A stretch of DNA of 46,484 nucleotides, from positions 1 to 46,484 of the forward strand of contig JAFLRZ010000015.1 in assembly GCA_022511225.1 (NCBI GenBank), read 5' to 3'. Positions 1 to 46,484 of the stretch are shown here, in pieces. Position 1 is the stretch's first letter. Every line of letters begins with the position of its first letter. Origin of the DNA: Eubacterium sp. Its GTDB lineage: Bacteria; Bacillota; Clostridia; Oscillospirales; Acutalibacteraceae. A model generated the notes under the pieces. It searched no databases. It saw nothing but the letters and a program-made list of their open reading frames with translations, and was not told the DNA's origin. A program made the translations under genes and the position numbers.

Positions 1-54
1 AAAGCGTGCGTAGTGTAACAGCTACCGGGGGTTCGAATCCCCCTCTCTCCGCCA
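1..54 (+). tRNA. tRNA-Ser, 3' part only
   Basis: The window opens inside a tRNA. Visible parts are a long type II variable arm with a GTAG/CTAC stem, a T arm with GGGGG-TTCGAAT-CCCCC, the acceptor strand TCTCTCC, a G discriminator base and an encoded CCA end. The long variable arm with discriminator G points to serine rather than leucine (which carries A). The anticodon lies outside the window, so the isoacceptor cannot be named. Confidence 0.88.
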
Positions 55-124
55 AGAGCAACCGCTTACGAACCCCGGAAAGAATTGACTATCATTTCTT
101 GCAAGGAGTTCCGATTTTAGCGGT

Positions 125-179
125 GTATGATGGGTAATATATCATACGCAAAAGGCAGTCCAATACGGACTGTCTTTTT
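125..179 (+). terminator. hairpin and rho-independent terminator after tRNA
   Basis: A small hairpin (7-bp GTATGAT/ATCATAC, 125-147) is followed by a terminator: stem CAGTCC/GGACTG with a five-base loop, extended by G-T and G-C pairs (154-174), then a T-rich tract. It probably ends the tRNA transcript. I see nothing coding between the tRNA and the terminator. Confidence 0.6.
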
Positions 180-180
180 G

Positions 181-433
181 TATTTATAGATTTTATGCTC
201 GAAGTATAAAAAGAGCTAAAGGAGTGGTATGAAACCGTGCCGCTCCATTTTTTATTGCCGTTTCCGCAGTGTCGGTCCACAGTCCTTGCGGTTGTCAATG
301 AGTTATAGCGACAGTAATCCACGAAAGCAAATTGTCACCGAAACCGTAAATGCAGACAAAAGAATAACGCAACAATTTGTTTCGCAGTGAAACTAACTCA
401 TTTAAACAAATAATAAAAGATATCAATAAACAT
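181..433. other. intergenic stretch, no gene seen
   Basis: About 250 bases between the tRNA terminator and the peroxidase promoter. No open frame here has a ribosome site or a recognisable product. The minus-strand frame covering 92-322 is low-complexity in character and crosses the terminator, so it is not called. Confidence 0.5.
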
Positions 434-462
434 TTGACAATTTAAAAAAAGTAAGCTATAAT
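434..462 (+). promoter_or_regulatory. sigma-A promoter of peroxide-stress operon
   Basis: TTGACA (434-439) and TATAAT (457-462), both matching consensus exactly, are separated by 17 bp. Transcription would start near 469, inside the palindromic operator that follows. The strong promoter with the operator over the start site fits a gene set held off by a repressor. Confidence 0.85.
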
Positions 463-465
463 TTA

Positions 466-492
466 ATTGAGCTCAATCGAATTGAGCTCAAT
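466..492 (+). promoter_or_regulatory. tandem palindromic operator, probable OhrR/MarR box
   Basis: The perfect 12-bp palindrome ATTGAGCTCAAT occurs twice (466-477 and 481-492), with centres 15 bp apart. It sits directly downstream of the -10 box and before the ribosome site at 502-506. OhrR-type regulators of Bacillus bind paired AATT-containing inverted repeats. With an OhrR-like gene as the third gene of this operon, the simplest reading is autorepression relieved by organic peroxide. Binding itself is inferred. Confidence 0.75.
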
Positions 493-513
493 TAAAGTGT
501 TAGGAGATTTCTT

Positions 514-1053
514 ATGAATGTTTACGATTTTACGGTAAAGGGGCAGGACGGCTCTGACGTTTCGCTTTCAGATTACAAGGGCAAGGTTCTTCTCATTGTC
601 AACACTGCGACAGGTTGCGGATTTACTCCTCAATACGACGATTTGCAGGACTTGTACGATGCACACCAAAAGGACGGATTGGAAATTTTAGACTTTCCCT
701 GCAATCAGTTTGGTGAACAAGCTCCCGGCAGTGACGAGGAAATTCACTCGTTCTGCACGGGCAGATACGGCATCACATTCCCGCAGTTTGCAAAGATAGA
801 CGTATTCGGCGACAATCAAATTCCTCTTTACAAGTGGCTTGAGGAGAACAGCAAGTTTGAGGGATTCAGTGGCTTTATGGGTAAGATTGTTTCGCTTGCG
901 GCAAAAAAGAATGACAAGGATTACAAAAACAACAGCAAAATTAAGTGGAATTTCACGAAGTTTCTCATTGACCGAGAGGGCAACCTTGTAGCGCGTTTTG
1001 AGCCGACGACGAACATGAAGGAAGTAAAAAAGCAGGTGGAGGCGCTCCTTTAA
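514..1053 (+). CDS. glutathione peroxidase family thiol peroxidase (Cys type)
   Basis: This 179-residue protein has normal length for the bacterial GPx/BtuE family, which reduces hydroperoxides in the cytoplasm, usually with thioredoxin. The peroxidatic residue is Cys35 in the NTATGCGFTPQ motif, a cysteine where animal enzymes use selenocysteine. Gln69 in FPCNQFGEQ and Trp145-Asn146 in KWNFTKF complete the catalytic tetrad. Cys81 in SFCTGRYG is at the usual resolving position of thioredoxin-dependent members. The start is fixed by AGGAG at 502-506. It is first in an operon with a TSCPD protein (1-nt overlap) and an OhrR-like regulator. Family assignment is secure; the electron donor is inferred. 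Confidence 0.95.
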   Translation: MNVYDFTVKGQDGSDVSLSDYKGKVLLIVNTATGCGFTPQYDDLQDLYDAHQKDGLEILDFPCNQFGEQAPGSDEEIHSFCTGRYGITFPQFAKIDVFGDNQIPLYKWLEENSKFEGFSGFMGKIVSLAAKKNDKDYKNNSKIKWNFTKFLIDREGNLVARFEPTTNMKEVKKQVEALL

Positions 1054-1319
1054 TGCACTACGAGTATAAGACGGAGAACACCTGTTCCACACTTATAGAA
1101 ATGGACATCAACGATGGCATCGTGACCAATCTGCATTTTGAGGGCGGGTGCAACGGCAATCTGAAGGCAATCCCTATTCTCGTCGAGGGCATGACGGCAG
1201 ATGAAATCGCAGCAAAACTCACGGGATTGACCTGTGGCAGACGTCCAACTTCCTGCGGAGATCAGCTTTCAAAAGCGGTGCTTGCCGCAAAAGAAGCTGA
1301 AAAAGCAGGTGCGATATAA
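1053..1319 (+). CDS. TSCPD domain-containing small protein
   Basis: This 88-residue protein matches the TIGR03905-type TSCPD family: CSTLIEMDI near the N-terminus, GGCNGNLKAI, a VEGM...LTGLTCGRR stretch, and TSCGDQLSKA near the C-terminus. The signature is TSCG-DQ rather than TSCPD-Q. TSCPD domains also occur at the C-terminus of some ribonucleotide reductases; the free-standing form has no settled function, though its conserved cysteines suggest metal or redox chemistry. Its ATG overlaps the last base of the peroxidase stop codon, so the two are translationally coupled. A role in peroxide defence is inferred from position only. Confidence 0.85.
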   Translation: MHYEYKTENTCSTLIEMDINDGIVTNLHFEGGCNGNLKAIPILVEGMTADEIAAKLTGLTCGRRPTSCGDQLSKAVLAAKEAEKAGAI

Positions 1320-1349
1320 ACGCAAAGAAAGGCAGTTAAATTTTGACAT

Positions 1350-1784
1350 ATGGATAAATACGACGCATTAAAACTTGAAAATCAGATTTGCTTTCCGCTT
1401 TATGCTTGCGCGAGAGAAATCGTTAAGCTGTATCGTCCTTATCTTGACGAATTCGGCCTCACCTACACGCAGTACATCGCCATGATGGTGTTTTGGGAGA
1501 AAAAAACGTGCAGCGCAAAAGAACTCGGAGAAAAGCTCCATCTCGATTCGGGAACGCTCACGCCCGTTTTGAAAAGTCTTGAAAAGAAAGGCTATGTGAA
1601 GCGTATTCGCTCCTCTACGGATGAGCGACTGCTACTTGTGAATATCACCGAAGAAGGTGAGGTGCTTAAAGAAAAGGCTGCTGAAATCCCTGCTAAAGTT
1701 GCAGGATGTGTGAAGCTTGATCCCGAAGAAACAATGAACCTCTATAACACATTGTATAAAATTCTTGATGGAAAGAAAGCGTAA
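1350..1784 (+). CDS. ohrR: MarR family peroxide-sensing regulator, OhrR-like
   Basis: This 144-residue winged-helix protein resembles Bacillus OhrR along its whole length. It has KLENQICFPLYA at the N-terminus with the redox-sensing Cys14, YRPYLDEFGLTYTQYIAM, the recognition helix LDSGTLTPVLKSLEKKGYV, and the wing segment RSSTDERLLLVNIT. OhrR represses peroxide-resistance genes until the N-terminal cysteine is oxidised. Cys14, Cys49 and Cys94 are the other visible thiols. The operator upstream of the operon is its likely target. No strong ribosome site precedes the ATG (AAAGG lies about 17 bases away), but alignment with OhrR supports this start. It is followed at once by a terminator. Confidence 0.9.
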   Translation: MDKYDALKLENQICFPLYACAREIVKLYRPYLDEFGLTYTQYIAMMVFWEKKTCSAKELGEKLHLDSGTLTPVLKSLEKKGYVKRIRSSTDERLLLVNITEEGEVLKEKAAEIPAKVAGCVKLDPEETMNLYNTLYKILDGKKA

Positions 1785-1823
1785 AAACAGGCGGCACACC
1801 GTTACGGTGTGCCGCCTGTTTTT
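1783..1823. terminator. strong bidirectional terminator
   Basis: An 18-base perfect stem, AAAAACAGGCGGCACACC and its complement, encloses a five-base loop. It has A tracts on one side and T tracts on the other, so it can end transcription both from the ohrR operon and from the convergent MATE gene. It overlaps the ohrR stop codon. Confidence 0.92.
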
Positions 1824-1828
1824 ATAAT

Positions 1829-3286
1829 CTAATCGGCGGAAAATTCTTCTGCTGCGAGTTGCCGTTCCGTTGTTTCTTCTGTTGCACTTTGCTGCGCGAG
1901 TTCTTCATTTTGCAATTTACCAAGCTTTCTCCAAACCCAAATCATTACGGGAGCGGTTGCGGCAATCGCAATGGCGTCGGCAATCGGGGCTGCCCATGCA
2001 ACGCCCATAACTCCGAGTCCGAGCGGAACGAGGAAAGCACATACGATGAGCAGAATGTCGCGCAGGAAGGAAAGCGGCGCGGCAATCTTGGCAAGACCCA
2101 TTGACTGCATGAAGATGGCACAAACCTTTTGAACGCAAGTGAATACGAGGAACATGAGATAAATCCGCAGACACGGAATGGCGAATTGCATATAGAGTTC
2201 CGCATTTAATCCTTCTGCGCCGCCACCTGCGCCGAACATGGCGATGAAAGCGCGAGGTATTGCCTCGAATAATACGGTGAAAAACAGACAGGCGCCTGCC
2301 GACCACAGCAGAATGAGCTTTAATAACTGTTTTACTCTGCCGTACTGTTTTGCCCCGTAGTTATAGCCGACAATCGGTTGCGCGCCTGCCGCGATTCCGA
2401 TTGCGATATTGAGAACAATCTGGAACAGCTTCATAATCACGACGAACGCCGCAAGAGGAATGTCCGCGCCGAATTCGCTCATGAGTCCGTAATTGACAAA
2501 GAGCACATTGTTGACAATCGTAGTGGCCACGATGCAGAGCTGTGTGAGAAAGCTCGACATACCGAGCGCCATAATTCGCCCCATAATTTTGAAATCGGGA
2601 ACAAAGCTCGACAGCTTGATTTTGAACGTCTTACTGCGGAACAGATAACAGACGCAGATAACAAAGCTCGCAAATTGACCTATAATCGTCGCCCAAGCCG
2701 CACCCTGAATTCCCAGATCGAGCGCGTAAATGGCAATGGGGTCGCCGATGATATTGAGGACGGCGCCGACAATCATAGCAATCATTGCATAGCCGGGTGC
2801 TCCGTCCGCACGAATAACCGCGGCAAGGAAGTTTTGCACGAGTGCGAGCGGCATCATAGCAAAGATGATAATGCCGTAGTCATGCGCGAGTCCTACGTTC
2901 GCTTCTGTCCCGCCGAGAAGCATAAGCAAGCTGTCGCCCCAAAGATACGCGATAAGAATAACTATTCCGCCCGAAATAAAAGTCGAGAGCATTGCATTTC
3001 CTACGCCGCGGTGGATTTTGTCGCTTTTGCCTTCGCCCAAGGAGACGGAAAGCCATGCCGCCGCACCGTCGCCGAAAAACAGCGATAACCCCCAGCCTAT
3101 GACGGTAATGGGGAAGATGACGCCCGTTGCGGCATTGCCCAAATATCCGACCTTGCTGTTGCCGACGAAAATCTGGTCTACAATGTTGTATAGGCACGAG
3201 ATGATGAGCGATAGTATGCAGGGAATGGCAAATTTTCTTAGCAATTTGCCGATTTTCTCTTTGCCCAAGTAGTCCGTTTGTTCCAT
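1829..3286 (-). CDS. MATE family multidrug/Na+ (H+) antiporter
   Basis: This 485-residue polytopic membrane protein has the MATE fold pattern of about twelve hydrophobic helices in two halves. The characteristic opening is LLRKFAIPCILSLIISCLYNIVDQIFVG, and a second copy of the motif is in the middle (GMSSFLTQLCIVATTIVNNVLF). MATE proteins export cationic drugs or metabolites in exchange for sodium or protons. The frame is open 17 codons further upstream. I choose ATG at 3284-3286 because GGAGG precedes it at the right distance and the conserved N-terminus begins there. The upstream leader can form alternative hairpins, so expression may be controlled by attenuation. The substrate cannot be told from sequence. 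Confidence 0.93.
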   Translation of the reverse strand: MEQTDYLGKEKIGKLLRKFAIPCILSLIISCLYNIVDQIFVGNSKVGYLGNAATGVIFPITVIGWGLSLFFGDGAAAWLSVSLGEGKSDKIHRGVGNAMLSTFISGGIVILIAYLWGDSLLMLLGGTEANVGLAHDYGIIIFAMMPLALVQNFLAAVIRADGAPGYAMIAMIVGAVLNIIGDPIAIYALDLGIQGAAWATIIGQFASFVICVCYLFRSKTFKIKLSSFVPDFKIMGRIMALGMSSFLTQLCIVATTIVNNVLFVNYGLMSEFGADIPLAAFVVIMKLFQIVLNIAIGIAAGAQPIVGYNYGAKQYGRVKQLLKLILLWSAGACLFFTVLFEAIPRAFIAMFGAGGGAEGLNAELYMQFAIPCLRIYLMFLVFTCVQKVCAIFMQSMGLAKIAAPLSFLRDILLIVCAFLVPLGLGVMGVAWAAPIADAIAIAATAPVMIWVWRKLGKLQNEELAQQSATEETTERQLAAEEFSAD

Positions 3287-3299
3287 AATTGCCTCCGAG

Positions 3300-3408
3300 A
3301 AAAGCAAAACGACACGCGCAAAACACTCGTGTCGCAATAAAAAAACGACACCTGTTTTTGCTCTGTACCGTAATCAGATTTACGCGCCAAAGCGCCACAT
3401 GTGTCGTT
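3300..3408 (-). promoter_or_regulatory. attenuator-like leader of the MATE mRNA
   Basis: Read on the minus strand, the leader holds four complementary segments: AACGACAC (3408-3401), GTGTCGTT (3351-3344), GCGACACG (3335-3328) and CGTGTCG (3316-3310). Segments 1 and 2 pair over 8 bp and are followed by a T run (3345-3339, the first two in the stem), a plausible terminator with a large loop. Segments 2 and 3 can pair over 6 bp, which would undo it. Segments 3 and 4 pair over 7-8 bp and are followed by TTTTGCTTTT. The arrangement is that of a classic attenuator or riboswitch expression platform. No known riboswitch class was recognised. Confidence 0.6.
3380..3400 (-). CDS. possible six-residue leader peptide
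   Basis: Within the MATE leader an ATG opens the six-codon frame MWRFGA and stops at TAA. It begins just inside segment 1 of the attenuator, where a stalled ribosome could block pairing of segments 1 and 2. No convincing ribosome site precedes it and such short frames arise by chance, so this is only a candidate. Confidence 0.25.
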   Translation of the reverse strand: MWRFGA

Positions 3409-3431
3409 AAGCTCTATTAAATTGTAGTTAA

Positions 3432-3460
3432 ATTATATCAGAAATTATGCTTAAAGTCAA
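3432..3460 (-). promoter_or_regulatory. sigma-A promoter of the MATE gene
   Basis: On the minus strand TTGACT (3460-3455), a 17-bp spacer and TATAAT (3437-3432) with an upstream TG (extended -10) form a near-ideal promoter. The start would fall near 3425, giving a leader of about 140 bases before the ATG. Confidence 0.8.
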
Positions 3461-3496
3461 ATTAAATCGGCTAATGTTCGGGAATAAATTTGCATG

Positions 3497-3525
3497 TTGA
3501 CAAAGTTCGCCCACGGTGATATAAT
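3497..3525 (+). promoter_or_regulatory. sigma-A promoter of the LytTR regulator gene
   Basis: TTGACA (3497-3502), 17 bp, then TATAAT (3520-3525) with a TG at 3517-3518. It lies back to back with the MATE promoter. The transcript begins roughly ten bases before the gene, and AAGGA at 3532-3536 serves as ribosome site. Confidence 0.85.
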
Positions 3526-3544
3526 TTAGTTAAGGATTAAAGGT

Positions 3545-4255
3545 ATGTTCAATATTGCCATAATAGAAGATGATAAAAATTTCTCGGCAATGCTTAATGA
3601 AAGCATATTAAAGTTCGGCGCCGAAAAAAATTTGTCGTTCAATATTTCGGTATTCGAGAGCATTGAAAACTTTTTGATACCTCGTCAAGACAGCTTCGAC
3701 ATAGTGTTTTTCGACATTGAATTGCCGGGAATGAACGGCATGGACGGCGCTAAAAAGTTTCGCAGTATGGACACCGACGCCGTTATCATCTTTATCACAA
3801 GCCTGTCCAAATATGCAGTAAACGGTTATGAGGTGGACGCTATGGATTACATGGTGAAGCCTATAACCTACAACAACTTTTCTCTCAAGCTGGAAAAGGC
3901 GATAAGAAAGACGGAGAGCAGGCAGTATAAAACCATTTATATTCACGCCAAAGACGGCGTCAGAAAGGTGCGGTCGATTGACGTTTACTTCCTTGAAGTA
4001 AGAGGACATAACTTGACCGTGCACACAGACAACGGATCTGTCGATGCATCCGGAAGCCTATCCGAATTCGAGGAAGAATTAAGACCGTATAACTTTTCGC
4101 GGTGTAATAGCTGTTATCTTGTAAACATGCGTGCAATAGTCAGAATAGACGGCATGTCTATTTGGTTACGCAACGGCGAGGAATTGGCCATAAGCCGTCG
4201 CAAGAAAAAGGAGTTCTTGGACGATTTCACGCAGTATATCGGGAATAACCGTTAA
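3545..4255 (+). CDS. LytTR family response regulator (AgrA/VirR type)
   Basis: This 236-residue cytoplasmic regulator has a receiver domain (about 1-125) with the acidic pair Glu8/Asp9-Asp10, the phosphoacceptor Asp57 in VFFDIELPGMNG, Thr/Ser in FITSLSKYA and Lys in MVKPIT. It is followed by a LytTR DNA-binding domain (about 135-235) with the typical IYIHAKDGVRKVRSIDVYFLE and NFSRCNSCYLVNMRAIVRI segments. LytTR proteins bind paired 9-bp repeats of the form [TA][AC][CA]GTTN[AG][TG]. The cognate sensor kinase follows after 85 bases. No agrB or agrD homologue is nearby, so a peptide pheromone is not evident. Likely targets with such repeats lie upstream of the kinase and of two lipoprotein genes. 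Confidence 0.95.
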   Translation: MFNIAIIEDDKNFSAMLNESILKFGAEKNLSFNISVFESIENFLIPRQDSFDIVFFDIELPGMNGMDGAKKFRSMDTDAVIIFITSLSKYAVNGYEVDAMDYMVKPITYNNFSLKLEKAIRKTESRQYKTIYIHAKDGVRKVRSIDVYFLEVRGHNLTVHTDNGSVDASGSLSEFEEELRPYNFSRCNSCYLVNMRAIVRIDGMSIWLRNGEELAISRRKKKEFLDDFTQYIGNNR

Positions 4256-4316
4256 AGATTAAAATAATACCGTTTGCGAAAATCACATTGCATAATTAGT
4301 ACGCATTGACTATTCT
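4248..4316 (+). promoter_or_regulatory. LytTR-type site pair and promoter of kinase gene
   Basis: ACCGTTAAA (4248-4256, overlapping the regulator's stop codon) and ACCGTTTGC (4269-4277) each fit eight of nine positions of the LytTR consensus and start 21 bp apart. Then come a -35 TTGCAT (4288-4293), a 17-bp spacer and a -10 TATTCT (4311-4316). The weak -35 and -10 fit a promoter that needs activation. The geometry is repeated exactly at 9586-9654. Confidence 0.65.
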
Positions 4317-4340
4317 GTAAGCGTTAACGGTAGGTGTGTT

Positions 4341-5648
4341 ATGAACATGTATATCGGCATAACCGATAAACTATTATTGATTATCACCATTTACGCGGCG
4401 ATGTTTTTGTATTCGCCGCGCGTGTCGTGGCGCAAGACAAAATCGTCATGGTGGTTTGTTTTATGTGTTGCCGCATTAGTAGGGTTAAGCTTTTTAAGTG
4501 AAAGCACAAAAAATCTGTTGGTCACGGACAAAGTAACGCTTATATTAAAAAACGGAGTAGACATTATTTTAATTTCCGGCAGTATAGCGAGCATGTTGTT
4601 TCTTAAAAAATACAGCCGTCCGAGGATATTGTTTGTGGGATGCGCCGCTTATGCGACTGCGTATTTGGCAAATAACATATTTTCGCTGATCGCGTCTCTG
4701 TTGGTCGGCCCTTCGGGGGCAATATCGGTTAGCCAAGCTGCCGAAATATCCATACGAGTAGTTATATTTGCCATCATTTACTCCGCACTGTATGCCGTTT
4801 GTTGGTTTTTGTGCGTAAAAAAGCAGCACAACGGGTTGGAATATGCCGTTGATAAGTCTGTGTTTGCTATTTTCATTTTGATATTTGCGGTCAATATTTT
4901 TACCGGCTCGTATGAGCAAAACGCCACGTTCAATGTTGTTTTGTTTAACAAAGTGCTCTCGTGTGTTTTGATTCTATTCGTGTTGTTTAAGCAATCCAAT
5001 TATATCAATTCGCGTGAAGAAAACGCCCGTTTGCAATACATAATGGAAAAACAAAAGATACAGTATTCCATTGCCAAAGAAAATATAGATCAAGTAAATG
5101 TGCGCGCGCACGACTTAAAGCACTTTGTCGAAATTTTTAAAAGTGCCGGGAGCGTTCCCGACGACGTTCTATCCGAAGTGACGGCCATAGGCAACGAATA
5201 TGACAGCACTTATGATACGGGCAGCAAAGCGCTCGACATTACGCTCACCGAAAAGTGCGCAGGATTTGCCGCAAATCACATCGCTTTTTCGGTAATAGCC
5301 GACGGCTCTTGCCTGTCGTTTATGTCCGATGTCGACATATATGTTCTGTTCGGTAATTTGCTTGAAAACGCAAGGGAAGCGGTGCTTGGGATAGCGGACG
5401 CAGATAATCGCATAATAGGCATGCACATCAAAAAGACCGAGCAATTTATTTCTATTCATATTGAAAACACATTTGGACAAAAGCCGATATTCGAGGATGG
5501 GTTGCCGCAGACGAGCAAGTCAGACAAGGATAATCACGGCTTCGGAACAAAGAGCATCCAGCTCGTGGTCGAAAAGTACCGCGGCACAATGAAAATGGAT
5601 TGCGACGACAAATTATTCTCGGTCGACATCGCGTTTTTTGCGCAATGA
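4341..5648 (+). CDS. GHKL-type sensor histidine kinase (AgrC-like)
   Basis: This 435-residue protein has six or seven hydrophobic segments in the first 215 residues, a coiled stretch, then the phosphoacceptor box with His257 (VRAHDLKHFVEIF). The ATPase domain has the N box around Asn343 (LFGNLLENAREAV), and a glycine-rich box near the C-terminus (NHGFGTKSIQLVVEKYRG). This is the AgrC/BlpH layout, in which a membrane sensor phosphorylates a LytTR regulator, here the gene just upstream. The ligand is unknown. It has its own probable LytTR-activated promoter, suggesting positive feedback, and is closed by a terminator at 5679. Confidence 0.93.
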   Translation: MNMYIGITDKLLLIITIYAAMFLYSPRVSWRKTKSSWWFVLCVAALVGLSFLSESTKNLLVTDKVTLILKNGVDIILISGSIASMLFLKKYSRPRILFVGCAAYATAYLANNIFSLIASLLVGPSGAISVSQAAEISIRVVIFAIIYSALYAVCWFLCVKKQHNGLEYAVDKSVFAIFILIFAVNIFTGSYEQNATFNVVLFNKVLSCVLILFVLFKQSNYINSREENARLQYIMEKQKIQYSIAKENIDQVNVRAHDLKHFVEIFKSAGSVPDDVLSEVTAIGNEYDSTYDTGSKALDITLTEKCAGFAANHIAFSVIADGSCLSFMSDVDIYVLFGNLLENAREAVLGIADADNRIIGMHIKKTEQFISIHIENTFGQKPIFEDGLPQTSKSDKDNHGFGTKSIQLVVEKYRGTMKMDCDDKLFSVDIAFFAQ

Positions 5649-5717
5649 CCACAAGGGAAGAAAAATCAACCTTTTAAGAAAGACGCATTGAAATAAATGC
5701 GTCTTTCATTTTATAGT
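5648..5717 (+). promoter_or_regulatory. possible LytTR-responsive promoter of DUF6273 gene
   Basis: A weaker copy of the arrangement upstream of the kinase: ACCACAAGG (5648) and ACCTTTTAA (5669) begin 21 bp apart, with TTGAAA at 5688-5693 (same distance from the second site) and TATAGT at 5712-5717 (18-bp spacer). The first half-site matches poorly. The -35 lies inside the kinase terminator hairpin, an unusual overlap. Confidence 0.4.
5679..5715 (+). terminator. terminator of kinase gene
   Basis: An 11-bp perfect stem AAAGACGCATT/AATGCGTCTTT with a six-base loop (5679-5706) is followed by a T-rich tract. It separates the two-component genes from the lipoprotein cluster. Confidence 0.8.
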
Positions 5718-5749
5718 GAATTATCGAAAACAGAAATTGCGAGGTGAAA

Positions 5750-7069
5750 ATGAAGAAGGGTAAATTCAAGATTTTGACGGTTGCCGTTTCCGCGCTTTGC
5801 ATGGCTGCGCTTGTTACGGCGTGTGGTGGCGACGATACGCCTGCCGCAAAATGCACCGAACACAAATGGAATGACGGCGAGATTGTAACGACTGCCACTT
5901 GCGGTGAGCGCGGAATCAAAAAGTTCACCTGCACCGTTTGCAGCGATACCAAAACCGAACGGTACGGCGAGGCTACGGGTGCGCATTCTTATGACGGCAA
6001 GGAATGCTCGGTGTGCGGCTATGTGGATATGTCCGATATGACGGCAGGGGCGGCGATAGCGCAGTACGGTTATTATCATGTCGACGCGGACGACAGCCAC
6101 ACGGTCAATACCGGCGATCACATTCATTTCGGCTCCTATCCGCAGGCAGAGGTTAAGGACGGTGAATTGACGGCTACTCTCGCCGGGAAGCTCTCTTCGA
6201 GCGGTTGGACTTCGTATGGATATTATGCCGAAGGAGCTTTAAATGACGGACTTATGAGCTATCAAGACGTGACGGACGGCGACGCAAAATACCGCGCAGT
6301 CAAGATAGACGGATACAGACCCTTCTATACCGATTTGGCGGCTACGTCTGCCAATTCGATTGTGTATGAAAACGGCTATCGCACGGGAAACATCTATTGG
6401 TTTGCCTTCGCGCCGATTGAATGGCGTGTGCTCGATTACGGGAACGGCGAAGCGATGCTGAACACCGCAGACTGCATAGACAGTCAAAGCTACAACAACA
6501 CGTACGACAAGAACGGTGCGCAGTATTACAATAAGGGAACGGAAATTTTCAGCAACGAGTGGGAGCATTCCGCTATTCGCAGCTATCTTAACGGCACATT
6601 CTTTAATACAGCGTTTTCGTCGGCGGAACAAGCCAAGATGGTTCAAAAAACGCTGAGCAACAGCGACACGGGATTTAACGCTACGAGCAATTATTCCGTT
6701 TCGCAGAGAGATACAAACGACAAAGTATATCTGCTTTCTTATCAAGATTTACTAAACAAGAGTTACGGTTTTCCCAACGACATGATGCACGATAACAATG
6801 ACCCCGCCGACTTGAGCGTGTGCAAGCTCGGTACCGATTATGCGCTGTGCCAAGGCGCAAGGACGAGTGTTCAATCGCCGGGTAGCTGGTGGATGCTGCG
6901 CTCTGCGGGCGGCAAATCTTTTTCGATTTGCGGCGTAACCAAATACGGCAGCATTACAAATTCGAACACGGCATCATATACTCCGGGCAACAACACCAAA
7001 ACCGAAGGAATAGCGTTTAATACTTCGGAAGGCGTTTCACCCGTTGTAAATATTAAAATAGGAAAATAA
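5750..7069 (+). CDS. DUF6273 lipoprotein with Cys-pair N-terminal segment
   Basis: This 439-residue exported lipoprotein has a signal peptide ending in VTAC, with Cys25 as lipidation site. Residues about 35-90 hold cysteine and histidine pairs (CTEHKW, TATCGERG, CTVC, CSVCGY) in the form common in Clostridia surface proteins and suggestive of a small metal-binding motif. The rest fits DUF6273: FGSYPQAEV, FAPIEWRVLDYG, W-HSAIRSYLNGTFFNTAFS, WWMLRSAGG and the closing GVSPVVNI. DUF6273 has no settled function. The frame allows a GTG start two codons earlier, but GAGG at 5741-5744 favours the ATG at 5750. It is followed after 15 bases by the tannase-like gene. Confidence 0.85.
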   Translation: MKKGKFKILTVAVSALCMAALVTACGGDDTPAAKCTEHKWNDGEIVTTATCGERGIKKFTCTVCSDTKTERYGEATGAHSYDGKECSVCGYVDMSDMTAGAAIAQYGYYHVDADDSHTVNTGDHIHFGSYPQAEVKDGELTATLAGKLSSSGWTSYGYYAEGALNDGLMSYQDVTDGDAKYRAVKIDGYRPFYTDLAATSANSIVYENGYRTGNIYWFAFAPIEWRVLDYGNGEAMLNTADCIDSQSYNNTYDKNGAQYYNKGTEIFSNEWEHSAIRSYLNGTFFNTAFSSAEQAKMVQKTLSNSDTGFNATSNYSVSQRDTNDKVYLLSYQDLLNKSYGFPNDMMHDNNDPADLSVCKLGTDYALCQGARTSVQSPGSWWMLRSAGGKSFSICGVTKYGSITNSNTASYTPGNNTKTEGIAFNTSEGVSPVVNIKIGK

Positions 7070-7084
7070 GTATTGGAGGGATAT

Positions 7085-8641
7085 ATGAATAAGAACAAAT
7101 TATTGGCGGTCATGCTTGCCGCAACAATGGTTTGCACAACAGGCATGATGGCGGCGTGCGGAGACGGAAACAAAGACGACGACAAAAAGCCTGCCGGATC
7201 CTCGGGTTACAGTATGGACATAACCGAACAGGTGTCGAGCTGGAAAAAGACAACCAAAAACAACGCTACATACTATTCGGCAGAGGGCGTCGTTTACTGC
7301 GAAAAACCCACGACAAAAGCCAAGCAGGCGCTCAATATTTATGTTCCTGCCGAATATATGAACGATGACGGCTCGATAAACAGCTCCGGTACTCGCAACG
7401 GTTATACTGCCGAGACCGCGCCTATTCTTTATATAAACAGCGTGGGCGCATATCAAGGTAAGGTTCCTTACAAGATAACCGACGCCACGGAGACGCTCGC
7501 CATGAAACAAGGTTGGTACTTCGATTATATAAATCAAGGCTTTGTTCTGGCATTTGCGGGAGCGCGGGGCAGAAGCGATTACGACAGCAATTCCGTTGCG
7601 CTCGGCAAGGCGCCTGTCGGATTGTCGGACTTGAAAGCCGGAATACGCTTTTTAAAGCACAACGGCGATAAGCTCCCCGGCGATACCGACAAGATAATTT
7701 CGAGCGGAATGAGTGCGGGCGGAGCTATGAGTATGCTTATTGCAACGTCCGGCAATTCATCCGAGTTCGACAGCTATTTGCAAGCTATGGGCGCGGTGAT
7801 GGACGAAACGGACGACGTATATGCTGCGCAAGCATACTGCCCGATTACCGATTTGGACTACGCTGATTTCGCTTACGAATGGATGTTTAAAAATGACAAC
7901 AACAATACGGCGAACGGGTTGAGCGCGTTCCAAAAGGCGTTGTCTGCCAATTTCTACAACGAGTACATATCGTACTTCAACAGCAAAAATATCAAGGTCG
8001 GAGAAGTAACATATCAGCTCGGATCGGACGGCAGAAGCGGGACGTTTTACGATTGGTTGCTCGAGCAGTACGCAATTTCGTACCGAGTGAACGCGGGGGA
8101 GAATGCGACTCTTCCGAGTTACTTATCGTCGCTTGATTCCATAGTGACAAATCACAACCATCGTTCCAAGGTGTGTCCTACGTTCGATTCGCTCGATATT
8201 TCCACGACGGCAAGCGCCAGTTCGGAAAACGGCGTATTCGGCAATCCCGCCGCGAGCTTAAAGGATGCCGATTTTCAGCGGCACTTCTGCGTAGGTGTGA
8301 CGGAACAGATAAAAGCGCTTGAATCACAATTCCCCACGGAATATGCCAAATATTATGAGGCATATAAGGCGCAGAGCGATCTTGCGGAAGTTAAAAAGCA
8401 AGTCGAGCTGTATAATCCTTACACCTATCTCTACGCCGGCAACACCGACGTCGCGCAAAAAATTCGCATTTGCGTAGGCTCGGCGGATTCGGATACGTCC
8501 ATTGCGGTAACAGGTCAGCTCACGCTTACATTGCGCTCACTCGGAATAGATACCGAGTACGCAATCATGTGGGGGCAGGGACATACCGATGCCGATCTTG
8601 CGGGAGCGTATGAGGCGTGGGTAAACAGCATAAGCAAATAA
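7085..8641 (+). CDS. tannase-like (subtype B) esterase lipoprotein
   Basis: This 518-residue alpha/beta hydrolase is anchored as a lipoprotein (signal peptide ending MAAC, Cys25). The nucleophile is Ser210 in SSGMSAGGAMS. Asp468 or Asp470 in VGSADSDTS and His500 in WGQGHTDAD are the probable triad partners. The AYCPITDLDYADFAYEWMF segment and the long insert between strand and acid residue resemble bacterial tannases of the Lactobacillus plantarum type, which hydrolyse galloyl esters. The start is set by GGAGG at 7075-7079. It lies in a run of lipoprotein genes followed by a GH3 glycosidase, which fits extracellular attack on acylated plant glycosides. The substrate is inferred from resemblance, not shown. 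Confidence 0.8.
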   Translation: MNKNKLLAVMLAATMVCTTGMMAACGDGNKDDDKKPAGSSGYSMDITEQVSSWKKTTKNNATYYSAEGVVYCEKPTTKAKQALNIYVPAEYMNDDGSINSSGTRNGYTAETAPILYINSVGAYQGKVPYKITDATETLAMKQGWYFDYINQGFVLAFAGARGRSDYDSNSVALGKAPVGLSDLKAGIRFLKHNGDKLPGDTDKIISSGMSAGGAMSMLIATSGNSSEFDSYLQAMGAVMDETDDVYAAQAYCPITDLDYADFAYEWMFKNDNNNTANGLSAFQKALSANFYNEYISYFNSKNIKVGEVTYQLGSDGRSGTFYDWLLEQYAISYRVNAGENATLPSYLSSLDSIVTNHNHRSKVCPTFDSLDISTTASASSENGVFGNPAASLKDADFQRHFCVGVTEQIKALESQFPTEYAKYYEAYKAQSDLAEVKKQVELYNPYTYLYAGNTDVAQKIRICVGSADSDTSIAVTGQLTLTLRSLGIDTEYAIMWGQGHTDADLAGAYEAWVNSISK

Positions 8642-8662
8642 CTTAATATAAGGAGAATAAAA

Positions 8663-9586
8663 ATGAAAGGTAAAAAAATAACAGCGTTACTTTTGACCGC
8701 GGCATTTGCATCGGCTGCCGCAATCGGTCTTGCGGCGTGCGGCGGCGATTCGACTCCGACCGGCGGCGGCGACAATTCCGGATTAAAAACAGGCGGGTGG
8801 AATGACTTTACTCATACTTACACCGACAACACGGGCGCGGAAGTCAATCTCGCGTACAGCTTGTATGTCCCCACCGTTTACGACGGTAAGAAGGATTTGC
8901 CGCTCGTCACATACATTCCCGACGCTACGATAAGCGCCGTCGCAAGGACAAAAACCGCTCAGTGCCCCAAATATTGGAAAGGACACGACAGCTCGCTTAT
9001 TCTGATCCTTACATCCGACAAGCTCGGCAACGATCCTACGGACACAACCACGCAGGGGGGACAGATTGTTCCCATAATAGACAAGCTTTGTCAGGACTAT
9101 GCAATAGACAGCAGCAGACTGTATCTTACCGGACAGTCCAAGGGCGGCATATATGATTTTGCACTAAACGAAGCATATCCCACCAAGTTCGCCGCCACCG
9201 TGTACGTAAGCTGTCAGATGGGCGGAGACGTAGGTGACGCGCAGTACAACAGAATTTTGCAAGGCGAGACGTGGGCGAATCAGAATTTTGTGTATATCGC
9301 GTCCAAACTTGACGAAAAAGCGCCGTATGGGCAAAAAGCCATAATGGATGCGTTAGACGCTAAAGGCACCGATTACGGATACCTTACCGATCTCGACCAT
9401 AAAGACATTTCGGCAACGAGCGATCTTATCAAAGCGGAGCTTGATAAGGGCAATAAAAACAACATATTCCAATTTAAACAGGTTACCGCGAACGGCGACG
9501 GAGCGCAGGAGCATATGCAGGGCTTCCAATACGGATATATGGTCGACAGCATTTACGACTGGCTTATGGCACAGAAAAAGGCATGA
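8663..9586 (+). CDS. alpha/beta hydrolase lipoprotein (esterase-like)
   Basis: This 307-residue exported lipoprotein (lipobox LAAC, Cys26) has an alpha/beta hydrolase domain of the polyhydroxybutyrate depolymerase/feruloyl esterase-like group. Visible are the strand LPLVTYIPDA, the elbow YLTGQSKGGIYDFA with nucleophile Ser159, and a candidate catalytic His284 in DGAQEHMQGFQ. The acid residue may be Asp in SKLDEKAPYG. It starts 21 bases after the tannase-like gene with AAGGAG before the ATG, so the two are probably co-transcribed. It likely works outside the cell on an ester substrate. Exact specificity cannot be read. Confidence 0.8.
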   Translation: MKGKKITALLLTAAFASAAAIGLAACGGDSTPTGGGDNSGLKTGGWNDFTHTYTDNTGAEVNLAYSLYVPTVYDGKKDLPLVTYIPDATISAVARTKTAQCPKYWKGHDSSLILILTSDKLGNDPTDTTTQGGQIVPIIDKLCQDYAIDSSRLYLTGQSKGGIYDFALNEAYPTKFAATVYVSCQMGGDVGDAQYNRILQGETWANQNFVYIASKLDEKAPYGQKAIMDALDAKGTDYGYLTDLDHKDISATSDLIKAELDKGNKNNIFQFKQVTANGDGAQEHMQGFQYGYMVDSIYDWLMAQKKA

Positions 9587-9654
9587 CCGTTTAGGCAGAA
9601 AAACATACCCTATAGGAATTTCAACTTGTATCATTTCAACTATATAATTATCAT
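9586..9654 (+). promoter_or_regulatory. LytTR-type site pair and promoter of lipoprotein gene
   Basis: ACCGTTTAG (9586-9594) matches the LytTR consensus at all nine positions, and ACCCTATAG (9607-9615) follows 21 bp later. A -35 TTGTAT (9626-9631), a 17-bp spacer and -10 TATCAT (9649-9654) stand at exactly the same distances as in the kinase promoter. An overlapping alternative pair is TTTCAA (9619) with TATAAT (9643), spacer 18. The first half-site overlaps the stop codon of the preceding hydrolase gene. Confidence 0.65.
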
Positions 9655-9691
9655 AAAACTACCAAAATAAATTTTCGGAGGAAAATGTAAA

Positions 9692-10933
9692 ATGAAGAAA
9701 GTAAAAAAACTCTTGACAGCCGTAACGGCTCTCGCACTTGCCGGAACCTGCGGCGTCGCGCTCGCAGCGTGCGGCGAAACAAATGCTGCAAACACGGACG
9801 CCAAAAAGTCGTATTCCATGACCATTAATTCGTGGTCGGACTACACCGACGAGCACGAGGTTCCTTTCCTCACCGGTCAGAGCGGCGCTATATTCGGCTT
9901 TGACAGCTGGATCGTCAGCGGCACCAAGGTCAACTTCGACGACGACGGCAATCCCATAGACTGCTATTGGACGTTCAATCTCGAAGTAGAAGACAGCATA
10001 GTCAAGAACCATGTGGACTATGTCATGACATACTACTTCCACGGCGGCGCTTCCGAGCTTTACGACAATCCCATCGATGCGGTTTACAAGTTCTATGGCT
10101 TGGGCTACGAGATTAAAGGCGGATATCACCTCTATGTCGCCAACTTCGCGGAAGCGACGATCACGCTTAACTGCGCGGTGGAAACTCCGGGCTGGCCGGA
10201 AAACGGCGACACCGGCGAAGGCGAGGGCGTTTTCTCGAGACTTGAAGGTCCCAACGGTACCATTTATTATCATTACTGCAATTCGGATATTCAGGCCGCA
10301 GGCGGTCATTACGGCTTCCCGTTCCAAGCCAATCTTACTCAGGGCTTCAGCGAATGCGACGTGCTTGTCTCCGGCTCCAAAATCAGCGGATTTGACAATG
10401 TAACCGGCAACAAGGCCGTCGTAGTCGAAGGCGGTTCGAGCAGCAGCGGTGGCCCCGGCGGAGAACTTCCCGGCGGTCCCGAAGGTCCCGGCGGAGAAGA
10501 GCCGGCAGCACCTTCGTACATCTACGAGAATGAAATGTGGGCAGGTAGCGCGACAGTGGAAGCGCTCGCAGGTGCTTACACCTATTCCGAAACCGTTGCG
10601 GGCATGATGGCAGGTGAGAACTTCGCTTGGAATGTTGAGTTTACGTTTGAAGAAGAGGGCGGCAAGGTTACCGCGCATGCGACAAGCGATGAAGTTCAGT
10701 TTGGACCGAAGGATCTTACGTTCGAGGGAACCTACAAGGTATATCATAACAACGACGAAACTCTCATAATAATCAGTGGTCTCGGTGTCAAACCTCAGGA
10801 TGGCGGCTCTGTTCCCGGTGGAAAGACCGAAGGCGCAGCTCCCTCGGAGTATAACTTTAAACTCACCAATGCAAGCGGCAACACGATTTTGAAGCTTACA
10901 GGCACAACCCTTTCGCTTCTCGAAGTGAAATAA
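9692..10933 (+). CDS. lipoprotein of unknown function with Pro-Gly linker
   Basis: I do not recognise a family for this 413-residue protein. It has a signal peptide with lipobox LAAC (Cys27), a first domain of mostly polar beta-like sequence (about 40-245), a low-complexity Ser-Gly-Pro-Glu linker (about 248-276), and a second small domain (about 277-413) with alternating strands such as WNVEFTFEEEGGKVTAHA and TLIIISGLGVKP. GGAGG precedes the ATG. It has its own probable promoter with a well-matched LytTR site pair, so it may be a main output of the nearby two-component system. It is rich in Asp, Glu and Gly, as expected of an extracellular binding protein. Confidence 0.75.
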   Translation: MKKVKKLLTAVTALALAGTCGVALAACGETNAANTDAKKSYSMTINSWSDYTDEHEVPFLTGQSGAIFGFDSWIVSGTKVNFDDDGNPIDCYWTFNLEVEDSIVKNHVDYVMTYYFHGGASELYDNPIDAVYKFYGLGYEIKGGYHLYVANFAEATITLNCAVETPGWPENGDTGEGEGVFSRLEGPNGTIYYHYCNSDIQAAGGHYGFPFQANLTQGFSECDVLVSGSKISGFDNVTGNKAVVVEGGSSSSGGPGGELPGGPEGPGGEEPAAPSYIYENEMWAGSATVEALAGAYTYSETVAGMMAGENFAWNVEFTFEEEGGKVTAHATSDEVQFGPKDLTFEGTYKVYHNNDETLIIISGLGVKPQDGGSVPGGKTEGAAPSEYNFKLTNASGNTILKLTGTTLSLLEVK

Positions 10934-10956
10934 TATTAAAACAATCAAATATCCCG

Positions 10957-10997
10957 AAACGGCAGTTAGGCTGTTAATTGCCTAACCGCCGTTTTGA
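10957..10997 (+). terminator. terminator-like hairpin directly before the GH3 gene
   Basis: A 14-bp stem with one mismatch (AAACGGC-GTTAGGC against GCCTAAC-GCCGTTT), a short loop and TTTTGATTTT. It ends only a few bases before the ribosome site of the next gene (11002-11007), leaving no room for a promoter between them. Confidence 0.75.
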
Positions 10998-11014
10998 TTT
11001 TGGGAGGAATGTGT

Positions 11015-14000
11015 ATGAAAAATCAATCCGGAACATTAAGGTTCCCTAAAATACCGGTTATCATCCTGTCGGCGCTCGCGGCGCTGTTCCTTATAGTCGC
11101 AATAGTTGCTGACATCGTCATAAACAGTTATTGGGAAATTATCGCCGCGGCTTTTTCGGATACGGAATCGGTTACAAACCAAAACCTCATGGACGAGGCG
11201 ATAGAAGAAAGCCATGCGGTTAACGTCGAGCTTTTGGAAGAGGGCAGCGTTCTTTTAAAGAACGACGACAACGTTTTGCCCATTCCGTCCTCGACAAAAA
11301 AATTAAACGTGTACGGTATAATTTCCGCAAACATTTATCTTAACACCTCCGGTTCGGGCTCTGTAAATAACGACAACGTTACGTCGTTAAAGACTGCGCT
11401 GGAAGGCGAGGGATACGAGATAAACAGTGCGCTTTGGAATTTGCTCAAGGCTCAAAAGGTAGAGGGGAATAACCCCGGAATTAACGAAGGCAGCACAATA
11501 GAAGACGCTGTCTCGGAAATTAGGCTCGCACAGTACAACAACGCGATGTCTTGGGAAAATGCAAAGACTTATTCCGAGTATGCGATTGTTACGTTTGGCC
11601 GCGCCGGCGCCGAAGGATCCGATCTCAGCCGCGGCAGTGCCACTAAGACGAGCATGCTCGAGCTTGGAAGCAGCGAGATAGCTTTGCTCAAACAGCTTCA
11701 CGACACGGGCTTTAAGGTCGTCACGCTTATAAACAGTTCACACGTAATAGAGTTAGGACCTGTAATACAATACTCGGACGCAATCTTGTGGATTGGCGGC
11801 CCCGGACTTTACGGTTTGGAAGGTGTGGCGCATGTGCTTTCCGGCAAGGTCTCCCCGTCAGGCAGACTTGTGGACACATGGATGTACGAGCAGGAAACAA
11901 GTTCTACATATTACACCGCACAGCAGTACAATTACAGCGGAGCTTCGGGCGGTTACACCAACTATAACGAAGGTATTTACATAGGATATAAGTGGTACGA
12001 AACTGCCGACGCCGAAGGCTACTGGGATAAAGCGCCTTACAGCGGTTATGACAATGTAGTCGCTTACCCGTTCGGTTATGGACTTTCTTACGGCGAATTG
12101 ACGGAAGAAATAACCGACATTAAGCACGAAAACGGCGTTTTTACGTTTACCGTTAAAGCAACAAACGCGGCAGGTGCGGCGGCAACAAAGGACGTTTTCG
12201 AGCTGTATGTCGAAAAGCCCTATACAAACGGCGGCGTGGAAGTGTCCAAGGTCGAACTTGTAGCTTTTGCCAAGAGCGATATAATCACAAGCGGCGGCAG
12301 CTATTCCACTACGATAACGGTAAAAGACGAGGATTTGGCGTCCTACGACAGCTCGGCGGCAAACGGCGTGGGCGCTTACGTTCTTGCCGGTGGGGAATAC
12401 AAGTTCTACATTGCGAGCGGAAAAACGGGCGCACATTGCTGGAAAACCGCCAACGAGAGTAACAGCAAGACGTACACACTTACGGAAGTAGTGTATAGTG
12501 GAAATAACGGCAGAAGCAGCGACGCCGTGGCGGCGCAAAATCAGCTCGGCGCGGATCAAAATGACAACGCGCTTGCGATTGATGACAGTAATTCGGGATA
12601 TAAAGCGTTATCGCGCGCGAATAATTTTGCAAACGCTTCATCTACAATAGGCAGGTCTGCCGTTACCAATAACATTACGGCTTCCGAAAAGGTTAAAAAG
12701 CTTTTGACAGATTATACCGACTACGGCAAATATCACGGCGAAATCCTTTCCAATCTTAAAACAGAGCAGAAAAAGAAATACAGCTTTGCCGACTTATACA
12801 CGACGGACGCGGACGGCAAAGCGTTGTATGAGGCCGTGTTCGATGAGTCGACGGGCGAGCTTGTCGGTAAAAACATTACGGGCTCCGTCGATTACGACGA
12901 TGCGCGCTGGGATTATCTCATCTCGCAGATGTCGGTTGACGATATGCAAAAGCTCATCGGGCAGGGCGGGTGGATGACCGCCAAGGTCGATTCGATTGAC
13001 AAAATAAAGGGTGTCGACTACGACGGCCCGAGCGGACTTTCCAACCTCATGCAAAACTCGCTTGGAATTAAAACGCAATGCACTTCTTTTAACAGCGAGC
13101 CGGTCACTGCCTCCACATGGAATGTTGAGCTTGCGGATAAGCTCGGTAAAGCGGTGGCAAAGGAAGCGAACGCAAGCGGTCAGTCGGGTTGGTATGCACC
13201 GGGCGCGAACATTCACCGCACGCCTTTCGGCGGAAGAAACGCCGAGTATTTTTCGGAGGACGCCTACATTTCGGGAATAATGTGTGCGGCGGAATCGGGC
13301 GGAGCGCTGTCGCTTGGACTGTACTGCATGGCAAAGCATTTCGCATTTAACGATATCGAGGCAAATAGGACGTCGCTTGAAAACTGTTATATGAGCGAGC
13401 AAACCGCGCGCGAGATTTACTTGAAGGCGTTTGAAATCGGCGTTAAGAGCGGCGATGTTCCCGGGCTTATGTGCTCGTACATGTGGATAAACGGCGAATG
13501 GCTTGGCGGCGATTACGCACTGCTCACAAAAATAGTGCGCGACGAGTGGGGCTTTAAAGGCTTGATTACGACCGACAATGCCGGACAAGGCGGCGGATAT
13601 AAATGGATGTCTCCCGCAAAGATGATATATGCCGGCGGCGATATGGTTCTTGCCAATCCCACGCAGAAATTGCCGAATGAAATCAAAAATTCCGACGAAG
13701 GCATTTCGGCGATGAAAACTGCCAGCAAGCACATTCTTTACACGATTGCTTCGGCTTACCTCAACCGTCTTGAAGCGGCAAGAGTTGGCGAGAACAAATT
13801 CGAGCCGATCTTTGTTGTGATTAATGTTATCCTTTATGTTGTTGTGGGGCACCTAGTAATAGCGGACGGAGTGTTGCTTATAGTGTACTCCGTACGAAAG
13901 AAAAAATCGGCAAATGGCGATGGCGACGATTTGCAAGCAGCCGAACCCGATATAGCGCCGTCAGTTGACAGGCCGCAAGCAGACGATATGGTTGCAGATG

Positions 14001-14026
14001 AATCACAAACCGCACAAAACGACTAA
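11015..14026 (+). CDS. membrane-anchored GH3 glycosidase, permuted domain order
   Basis: This 1003-residue protein has a transmembrane helix near each end (about 10-36 and 932-955), so the enzyme body should face outside. Domain order is inverted relative to most GH3 enzymes: the (alpha/beta)6 C-type domain comes first (VELLEEGSVLLKNDDNVLPI onwards), then a fibronectin III-like stretch after YPFGYGLSYGE, then the TIM-barrel domain (from about 630) with KHFAFNDIEANR and the nucleophile Asp854 in GLITTDNAGQGG. This order is known in some ruminococcal and Butyrivibrio beta-glucosidases. GGGAGG at 11002-11007 selects the ATG at 11015. The tail is acidic and cytoplasmic. Sugar specificity is not certain. 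Confidence 0.88.
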   Translation: MKNQSGTLRFPKIPVIILSALAALFLIVAIVADIVINSYWEIIAAAFSDTESVTNQNLMDEAIEESHAVNVELLEEGSVLLKNDDNVLPIPSSTKKLNVYGIISANIYLNTSGSGSVNNDNVTSLKTALEGEGYEINSALWNLLKAQKVEGNNPGINEGSTIEDAVSEIRLAQYNNAMSWENAKTYSEYAIVTFGRAGAEGSDLSRGSATKTSMLELGSSEIALLKQLHDTGFKVVTLINSSHVIELGPVIQYSDAILWIGGPGLYGLEGVAHVLSGKVSPSGRLVDTWMYEQETSSTYYTAQQYNYSGASGGYTNYNEGIYIGYKWYETADAEGYWDKAPYSGYDNVVAYPFGYGLSYGELTEEITDIKHENGVFTFTVKATNAAGAAATKDVFELYVEKPYTNGGVEVSKVELVAFAKSDIITSGGSYSTTITVKDEDLASYDSSAANGVGAYVLAGGEYKFYIASGKTGAHCWKTANESNSKTYTLTEVVYSGNNGRSSDAVAAQNQLGADQNDNALAIDDSNSGYKALSRANNFANASSTIGRSAVTNNITASEKVKKLLTDYTDYGKYHGEILSNLKTEQKKKYSFADLYTTDADGKALYEAVFDESTGELVGKNITGSVDYDDARWDYLISQMSVDDMQKLIGQGGWMTAKVDSIDKIKGVDYDGPSGLSNLMQNSLGIKTQCTSFNSEPVTASTWNVELADKLGKAVAKEANASGQSGWYAPGANIHRTPFGGRNAEYFSEDAYISGIMCAAESGGALSLGLYCMAKHFAFNDIEANRTSLENCYMSEQTAREIYLKAFEIGVKSGDVPGLMCSYMWINGEWLGGDYALLTKIVRDEWGFKGLITTDNAGQGGGYKWMSPAKMIYAGGDMVLANPTQKLPNEIKNSDEGISAMKTASKHILYTIASAYLNRLEAARVGENKFEPIFVVINVILYVVVGHLVIADGVLLIVYSVRKKKSANGDGDDLQAAEPDIAPSVDRPQADDMVADESQTAQND

Positions 14027-14103
14027 CGGTCTTCAACCTTAGCACTACGGCATTAGCCGACAATAAATCAGTGCAACTTTCTTCATCTTTCCTCCTTTTG
14101 TAG

Positions 14104-14146
14104 CCGACGTGGGTGTTCGATTATCGACGCACACGTCGGTGTTTTT
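14104..14146 (+). terminator. terminator after GH3 gene
   Basis: An 8-bp stem CCGACGTG/CACGTCGG with further inner pairing (TCGA/TCGA) and a TGTTTTT tail. It lacks a T tract in the minus direction, so it serves the plus-strand gene. Confidence 0.8.
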
Positions 14147-14233
14147 GAAAGGATGAAGATGTTATCGGGAATTAAAGTCGTGTAATAATATTAATTTCAG
14201 ATATAGAAGATAAATGTTCTTTTAGCATTTTCT

Positions 14234-15079
14234 TCAGAACCGTTTTCGTTTTCTTGAATATATTCGTCCGTTTTTGCCTGTTACTAACTCGTAACGACTT
14301 GGTTGTACCCGGGGTATGATAACAGGCACTCGGTAAACTACTTGTTGCGGGCGTGGAAATAATATCTCGCCAACAGTTGGGTACTTTATTTCCGGAAATG
14401 ACGAACAAAAACTTTGACTGAATTGTCGAAGAAAAGACCATTGTAATATATGGCGGCTCGTTTTTTGGAACACTAACGGATCAAGATTGTCGAGCTTTAT
14501 ATACACCTTCATAGGTGTTAGTTTGCCGTTAACGTTCAAATCCACTGTATATTCAAGAAAAATATATACACCTTTCGGAATGACGCCTAAATGCTTGATA
14601 GCGCGCTTATTCCATTGTAAATCGGTATTACTGCATTGGCAAGGATCTAATGAACCGCCATTAACATTCTTGATATTGTCATTAGCATCGAATATCCATA
14701 TTAGTTCATAACCGGCAGAGGTATAAAAAAGATTGCGAGCTTGTATTTCCTCGTTACTTATTTGGCTGTGTTGGAACTCAAAAATGACTTTACCCACGCA
14801 AACATCGGCTCTGTGTTTTATGCCGTTATGTTCGATAGGAACTTCCCGACATTCAATCGGAAACTGCTCCTGCCACGACCTATGCCATTCCGACATATCA
14901 TAGTGCCAATCATCGGTACATTTTGTTCCTTGTTTATGAGAAAAGTAAGGCTTAACACAGTTAGAGTTAAACGCCTTGTTTATCAGTGGCTCATCACAAT
15001 AGGGACAATAGTATGTTGTCTCTCTATCTGCATTCTCAACTGCAACTCTATTTCGATTTTCGTCGTTTGCTATTATCAT
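14234..15079 (-). CDS. CoiA-like nuclease family protein
   Basis: This 281-residue protein resembles the competence protein CoiA family. An N-terminal zinc-finger-like pair (YYCPYCDEPL) and a KPYFSHKQGTKC segment precede a nuclease core with HRADVCVGKVIFEFQHSQIS and ELIWIFD, in which the Asp and EFQ residues are the probable metal ligands. A further Cys pair (DPCQCS) follows. CoiA helps process incoming DNA, but many family members sit in defence or mobile islands. Two ATGs are possible. AAGGA on the minus strand touches the first but stands about 8 bases before the one at 15079, so I choose the latter. It follows the WYL regulator by 22 bases, probably in one operon. Confidence 0.8.
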   Translation of the reverse strand: MIIANDENRNRVAVENADRETTYYCPYCDEPLINKAFNSNCVKPYFSHKQGTKCTDDWHYDMSEWHRSWQEQFPIECREVPIEHNGIKHRADVCVGKVIFEFQHSQISNEEIQARNLFYTSAGYELIWIFDANDNIKNVNGGSLDPCQCSNTDLQWNKRAIKHLGVIPKGVYIFLEYTVDLNVNGKLTPMKVYIKLDNLDPLVFQKTSRHILQWSFLRQFSQSFCSSFPEIKYPTVGEILFPRPQQVVYRVPVIIPRVQPSRYELVTGKNGRIYSRKRKRF

Positions 15080-15101
15080 AAAATTCATCCTTGTATGAGT
15101 T

Positions 15102-16094
15102 TTAACAATAAAGATTTTTAAGATTGGTTATATGTGTTTTGACTGCTTCTGCTGTCGAAGTGGGCGCAACCACTTTTAATAACTCGCCAAACGAACAGCA
15201 CCAGCCGAAAAATTGCGGACTGATTTGTACTTGAGCGGTAAACGTAAGTTTGCCGTTCTCTTTTGCCGTAAAGTTAATGTTTTCACCGAAACGGTCTATC
15301 ATAGCATCGAGCAGCTTTGTGTCAATTTCAAAGGTTACTTGTTCGGTTTCGCCCGTGAACATACCGAATACTTCGTTGTAATGCTTAGCCGGATCGAATT
15401 GTTTTGCTATGGCAGACGGCGTTATATCTTTGCTTTCCGTATTGACTTTTTCCATACGGTCTATCCTGTAATGAGCTACGCTGTCTTTATGTTTGTCGCT
15501 GTAACACACTAAATAATAGTTGTCGTTGGTAAATACCGTCGTTATGGGATTGACGGTATAGCGTTCTCCGTTCTTTCTGTAGTCTCTCTTTCCTTCGGCT
15601 GTGTAGTCGAAGTAAATAAAGGAAAGTTGTTTGCCGTTGGTAATTGCGTTGTCAATCTCATTGACGATATACAGTATATCTTCGTTTGTGTGTTTGGTCG
15701 TGTTAAACCAGATGTTTCTTTTTAGCAAAGCTGCTCGGTGTGAGCCGCCGAGCTCGGCTATTTTGTCAAGCAAAATTCCCGTTTTCTTCGGCGTAATAAA
15801 ACTCGCTGCCTGAACAGCGTCCATAAGTATGCGTAGTTCGGGAACGTCAAAGCTGCGGTCGGCTATAAAATACTTTGTACTTAATCCGCTCTCTTTTACT
15901 TGTATTATATCGTAGCCGCTTTCTACGAGCCGGGCTATGTCGCTTGCAAGCACCCGTCTGTCGCAGACTATCCCTTGTTCTTTTAGCTTTGAACATAGTT
16001 CCGACGTGGAGAGCGGACGGTCTTCGTCCGAGTCTTGCCTTAATATTTCGAGTATCTTCAGTAGTTTGATTTTCGATGCGTTTTCGCGTTTCAT
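15102..16094 (-). CDS. WYL domain transcriptional regulator
   Basis: This 330-residue protein has an N-terminal winged helix (KLLKILEILRQ...LSTSELCSKLKEQGIVCDRRVLASDI) followed by the WYL domain, with the strand LSFIYFDY and the NPITTVFTNDNYYLVCYSD segment, and a C-terminal extension (QVTFEIDTKLLDAMIDRFG). WYL proteins sense ligands, often nucleic acid or nucleotides, and many repress phage-defence operons (BrxR, CapW). The upstream region holds two TTGTC-N10-GACA palindromes between this gene and the divergent recombinase, its likely operators. The frame runs 26 codons further upstream, but AAGGCGG and family alignment favour the ATG at 16094. Confidence 0.9.
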   Translation of the reverse strand: MKRENASKIKLLKILEILRQDSDEDRPLSTSELCSKLKEQGIVCDRRVLASDIARLVESGYDIIQVKESGLSTKYFIADRSFDVPELRILMDAVQAASFITPKKTGILLDKIAELGGSHRAALLKRNIWFNTTKHTNEDILYIVNEIDNAITNGKQLSFIYFDYTAEGKRDYRKNGERYTVNPITTVFTNDNYYLVCYSDKHKDSVAHYRIDRMEKVNTESKDITPSAIAKQFDPAKHYNEVFGMFTGETEQVTFEIDTKLLDAMIDRFGENINFTAKENGKLTFTAQVQISPQFFGWCCSFGELLKVVAPTSTAEAVKTHITNLKNLYC

Positions 16095-16117
16095 AGTACA
16101 CCGCCTTAATGATATAA

Positions 16118-16146
16118 AGTATAGCACAAGACCGTCCGGTTGTAAA
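16118..16146 (-). promoter_or_regulatory. promoter of WYL-CoiA operon
   Basis: On the minus strand TTTACA (16146-16141), a 17-bp spacer and TATACT (16123-16118) preceded by TG (extended -10). The first palindrome lies just upstream of its -35 box. Confidence 0.65.
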
Positions 16147-16152
16147 GTAAGG

Positions 16153-16172
16153 TTGTCGGCATTTATTGACAA
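16153..16172. promoter_or_regulatory. palindromic operator 1 (TTGTC-N10-GACAA)
   Basis: A perfect 5-bp inverted repeat with a 10-bp spacer, upstream of the WYL promoter. Its inner sequence is the inverse of that in operator 2: 14 bases (GCATTTATTGACAA) are exactly complementary to 16221-16234. A WYL-regulator site is inferred from position. Confidence 0.6.
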
Positions 16173-16187
16173 CCACGCAATATATTC

Positions 16188-16216
16188 TTGACTTGTCCTC
16201 GCTTCAGTGATATAAT
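16188..16216 (+). promoter_or_regulatory. promoter of serine recombinase gene
   Basis: TTGACT (16188-16193), 17 bp, TATAAT (16211-16216) with a TG extended -10. The second palindrome begins five bases after the -10, covering the transcription start, as expected for repression. Confidence 0.8.
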
Positions 16217-16220
16217 ATAC

Positions 16221-16240
16221 TTGTCAATAAATGCGGACAT
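16221..16240. promoter_or_regulatory. palindromic operator 2 (TTGTC-N10-GACAT)
   Basis: The inverted copy of operator 1, placed over the start site of the recombinase transcript. Half-sites are TTGTC (16221-16225) and GACAT (16236-16240), with 10 bases between. Confidence 0.6.
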
Positions 16241-16244
16241 GTAT

Positions 16245-16290
16245 AGCGATTATCGCCCCAAACCGTTTGAGGCTGAGGGCGATAATCGCT
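16245..16290 (+). other. 14-bp perfect hairpin in recombinase leader
   Basis: AGCGATTATCGCCC (16245-16258) and its exact complement (16277-16290) enclose an 18-base loop in the 5' leader, shortly before the ribosome site AAGGTGG at 16304-16310. There is no T tract, so it is not a terminator. It could be a regulatory RNA hairpin, a mirror-symmetric protein site or a recombination site. Confidence 0.6.
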
Positions 16291-16318
16291 CAAGCGAAAG
16301 TTTAAGGTGGTACCGGAA

Positions 16319-17971
16319 ATGGAAAGTGCTGTTATCTATGCTCGGTTTAGTTCTTACGGTCAGAACGAGCAGAGTATTGAGGCGCAGGTGCGAATCTGCA
16401 AGGAATTTGCGGAAAACAGGGGATTGAAAGTTATCAATGTTTATACCGATAAAGCGCGGACGGGAACGAATGATGCGCGTCCGGGTTTTCAGCGCATGAT
16501 ATCCGACTCAAAGAACGGTGCTTTTCGCTACATTATTGTTTATATGTTCGATAGGTTCGCGCGCAATCGTCACGATAGTATTGTATACAAGGAAATGTTG
16601 CGCGAGAAGTATAATGTGCGTGTTCTCTCGGCGCTCGAACCTATCGCCGAAGACGAAGGCGGCGAGTTCTATGAAATGTTTTTGGAGTGGAACGCTGAGA
16701 AATACAGTAAGCGGCTTTCAAAGCGTGTGCGTGACGGTTTGGACACCAGCGTTGCAAACGGTACGTTTTGCGGCGGTCATCTAATATACGGGTATAGGTT
16801 AGAGTTAGAGCCTATCCCCGGCAAAGCGGGTAAATTCATAAAGCGCGTCGTTATAAACGAAGATGAAGCGGAAATACTGCGATACGCATTTCAGCAGTAC
16901 GATATGGGCGTGAGCAAGAAAGAAATAGCCGAAGCCCTGAACGCAAAGGGATTAAGGTATAACGGCAAGCCGTTCAAAAACCGCACTTTCGATAAATATT
17001 TTCTCAATGAAAAATATACGGGCGAGTTCTATTTCGGAGATAGGCTTTGTACCAATATGTATCCCCAAATAATAGATAAAGCTCTGTTTGACAGAGTAAA
17101 AGAAAAACTGACTGCCAATAAGTATTATGCCGGCGGTGAAGCGCAGGCGAAAGTGCCGCATCTGTTGACGGGGAAGCTGATATGCGGGCACTGCAAAACT
17201 CTTATGCGCTCGGATAAGGGTACTGGTAAATTGGGTAAAGCGTATTACTATTACATATGCCGGAATGTCAGGTCCGGAAAATGCAATAAGCAGCGCGTGT
17301 ATAAAGATGCGTTGGAAGAATATGTTACGCGTTCGGTCGTGGAATTTCTCGCGGTTAAGTCCAATGTGGCAAGAATTGCAAAGGATACGGTCGCGTTTTA
17401 CGATAAACGCACGGACGAACAGAATATAAAGGCGATACAGTCAAAAATAGTGAATGTTCGCAAAGAGGTAGAGGAACTGACTACTGCGTATGTTAAAGCT
17501 CGGAACGATCTATTACGCGAAACGATAGAAAAGCAGATGGCAGAGTTTGAAATCCTTTTGAACGATCTTCTTGAACAGGAGGCAAAGTTAGAGCTTGAAC
17601 GAGGTTATAAGTTGACCGAGCAGGATATACTCAATTTCGTTGATATGATAATTCACGGCGAAACTGCCGATAAAGATTTTCAGAAGCGTATAATAGATAA
17701 TCTGGTGAAATGGATATATGTCTATGACGACCATAAAATAATTCTACTAAACTTTAATAATGATAACACTATTGAGAAATTGACAGATGAAGAAAGAGAT
17801 GCTATACTTGATGAACTCGAAGGTAGTAGAGATACGGCGTGTAGTAAGGTGTTCGTAAGCGCTCACCATCTGCCCGCCAAGAGCACCCAATTTGAACCCG
17901 AAAGTTCGAGGGTGCTTTTTTGTATGTCAAAAATATTTTACCGGTGCCTAAGCATGTTAAGAGAAAGCTAA
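16319..17971 (+). CDS. large serine recombinase (resolvase/invertase family)
   Basis: This 550-residue protein has an N-terminal resolvase domain with the nucleophile Ser11 in VIYARFSSYGQ, Arg residues in YMFDRFARNRHD, a recombinase domain (INEDEAEILRYAFQQYDMGVSKKEIAEALNAKGL), a zinc ribbon (CGHCKTLM...YICRNVRSGKC) and a C-terminal coiled coil. Such enzymes move or excise phages and conjugative or defence elements by site-specific strand exchange. GTG at 16307 is possible, but AAGGTGG precedes ATG 16319. The last 30 or so codons run through a terminator-like hairpin (17882-17921), so the natural C-terminus may be shorter. No matching attachment sites were identified in the window. Confidence 0.92.
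   Translation: MESAVIYARFSSYGQNEQSIEAQVRICKEFAENRGLKVINVYTDKARTGTNDARPGFQRMISDSKNGAFRYIIVYMFDRFARNRHDSIVYKEMLREKYNVRVLSALEPIAEDEGGEFYEMFLEWNAEKYSKRLSKRVRDGLDTSVANGTFCGGHLIYGYRLELEPIPGKAGKFIKRVVINEDEAEILRYAFQQYDMGVSKKEIAEALNAKGLRYNGKPFKNRTFDKYFLNEKYTGEFYFGDRLCTNMYPQIIDKALFDRVKEKLTANKYYAGGEAQAKVPHLLTGKLICGHCKTLMRSDKGTGKLGKAYYYYICRNVRSGKCNKQRVYKDALEEYVTRSVVEFLAVKSNVARIAKDTVAFYDKRTDEQNIKAIQSKIVNVRKEVEELTTAYVKARNDLLRETIEKQMAEFEILLNDLLEQEAKLELERGYKLTEQDILNFVDMIIHGETADKDFQKRIIDNLVKWIYVYDDHKIILLNFNNDNTIEKLTDEERDAILDELEGSRDTACSKVFVSAHHLPAKSTQFEPESSRVLFCMSKIFYRCLSMLRES
17882..17921 (+). terminator. terminator hairpin within the recombinase 3' end
   Basis: AGCACCC (17882-17888) pairs with GGGTGCT (17910-17916). 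An inner TTGAA/TTCGA helix (one G-T pair) and an eight-base loop complete it, and it is followed by a T run to 17921. It lies inside the open frame, about 50 bases before the stop codon. Confidence 0.75.
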
Positions 17972-18493
17972 AATGTGATATTTTGACTTTCTTGATGCCG
18001 CTCGGCTTTCGCAGAGTCGGAACAATCGAGAAACCCGATTTTCGTGCTATCAAATCAAGCATATTGACCTTCATGATAAGCTAAATTTAGCGAAAGTCGA
18101 GGCCTGCTATCAAATTTAATTTGGACGATAAGATAAAAATTTTGTTGAACAAAATATACACCTCATTTATTCATAACTGAAACGACTAAAAGTAAAATAA
18201 TGGATTTAATCTTGAGGCAAATATTTTGTCGTTTTTGCGTTGTAATATCTATAACAAGAGCCAAAATATAGAATTTAGTTTTACATGGTACTAAAACTTC
18301 TAATTCCCATCTGTGTTACGGCACAGCGTAAATGTGATATGATTTATGTGCAATAGGAATCGCATCACAAGTGAAGACTCAAGCTTGCTTGTCCGTTCAA
18401 TAAAAGAAAAAAATATTAAGTTGCGGTATAAAAAACGCACATAATTTTGCTATTTATATATAAGCATAAGACAAATAACATTAAGAATGACTT
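17972..18493. other. AT-rich intergenic region with small repeats
   Basis: About 520 bases with no supported gene. It contains a 12-bp palindrome GCTAAATTTAGC (18080-18091), an 11-bp direct repeat TGCTATCAAAT (18045 and 18105), and an inverted pair CTTTCGC/GCGAAAG around 18006 and 18090. These could be recombination or regulatory sites, but nothing fixes a role. A short frame from 18199 lacks a ribosome site. Confidence 0.4.
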
Positions 18494-18571
18494 ATGCGAA
18501 AGTCAAAAATAATCATAGTTGATCGTATGAACGGTAACTATACTAATAAACTCATAGAGGTAAACAAATGA
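18494..18571 (+). CDS. possible 25-residue ORF overlapping gajA start
   Basis: A 25-codon frame begins MRKSKIIIVDRM and ends with TGA at 18569-18571, sharing an ATGA overlap with the ATG of the next gene. An in-frame stop lies just upstream, so it is not the end of a longer gene. The ribosome site is weak. The overlap is the usual signature of translational coupling, but a chance frame of this length is quite possible. Confidence 0.3.
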   Translation: MRKSKIIIVDRMNGNYTNKLIEVNK

Positions 18572-20544
18572 AATTAACAAAGGTAGAAATACGTAATTAT
18601 AGATTACTGGTAGAGGCGGACTTAACAATAGATGAACATACAACCCTTATTGTGGGGCGTAATAATACCGCAAAAACGTCTTTATTGTTGTTATTATCCA
18701 GTGTTCTGAATCATGATAGTTTGAAATACAATGACTATCCTTTGAGTAGAAGAAAGAAATTGTTCGAGTTATTGTTAGGATTATTAACAAAAAAAATAAC
18801 ATATGAACAGTTTTGCAAAGATATTCCAAAGCCTTCTATTAAATTCTATGTTGATTATTCTGATGAGGGTGAGGATAATTACATAAGCGGGCTATCTCCA
18901 TTTATAATTGATGTAGATGAGGCGGTATCGCAAGCGATTATTTTTGCAGAATATAGTGTAAATATTTCAGAATCTGATATCGGTGTTTTATTTAAAGAAA
19001 TCTTGTTGCCTGAAGATGGCAATATGGAAAAGTGGGATATTTCTTTAATAAACACGATGAAGGATATATTGGCTTCAAATTTTGGGAAGATTTTTTCATT
19101 ATCTATAAGTGCAATTAACCCATTACATACCGAATCACGTCAAATAAAAAGCGCACAGGAATTAAAAGCGTTATTTCCGCTGTGTGCCATCCGAGCTGAA
19201 AGAAACCTAGATGAGTCTGGCGAAAGTAATAAATCATCGTTGCATTCAATTATAAGTAGTTTTTTTAGTATGGATGAAAATGATTTGGATGAGGAATCAA
19301 AAAATAATGTGATAAAATTGAGACAAACAGTAAATGAAGCCAATATTAACATTCAGAAGAATACAGATTCGATTTTAAGTCAACTGGTAAATAAATGTGT
19401 TGGTTTTGGTTATCCTAATGCAGATGAATTACAGCTGGGCGTATCAACTAAATTAGCATTACCAGAACAAATTCAAAATAATACAGAATTGACGTATCGT
19501 AACGGTGAAAACGAGAGTTTGCCTAGTGAGTATAATGGATTAGGTTATAAAAATCTTATTAAAATTCAGTTTCAGTTAGCGCAATATGCGAGCCAGATTA
19601 AACAGCGAGATATAGCGTGTATTCCACTTTTATTTATTGAAGAACCTGAGTCACATATGCATCCCCAAATGCAGCAAGTTTTTATTGCGTATCTAGAGGA
19701 TTTCCTAAAAGAAATTTCGAATATACATATTCAGGTAATTGTTACTTCTCACTCATCTCATATTACAAATACAGTAGACTTTTCAAAGATACGATATTCC
19801 CAAAGAAACAATAATGGGGTTATATACAAGGATTTAAATGATTTTGCTAAAAACAATGGAGATAATGTAGAGTTCATAAGAAAATATATGACAGTCAGCA
19901 GGTGTGATTTATTCTTTGCAGATAAAGCGATTATCATCGAGGGTGCTTCTGAAAGATTATTGTTGCCTGATATGATTGGGAAATGTGACGAATTAAATCT
20001 CTTTGGTCAGCAACAAAAAAGGTTGCCATATCAATACATTTCACTAATAGAAGTAGGGGGTGCGTATGCTTACAAGTTTATTCCTTTTGTGAATTTCCTG
20101 GGGATTCCCAGTCTTATTATTACAGACATAGATTCGGTTGATGAGAATGGGAATAAAACCATTGTGTCGCGAGCAAATGATAGCTCAAATGCAACGATTA
20201 AATATTTCATTAGAAACAGAAAAAAGTTGGTAGCATCCGCAAAAATAACTATTGATGAGATTAAAGCTTTAACAAGTGATGAAAAAACATTAGATAAAGT
20301 ACATTTGGAATTCCAAACCACAGAAAATGGCCTTTGCGGAAGATCACTTGAGGAGTCTATTATAAATGTAAATAGAGAGTTATTTAAAATACTAGAACCA
20401 ATAAATGAGAATAAAATCGAGTTTAAGGGTAAGAGTAAGACAGAATTCGCATTGAACTTAATACTTGACATAGAAGAATATAATATTCCTAATTATATAA
20501 AAGATGGATTGATTTGGTTGAATGAACAAGCTGTTATTATTTAA
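18568..20544 (+). CDS. gajA: Gabija protein GajA (OLD family ATPase-TOPRIM nuclease)
   Basis: This 658-residue protein has an N-terminal ABC-type ATPase with Walker A GRNNTAKTS (30-38), Walker B LLFIEEPESHMHPQ and the VTSHSSHI switch. It is followed by a C-terminal TOPRIM domain with the acidic residues IIIEGASERLLLP and LIITDIDSVDENG. This is the class 2 OLD architecture. Being immediately followed by a UvrD-like helicase gene, it makes up a Gabija phage-defence pair, in which GajA is a nucleotide-sensing DNA endonuclease. It is somewhat longer than the Bacillus cereus protein (578 residues, from memory). AGAGG at 18556-18560 serves the ATG. The strong AT bias relative to the left third of the window suggests transfer. 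Confidence 0.88.
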   Translation: MKLTKVEIRNYRLLVEADLTIDEHTTLIVGRNNTAKTSLLLLLSSVLNHDSLKYNDYPLSRRKKLFELLLGLLTKKITYEQFCKDIPKPSIKFYVDYSDEGEDNYISGLSPFIIDVDEAVSQAIIFAEYSVNISESDIGVLFKEILLPEDGNMEKWDISLINTMKDILASNFGKIFSLSISAINPLHTESRQIKSAQELKALFPLCAIRAERNLDESGESNKSSLHSIISSFFSMDENDLDEESKNNVIKLRQTVNEANINIQKNTDSILSQLVNKCVGFGYPNADELQLGVSTKLALPEQIQNNTELTYRNGENESLPSEYNGLGYKNLIKIQFQLAQYASQIKQRDIACIPLLFIEEPESHMHPQMQQVFIAYLEDFLKEISNIHIQVIVTSHSSHITNTVDFSKIRYSQRNNNGVIYKDLNDFAKNNGDNVEFIRKYMTVSRCDLFFADKAIIIEGASERLLLPDMIGKCDELNLFGQQQKRLPYQYISLIEVGGAYAYKFIPFVNFLGIPSLIITDIDSVDENGNKTIVSRANDSSNATIKYFIRNRKKLVASAKITIDEIKALTSDEKTLDKVHLEFQTTENGLCGRSLEESIINVNRELFKILEPINENKIEFKGKSKTEFALNLILDIEEYNIPNYIKDGLIWLNEQAVII

Positions 20545-20559
20545 TTTATGGAGGATACT

Positions 20560-22284
20560 ATGTGTAGAAAAACAACAAATCGGGAAAGAGCCGAACAAGA
20601 GGCCGATAGAATTGAGGGAATAATAATTCAAACACTTCAAGCGGGTAAGAATTTTCGTGTTGAAGCAGGGGCAGGATCCGGTAAAACATATTCATTGATA
20701 AATGTAATTGATTGGATTCAAAAAAATAAATGGGCATACTATCAAAAAAGGAGGCAGAACGTTATTTGTATAACATACACCAATGCTGCAGTTGAAGTCA
20801 TATCAAAAAGGCTTAAAGACGAGTCATTTATTATTCCTTCTACCATTCACTCTTTTGCGTGGAATGCAATCAAGCAATACCAGAGTTTTTTACTCAGTAT
20901 TGTTAAAAAAAATGAGAGCTATTATCCCCAAGAAGGTAAAATTGAAGATGTTAAGGAAGTGCAATATGCACTCGGACATCGTTATATAGAAAATGATATT
21001 TTATATCTTTATCATGATGATGTAATTGCGCTTTTTTCAGAATTGTTAGATAATAAAAAATTCAGGACCATATTTACAAGCAAATATCCGTTAATTTTAA
21101 TTGATGAGTATCAAGATTCTTTTAAACGAATTATAGATAAATTTTTGTTATATTTTATTATTCCTAATTATGGTTGTCAATTTGGCTTTTTTGGCGACTC
21201 TTGGCAAACTATATATCAGTCACAAGATGCGTGTGGTTTAATAGAGCATGAAAATATCGTAGAAATTAAAAAAGGTGTCAACTTTAGATCTGCACCCGCA
21301 ATCGTCAACATGTTAAATAAGATTCGCTACGATTTGCCACAAATATCTGCTATAGATGATATGGATGGAGAGGCGATTGTTGTCACTTGTAATGATTACA
21401 AAGGCGAAAGAAGAACAGATCGTTATTTTAAAGGAGACTTGCCTATTGAGATATTAAGAGGACGCATAAACAACCTTAATGATATTTTTAAAAAGCAACT
21501 ACAAGAATGTGAAACAAATAAGACACTCATGATTACTCATAAAGTGTTGGCTACGCAACAAGGGTATGAAATTCTGTTGGACGAACTAGGGGATAAACTT
21601 AAAGACAAAGAAGACCCGGTTCTACTTTTTTTTATGAATACAGTTGAACCTATTTATAATGCCTTATTAAACTCTGATATGGTTCTTTTATTTGAAACAT
21701 TGGGAGTAAAGCAATATCCTATAACAAAAAGAGCTCAAAAGCGACAGTGGCAGCAATTTATGATTGATATGACGGAGTGTAGAAGTAAAGCCGCATATGA
21801 TGTGCTTAAGATGACAGTGCAAAGCGGTTTAGTTCCTATTCCCAATGAAATAGAAAATGTTTTGCTTAATTATGCGAATAAGCCTAACGAATTGTATAAA
21901 AAGAGAACAATAAAAGAGTTTTTAGAAATTCCTTATAATCAATTCTTATCAGCTATTAACTTTCTGTATCCCGAATCAGAGTTCTCTACAGAGCATGGTG
22001 TTAAGGGAGAGGAATATGATAATGTAATTTTTTCAATCACGAGAGGATGGACACATTACCAATTCGAAAAATATATGCCTATGATTTTCGATCAAATACC
22101 AGAGGATCAAATGGCGTCGTTTATAAGGAATAGAAATCTCTTTTATGTTTGCTGTTCTCGTCCTAGAAAAAGATTAATTATATTTGTTTCAATCTATGTG
22201 GATACTAAATTTGAAAATTTTTTAAAATATTTAGTTGGGGAAAAGAATTACTATACCTATAGTGATTTCATCAAAAAAAAATAA
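20560..22284 (+). CDS. gajB: Gabija protein GajB (UvrD/Rep-like helicase)
   Basis: This 574-residue superfamily 1 helicase has a full motif set: Walker A VEAGAGSGKTYS, Ia CITYTNAAVEV, Walker B LILIDEYQDS, motif III FGFFGDSWQTIYQ, motif IV KGVNFRSAPAIV, motif V EHGVKGEEYDNV and motif VI FYVCCSRPRKRL. It begins 15 bases after gajA stops. The ATG at 20548 is part of the ribosome-site sequence; GGAGG at 20550-20554 fits the ATG at 20560. In Gabija, GajB forms a complex around the GajA tetramer and is needed for defence. No target specificity can be read. Confidence 0.88.
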   Translation: MCRKTTNRERAEQEADRIEGIIIQTLQAGKNFRVEAGAGSGKTYSLINVIDWIQKNKWAYYQKRRQNVICITYTNAAVEVISKRLKDESFIIPSTIHSFAWNAIKQYQSFLLSIVKKNESYYPQEGKIEDVKEVQYALGHRYIENDILYLYHDDVIALFSELLDNKKFRTIFTSKYPLILIDEYQDSFKRIIDKFLLYFIIPNYGCQFGFFGDSWQTIYQSQDACGLIEHENIVEIKKGVNFRSAPAIVNMLNKIRYDLPQISAIDDMDGEAIVVTCNDYKGERRTDRYFKGDLPIEILRGRINNLNDIFKKQLQECETNKTLMITHKVLATQQGYEILLDELGDKLKDKEDPVLLFFMNTVEPIYNALLNSDMVLLFETLGVKQYPITKRAQKRQWQQFMIDMTECRSKAAYDVLKMTVQSGLVPIPNEIENVLLNYANKPNELYKKRTIKEFLEIPYNQFLSAINFLYPESEFSTEHGVKGEEYDNVIFSITRGWTHYQFEKYMPMIFDQIPEDQMASFIRNRNLFYVCCSRPRKRLIIFVSIYVDTKFENFLKYLVGEKNYYTYSDFIKKK

Positions 22285-22396
22285 TGCCAATAATTATTAA
22301 GAATATGTAATATCTACAATTTGTTGCCTGGTTTTAAGTCGTCTAAAAAACAAAAGCAAATCATCTTATGTTAAACTATACTAGAGGATAAGAGTT

Positions 22397-24073
22397 ATGG
22401 CGAATATCACGTTTATCGACAGTGAAATATCTTTTGAAGGCGGAAGGATTTGCGATTTAGGTGCCGTAAAAGAAACCGGAGAACAGTTTCATTCGCCCAA
22501 TCAGGCGGAGTTTTCACGCTTTATTTCGGATGCCGAGTTTATCTGTGGACATAATGTTCTTCATCACGATTTGAAATATATTGGTGATTTGTTGAATAAG
22601 CAGCAGTCGCCCATAATCATAGATACTCTTTATATTTCCCCGTTGCTCTTTCCGAGAAGGCCGTATCATAAGCTTTTAAAAGACGATAAACTTCAGTCGG
22701 AAGAATTAAATAATCCGCTTAACGATTCAATAAAAGTCAGGGATTTATTCTATGATGAAGTAAACGCTTTTCAAGATTTATCTAACAAATTAAAGTGGAT
22801 TTTTTGTGCTTTATTATTTCAGTTTCCGGAATTCAAAGGCTTCTTTAAATACCTTGGATTTCGGCCCTATCAATTGACGGATTTTGTCGTTAAAACAGAA
22901 TTTGAAGGCAAAATTTGCTCAAATGCCGATATAGATATGCTTATTAAGCATTATCCCGTTGAGCTAGCGTATGCGCTGGCGATAATAGCGTGTGATGACA
23001 AAGATTCCATTACACCTCCGTGGGTGCTTAGAAATTATCCTAAAGTAGAAAATGTTATTAAGTTCTTACGGCATACGCCTTGTAAAGAAGGATGTGCATA
23101 TTGTAAAGATCGTCTTGATGCTCGTAAACAATTAAAACGAATATTCGGATTTGATGATTTCCGTACATACAATGGGGAACCATTACAAGAAAAAGCTGCG
23201 ATCGCGGCGGTGGATGGGAAATCATTGCTTGCTGTTTTTCCGACCGGCGGCGGCAAATCAATAACATTTCAGCTACCGGCGCTCATTGCGGGAGAGGCTG
23301 AACATGGATTAACAATAGTAATTTCTCCGCTACAGTCTCTTATGAAAGATCAAGTGGATAATTTAGAACAAAAAGGCATTACTGATGCAGTTACGATAAA
23401 TGGCCTTTTGAGTCCGATTGAGCGAAAAGATGCTATTGAAAGAGTAGCGAGCGGCAAGGCATCGATCTTGTATATTTCGCCTGAACAGTTGCGCTCTAAA
23501 ACTATAGAAAAGCTACTACTGTCTCGTAATGTTTCACGATTTGTAATTGATGAGGCACATTGCTTTTCGGCTTGGGGACAAGATTTTCGAGTAGATTATC
23601 TTTATATCGGAGACTTCATAAAAGGGTTGCAAAAACAAAAACGGTTAAAGACAACCATTCCCGTTTCTTGCTTTACTGCAACGGCAAAACAGAAGGTTAT
23701 AAGTGATATATGCGATTATTTTAAAAAGAAATTGGATTTGGATTTAGAGCTTTTTGCCACAAATGCCACACGCGAAAACTTACATTATGCAGTATTATTT
23801 AAAGAAACAGATGAAGAAAAATATAACACATTACGTTCTTTAATAGAAGCGAGACAATGTCCTACTATCGTATATGTATCTAGAACACGTCGTACATATG
23901 AACTGGCGACAAAACTGTCTGCGGACGGTTTTCCAGCTAAACCGTTTAATGGCAAAATGGATGCCGCAGAAAAAATTGCCAATCAAGAGGCATTTATCAA
24001 CAACGAAGTGCAGGTTATTGTTGCCACTTCTGCATTCGGTATGGGGGTAGATAAAAGGATGTTAGACTTGTAA
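22397..24073 (+). CDS. exonuclease-RecQ helicase, N-terminal part (frameshifted)
   Basis: This open frame of 558 residues starts with a DnaQ-like 3'-5' exonuclease: Asp8 and Glu10 (FIDSEIS), Asp58 in CGHNVLHHDLKYI, and Asp110 in NNPLNDSIKVRDLF, with Asn in place of the usual histidine. From about 250 it is a RecQ helicase: VFPTGGGKSITFQ, VISPLQSLMKDQ, VIDEAHCFSAWGQDFR, CFTATAK, and VATSAFGMGVDK. The frame then breaks in a run of four A (24053-24056). One more A would restore the conserved KDVRLVIHYDISDSLENY and the downstream frame. Either the gene is a mutant, or the base is a sequencing error. GAGGA at 22384-22388 serves the ATG. It lies just downstream of Gabija. Confidence 0.85.
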   Translation: MANITFIDSEISFEGGRICDLGAVKETGEQFHSPNQAEFSRFISDAEFICGHNVLHHDLKYIGDLLNKQQSPIIIDTLYISPLLFPRRPYHKLLKDDKLQSEELNNPLNDSIKVRDLFYDEVNAFQDLSNKLKWIFCALLFQFPEFKGFFKYLGFRPYQLTDFVVKTEFEGKICSNADIDMLIKHYPVELAYALAIIACDDKDSITPPWVLRNYPKVENVIKFLRHTPCKEGCAYCKDRLDARKQLKRIFGFDDFRTYNGEPLQEKAAIAAVDGKSLLAVFPTGGGKSITFQLPALIAGEAEHGLTIVISPLQSLMKDQVDNLEQKGITDAVTINGLLSPIERKDAIERVASGKASILYISPEQLRSKTIEKLLLSRNVSRFVIDEAHCFSAWGQDFRVDYLYIGDFIKGLQKQKRLKTTIPVSCFTATAKQKVISDICDYFKKKLDLDLELFATNATRENLHYAVLFKETDEEKYNTLRSLIEARQCPTIVYVSRTRRTYELATKLSADGFPAKPFNGKMDAAEKIANQEAFINNEVQVIVATSAFGMGVDKRMLDL

Positions 24074-24096
24074 TTCATTACGATATTTCAGACTCT

Positions 24097-27000
24097 TTGG
24101 AAAACTATGTGCAGGAAGCAGGTCGCGCCGGTCGCGATCAAGATTTATCCGCAGAATGTTTTGTACTTTTTAACAATAACGATTTAGATAAGCATTTCAT
24201 GTATCTTAATCAGAATAAACTTAGTATATGCAATATACAACAAGTATGGAAAGCGATTAAAGATTTAACAAAAACACGGCAAATCATTACTTGTTCACCG
24301 TTGGAAATTGCCAGGCAAGCAGGATGGGATGACTCTGTTGCTGAAATAGAAACACGAATTAAAACTGCAATTGCCGCTTTGGAAAATGCAGGTTATATTA
24401 AACGTGGACGAAATATGCCGCGAGTTTATGCTACCGGCATTCTTGCTAAGAATATGCAAGAGGCCGCATTTGCTATCGATCGGACTGAAATGCTAAATGA
24501 TGCACAAAAGCTTACGTCTAAACGTATTATTCAACATTTAATTTCAAGCAGGAGTATTGCCGAAGCAGGTAATGAAGATGCTGAATCGAGAGTTGACTAT
24601 ATTGCCGATTTGTTAGGCATTGATAAAAAAGACGTTATCGAAGCAATTAATATAATGCGCAGTATAGGTTTGCTTGCCGATTCAATGGATATGTCTGCTT
24701 ATATCCAAAAATCAGAATCGCAAAATAAATCTTTACAAGTTTTGGAAAAGTTTGCAAAGCTCGAAATTTTTTTAATGCAACAATTGTCGGATGAAGGGAA
24801 TAGCTATAATATTAAGCAATTAAATGATTTAGCTTTAAATAATGGAATTTCTTTTGCATCTGTAAAAAACATTCGCACTATTTTATATTTTTGGAACATA
24901 AAAAGCTATATTAAAAAGAGTAATTTTAATACGCAAAATCGAACTGATATTTATCCGAATATAGCCAAAGATCGCTTAATGAACAAGCTTAACAAGCGGA
25001 TAGACATTTGTCGATTTATAATTGGAGAGCTTTACCGTATTGTATCTGCTAATCAAAACCAATATTCTGACAATATACCCGTCACTTTTTCGCTTGTCGG
25101 GCTATATAAAGATTATATTGCAGCGCCGCATTTAGATTTGTACAACGAACCGGCATCTCTAAACGATATAGAGGATGCGTTGCTATACCTTTCCAAAATC
25201 GGTTCAGTTAGCTTGCAGGGCGGCTTCCTTGTAATTTATAACGGAATGGAAATTAAACGAATTGTCACAGATAATAAAATTCGCTATAAAAATGAGGACT
25301 ACCGGATGCTAAGCGAATTTTATAAACAGAAAATACAACAAATTCACATAGTCGGCGAGTATGCTAATCTTATGGTGCGCGATTATAACGCAGCATTGAG
25401 TTTTGTCAATGACTATTTTGTCATGGATTTTAGGCGGTTTATAGCAAAGTATTTCAAAGGCGAGCGCGCAGCACAAATCGAACGCAACATAACGCCCGAA
25501 AAGTATCATGAATTATTTGGCGAATTATCGGATAAACAATCGGAAATTATTAATGACAACGAGTCTAAATATATAGTAGTTGCTGCAGGACCAGGGAGCG
25601 GAAAAACGCGACTTTTAGTGCACAAATTAGCGTCCTTGATGCAGTTAGAGGATGTAAAGCACGAGCAGATGTTGATGGTCACTTTTTCGTGGGCGGCGGC
25701 GACAGAATTTAAAAAAAGATTGATAAAATTGATGGGGAATGCTGCTCATTTTATTGAGATCAAAACTTTCCATTCTTACTGCTTTGATCTTCTGGGCAAA
25801 ATTGGTAATCTTGAAGACTTGGAAGACGTCGTAAAAAATGCGACAGAGATGATTAATAATGGTGATGTAGAATTTGGTCGAATAGCAAAAACTGTTCTTG
25901 TAATTGATGAAGCGCAGGATATGGATGAGAACGAGTTTAACCTTGTTCGCGCATTGATGAACCGTAATGATGATATGCGCGTGATTGCTGTGGGTGATGA
26001 TGATCAAAATATCTATGAATTTAGAGGTTCGGATTCAAAGTATCTTAAAACATTTATTTCAGAGTACGGTGCGCGCAAGTATGAAATGACGGAAAACTAC
26101 AGAAGCAAATCTAATATAGTGGATTTTGCCAACTATTTTGTAGCTACATTATCTAACCGTATGAAAGAATCGTTAGGACAAGCCATATCGACGGAATTTG
26201 GAACTGTTAAGCTAACGCATTATATTGGAAACAACCTTGAGGATCCGGTTGTCAAGCATATTTTAGAGAACGATCCGAATAGAAGCGTGTGTGTGCTTAC
26301 AAATACCAATGACGAAGCTCTGAGAGTCGTTGGATTATTGACTAAAAACAACCGCCGCGCAAAACTGATTCAATCTATTGACGGATTCATATTGGATAAT
26401 TTATTAGAAATACGCTATTTCTTGAAAGAAATAGATAAGCGGCTATTATCGCCTGTAATATCCGATGAAATATGGAATGTCGCTAAATCCCAGTTAAAAG
26501 CATTTTATAGCAAGAGCGAATGTCTTGATAATTGTTTAAGACTTATAGCGGAATTTGAGGCGGTCAATAGGACAAAATATCGTAGTGACCTTGAGGAGTT
26601 TATCAGAGAGTCGAAGTACGAGGATTTTTATGCTTCCGAAAACGGTACGATATTTGTATCTACAATTCATAAAGCAAAGGGCAGGGAGTTTGATTGCGTA
26701 TATCTATTGCTGAATAATGTATCTTTGAATAACGATGAACAGCGGAGAAAGGTATATGTTGGAATTACTCGTGCTAAAAACGAATTGCATGTTCATTATA
26801 ATACAAATTTGTTCCCCAATGCTCCGATTGAGATAATAGAAGATAATGAAGCGTATAGCGAGCCGGAAGAATTAACATTGCAGTTAACACATAGAGATGT
26901 TTTTCTGGATTTCTTTAAGAATAAAAATTCTTTGATAAAAAGCTTGCGCAGTGGTGACGCTTTACAATATAACGATGGTTGTCTATCTGCTCCGATAAAC

Positions 27001-27198
27001 GGCAAATTATGTGATGTTGTCAAACTGTCAAAAGCGTGTTTAGAAAAAATTCATGCACTTATCGATAGAGGATATGCGCCTATTAGTGCAAAGATATGTT
27101 TTGAAGTCTTTTGGAAGGGAAAGGACGAAGAACAAGAAACGGCAATTATTTTGCCGATAATATCCTTTATGAGGAAAGAGCAACCATCATCGAATTAG
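24097..27198 (+). CDS. RecQ C-terminal part fused to UvrD-like helicase (frameshifted)
   Basis: This continues the preceding gene in another frame; the listed TTG start is a formality. It opens with RecQ motif VI (QEAGRAGRD), then helix-rich and winged-helix-like segments (about 60-450). From about residue 490 comes a second complete superfamily 1 helicase: AAGPGSGKTRLL, MVTFSWAAATEF, VLVIDEAQDMDENEF, AVGDDDQNIYEFRGS, TENYRSKSNIVDFA, VSTIHKAKGREFDCVYLLL and VYVGITRAKNEL. With the first part the intact protein would be about 1600 residues: exonuclease, RecQ, UvrD. As written, neither fragment has a full RecQ motor, though the UvrD part is intact. A defence or DNA-repair role is inferred from the neighbourhood. 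Confidence 0.85.
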   Translation: MENYVQEAGRAGRDQDLSAECFVLFNNNDLDKHFMYLNQNKLSICNIQQVWKAIKDLTKTRQIITCSPLEIARQAGWDDSVAEIETRIKTAIAALENAGYIKRGRNMPRVYATGILAKNMQEAAFAIDRTEMLNDAQKLTSKRIIQHLISSRSIAEAGNEDAESRVDYIADLLGIDKKDVIEAINIMRSIGLLADSMDMSAYIQKSESQNKSLQVLEKFAKLEIFLMQQLSDEGNSYNIKQLNDLALNNGISFASVKNIRTILYFWNIKSYIKKSNFNTQNRTDIYPNIAKDRLMNKLNKRIDICRFIIGELYRIVSANQNQYSDNIPVTFSLVGLYKDYIAAPHLDLYNEPASLNDIEDALLYLSKIGSVSLQGGFLVIYNGMEIKRIVTDNKIRYKNEDYRMLSEFYKQKIQQIHIVGEYANLMVRDYNAALSFVNDYFVMDFRRFIAKYFKGERAAQIERNITPEKYHELFGELSDKQSEIINDNESKYIVVAAGPGSGKTRLLVHKLASLMQLEDVKHEQMLMVTFSWAAATEFKKRLIKLMGNAAHFIEIKTFHSYCFDLLGKIGNLEDLEDVVKNATEMINNGDVEFGRIAKTVLVIDEAQDMDENEFNLVRALMNRNDDMRVIAVGDDDQNIYEFRGSDSKYLKTFISEYGARKYEMTENYRSKSNIVDFANYFVATLSNRMKESLGQAISTEFGTVKLTHYIGNNLEDPVVKHILENDPNRSVCVLTNTNDEALRVVGLLTKNNRRAKLIQSIDGFILDNLLEIRYFLKEIDKRLLSPVISDEIWNVAKSQLKAFYSKSECLDNCLRLIAEFEAVNRTKYRSDLEEFIRESKYEDFYASENGTIFVSTIHKAKGREFDCVYLLLNNVSLNNDEQRRKVYVGITRAKNELHVHYNTNLFPNAPIEIIEDNEAYSEPEELTLQLTHRDVFLDFFKNKNSLIKSLRSGDALQYNDGCLSAPINGKLCDVVKLSKACLEKIHALIDRGYAPISAKICFEVFWKGKDEEQETAIILPIISFMRKEQPSSN

Positions 27199-27290
27199 AA
27201 AAATTGAATACATAAAATGTTTATCGACTTACAAACGTGAATGCAGTAAATAATAAATTCATAGTACATATAAAGTAAGGAGGCAAAGCC

Positions 27291-27368
27291 ATGAATCAAA
27301 TGCCTTACTTATACAATAGAGATACTAGCCATAGTATGCTTATGCATATCACTTTTTTGCGTGTCTAA
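27291..27368 (+). CDS. small ORF with strong ribosome site (25 residues)
   Basis: AAGGAGG (27277-27283) stands seven bases before an ATG that opens a 25-codon frame beginning MNQMPYLYNRDTSHSM and ending at TAA. I recognise no family. It lies alone between the helicase gene and the surface-protein operon and could be a small protein, a leader peptide for the operon, or a remnant. The good ribosome site is the only evidence. Confidence 0.4.
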   Translation: MNQMPYLYNRDTSHSMLMHITFLRV

Positions 27369-27530
27369 ATAAAAGTCAATATGTAAGGCCGTGTTTGAAG
27401 AGAAAAATATATAGATTTGAGTTTATCCTAGAAAATTAGAGTGAATTTTTTAAAATTAAGTGGAAAAAAACAAATAAATTTACTATTTATTAATAAGAGA
27501 GTATTAATAGGAGGGCTAGGTCAATTTTAT

Positions 27531-29246
27531 ATGGAAACCACGCACAAAAGAAGAAGCAAACTCGTTTCCTTTTTGACGGTTTTAGCGGCACTTATTGCTT
27601 GCGTTGTTACCGTTAATTTGGGCGTAAGCTCGCAACCGGCCCGAGCAGAAACCTATTATTCTGCGAATAACTACTGTTCTAACAAGAGTGATGTTGCTCA
27701 GGTGAATACGTATGCCGAAGGATCACAAGATAAAGATTTGCATAATCGCACATTAGAACAAAATATTATAATACAGACGGCAGCGGATTTATATAAAATA
27801 GTTTTGCCGCAAAATATTGATAAAGATTTTTTTATAATAAATGATATAGATCTTAGTGCTGATACAACATGGCATGAGTTGGTTGATGATTATGAAAAAG
27901 GATGGATGCCGATTTTTGCCGGGGACAATACAGGCACCCTTTACGGGAATGGACATAGAATACATAATTTAAAAATCAATAGACCTAATATGGATGAGGT
28001 TGGGTTATTTGCAACTTGTTCATTGGACATAGTGGATTTAAATGTAGAAGCCATGTCTGCAAATAATCAAGATGCGATTATTGGGGGCAATATAGTCGGG
28101 ATAATTTCCGGTAGAATGATTGGCAACTTAACGAATGTAACAGCAAAAGGGAATATCCGTTCTACTGATTTAGCAGGGGGATTAGTGGGAAAGTGTAGTG
28201 GCAAAATTTCTATGAGCAATTTTGAAGGTAATATATGTGCTAAAAGAGTCGGTGGTTTGGTTGGCAATTCAGTTTCTGCAACAATTACCAATGCTTATGC
28301 ATATGCGAATTTGATTGGGAAAATAGTAGGTGGACTGATCGGTATTGCGGACTATGAACAAAGTTCAGGAGGTATACGAAACGGAATAGCGTTTGGAACA
28401 GTATCAAACAGTGGAGATAGTGGTTTGACACGAATAGGAAGTTTCATTGGGATTAGATCCGACAAAGTTAATGTTGTCAATGGATATGCTTTAAATGATT
28501 ATCCTAGCGTTGCACAAGGGTCAGGCGATGGAATTAAAAGTTTATCCAAGTATGCTTTTGTGGTGGAGTCGAATTTCGATTTTGATTTTGATAAAATATG
28601 GTATATGGATGATCCTGCGTTATTTCCCCAAATTAGACATATTGTGGTAACTGTAAATACGAACGCAAAGTATATATCAGATAGGCAAGTAATGAATAAA
28701 TCGTATTATTATAAAGGCGAACATGTTATATTAAATTTTTCATTTGATAATGTAAAATTGGAAAGTTTGCTCATAGACGGCGAAGAAAGCATAGAACGCG
28801 TTACAGATAACTCAATACAAATTGATGCTGAGTGTAATATAAAAATCCAAGTACATTTTTCTTTTTTGGTCGAATTAGTTACCAATGTTAGAGGAAAAGG
28901 TGTGATTCTAACCGATAAAAAATATTTTCAATCGAATGATGAAATAGCGGTTAATGTATTGGCCGACGATGGGTTTGAGATTGTATCTTTGAACGCACGG
29001 TTTAATGATAAAGACGTTGAGCTGGTCAGCTTAAATGATGGGACGTATAGTTACAAAGTAGGAAGCGAAATAGCGGAGGGAGATCAGATAATAATTGCGG
29101 CAAAATTTGAAGAGATTCAAAAATCATTTAGTTGGCAAATTTTGGTTATCGTTTTATCTATAGTAGTCGTTCTAGTTGTTTTAGGTATTATTACAACAAT
29201 GGCTTTAAAGAAAAAACTTATAAAGGAGAAAGAAAATAATGATTAA
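27531..29246 (+). CDS. GLUG-repeat surface protein with C-terminal membrane anchor
   Basis: This protein of 571 residues has a signal peptide (METTHKRRSKLVSF..., cleavage after ARA), a domain with IWY/WMPIFAGDNTGTLYGNGHRIHNL and GLUG-type repeats (LAGGLVGKCSG, VGGLVGNSVSA, VGGLIGIADY; about 130-330), two InlB B-repeat-like segments (LVTNVRGKGVILTDKKYF), a transmembrane helix and a short lysine-rich tail. The topology is outside with a single membrane anchor. The frame is open from GTG 27441, but a signal peptide begins only at the ATG at 27531; the nearest GGAGGG (27511-27516) is rather far, so the start is not certain. It is the first gene of a long operon; the next gene overlaps it by 8 bases. 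Confidence 0.75.
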   Translation: METTHKRRSKLVSFLTVLAALIACVVTVNLGVSSQPARAETYYSANNYCSNKSDVAQVNTYAEGSQDKDLHNRTLEQNIIIQTAADLYKIVLPQNIDKDFFIINDIDLSADTTWHELVDDYEKGWMPIFAGDNTGTLYGNGHRIHNLKINRPNMDEVGLFATCSLDIVDLNVEAMSANNQDAIIGGNIVGIISGRMIGNLTNVTAKGNIRSTDLAGGLVGKCSGKISMSNFEGNICAKRVGGLVGNSVSATITNAYAYANLIGKIVGGLIGIADYEQSSGGIRNGIAFGTVSNSGDSGLTRIGSFIGIRSDKVNVVNGYALNDYPSVAQGSGDGIKSLSKYAFVVESNFDFDFDKIWYMDDPALFPQIRHIVVTVNTNAKYISDRQVMNKSYYYKGEHVILNFSFDNVKLESLLIDGEESIERVTDNSIQIDAECNIKIQVHFSFLVELVTNVRGKGVILTDKKYFQSNDEIAVNVLADDGFEIVSLNARFNDKDVELVSLNDGTYSYKVGSEIAEGDQIIIAAKFEEIQKSFSWQILVIVLSIVVVLVVLGIITTMALKKKLIKEKENND

Positions 29247-32200
29247 CAAATTCAAATTATTAGGGACAAAAAAGAACAATGTGATTTCTATAGCACTTGT
29301 CCTAGTTCTTCTATGCAGTTTGTGTGGGGGCTTGATGGTGTCGTTTTTTCATCGCAATATAGAAAAAAGCGATTCTTTTGTCCCCATGCAGTCAAAGACA
29401 TCTGAGAATGTTGAACTACTTCGTGATTTACCGCAAGATTTTACTTTTGACATCATGGCGGATGATAGCATAAATCATGAAAATTTATCTGATTATGTTG
29501 TTGTCAATGATAGTAAAAATATGCCGGTTCCAGTTCGCGTAGAAAGTCATGAGAATTTTTATACCATTTTGCCGCCTGAGTCTATGTATGAGCAAGGCGA
29601 ATACTATACTGTAGAGTTGCAAAATGCTAAGTTCCAAGAAAAAAATCTTGCTATGCAAAGCAGGGTTACTTTTGCAATCGGAAAGAATGATATTCTTGAA
29701 GTAGATACTAAAACAGAATTGGGTACTATTGCTGATGAGAAAATTGTTTATGTATCTGATGATACAATTGAATTGGTTAAGGAAAAGGACAGGGAATATA
29801 ATATTGACGATATACTGCTTCTCCCTGATATGGAAGATGGATTGGGAGAAGTTGCATATAAAATTGTTAAAATAAATGCCGATAATGGCAATATAATTTC
29901 TTTGGGTGTGGTTCGACCGTCGTTAGACGAAGTTTACGACAAGGTCGAAATTTACGGAGAACAACTGCCGAATCCGGAAGATGTAAGTTTTTATTCTGAA
30001 GAGGCGATTGAAGAAGCGTTAGCTAAAAATGAATCCGTAAAAGCAATCGGATATGCTGTCGATGTCATTAACGGAAATCTACCTTCGCCGCTTGCGAAAG
30101 GTTTTGATTTTGATGCCAATGTTGACATTACAATCAACTTACCCAAAAAAATAAAGATAAAATTTAAAGACATGAAATTTAGTCCCGTGCAATTTACAGT
30201 TGATGTAAGTATTAAATGGGAGTTGACAAAATATGATATCGAAATATATCTCGAAGGTGAAATAAAAAGTCGTGTAGAAAACTTTTCTAATATCGATAGT
30301 AACACTAACATATATTCTTCCGGAACCAGAACTATTACCGAGTATTCGTTTGGTGTTAGAATTGAATTTTCGAAAGAGACGGATTTTTCAGAAGAACAAA
30401 AAAGACAAATGCTCGAGTTTCTTAATGAGAACAATAAAATACAAAATCCACTTAATCCGGACAAAGAATACGATCCGGCATGGGCAATACAATCCTTAGA
30501 TTACTATAATAGTGAAAAATATAAAACAGAAAGCAAAAGATATAAAGACTTAATAGACGGGAAAGAAAAAACAGCCATTAATGAGGAGGCGATTATTAAT
30601 AATTTTATACGCGGAAAGAGTAGCGGAAGTAGCAATATTGGAAGCTATATGAGGGGTACTGAGGAGGCTAGAAAGCAAGTAAAGACATATTTAAATGAAT
30701 TAGTAAATTGTTATCAAGCCGGAAAAACGGACAACACACCGGAAAATAAAAGTAAGCTGGGAAGCGCGAGGATGGATTCCCAGTTACTTCCTCTTGTAAG
30801 TATCGCCATTCCTCTGCCTTATGGATGTTCAATACATATAAGGTTTGGTGTTGAAATAGCAGTGGATTTTAAGGCGGTTTTTGAAGGAAAATTAAAAGTT
30901 AAACAAACAAAAGAACAAGTCAATGTAACGACAGAGGCAGGTTCTGAAAACTATGAAAACAATACGACTACTTTTTCGGCAGTAGTAACGTTGAGCGGTT
31001 CTTTTGAGGTTCGAGTTGGCGCTGCTATTGAAACCAAATTTACGTTAGCAAAAGTTTTCTATGTTTCTTTAAAAATTGAAGGCGGAGGATATTTAGAAAC
31101 AAAAGGACTCGGCGCATTTGTTTTTGGAGATATCGAGTGTGCCGACATGTTTGCCTCGGAAAAAACTGATGGTAAGCAAATAGGCGGCGTTAAAGAGCTG
31201 TTTGGCAAAGGTGCATGCGCGGGACATATTTCATTAGATATGGGTTTTTACTTCAAAGTAGAAATAAGAGCCGGATTAGTGATTGATCTTAAAATAATCA
31301 AAATAGATATTTCCGCCTCTGTTTCTTATGATATTAAAAAGTCGCTTTTCAGCGATAAGAAAAAAGAAACAGAAACCGGTGTAGAAAATCCGGAGTTATA
31401 TTCGGAGTTAATTTTCGAAGATCAGCTTAAAGGTAAATTCAAAAACGAAATAGCGGCAGGCGAAGTTTTTAAAGACGATATGGAATTTAATGAGGAATTC
31501 ATTGAGTTTTACGGTGATAATAGCGATGCCGCCATTACAATGAATTACAATGAATACTTCGCAAAGGTTCCTCAAGTTCTGCGTAGAACTATCAATTTAG
31601 TAACGCGAGAAGTTACATATGAACCAATTCCTTTTGAAAGATTGCACTATGATTTGGATGAAGGAACGCGCATTGATTCTGCCGGAACGATTATGCAATA
31701 CGACAGATCCAATCCCGTGATTGATGATTTGGTTTGGATTACAGCCGAAGATAAATACGGGAATTTATATTCCATGGATGAATTTGCAAATTTGTGTATT
31801 ACAAAGGAGGCTGTTCCTGTAGAAAAAATAGAAATAAACGTACAGTCTAAAGATATTTATCCCGATTCGGAAACCTACATTTACGCAGATATTATACCGG
31901 ATTATGCGTCTTATAAAACTTTACGTTATGAAGTAGTAGAAGTTAACCATCTAGGAATGAGCATCAAGGACGAGACTCTTGCGTATTTCGCATATTTTGA
32001 CGAGACTTTTGATGGTACCCGAGGTAAACTAATTACTACCGACAAGTTATCGATAGGCGATACGGTAATTGTACGGTGCACGGCGATACATGATAACGTC
32101 GATAGCCCCACACTCTCATTAACGGTAGTGCGGCGTCCTGTCGAGCGTATTTCGTTGATTACACAGAATAGACAAACGACCGTAGTGGTGGGGCAAGAAC

Positions 32201-35200
32201 TACCGATAGAAGTACTGGTCTACCCGTTGAATGCAACTTATGTACTCGAGGGTGGAAATCCGACAATTACAACCGACGACCCTGATTTAGCTACGGTGGT
32301 AGAGGTAGAAGGGCAACTCGTTCTTAAAGTTTCCGATAACCCGGACGCTTTCGGAAAAGCAATCGGAATTAACATTCATGTCAACGATGATGGAAACATA
32401 GTTGAGTTAAACTATGCGATGATGATAATACAAGTCCCTATCGATAGATTGTTAGTTACCGATGAAAATTTGATTGAGTTGAGTAATCGTACAATTTTAA
32501 ATCAGGGTCAAGAATTTAATCTAGTAGCCGTTGCGGAACCTTTTGATGCAACCGTTTTAAATCGCATTCAAATTTTAAAAAGCGTCGGAAACGAATACGT
32601 TACAATCAATCAAAACGGAATGCTGCAAGTCGCGAACAATGCCCCTATCGGATATGAGTTTACCGTATCGGCCAAATACGACAACGTCAACTCTAAAAAT
32701 TATCATTTCGTAGTTGAAAAAATTGCAACGACAAGTGTTAGGTTGTTCGAAAAAGAAAATAACTACGATGTTGCGCCCAACCAACAAGTTTTGTTGAGAA
32801 CCGCTATTGAGCCGATTAACGCAACATATTTTACTCCTAAATTTATTATTGAATCCGGTTCGGAATGGGCATCAGTTACATACACGGGCTTATTAACCAT
32901 ACAAGAAAACGCGCCTATAGGAGCTAGGATTCGTGTATACGCTATTGTCGACGACGTTATCAGCAATACTGTTGAATTTAAGATTCCTCCGGTCAAAATT
33001 GACGTAATATCGCCTAAAACCGAATTAAAAGTAGGGGAAGCGGTTGTGTTAGGCTACGATGTGGCGCCTACCAATAATATTTTGTCTCCTATAACATATT
33101 GGATAGAAGAAGGGGAAGAGTACGCGACCCTTACGCCGGGCGGTATATTAACAATAAATAATGACGTTAACGTCCCTCATGCTTTAGTAGGCGTGGTTGC
33201 GGAAATCGAAGGTGTTTGTAGCCCTGTATTCTATATAAATATTAAAGTACCGGTATCTTCTGTAGAATTATATACAACAATGTCTTCCGGCAATGTCGAA
33301 CTGGGCGGCTCAATACTTTTATATACAACGATATATCCCGAATTTGCGTCATGTCAAGATGTTGAATTTAATGTTGATAACGAGGATTTAGCGACGATAA
33401 AAGACGGGTGGCTTACCGTAACGGACGATAAAAATGCTATTGATAACATTGTTAACGTTACGGCATCCGTAGATGGCGTTATAAGCAATATATTGCAAAT
33501 ACGCATTTCCAAAGTGGCGGTATTAGCTGTTGAGTTTTCGGAAAATGATCTTGAGTGCAACGTCAATATCGGCGGTAGCAGAAAGCTGTATGCAACGACT
33601 ATCCCCGGCAATGCAACATATAATCACGTATCTTACAGAATAGTTTCCGGCATGGAACACGGAACTATTGAAGGGGATGTTCTTACCGTAAACAGCGAGG
33701 CGCCGTTAGGGAGTCGTATAGAAATTATAGCAAGCGCTGATGGAGTAGATTCGGACGAGTCTTTGGTTGTAATTGTTAAAAAAATCGACGTTGAAAGGGT
33801 CGATATTGCGGTGGAAGATAATATCACCGCCATTGCACCCATGGGGATTGCGAAATTCAGTGCTTCGATATATCCGGCTAATGCAACCGAGTCGATTATT
33901 ACGTACTCGCTAATTGGAGAAGGAAGAAACATTGCGATTATAGATACTGTTAGCGGAGAATTGACCGTAGGTCCCGAGCAGCTCGTTACAAGGGGCGATA
34001 TGGTAATACAAGTTGTAGCAATAGCTGACGGCGTAAGCAGTGAGCCTATTTGCCTACGCGTCATTGTGCCGGTTACCTATATTACGATGGTCAGTACAGA
34101 TATTACGGCAGAGCGTGGTAACGACGTTCGATTGTTGGCCGAAACGAACTACAATGCTACTAATAAAGACGTAGAATATCATTTTTGGGACGGTGCAAAT
34201 ATTACCGACAGTAATCCGTATGGAACAATAGACGGGGATATCCTGCACATAAAAGAAAATATACTAATTCCCAATGCTGAATTCATGGTAGTCGCCATTC
34301 CTTGCGGCGCGGAGAGTACGGAAATAGTATCGAACCCTTGTTTTGTTAGGGTTAATATTCCGGTAGAATCGGTTTCGTTAATGTCCAACAAAACATCGAT
34401 TATTCTAGGAGAAAGCGCGATACTTAATACAACGATATTCCCTGTTTTTGCGTCGAATCGAACCATAAAATACAAATTTGTTGATAATTCGGGCAATGTA
34501 ATAGTTGAACCTTGGGGAATTACACTGGTTGAGAATACGGTTAATGTACTTGACGATACGGCTGTATTAACAAGCACGCCTCGCTTTATGATTTGTGCAT
34601 TTGTAGGCGGGATAGCTTCTAATATATGGCGTTTTGACGTTGTTGAGCGACCTGTAACAGTATTATCGTTTGACGTAGACTCTTTGCAAGAACTTTATTG
34701 TTCGGATACCAATACTTATGAAGTGCATCCTGTTTTTGATTATGGGTTTATAATTAAAGCGGCGGTTAACAGTGACGCCTCGTTTAAAGGAATTGCGTTC
34801 AGTGTGCCGACAGGCAGCGCTAATATAGTCAGTATCAACAATGCGGATAATCAGCGTTTTGACGGATTGTATTATTGCGTGCATTTGAAAATAAATAAGG
34901 ACGCTATCGTGGGCGAAGTGATTACGATACTTGCTCAATCACAGCGCAATCCACAAATAAGGGCTGAACTGAAGTTCACAATAACCGGCAATTATGCCGA
35001 TGAGATTGTCGGCGCAAATATAAGCGCTAACAATACGACGATTCTCGATGGCGCGGAGTTTGGCGGTAATATGAACGGCTTTACAAGTAATTATGTGAAT
35101 CCGGGAGACACGGTACGCATCGAGAAACTGTACTTTGATGACGAACTGACAAACAAATATCACAAACAGGTAACGTATGAAGATAGATTTAGCGTTATCT

Positions 35201-37386
35201 ATGACGACGAAAGATTTATCTCCCCGTTCGATAAAGGCTTTACGGTATTGGATTTGGACAAGATTTTGCACTACCTTAAGCCGGACAACGATCACTTTAC
35301 AGTAACGGTCGTCTTTAATCAGGAAAACGGTCAGACTTTAACCAAAGAGTTTAAGTTCTATATATTTGTAGGCGTAAGAACCGTTCAGTATAAAGAGGGT
35401 TTCGACGCCAACGGCAAATCCTTTAAAATGACCAATGATGAACAACTTTATGTGGATAGAAATTGCGGAACGGATAAAAACAGTTTCACATTCAGATTTA
35501 CAATAAACAACGGCACGTTTACAACAAACAAGCTGTTGCTTGTTAACAATATCACCCAATCGGATATATCCCAAAATCAATTTACCGATACCATTGCGGT
35601 CGAGTCGGGCGATTATCTTGCAGGTAAAAGATTGCCGCAGCTAACCTTTACGGCAGATCTGGAAAATGGTTATAACGAGATTAACGTTGTCTTTATGGAT
35701 TGGTATAATGTAGGAACCGTCTTTAAAATCGTCTTATTAAATCCGGACCATGTCGCCGTCGTAAAGGAACTGTTCAGGTTTACTATACACATAAAACCGG
35801 TAAATGTATCGGAAGACTTTAGTTTCGGTATGGACGGTAAATATGGCGCCAACGGTTTGGTTGAAGTGCCGGCCGATGATAGCGAGGATAGTAAGCTAAA
35901 ACAAAGCTATCAAGTAAAATATCAGGAAGGCCCTACGCCAATTGGCGGTATAAGCACTTATGCCGATTTGCGAATTGGGTATTCGGTAAAGCTTGAGCTT
36001 GGAACTCAGCGTAATGACTTTGGACAAATGTGGGTACTGAACGAAGACGAATCAATTGATGATGGACTGGATGTAGTCAACTCAAGCCATTATAGCGATT
36101 CTATAATTATCGTCGAGTCAGACGCGGAAGATAGCTATTACAAAGGGAAATTAGCAAAGCTTGTGTTTGATTATATAGATGGATCACAACAATTAAAAGC
36201 TGTTGTTTATATTAGGATTGTTAAGCTGTTAGAGCGGGAAGGATCATCATTAAGAGATGAACCGAAAGGTAATCATCCTCGCGATTTGGAATGGGATTTA
36301 TCTAAAGGTGTAATTTTCGGTTATTCTAATGATAAGCCCAGCACGTATCTTGTTCCGAATTATCACTTGATATCCAAGGGCAATGCGTATATTAAAAATG
36401 GGTCGATTCTTGTTATAACAAATCCCAATGACTATGATTTCGGTGAAATTTCATATGATTATAAGCAGTTTTATAACGGTGTTGCATTTAACGTAAAAGA
36501 TGAAAATAGCCATTCATTAGAAAGACGTTTTATTGCGAATAAGGAGCAACTACTAAATATGACTGAAAAGTTTACAAGCGATACTTATGGAGAAATCAGG
36601 CTTATTGCCGATATAAATTTGTCTGGAGAAAACAATCGTGTTATAGGCACATTAAACTTCTATTTTAACGGCAACGGTCATACTATTTCCAATCTAAAAT
36701 ATACCATCGGCTCGGAAAAGTTGAAGAATGAAAGTAATAACGGATTATTTAAAACAATTACGTCAAAAGGATCTGTTAAAAATCTGAATATAAACAATGT
36801 AACTGTAAAATCGGATATAAAACATAAGGGAAGCTTCTATAACTTCGGTACGTTGGCATATGAAAATAATGGCTTAATAGAAAACGTGCAAATCATGGGA
36901 AATTGTAATATAGATATCGAACGGCAAGGCTCAATCGTCGGAGGTATAGTATCAATAAATAAAGGAAAAATTTGCAATTCTGTAAATAATGCGTCAATTA
37001 GAGGAAGCGGCGATATCGGAGGTATAGTCGGACGAAACGAAGGAACTATTAGCGGTTGTAAGAATTACGGTAATATTAAAATAGTATATCATGCACATAG
37101 ATCTATCGGCGGTATACTCGGTTATAATTACGGTAGCGGCAACGTGAACGGTTGTAGCAATTATGGGCATATTTCGTCTGAAAATACTATTACAGGATAC
37201 GTAAATGTAGGTGCAATTATAGGTCATAATGCAGCTGATTTTGACGGCAAAGGCGCTATCGGGTCCTTTTATGTTACATATACGACTTATGACGGTTTTA
37301 TTTTCGGATGGGGTGCATACGATAACGGTACCTATTTGTTTGCATACAGAAGTTACCGTGTAGGTAAAGATGATAAATCTTTTTAA
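29239..37386 (+). CDS. giant secreted protein with Ig-like and GLUG repeats
   Basis: This 2715-residue protein begins with a basic stretch and a hydrophobic helix (16-37), a signal peptide or anchor. Residues about 40-850 form domains I do not recognise. About ten bacterial Ig-like (Big_2-type) repeats follow (about 857-1800, nt 31.8-34.6 kb), each 86-102 residues and opening with a VPVxxVxL-type strand, then xPxNAT and G-x-LTV motifs. A further beta-rich region leads to GLUG repeats (about 2457-2660: SIVGGIVSINKGKICNS, DIGGIVGRNEGTISGC, SIGGILGYNYGSGN). No LPXTG sorting signal is present. The ATG overlaps the previous gene by 8 bases, with GGAG upstream. A role in adhesion or matrix is inferred from repeats and size. 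Confidence 0.88.
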   Translation: MINKFKLLGTKKNNVISIALVLVLLCSLCGGLMVSFFHRNIEKSDSFVPMQSKTSENVELLRDLPQDFTFDIMADDSINHENLSDYVVVNDSKNMPVPVRVESHENFYTILPPESMYEQGEYYTVELQNAKFQEKNLAMQSRVTFAIGKNDILEVDTKTELGTIADEKIVYVSDDTIELVKEKDREYNIDDILLLPDMEDGLGEVAYKIVKINADNGNIISLGVVRPSLDEVYDKVEIYGEQLPNPEDVSFYSEEAIEEALAKNESVKAIGYAVDVINGNLPSPLAKGFDFDANVDITINLPKKIKIKFKDMKFSPVQFTVDVSIKWELTKYDIEIYLEGEIKSRVENFSNIDSNTNIYSSGTRTITEYSFGVRIEFSKETDFSEEQKRQMLEFLNENNKIQNPLNPDKEYDPAWAIQSLDYYNSEKYKTESKRYKDLIDGKEKTAINEEAIINNFIRGKSSGSSNIGSYMRGTEEARKQVKTYLNELVNCYQAGKTDNTPENKSKLGSARMDSQLLPLVSIAIPLPYGCSIHIRFGVEIAVDFKAVFEGKLKVKQTKEQVNVTTEAGSENYENNTTTFSAVVTLSGSFEVRVGAAIETKFTLAKVFYVSLKIEGGGYLETKGLGAFVFGDIECADMFASEKTDGKQIGGVKELFGKGACAGHISLDMGFYFKVEIRAGLVIDLKIIKIDISASVSYDIKKSLFSDKKKETETGVENPELYSELIFEDQLKGKFKNEIAAGEVFKDDMEFNEEFIEFYGDNSDAAITMNYNEYFAKVPQVLRRTINLVTREVTYEPIPFERLHYDLDEGTRIDSAGTIMQYDRSNPVIDDLVWITAEDKYGNLYSMDEFANLCITKEAVPVEKIEINVQSKDIYPDSETYIYADIIPDYASYKTLRYEVVEVNHLGMSIKDETLAYFAYFDETFDGTRGKLITTDKLSIGDTVIVRCTAIHDNVDSPTLSLTVVRRPVERISLITQNRQTTVVVGQELPIEVLVYPLNATYVLEGGNPTITTDDPDLATVVEVEGQLVLKVSDNPDAFGKAIGINIHVNDDGNIVELNYAMMIIQVPIDRLLVTDENLIELSNRTILNQGQEFNLVAVAEPFDATVLNRIQILKSVGNEYVTINQNGMLQVANNAPIGYEFTVSAKYDNVNSKNYHFVVEKIATTSVRLFEKENNYDVAPNQQVLLRTAIEPINATYFTPKFIIESGSEWASVTYTGLLTIQENAPIGARIRVYAIVDDVISNTVEFKIPPVKIDVISPKTELKVGEAVVLGYDVAPTNNILSPITYWIEEGEEYATLTPGGILTINNDVNVPHALVGVVAEIEGVCSPVFYINIKVPVSSVELYTTMSSGNVELGGSILLYTTIYPEFASCQDVEFNVDNEDLATIKDGWLTVTDDKNAIDNIVNVTASVDGVISNILQIRISKVAVLAVEFSENDLECNVNIGGSRKLYATTIPGNATYNHVSYRIVSGMEHGTIEGDVLTVNSEAPLGSRIEIIASADGVDSDESLVVIVKKIDVERVDIAVEDNITAIAPMGIAKFSASIYPANATESIITYSLIGEGRNIAIIDTVSGELTVGPEQLVTRGDMVIQVVAIADGVSSEPICLRVIVPVTYITMVSTDITAERGNDVRLLAETNYNATNKDVEYHFWDGANITDSNPYGTIDGDILHIKENILIPNAEFMVVAIPCGAESTEIVSNPCFVRVNIPVESVSLMSNKTSIILGESAILNTTIFPVFASNRTIKYKFVDNSGNVIVEPWGITLVENTVNVLDDTAVLTSTPRFMICAFVGGIASNIWRFDVVERPVTVLSFDVDSLQELYCSDTNTYEVHPVFDYGFIIKAAVNSDASFKGIAFSVPTGSANIVSINNADNQRFDGLYYCVHLKINKDAIVGEVITILAQSQRNPQIRAELKFTITGNYADEIVGANISANNTTILDGAEFGGNMNGFTSNYVNPGDTVRIEKLYFDDELTNKYHKQVTYEDRFSVIYDDERFISPFDKGFTVLDLDKILHYLKPDNDHFTVTVVFNQENGQTLTKEFKFYIFVGVRTVQYKEGFDANGKSFKMTNDEQLYVDRNCGTDKNSFTFRFTINNGTFTTNKLLLVNNITQSDISQNQFTDTIAVESGDYLAGKRLPQLTFTADLENGYNEINVVFMDWYNVGTVFKIVLLNPDHVAVVKELFRFTIHIKPVNVSEDFSFGMDGKYGANGLVEVPADDSEDSKLKQSYQVKYQEGPTPIGGISTYADLRIGYSVKLELGTQRNDFGQMWVLNEDESIDDGLDVVNSSHYSDSIIIVESDAEDSYYKGKLAKLVFDYIDGSQQLKAVVYIRIVKLLEREGSSLRDEPKGNHPRDLEWDLSKGVIFGYSNDKPSTYLVPNYHLISKGNAYIKNGSILVITNPNDYDFGEISYDYKQFYNGVAFNVKDENSHSLERRFIANKEQLLNMTEKFTSDTYGEIRLIADINLSGENNRVIGTLNFYFNGNGHTISNLKYTIGSEKLKNESNNGLFKTITSKGSVKNLNINNVTVKSDIKHKGSFYNFGTLAYENNGLIENVQIMGNCNIDIERQGSIVGGIVSINKGKICNSVNNASIRGSGDIGGIVGRNEGTISGCKNYGNIKIVYHAHRSIGGILGYNYGSGNVNGCSNYGHISSENTITGYVNVGAIIGHNAADFDGKGAIGSFYVTYTTYDGFIFGWGAYDNGTYLFAYRSYRVGKDDKSF

Positions 37387-37396
37387 GGAGTGAAAT

Positions 37397-38248
37397 ATGA
37401 AAAAGAAATTGATTTGTGCAATACTGACTGCGGTTTTGATTATTGCATCAATAGCTTCATTGGCAGCATGCAGCGAAGTAATTGAATACGACGCGGGTGA
37501 ATACGGACAGTTGGAAAAAGAGGGAAGCGATTACGTAGTCGCAAATGCCGGATACCGTTTTATCGGTTGGAGTGAACCTGTGCAAAAAGGTAGAAAAACC
37601 GTTTATAAGGCGCAGTACGAATATGCGGAGTACTATTTGAGCGAAGTTAAAGATACTTATATATGTCCTCAGGATACTCAGGAAGGGCTTCCCTACATAA
37701 AGCGAAAAATAACAAATATGCAGACTATGGAAGAAAGAGATGACTTTGCGCCTATGGCGTATACTAAAGCATCTTGTTCTGATGAAAGGTGTGAATACGG
37801 TTGGTTTGGTGATGGAAAACCTAATGTAAATAAGCGGTCATACGAATTCGACGGGATTCTCACGATTGCTATTAAGGATAATGAATACAACATAGAGCAA
37901 GAAATAAAGATTCATATAGTTCGCAATCGCATTAAACCTGAAAGTCTCACCATCTACCCGGGTTCGGGAGAACCGTTAGTTGCCGTTATGAGCAGTTGTT
38001 ATATAGGACGTACCTATTTACCTGAAAACACAACTTTTACTGAATGTGGAATTAATATTGTTGAAATAATCAGGGACGGCAAAGCAATAGACCCGGAAAA
38101 CATTGAAGAAATTGCTTACTTTCCGGAAAAAAAGTATGGGTTAAGGACAACCGATAAAGCGCAAGTGGGGGATATAATCAAGGTGCAGGCATATAACTTG
38201 CGCGATCCCGATATTATAAGCAATATTTTATCCATCATAGTTTACTGA
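37397..38248 (+). CDS. lipoprotein with InlB-repeat-like segment
   Basis: This 283-residue exported lipoprotein (lipobox LAAC, Cys25) has a short InlB B-repeat-like unit near the N-terminus (AGYRFIGWSEPVQKG), typical of Gram-positive surface proteins. The rest (about 75-283) is beta-rich with four cysteines (CPQD, CSDERCEYGW) and is not recognised. It starts 10 bases after the giant gene with AAGGAG before the ATG and is followed after 14 bases by the GLUG/MBG protein. It may be the membrane-tethered partner of the secreted repeat proteins in the same operon. Confidence 0.8.
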   Translation: MKKKLICAILTAVLIIASIASLAACSEVIEYDAGEYGQLEKEGSDYVVANAGYRFIGWSEPVQKGRKTVYKAQYEYAEYYLSEVKDTYICPQDTQEGLPYIKRKITNMQTMEERDDFAPMAYTKASCSDERCEYGWFGDGKPNVNKRSYEFDGILTIAIKDNEYNIEQEIKIHIVRNRIKPESLTIYPGSGEPLVAVMSSCYIGRTYLPENTTFTECGINIVEIIRDGKAIDPENIEEIAYFPEKKYGLRTTDKAQVGDIIKVQAYNLRDPDIISNILSIIVY

Positions 38249-38262
38249 GAGAATAAACACGA

Positions 38263-41200
38263 ATGAAGAAAGCTACAAGGAATACTAAAATACTTAAACT
38301 TATCGCCATTATGGTTTTTACAGTGGTATTATTCTTTGTTGCTTTATTATTGTTGTGTAATACCGAATATCAAACCGTTTATGCGGAAGGCGACGATTTC
38401 GGCGGCGGCGACGGTACCGCCGATTCGCCGTATAAAATTTCAACCGACGCGCATTTGCAAAGACTTTCCGCAAACGTGCAAGGCGGCGGGGTAAACGGGT
38501 ATAACGGTGTATATTTTATTCTGGAAAATAATATCGATCTTACCGAAATATCAAACGGCTCGCTTTCCGGATGGATGCCAATCGGCACAACGTTATACCC
38601 GTTTCACGGCGTTTTTATGGGTAATAACAAAAAAATATCCGGCGTAAATATTAACCGAATATCAGATAATATAGGATTATTCGGAGTTACGGGAGAAACC
38701 GCCGTAATAAAAGATTTGACAGTCGACGGGCTTATCCGTGGTGGAGCGCATACCGGAGGAGTTGTAGGATATAATTCAGGACGCGTGGAAAACTCGGTTA
38801 ATTACGCCGCCGTAGGAGTCATGTCTTCCTCGGCAACGGATACCGGAGGAGTCGTCGGATATAACTCCAGCGGCACTCTCATAGGAAATTCCAATTACGG
38901 TGAAGTTACCAATACCGCATTTAACGTCGGTGGAATTGCAGGAACTAACGACGGGTCAATATTAAAATGCTTTAATGTCGGCGTCGTAAACGGAAAATCG
39001 AATGTCGGTGGAATATCGGGGACTAATAGTCGCGACGGACAAATCTCCGAGGTTTTTAATAATGGAAAACTAATTGTTTCAAGTAATTTTGCCGGCGGCA
39101 TAGTAGGCGACAACAAGGGTAAGGTTTGCAATACATACAATAGCGGAACTATATTGTCTAACGGTATTGCGTCAGACTATTTCGGCGGCATTGTCGGCAA
39201 CAATGATGGGAGTAACGGAAGCGAGGGGATTGTTTGTCATTCGTATAATATCGGTATAATAGATAACGTTTCTTTCTATGGTCATATAAGCGCTTTTAAT
39301 ACGGGTGTAATTGAAAAATGCTATTTTAACAGTGAATTCAATAGCGGCGACGTTACAAACGGATTGTTTGCCGTAAACACGTTTGGACTTACAAGCAAGG
39401 TAATGTTAGACGCCGACACTTTAACCAAATCGGGCAAAATGGATTTGCTTAATGAGGATGGGGTATGGATAAGGAGAAATTTTGATAACGACTACGTTTA
39501 TTTCCCCGAGCTTAGCGCATTATACAGTTTTCAACAATCCAAAGAAAGTACCAAGTTTGAAAGAATCGAATTGTATTATGAAGATATTCAATTGGGCGAA
39601 ACGGATTTTGAGTATAACGGCGAAGCGCATAATATGGATATCCTTTTGGGGGATATTAAGTTAATCGAAGATTTGGATTATGTTGTGTTATCAAACCCTA
39701 TAAATGTAAGGGGGGATAACGGCTCTCTTATCGTTTTGGAATTGATCAATTACTATGCCGGAACAGTTTCCAAGGAATTTACAATTCATAAAAGACCTAT
39801 TACGGTTGTGTGGAGTAATGAAATTTTTTATTATAACGGTAAGGAACAGTATCATACTGTAACTGTTGAAAGTGGTAGGGTAAAGGACGAAAATATCACT
39901 TTTGTTTATTACTTTAATTCAAATATAAATGCCGGCGAGCACATTGTAGAGGTTGCTCTGGAAGATACGGCTATAAATAGTAATTATCAATTTACTCCTC
40001 AAACACATAAATATACAATACATAAAAACCCCATAACCATATCTTGGAGTAACGAAGAATATGTTTATTCGGGTAAAGTGCAGCATCACATAGCTATTGT
40101 TGAGAGTGGGAGAATCGGCACAGAAGTCATAGAATTTGATTATAGCTATGATGATTGTATTAGCGCCGGGCAGCATACCGTAACCGCTTATTTGATTAAA
40201 AACACTATAAATGCAAATTATGAATTTGCGCCTCAATCACATAGCTTTGTAATCAAGCCGCAAAGTTTGCTGGTTTCTTGGGATAATGAAGAACTGATCT
40301 ATAACGGACAGGTTCAACACCCCATTGCTTCCGTTGCAGGAATAATTAACAATGAAAGTGTTACATTGGTATACAATGGATTTGAAAATAATATATGCGC
40401 CGCCGACGGCTATTCCGTAGTAGTATCATTAGAGGATACCGTAATTAATGCGAACTATGTTTTAATCGGAGAAGTTGAAAAAATTTATTCAATCGTTAAG
40501 TCCGATTTAGTTATCGAGTGGGATGATAATGAGCTTATTTATAATGGCAAACCTCAAAAACCTTCATTCAGTATAGTAAGCGGACAAATAATAAATGAGA
40601 TAATCGAATTCGATTTTTCAGACTATTCAAAAAATATCAATGCATGCACCGAATATTTTGTTGAAGTTAGCCTCATGTCGAATTCTATTAACATGAATTA
40701 TATGTTTGTCCCACAAATTAAAACATACACAATAAAAAAAGCGCCGATTATACTTATATGGGAATCCGAAGATTTAGTTTATAATGGGGAGATTCAACAC
40801 CCTGTTGCGAAGATAGCCAGCCCTATCTTCGATGAGATTAATTTGATTTATGCAAATTATTACGGGCGAGACGCTTATTGCGGATATACAATAGATATAA
40901 GTGTAGATAACATTAATTATGAGATAATCAATAGCCTTACTTATGATATTCTGCCCAAAGTAATACAAGTTAAGTGGCTTGGCGAGAATATACAATATAA
41001 TGGATTGGCACAGCGCCCGGAATATGTTATTATCGGGGTTTTGAACAACGAAACAATTAATGAAATAATATCCGACTATTCATCGAATATTATTCCGAAT
41101 GAATATGAAGTAACTATATTGTCATGTAATCCTAACTATATATTCGATGATACCGATCACGGAATATATAGTATTGTTAAAAGAAAAATATATATAGAAA

Positions 41201-42486
41201 ATGTTACCGCAATTGATAGGTGTTATGACGATACGCAATTTGTGGAATTGTGCGGTGGCGTTTTGATAGACTTAATCGGAAATGACGAAGTATCTTTCGT
41301 TCTTGGGCAAGGACAATTACTTGATGTAAATGCCGGTTATGATAAAATTGTACAAACCGATATCATATTAGTCGGGACGCATTCTATCTATTATGATTTG
41401 TGTCAACCTAATTTAACGGTTAATATTTTTAAAGCTATAATAGATATGTCTGCAATTAGCTTTAATGCACAAGTTTTTACATATGATGGAACACCCAAAA
41501 GCATATTCATCAGCGGAAGTTTGTCAAAGCATTTAAATGTAGAGTATCAAAATAATGGTGCAATAGAAGTTGGTGTATATACAGTAATTGCCAACTTTAC
41601 TTTGCTGGACGATATAAATTTTGAATCGGTTTTGCCGTTAGTTGCTTCTTTATATATCGTCGATGCTTATAAGTTTGAGTTTGTAACTATTGAAATATTT
41701 GATGGAAATGTTTTATACGGAACGGAATTTCAAGTTAAGGAGTGTATGGATATCCTTAACATTGCCGGATTAGAAAAATATAAATTGCAAAGAGGATTTA
41801 CAATAAATCTCGTTTTAAATGAGGAATTGATAAGTCTGGATGGGGTTTTAAAGTTTAATGTCGTCTTGCAGCGGAAAGTTCTACATAATAATACTCTTAA
41901 GGTATATTCAATTATCGATGGTACGCTGCATGAGATTGAATATGGTTTTGAAAAAAATATGTTGGTCTTCTATACGGACAGAATAGGTGAGTTCGTTATT
42001 GTAACGCGCAAGAGTTATGATTGGATTTCGGCGATTGCTATTTTAATAATACTTATTACAATAGTTGCTTGTATTAGTTTCTTTTTACGCCGAGTATGGA
42101 AGAGTCATAGGAAAGCGAGTGTGGCTGTACTTAATGACTCAAATACAATTGCGCAATCGGAACAAGTAATTGAAAACAGTGGGCTTGATAAAATAGAAAA
42201 ACATGATATCAAATCGGATTCTCATGACGTACCGCAAATCGAGTTTGTTTTCGATAGTGTATATTGTAAAAATTATGCATGCTTTATGGAATCATTAAAC
42301 TTTCGCACTGTTGAAAAACAAATCGCTGTTTGCGGTGGGGATCTGTCTGTTGCAAAACTGTTTGAAGCTAAGCCTCAGAACTCTGTATTTTGGAAAGGTC
42401 AAAGACTCAAGGTGAACGGCAAAAAGTATATACAGTTGCTTGCAGATGTTTTGGAGGTGATTAATAATGCACAAAAAGATAATTAG
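38263..42486 (+). CDS. GLUG/MBG-repeat membrane-anchored surface protein
   Basis: This 1407-residue protein has a signal peptide (cleavage near VYAEG), a WMPIGTTLYPFHGVFMGNNKKISGV motif and about six GLUG repeats (130-330, such as TGGVVGYNSGRVENS, VGGIAGTNDGSILKC). From about 430 to 950 it has seven repeats of the MBG type (IxVxWxNExxxYNGxxQ, 72-90 residues each), then a YDG-like and an MBG_2-like domain, a transmembrane helix (about 1245-1265) and a cytoplasmic tail of about 135 residues with its own folded-looking segment (IEFVFDSVYCKNYACFM). The tail makes it more than a passive adhesin. The ribosome site is weak; translation may be coupled to the upstream gene. Confidence 0.85.
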   Translation: MKKATRNTKILKLIAIMVFTVVLFFVALLLLCNTEYQTVYAEGDDFGGGDGTADSPYKISTDAHLQRLSANVQGGGVNGYNGVYFILENNIDLTEISNGSLSGWMPIGTTLYPFHGVFMGNNKKISGVNINRISDNIGLFGVTGETAVIKDLTVDGLIRGGAHTGGVVGYNSGRVENSVNYAAVGVMSSSATDTGGVVGYNSSGTLIGNSNYGEVTNTAFNVGGIAGTNDGSILKCFNVGVVNGKSNVGGISGTNSRDGQISEVFNNGKLIVSSNFAGGIVGDNKGKVCNTYNSGTILSNGIASDYFGGIVGNNDGSNGSEGIVCHSYNIGIIDNVSFYGHISAFNTGVIEKCYFNSEFNSGDVTNGLFAVNTFGLTSKVMLDADTLTKSGKMDLLNEDGVWIRRNFDNDYVYFPELSALYSFQQSKESTKFERIELYYEDIQLGETDFEYNGEAHNMDILLGDIKLIEDLDYVVLSNPINVRGDNGSLIVLELINYYAGTVSKEFTIHKRPITVVWSNEIFYYNGKEQYHTVTVESGRVKDENITFVYYFNSNINAGEHIVEVALEDTAINSNYQFTPQTHKYTIHKNPITISWSNEEYVYSGKVQHHIAIVESGRIGTEVIEFDYSYDDCISAGQHTVTAYLIKNTINANYEFAPQSHSFVIKPQSLLVSWDNEELIYNGQVQHPIASVAGIINNESVTLVYNGFENNICAADGYSVVVSLEDTVINANYVLIGEVEKIYSIVKSDLVIEWDDNELIYNGKPQKPSFSIVSGQIINEIIEFDFSDYSKNINACTEYFVEVSLMSNSINMNYMFVPQIKTYTIKKAPIILIWESEDLVYNGEIQHPVAKIASPIFDEINLIYANYYGRDAYCGYTIDISVDNINYEIINSLTYDILPKVIQVKWLGENIQYNGLAQRPEYVIIGVLNNETINEIISDYSSNIIPNEYEVTILSCNPNYIFDDTDHGIYSIVKRKIYIENVTAIDRCYDDTQFVELCGGVLIDLIGNDEVSFVLGQGQLLDVNAGYDKIVQTDIILVGTHSIYYDLCQPNLTVNIFKAIIDMSAISFNAQVFTYDGTPKSIFISGSLSKHLNVEYQNNGAIEVGVYTVIANFTLLDDINFESVLPLVASLYIVDAYKFEFVTIEIFDGNVLYGTEFQVKECMDILNIAGLEKYKLQRGFTINLVLNEELISLDGVLKFNVVLQRKVLHNNTLKVYSIIDGTLHEIEYGFEKNMLVFYTDRIGEFVIVTRKSYDWISAIAILIILITIVACISFFLRRVWKSHRKASVAVLNDSNTIAQSEQVIENSGLDKIEKHDIKSDSHDVPQIEFVFDSVYCKNYACFMESLNFRTVEKQIAVCGGDLSVAKLFEAKPQNSVFWKGQRLKVNGKKYIQLLADVLEVINNAQKDN

Positions 42487-45400
42487 GTTTGGTTTTATCA
42501 TCGGATTAGTGATTTTGTCCGTATTGACTTTTGTTGCTTGCGGACAAAGTGAAAATAGAGTCAAAGTCGAACAAGCTAAAGAACAAGCAATATCGGAATT
42601 GATATTGTCTCGTGAAGAATATCCGGATCATTTATATTCTCCCGAAAGAATTAATGAACTGAATATTTTGTTGGAAAACGGGAAGAAAAAAATCGAAGAA
42701 GCAACTAAAATTGAGGAAATACAGCAAGTTGTCAATACGGTGAAAAGCGCATTTTCGAAAGTCCCCACAATGGCTCAAGAGATGGAAATTAGACAGGACG
42801 AGGAAAAAAAGGCTTTCGCAATCTATAAAAGAGATAGGCAATCCGAATTGGATACGTATAGGGCAATGCTTGATGACAGTAAATATTCTTCGGCTGCAGT
42901 TGAAGAATTAGATAGTATTATTATGTCTGCAAAAAACAGTATTTTTTATGCGGAAACGTATGATGCCGTATTACAAATATATAATACTGCTGTTGAACAG
43001 CTTCTTGCCGTTAAAACTATTGAACAAGAAAATATAATACGATTACAAATAGCTCGAGATACAGCTATTTTGGCATTGCATAATTATCGTAACGCTAAAA
43101 ATAATGATTATTATTCATATGATAGTTTGATTGAGCTAGATAGAATAGTGGAAACAGTTTCGGCCGAGCTGTCCGTGGCAATGTCGTTCAATGAAATAGA
43201 CCGTATTTTACAGCAAGGGTATATTCTAATTGATTCCGTTCCGATTTCGCAGAATGCTCTAGAAGAATATAAAGCTAACAAGGTGAATGAACTACGGATG
43301 TATCGGTTCACTTTTGATGATGACAAATACACTATTGACGGCGTAAATAAGCTTAACCATATTCTCAATGAAGCTATTGACAGAATACAGAGTGCAGAAG
43401 ATGAGGATCAGGTAAATGAATATTTTAATACGGCCAAGATTGCTTTGGAAGCCGTTGATACGTATGCGGAATTGCTTGAAACTTACAAAAAAGAGGCTAT
43501 AGATAGAATTCGTTGTCATCGTGAATCCAAATTAGATATTTGGTATTCTAATGAAGGAATAGTTGCGCTCAATACAATTCTTATCAATGCGCAGCAAGCT
43601 ATAAACGAGGCGACAACTTTTGAGGCTGTTATCTCGATTGAAAACGATGCAATTAGTGCATTAGATAATGTTAATGTTTTAGATGACGAATTGTTGAGAA
43701 TAAAAAATGTGCGAGTTAATGATTTGATCGCTTATAGGAACAGTTTTGTAAATTCGGATTATTCCCAGAACGGTATAACGCAGTTAGACCAAATACTTAG
43801 TATCGGTTGCGAAAGTATATTACAAGCTGCGTCTTTGGCGGATATTAATAAAGTGTATGAAGCTTCCAGGCAACAAATGAATTCAGTATTAACTAAGGTT
43901 CAAGAGTTAGCGCAGAAAAAAATCGAAGCTGTGAAAGAGCTGAATGAGTATAGAAGTAGTTTAGCCGATGAAAAATATAGTTCGTATGGCATTCAATTGC
44001 TCAATCGCTATTTAAACGAAGGCATTATAGCAATTAACGCCAGTATTGATTTTGTTGATCTGCAAAATGAATTGATTTCGGCTAAGAATAATTTAGCGAG
44101 TGTAATGGAGTACCCCGCTGAATTACAATGGCGAAAAAATCAGGCTATAGCAGATATTATTAATGTGCGAAATAATAAGGATAATGCCGCTTTTACCGCT
44201 AAAGGTATTGAAATGCTGGATTCTATTGTTGAGATATATACTAATAGAATTAACTCAGTTTTGAGTATAGATGAGATCGACGGACTAAAGGCTGCCGCAA
44301 TCGAAGAGCTGAATTCGGTTTTAATTTATTCGCAAGAGCTTGCTCAAGAAATTGCACAAACAATAAAAGCTATAGAAAATTATTATGAAGAAAAATTGCT
44401 AATCAAATATACGGATGATGGTGCCGTTCTACTTGAATTAGCATTGCAAAAGGGCATATCTTCTATCAAGTCCGCTAAAACTTTTGAACAATTATATGCG
44501 GCATATACCACAGCTATTTCTGATCTTGATGATGTAATGACGTACGATGAAGAATTGACTGAAGCTAAAAAAATCGCTGAGGAATCTATTCGACTTTATC
44601 GTGAAACTAAATTGAACGGCAGTTATACGCAAGAAGGTATTACTTTGCTGGATAAAATATTAATAGATACTATTGAACTAATTTGGAATTCCGATAACTT
44701 TGTTTTAGTTTCACAAATGCTGGAAAATGGTAAACTTAATCTAGATGCAGTACCTACATATGAACAGGAATTAGCATCATGTAAGATAATTTTAGTGGAG
44801 GATTTAATAGAGTATAGAGCATTAAAACAAAATCAAAATTATTCAGAAGAAGCAGTAAAAAAGCTTGATCAGATTCTAGAGAACGGAATTAACGAAATCA
44901 ATATGGCCCAAACAATTGATCAAGCAAATGATGCATTTGTCCGTGCAAAAGTTGGCCTAGATTCAGTCCCCAATTTAAATCAAGGAATTCAATTAATCAG
45001 AGAAAATGCTATCGAGGCTTTGAGAGCTCATCGTAATAAAAAGAATAATGCCGATTATTCAAGCGAAGCTGTGATCGCTTTAGATTTGGCGTTGAATAAA
45101 GGTATTCAAAGTATTAATAGTGCGTTGACGGAAGATGAAATACTTGATGCATTAAATAAAGCAATTGCGGATATAGATAGCATTAAATCTATTGCCGATG
45201 TATTAATTGAAAGTAAAAATTCTGCCTTGTACACTCTCAGAAGCTATAGAAACTCTAAAAATGATAATGAATATTCTGATGAGGGAATTAAAGAGCTTAA
45301 TGACGCGCTCCGTAATGGTGAAATCGCTATTGACAAAGCTTCTACCGTTGATGAAGTGGAAAATGCCCTGCAGTTTGCAAAAAACGCAATTGATGCAGTG

Positions 45401-46484
45401 CGCACAAAAGCAGAAGAAGAAAATGTTGATATTTGGGCGATTAAAGCAGCAGCATTGGATGAACTCAATATTTTTAGAGAAAACATGTGCGATGATAATT
45501 ATGGACCGAAAGGAATTCAGCAGCTAAACAATATTATAATGAATGCAATTTCTGAAATCGCTGCTGCGTCAACAGAAATAGAAATTAAGCAAATTGTGCA
45601 ACAAACAAAAGAAAATTTACAAAGCGTTAAACAATTCGGAGAGGAATATCAAAATGAGATATATGTATATAGGGATTCTTTTGCAGATGATGATTATTCC
45701 TTAGATGCCCTAGAAAGACTTGATGCCATTACGCAAAAATACGCTACGATGATTATTTCTAGTAATAATAAAGAAGAAGCGCGCCAAGCATATTTGGAAG
45801 CTATATCAATGTTGGATTCTGTTTTACCAAAAAATGGTGATTCTAGAAATACAATAAAACGTATTGCAATTGCTGAAATAACAGAGTATAGAGAAAGTAA
45901 ACGGCGCGAAGACTATGATGATGACACCAACATGAAACTTGATATCATTTTATCTAATGCTATTGAGCAAATTACTATGAGTGTAAATCAAATAGAAATT
46001 GATGAAAAAGTGGTTAATGCAAAAATACAAATGAATCAGTTAAAGTCGAATAACCATAATTTGGCTGTATCTTGGCTTACTCAATATCGAGAATTATTTG
46101 ACGATGATGATTATTCTGAAGAAAATGTAGATTTACTTGACAGCATATTGGATACTTTTATAGAAAATGTTGCTAGCTACCCTTCTTTGAAAAATGCATT
46201 GTTAGAGGCTGTAAAGAGTATGGATAGCATTGCAACACTGTCGGGCGACAATAGACAATCCGTAAAGGATTTCTATATTAACGAGGTGCTTATTTATAAA
46301 AATGCGTTTCGTTTATCTAATTACAGTATAGCAGGTATTGAATTATTAGAGTCGTATAGCGACCGTGCTATATGTATAATTCAGCTATCAACGACTTTAG
46401 ACACGAGTGCTTTTGAAAATGCGTTGAATGAGGCGAAAAGCGCAATGGACGCTGTTTTAACATTGAAAGGGGAAGCTGACAAAG
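42467..46484 (+). CDS. lipoprotein with at least 18 helical FIVAR-like repeats (partial)
   Basis: The frame runs from ATG 42467 to the window end without a stop, at least 1339 codons. The ATG overlaps the previous gene by 20 bases and has GGAGG at 42453-42457. The signal peptide ends FVAC with Cys25. The rest is an acidic helical array of at least 18 units of about 72 residues, each with LxxYRxxxxxxxYSxxGIxxLDxIL and a second helix ending in AxxxLDxV. This pattern resembles FIVAR repeats of cell-surface proteins, but units are highly diverged. It probably forms a long rod projecting from the membrane. Length and any C-terminal domain are unknown because the window ends. Confidence 0.82.
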   Translation, partial: MHKKIIRFGFIIGLVILSVLTFVACGQSENRVKVEQAKEQAISELILSREEYPDHLYSPERINELNILLENGKKKIEEATKIEEIQQVVNTVKSAFSKVPTMAQEMEIRQDEEKKAFAIYKRDRQSELDTYRAMLDDSKYSSAAVEELDSIIMSAKNSIFYAETYDAVLQIYNTAVEQLLAVKTIEQENIIRLQIARDTAILALHNYRNAKNNDYYSYDSLIELDRIVETVSAELSVAMSFNEIDRILQQGYILIDSVPISQNALEEYKANKVNELRMYRFTFDDDKYTIDGVNKLNHILNEAIDRIQSAEDEDQVNEYFNTAKIALEAVDTYAELLETYKKEAIDRIRCHRESKLDIWYSNEGIVALNTILINAQQAINEATTFEAVISIENDAISALDNVNVLDDELLRIKNVRVNDLIAYRNSFVNSDYSQNGITQLDQILSIGCESILQAASLADINKVYEASRQQMNSVLTKVQELAQKKIEAVKELNEYRSSLADEKYSSYGIQLLNRYLNEGIIAINASIDFVDLQNELISAKNNLASVMEYPAELQWRKNQAIADIINVRNNKDNAAFTAKGIEMLDSIVEIYTNRINSVLSIDEIDGLKAAAIEELNSVLIYSQELAQEIAQTIKAIENYYEEKLLIKYTDDGAVLLELALQKGISSIKSAKTFEQLYAAYTTAISDLDDVMTYDEELTEAKKIAEESIRLYRETKLNGSYTQEGITLLDKILIDTIELIWNSDNFVLVSQMLENGKLNLDAVPTYEQELASCKIILVEDLIEYRALKQNQNYSEEAVKKLDQILENGINEINMAQTIDQANDAFVRAKVGLDSVPNLNQGIQLIRENAIEALRAHRNKKNNADYSSEAVIALDLALNKGIQSINSALTEDEILDALNKAIADIDSIKSIADVLIESKNSALYTLRSYRNSKNDNEYSDEGIKELNDALRNGEIAIDKASTVDEVENALQFAKNAIDAVRTKAEEENVDIWAIKAAALDELNIFRENMCDDNYGPKGIQQLNNIIMNAISEIAAASTEIEIKQIVQQTKENLQSVKQFGEEYQNEIYVYRDSFADDDYSLDALERLDAITQKYATMIISSNNKEEARQAYLEAISMLDSVLPKNGDSRNTIKRIAIAEITEYRESKRREDYDDDTNMKLDIILSNAIEQITMSVNQIEIDEKVVNAKIQMNQLKSNNHNLAVSWLTQYRELFDDDDYSEENVDLLDSILDTFIENVASYPSLKNALLEAVKSMDSIATLSGDNRQSVKDFYINEVLIYKNAFRLSNYSIAGIELLESYSDRAICIIQLSTTLDTSAFENALNEAKSAMDAVLTLKGEADK

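Follow-up and report, generated by a model that had tools for sequence, protein, structure and literature searches.

Which genes does the LytTR regulator encoded in this stretch of DNA from a gut-type bacterium, Eubacterium sp., control, and do the regulator and its partner kinase form an agr-like quorum sensor? In the window, by which we mean the whole 46,484-nucleotide stretch that was analysed, the genes of this pair stand ahead of genes for lipoproteins, esterases and a GH3 glycosidase (Table 1). A preliminary description of this DNA had proposed an AgrCA-like system without a pheromone gene, linked through promoters of identical geometry to a cluster of esterase and unknown lipoproteins. 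Our analysis makes it likely that a LytTR-type two-component system controls a surface enzyme locus via the promoters described here, and it leads away from the agr-like framing.

Table 1. Features of the locus, in window coordinates
Feature	Position	Strand	Basis
Promoter of regulator gene, consensus TTGACA-17-TATAAT	3497..3525	+	sequence reading
Response regulator, receiver and LytTR domains, 236 aa	3545..4255	+	Pfam
LytTR site 1 (predicted), ACCGTTAAA-12-ACCGTTTGC	4248..4277	+	box reading and external promoter model
Promoter 1 of kinase gene, TTGCAT-17-TATTCT	4288..4316	+	-35 placed 10 bp past second half-site
GHKL (HATPase_c_5) histidine kinase, multi-span membrane N-terminus	4341..5648	+	Pfam and hydropathy
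LytTR site 3 (predicted), ACCACAAGG-12-ACCTTTTAA, first half weak	5648..5677	+	box reading and external promoter model
Intrinsic terminator hairpin 3' of kinase gene, loop contains promoter 3 -35	5678..5707	+	-18.4 kcal/mol, z -5.8
Promoter 3, TTGAAA-18-TATAGT, ahead of DUF6273 lipoprotein gene	5688..5717	+	
DUF6273 lipoprotein	5750..7069	+	
Lipoprotein esterase, Pfam BD-FAE, tannase-B-like	7085..8641	+	Pfam, NCBIfam
Second esterase-like lipoprotein	8663..9586	+	weak PHB-depolymerase / Peptidase_S9 similarity, under cut-offs
LytTR site 2 (predicted), ACCGTTTAG-12-ACCCTATAG	9586..9615	+	box reading and external promoter model
Promoter 2, TTGTAT-17-TATCAT	9626..9654	+	competing boxes TTCAAC 9620 / TATAAT 9643
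Orphan lipoprotein	9692..10933	+	without Pfam or NCBIfam match
Hairpin between orphan lipoprotein and GH3 gene	10955..10996	+	-26.6 kcal/mol, z -6.3
GH3 glycosidase, permuted domain order GH3_C, Fn3, GH3_N, hydrophobic span at both ends	11015..14026	+	

The regulator carries both domains of a LytTR response regulator, Response_reg (51.7 bits) and LytTR (68.2 bits), each above its cut-off, and it is the sole LytTR protein found in the genome. A structure search with its sequence gave matches mainly over the receiver domain, and among the best 60 of 110 solved structures only COME aligned across the LytTR part, to residue 224. The kinase was matched by PF14501 (HATPase_c_5) with 84.6 bits, contains an HDLKH motif as read from its sequence, and shows hydropathy peaks, on a crude scale, across residues 5-219. 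This domain and the multi-span membrane part identify it as a GHKL sensor kinase, which we take to be of the HPK10-like class. Among 59 congeners its best-scoring match reached 29% identity over residues 201-428, with short fragments at up to 43%. The separate LytTR-type promoter predicted for the kinase gene is unusual; in 38 of 48 measured pairs the regulator and kinase genes can overlap.

Three candidate sites show the layout of a LytTR-type promoter, in which a pair of 9-bp direct repeats, separated by about 12 bp, precedes a -35 box by about 10 bp. On re-reading the sequence, the box coordinates of the preliminary description were all correct: the two half-sites, the -35 and the -10 start at 4248, 4269, 4288 and 4311 in site 1, whose first half overlaps the stop codon of the regulator gene; at 9586, 9607, 9626 and 9649 in site 2; and at 5648, 5669, 5688 and 5712 in site 3. 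With the start of transcription set 7 bp past the -10, arithmetic places the centre of the pair about 60 bp before it. Upstream of the regulator gene itself no 21-bp LytTR pair was seen, and a weak 20-bp pair overlaps the promoter there. In published LytTR promoters the 9-bp repeats are separated by 12 bp and usually lie 10 bp ahead of the -35 (PMC6193735); the fixed geometry is general to LytTR promoters and not peculiar to the present locus (PMC6193735).

An external model was built from promoter weights and 16 repeat pairs printed in PMC6193735 (5 from S. mutans and 11 from other species including S. pneumoniae and B. cereus, other rows being left out), and the window contributed only its base composition. 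Among the 92,824 window positions scored, 9586 ranked 1st, 5648 2nd and 4248 4th; rank 3 falls inside an ORF. Ten wrong geometries all remained below 17.7, the closest being (21,14), which reached 17.3 at 9586, site 2 itself, via the competing TATAAT, while (21,24) gave 17.2 at 18912, inside an ORF. The weak half-sites in this model were the second of site 2 (0.9) and the first of sites 1 and 3 (1.9 each). An AgrA-type consensus, combined with the fixed geometry, matched the window at 21 bp only at 4248 and 9586, and seven other spacings yielded 3 matches in total. When the first 14.1 kb were scanned for repeat identity plus boxes, site 2 ranked 2nd, and sites 1 and 3 were absent among the seven matches listed. 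Across the genome, ACCSTW-N15-ACCSTW, a pattern fitted to the sites themselves and hence a post hoc test, occurred 13 times against 2 for the reversed pattern. Ten of these matches lie within ORFs and one falls in an intergenic region that lacks boxes. Sites 1 and 2 make up the remainder, and they alone precede a gene with boxes at the right geometry; a genome scan for a fixed-spacing pair was among the checks suggested in the preliminary description.

Regulator matches above 200 bits numbered 45, one being the window's own; 42 of the 44 others were fetched and two from genome G252 were left out. As controls, 20 agr-like regulators scoring 168 to 196 bits were hand-picked from the listed matches. 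The subfamily regulators lay within about 7 kb of a GH3 glycosidase in 31 of 40 fetched stretches, as against 0 of 20 controls. GH3 was absent from the stretch in the other 9 of the 40, and in 7 of 19 in a named scan, some of these being due to contig ends. Similar pairings of regulator and enzyme occur in related bacteria, and some genomes carry at least seven regulator copies (7 candidates per genome were scored). The framing of the locus as a system tied to unknown lipoproteins is not supported, given this association and the closeness of one of the esterases to the tannase-B model.

The poor matches of the kinase within the genus, and of the orphan lipoprotein among other genomes, meant that footprinting required distant relatives. 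One of these, L037, is largely syntenic: its regulator and kinase are followed by a single ORF that unites DUF6273 and the second esterase, then by a stretch without matches, a GH3 and a tannase-like esterase. It has repeat pairs at both equivalent places. In the relatives, 21-bp direct repeats occurred in 27 of 195 gap-strands (210 before removal of near-duplicates), compared with a mean of 5.1 and a maximum of 12 over 28 other spacings; the gaps are those left by a simple ORF finder, and coding sequence is included in some, for example in L131 and L123 as read. The three best sites in relatives (L098, L103 and L114) each stand immediately ahead of a GH2 gene, and GH3 is present in the same stretches. 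The external model, run on 47 relative loci with L095 excluded because its contig agrees with that of L039 in length and genes, gave a strong match upstream of a gene in only 5, L037 not among them, against 0-3 for wrong geometries. With a four-site matrix made from the window only, the -35 boxes of L095-L134 did not peak at 19 bp (z 0.1). A family consensus drawn by eye gave a clear peak there, which is partly circular, some loci having been aligned by that offset. Weaker but clean is a motif-free test of gaps with a good promoter, in which the -35 lay 14-22 bp past the second repeat in 6 of 7 with 21-bp repeats against 3 of 17 with other spacings (3 of 4 in L095-L134 alone). The idea that each locus has its own diverged half-site, as orthogonal paralogues, was weakened because many of the repeats fit one loose pattern once in register.

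Could the half-site pairs be chance repeats, with the genes using ordinary promoters such as TTCAAC-17-TATAAT at 9620/9643? Those boxes do score higher as a plain promoter than the weak TTGTAT/TATCAT of site 2, although their -35 sits 13 bp, not 19, past the second half-site, and the genome contains ACCGTT-N15-ACCGTT at three places, two of them within ORFs. We nevertheless consider chance very improbable: 21-bp repeats are enriched in the gaps of relatives, the layout agrees with the published one (PMC6193735), and three of the four best window positions fall in locus gaps beside the only LytTR gene found. Pairs of one fixed geometry adjoining this regulator are a part of the preliminary description that is supported. 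A more serious contender, which we hold quite possible without preferring it, is that sites 1 and 2 are genuine but site 3 is not, being instead the terminator of the kinase operon, with DUF6273 and the esterases expressed by read-through. The half-sites of site 3 share only 3 of 9 letters, its 21-bp distance ranks 19th of 29 spacings when the gap is scored as a repeat, and its -35 lies in the loop of a strong hairpin. The degenerate halves and the hairpin loop had led us to dismiss the site early as a mere terminator, a dismissal that we reversed because the model of published half-sites ranked it second in the window. The site, called a degenerate third copy in the preliminary description, thus scores better than was thought, although its first half is weak. 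Its boxes fit 10 of 12 consensus letters, and L037 has at the equivalent place a closer-matching pair that likewise overlaps a hairpin. On balance, we favour the view that the regulator also acts on the promoter ahead of the DUF6273-esterase-esterase genes.

No match to PF04647 (AgrB) was found in the genome by a search that does detect it in 11 of the 60 genomes in the relatives set, and the regulator scored 41.1 bits against the cut-off of 400 of the AgrA equivalog NF046049. Both results, and the GH3 association of the subfamily that is absent in the controls, speak against a quorum-sensing circuit of the agr type whose peptide gene lies far away or escaped recognition. We regard such a circuit as unlikely, even though the kinase has the GHKL domain and, by crude hydropathy, the multi-span membrane part, and the same 21-bp spacing occurs in 15 of 97 gap-strands near agr-like regulators. 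AgrC is itself a GHKL-type kinase, a class shared with the present one. As to the proposal of an AgrCA-like system without a pheromone gene, its second half agrees with the failure to find AgrB, while the AgrCA-like label is not supported, since the subfamily goes with GH3 loci. The locus speaks against regarding an AgrC-like kinase that lacks AgrB as a defective quorum sensor.

The cargo of the locus comprises a membrane-anchored, permuted GH3 with hydrophobic spans at residues 7-46 and 928-961, a tannase-B-like esterase (281.4 bits against NCBIfam tannase_B, cut-off 300), a second esterase and lipoproteins. A search of 97 other genomes with the orphan lipoprotein gave a single marginal match (E 9e-4), and the protein showed no relationship to 21 lipoprotein-like ORFs of relatives. 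The seven proteins of 3545-14026 gave no match to transporter families, and the locus is therefore not assigned to the Gram-positive polysaccharide utilisation loci, which combine a glycosidase and a regulator with a transport system. No riboswitch or other listed RNA reached gathering scores in 3300-14200, and no tRNA genes were found within the window. The hairpin at 10955..10996 is probably a partial terminator, and the regulon most likely extends into the GH3 gene ending at 14026.

We propose that the regulator would be made from its consensus promoter, probably constitutively, and be phosphorylated by the membrane GHKL kinase upon a signal that would not be an AgrB-processed peptide. It would then bind the paired 9-bp direct repeats, which are separated by 12 bp and have the weak -35 boxes 10 bp downstream, and recruit RNA polymerase to at least two promoters, those of the kinase gene and of the orphan lipoprotein-GH3 unit. 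Action on the kinase promoter would constitute positive feedback through the sensor, and the substrates that the products degrade at the cell surface may be glycosides of plant type together with phenolic or acyl esters. As a long shot, a pheromone-free sensor family beside GH3 loci (Clostridia, Bifidobacterium, Oerskovia) might respond to a galloyl ester, to an aromatic glycoside or to a compound produced by the enzymes of the locus; here, with only the kinase of the pair under control of the regulator, the result might be an all-or-none switch whose memory is set by the abundance of the sensor and not by that of the regulator.

The locus provides a concrete candidate regulon for a recurrent, little-studied type of sensor, the LytTR two-component systems near membrane-anchored GH3. 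The published geometry allows targets of such systems to be proposed from sequence, and the substrate class that the locus suggests, glycosides and phenolic esters, gives a short list of candidate inducers.

The S. aureus AgrCA system shares with the present locus a LytTR regulator and, at P2-P3, two direct repeats stated to be centred near -60 (PMC4227749). It differs in its -35/-10 spacings of 18 and 20 (PMC4227749), against 17-18 here, whereas the present locus has enzymes as targets, no AgrB found in the genome and a regulator far under the AgrA equivalog cut-off. In HdrR/BrsR of S. mutans and other LytTR Regulatory Systems, the 9-bp repeats are in most cases separated by 12 bp and often precede the -35 by 10 bp, and there is positive autoregulation (PMC6193735), which is proposed here as well. 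Those systems, each a regulator paired with a membrane protein, are set apart from two-component systems in their description (PMC6193735); the receiver domain and GHKL kinase of the present locus distinguish it from them. Roseburia Ros-7 is, like our locus, a carbohydrate locus from a gut Firmicute in which a LytTR response regulator and a histidine kinase occur together, but it has transporters and GH25/GH43/GH51 (PMC5320581), while none of the seven proteins analysed here matched a transporter family. The linkage of LytTR and GH3 is already known from Butyrivibrio: in B. proteoclasticus B316, LytTR regulators stand beside secreted GH3 enzymes in PUL7, 21 and 33 (PMC2914790). Likened to it by description and not by sequence, the present locus equally has its regulator near a GH3 with a C-terminal membrane span. 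Promoter sites are not reported in the section on these loci (PMC2914790), and to the B316 arrangement our locus adds a tannase-B-like esterase, DUF6273 and an orphan lipoprotein, as well as the predicted promoter that serves the kinase gene separately.

The preliminary description had placed paired LytTR-type half-sites, each followed by promoter boxes, before the kinase gene (site 1), the orphan lipoprotein gene (site 2) and the DUF6273 gene (site 3), and all three sites and their twelve coordinates are right as read from the sequence. Its figures for the spacing, 21 bp between half-site starts and 19 bp from the second of these to the -35, are identical to the LytTR layout published in PMC6193735, in which most operon repeats are separated by 12 bp and a position 10 bp ahead of the -35 is strongly favoured. 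Site 1 overlaps the regulator stop codon, while sites 2 and 3 start at the final base of the stop codons of the second esterase gene and the kinase gene, respectively.

Features of the locus and its surroundings (window coordinates unless a relative's stretch is named)
Feature	Coordinates	Basis or remark
tRNA-like end	1-55	reads like 3' end of a tRNA gene
Regulator promoter	3497-3525	perfect consensus
Regulator		receiver and LytTR domains; Pfam, NCBIfam
Site 1	4248/4269; -35 4288; -10 4311	before kinase gene
Extra half-site	4323-4331, minus strand	ACCGTTAAC; between -10 box and kinase gene start
Kinase		GHKL; Pfam, NCBIfam
Site 3	5648/5669; -35 5688; -10 5712	before DUF6273 gene
Hairpin at site 3	5678-5707	12 pairs, -18.4 kcal/mol, then T-rich sequence
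DUF6273 lipoprotein		Pfam, NCBIfam
Esterase		nearly reaches the tannase subtype B cut-off (281 of 300 bits); Pfam, NCBIfam
Second esterase-like lipoprotein		below cut-offs; Pfam, NCBIfam
Site 2	9586/9607; -35 9626; -10 9649	before orphan lipoprotein gene
Orphan lipoprotein	9692-10933	under best-ranked LytTR site
Hairpin before GH3 gene	10955-10996; L042 10905-10960; L037 13195-13260	strong, z -4.5 to -6.6
GH3 glycosidase		reversed domain order; Pfam, NCBIfam
Recombinase-like ORF	16307-17971	downstream of locus; reads like serine recombinase
Helicase- and ATPase-like ORFs	18568-27198	by reading of ORFs; ahead of 2715-aa ORF
2715-aa ORF	29239-37386	repetitive, surface-type
Pairs with boxes, L037	10131; 12358	before DUF6273; before presumed secreted-protein gene
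Repeats, L040 (Bifidobacterium colobi)	10202-10295, both strands	ACCGTCAGT-like, several 21 bp apart, directly after kinase gene

Whether the same spacing recurs elsewhere by chance had been raised as a control. Using patterns fitted to the window sites themselves, ACCGTT-N15-ACCGTT was found three times in the 2.2 Mb genome (once at site 1, twice within ORFs), and the looser ACCSTW pair 13 times, its reversed pattern occurring twice. Of these 13, ten lie within ORFs, two are sites 1 and 2, and one is intergenic and lacks boxes. In order to score the sites independently of the window's half-sites, we used a matrix from 16 of the pairs listed in PMC6193735 together with hexamer weights, set to the spacing given above. 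When both strands of the window were scored (92,824 positions), this external model ranked site 2 first (19.4), site 3 second (18.8), an ORF-internal position third (17.8) and site 1 fourth (17.7), the fifth scoring 13.6. Ten wrong geometries gave top scores between 12.4 and 17.3; the highest came from site 2 itself, paired with its rival TATAAT box. A repeat-identity scan of the first 14.1 kb placed site 2 second in its list; sites 1 and 3 were not among the matches listed.

A contig scan with the regulator as query returned 28 loci, 19 with a near-full-length relative, and 12 of these 19 carried a GH3 match in the stretch (Clostridia and related MAGs, Bifidobacterium, Bombiscardovia and Oerskovia). 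Searching 394 genomes from the order with a profile, up to seven candidates being scored per genome, gave at least 45 regulator matches above 200 bits, which include that of the window and are spread over 12 genomes; the next matches begin at 196 bits. Of the 40 stretches retrieved around high-scoring regulators, 31 had a GH3 match, versus none of 20 around lower-scoring, agr-like regulators (168-196 bits). Genomes G429, G364 and G435 each hold at least seven copies of the subfamily and G290 six, with GH3 matches in 4/7, 3/7, 7/7 and 4/5 stretches, respectively. L037 comes from a MAG of roe deer duodenum. Its genes run regulator, kinase, and one ORF combining DUF6273 and the second esterase, then a stretch matched by no window protein and presumed to encode a secreted protein, followed by GH3 and the tannase-like esterase.

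Among 195 non-redundant gap-strands from 49 loci, 27 carried 9-mer direct repeats (at least 8/9 matches) at a distance of 21 bp, whereas the 28 other distances between 12 and 40 averaged 5.1 (sd 2.8, maximum 12). Since this preference is shared by the agr-like controls (15/97 versus a mean of 2.9), it is a LytTR property and not a mark of the subfamily. After the kinase gene, 21 bp was the best distance in 11 of 44 stretches, at least one of which (L131) reads as coding sequence, and was untied in 10. Across 47 loci the external model gave 11 matches scoring at least 14, five of them upstream of a gene versus 0 to 3 for the ten wrong geometries; most loci had no strong site. The three best (31.7, 28.6 and 25.9) lie immediately ahead of GH2 glycosidase genes, and GH3 is present in the same stretches. 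The two L037 pairs, absent from these five upstream matches, correspond in position to sites 3 and 2 of the window, respectively. A matrix built on the half-sites of sites 1 and 2, four in all, did not show the 19-bp offset in L095-L134; the offset peak obtained with a family consensus is partly circular. In a motif-free test on few gaps, the -35 lay 14-22 bp after the second repeat in 6/7 gaps that had 21-bp repeats and a good promoter, versus 3/17 for other spacings.

The kinase gene lies 85 bp downstream of the regulator gene, before which no 21-bp pair was found by scan. If the kinase gene is taken to begin at its earliest possible start, the two genes can overlap in 38 of the 48 regulator-kinase pairs measured, and just two besides the window have a gap of at least 60 bp, one being L042 (809 bp, spanning a second regulator gene). 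Because the kinase gene is separated and has its own predicted LytTR promoter, signal-driven phosphorylation would raise the kinase level, a positive feedback acting by way of the sensor. Of the remaining promoters, one would serve the lipoprotein-GH3 unit and the other the DUF6273-esterase genes. Regulator binding, activation and the signal are what we infer. The extra half-site could be a second regulator contact or a repressor contact.

The loop of the site 3 hairpin contains the -35, an arrangement also present in L037 (-15.7 kcal/mol), and a terminator and a regulated promoter may be combined here; we lean modestly towards site 3 being functional. The gene upstream of the pre-GH3 hairpin encodes a secreted or lipoprotein-like product in all three loci, as if GH3 were read at a fraction of its level. 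Regarding the surroundings, the tRNA-like end stands at the start of the contig, although ARAGORN reported no tRNA in the window, and the recombinase-like ORF comes after the locus; the region is possibly a mobile island.

No LytTR protein other than the window regulator was found in the genome, which is 98.65% complete. AgrB was not found there either, by a search that was positive in 11 of the 60 relatives-set genomes, 10 of them over cut-off. The orphan lipoprotein has no Pfam or NCBIfam family and, across 97 other genomes, a single marginal relative. Among the matches listed by a search with subscription journals mostly outside it, none reported promoter sites for a LytTR-GH3 locus, and none a link between tannase and LytTR. 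A Roseburia carbohydrate locus with a LytTR regulator and kinase is described in PMC5320581, and Butyrivibrio proteoclasticus has LytTR regulators near GH3 enzymes that are secreted and carry a membrane span at the C-terminus (PMC2914790). The window locus resembles the latter in placing a LytTR regulator near a GH3 protein with a predicted membrane span, hydropathy giving a hydrophobic span at both ends. On its predicted features, the locus is a well-formed regulon, whose layout and LytTR-GH3 pairing are of a known kind.
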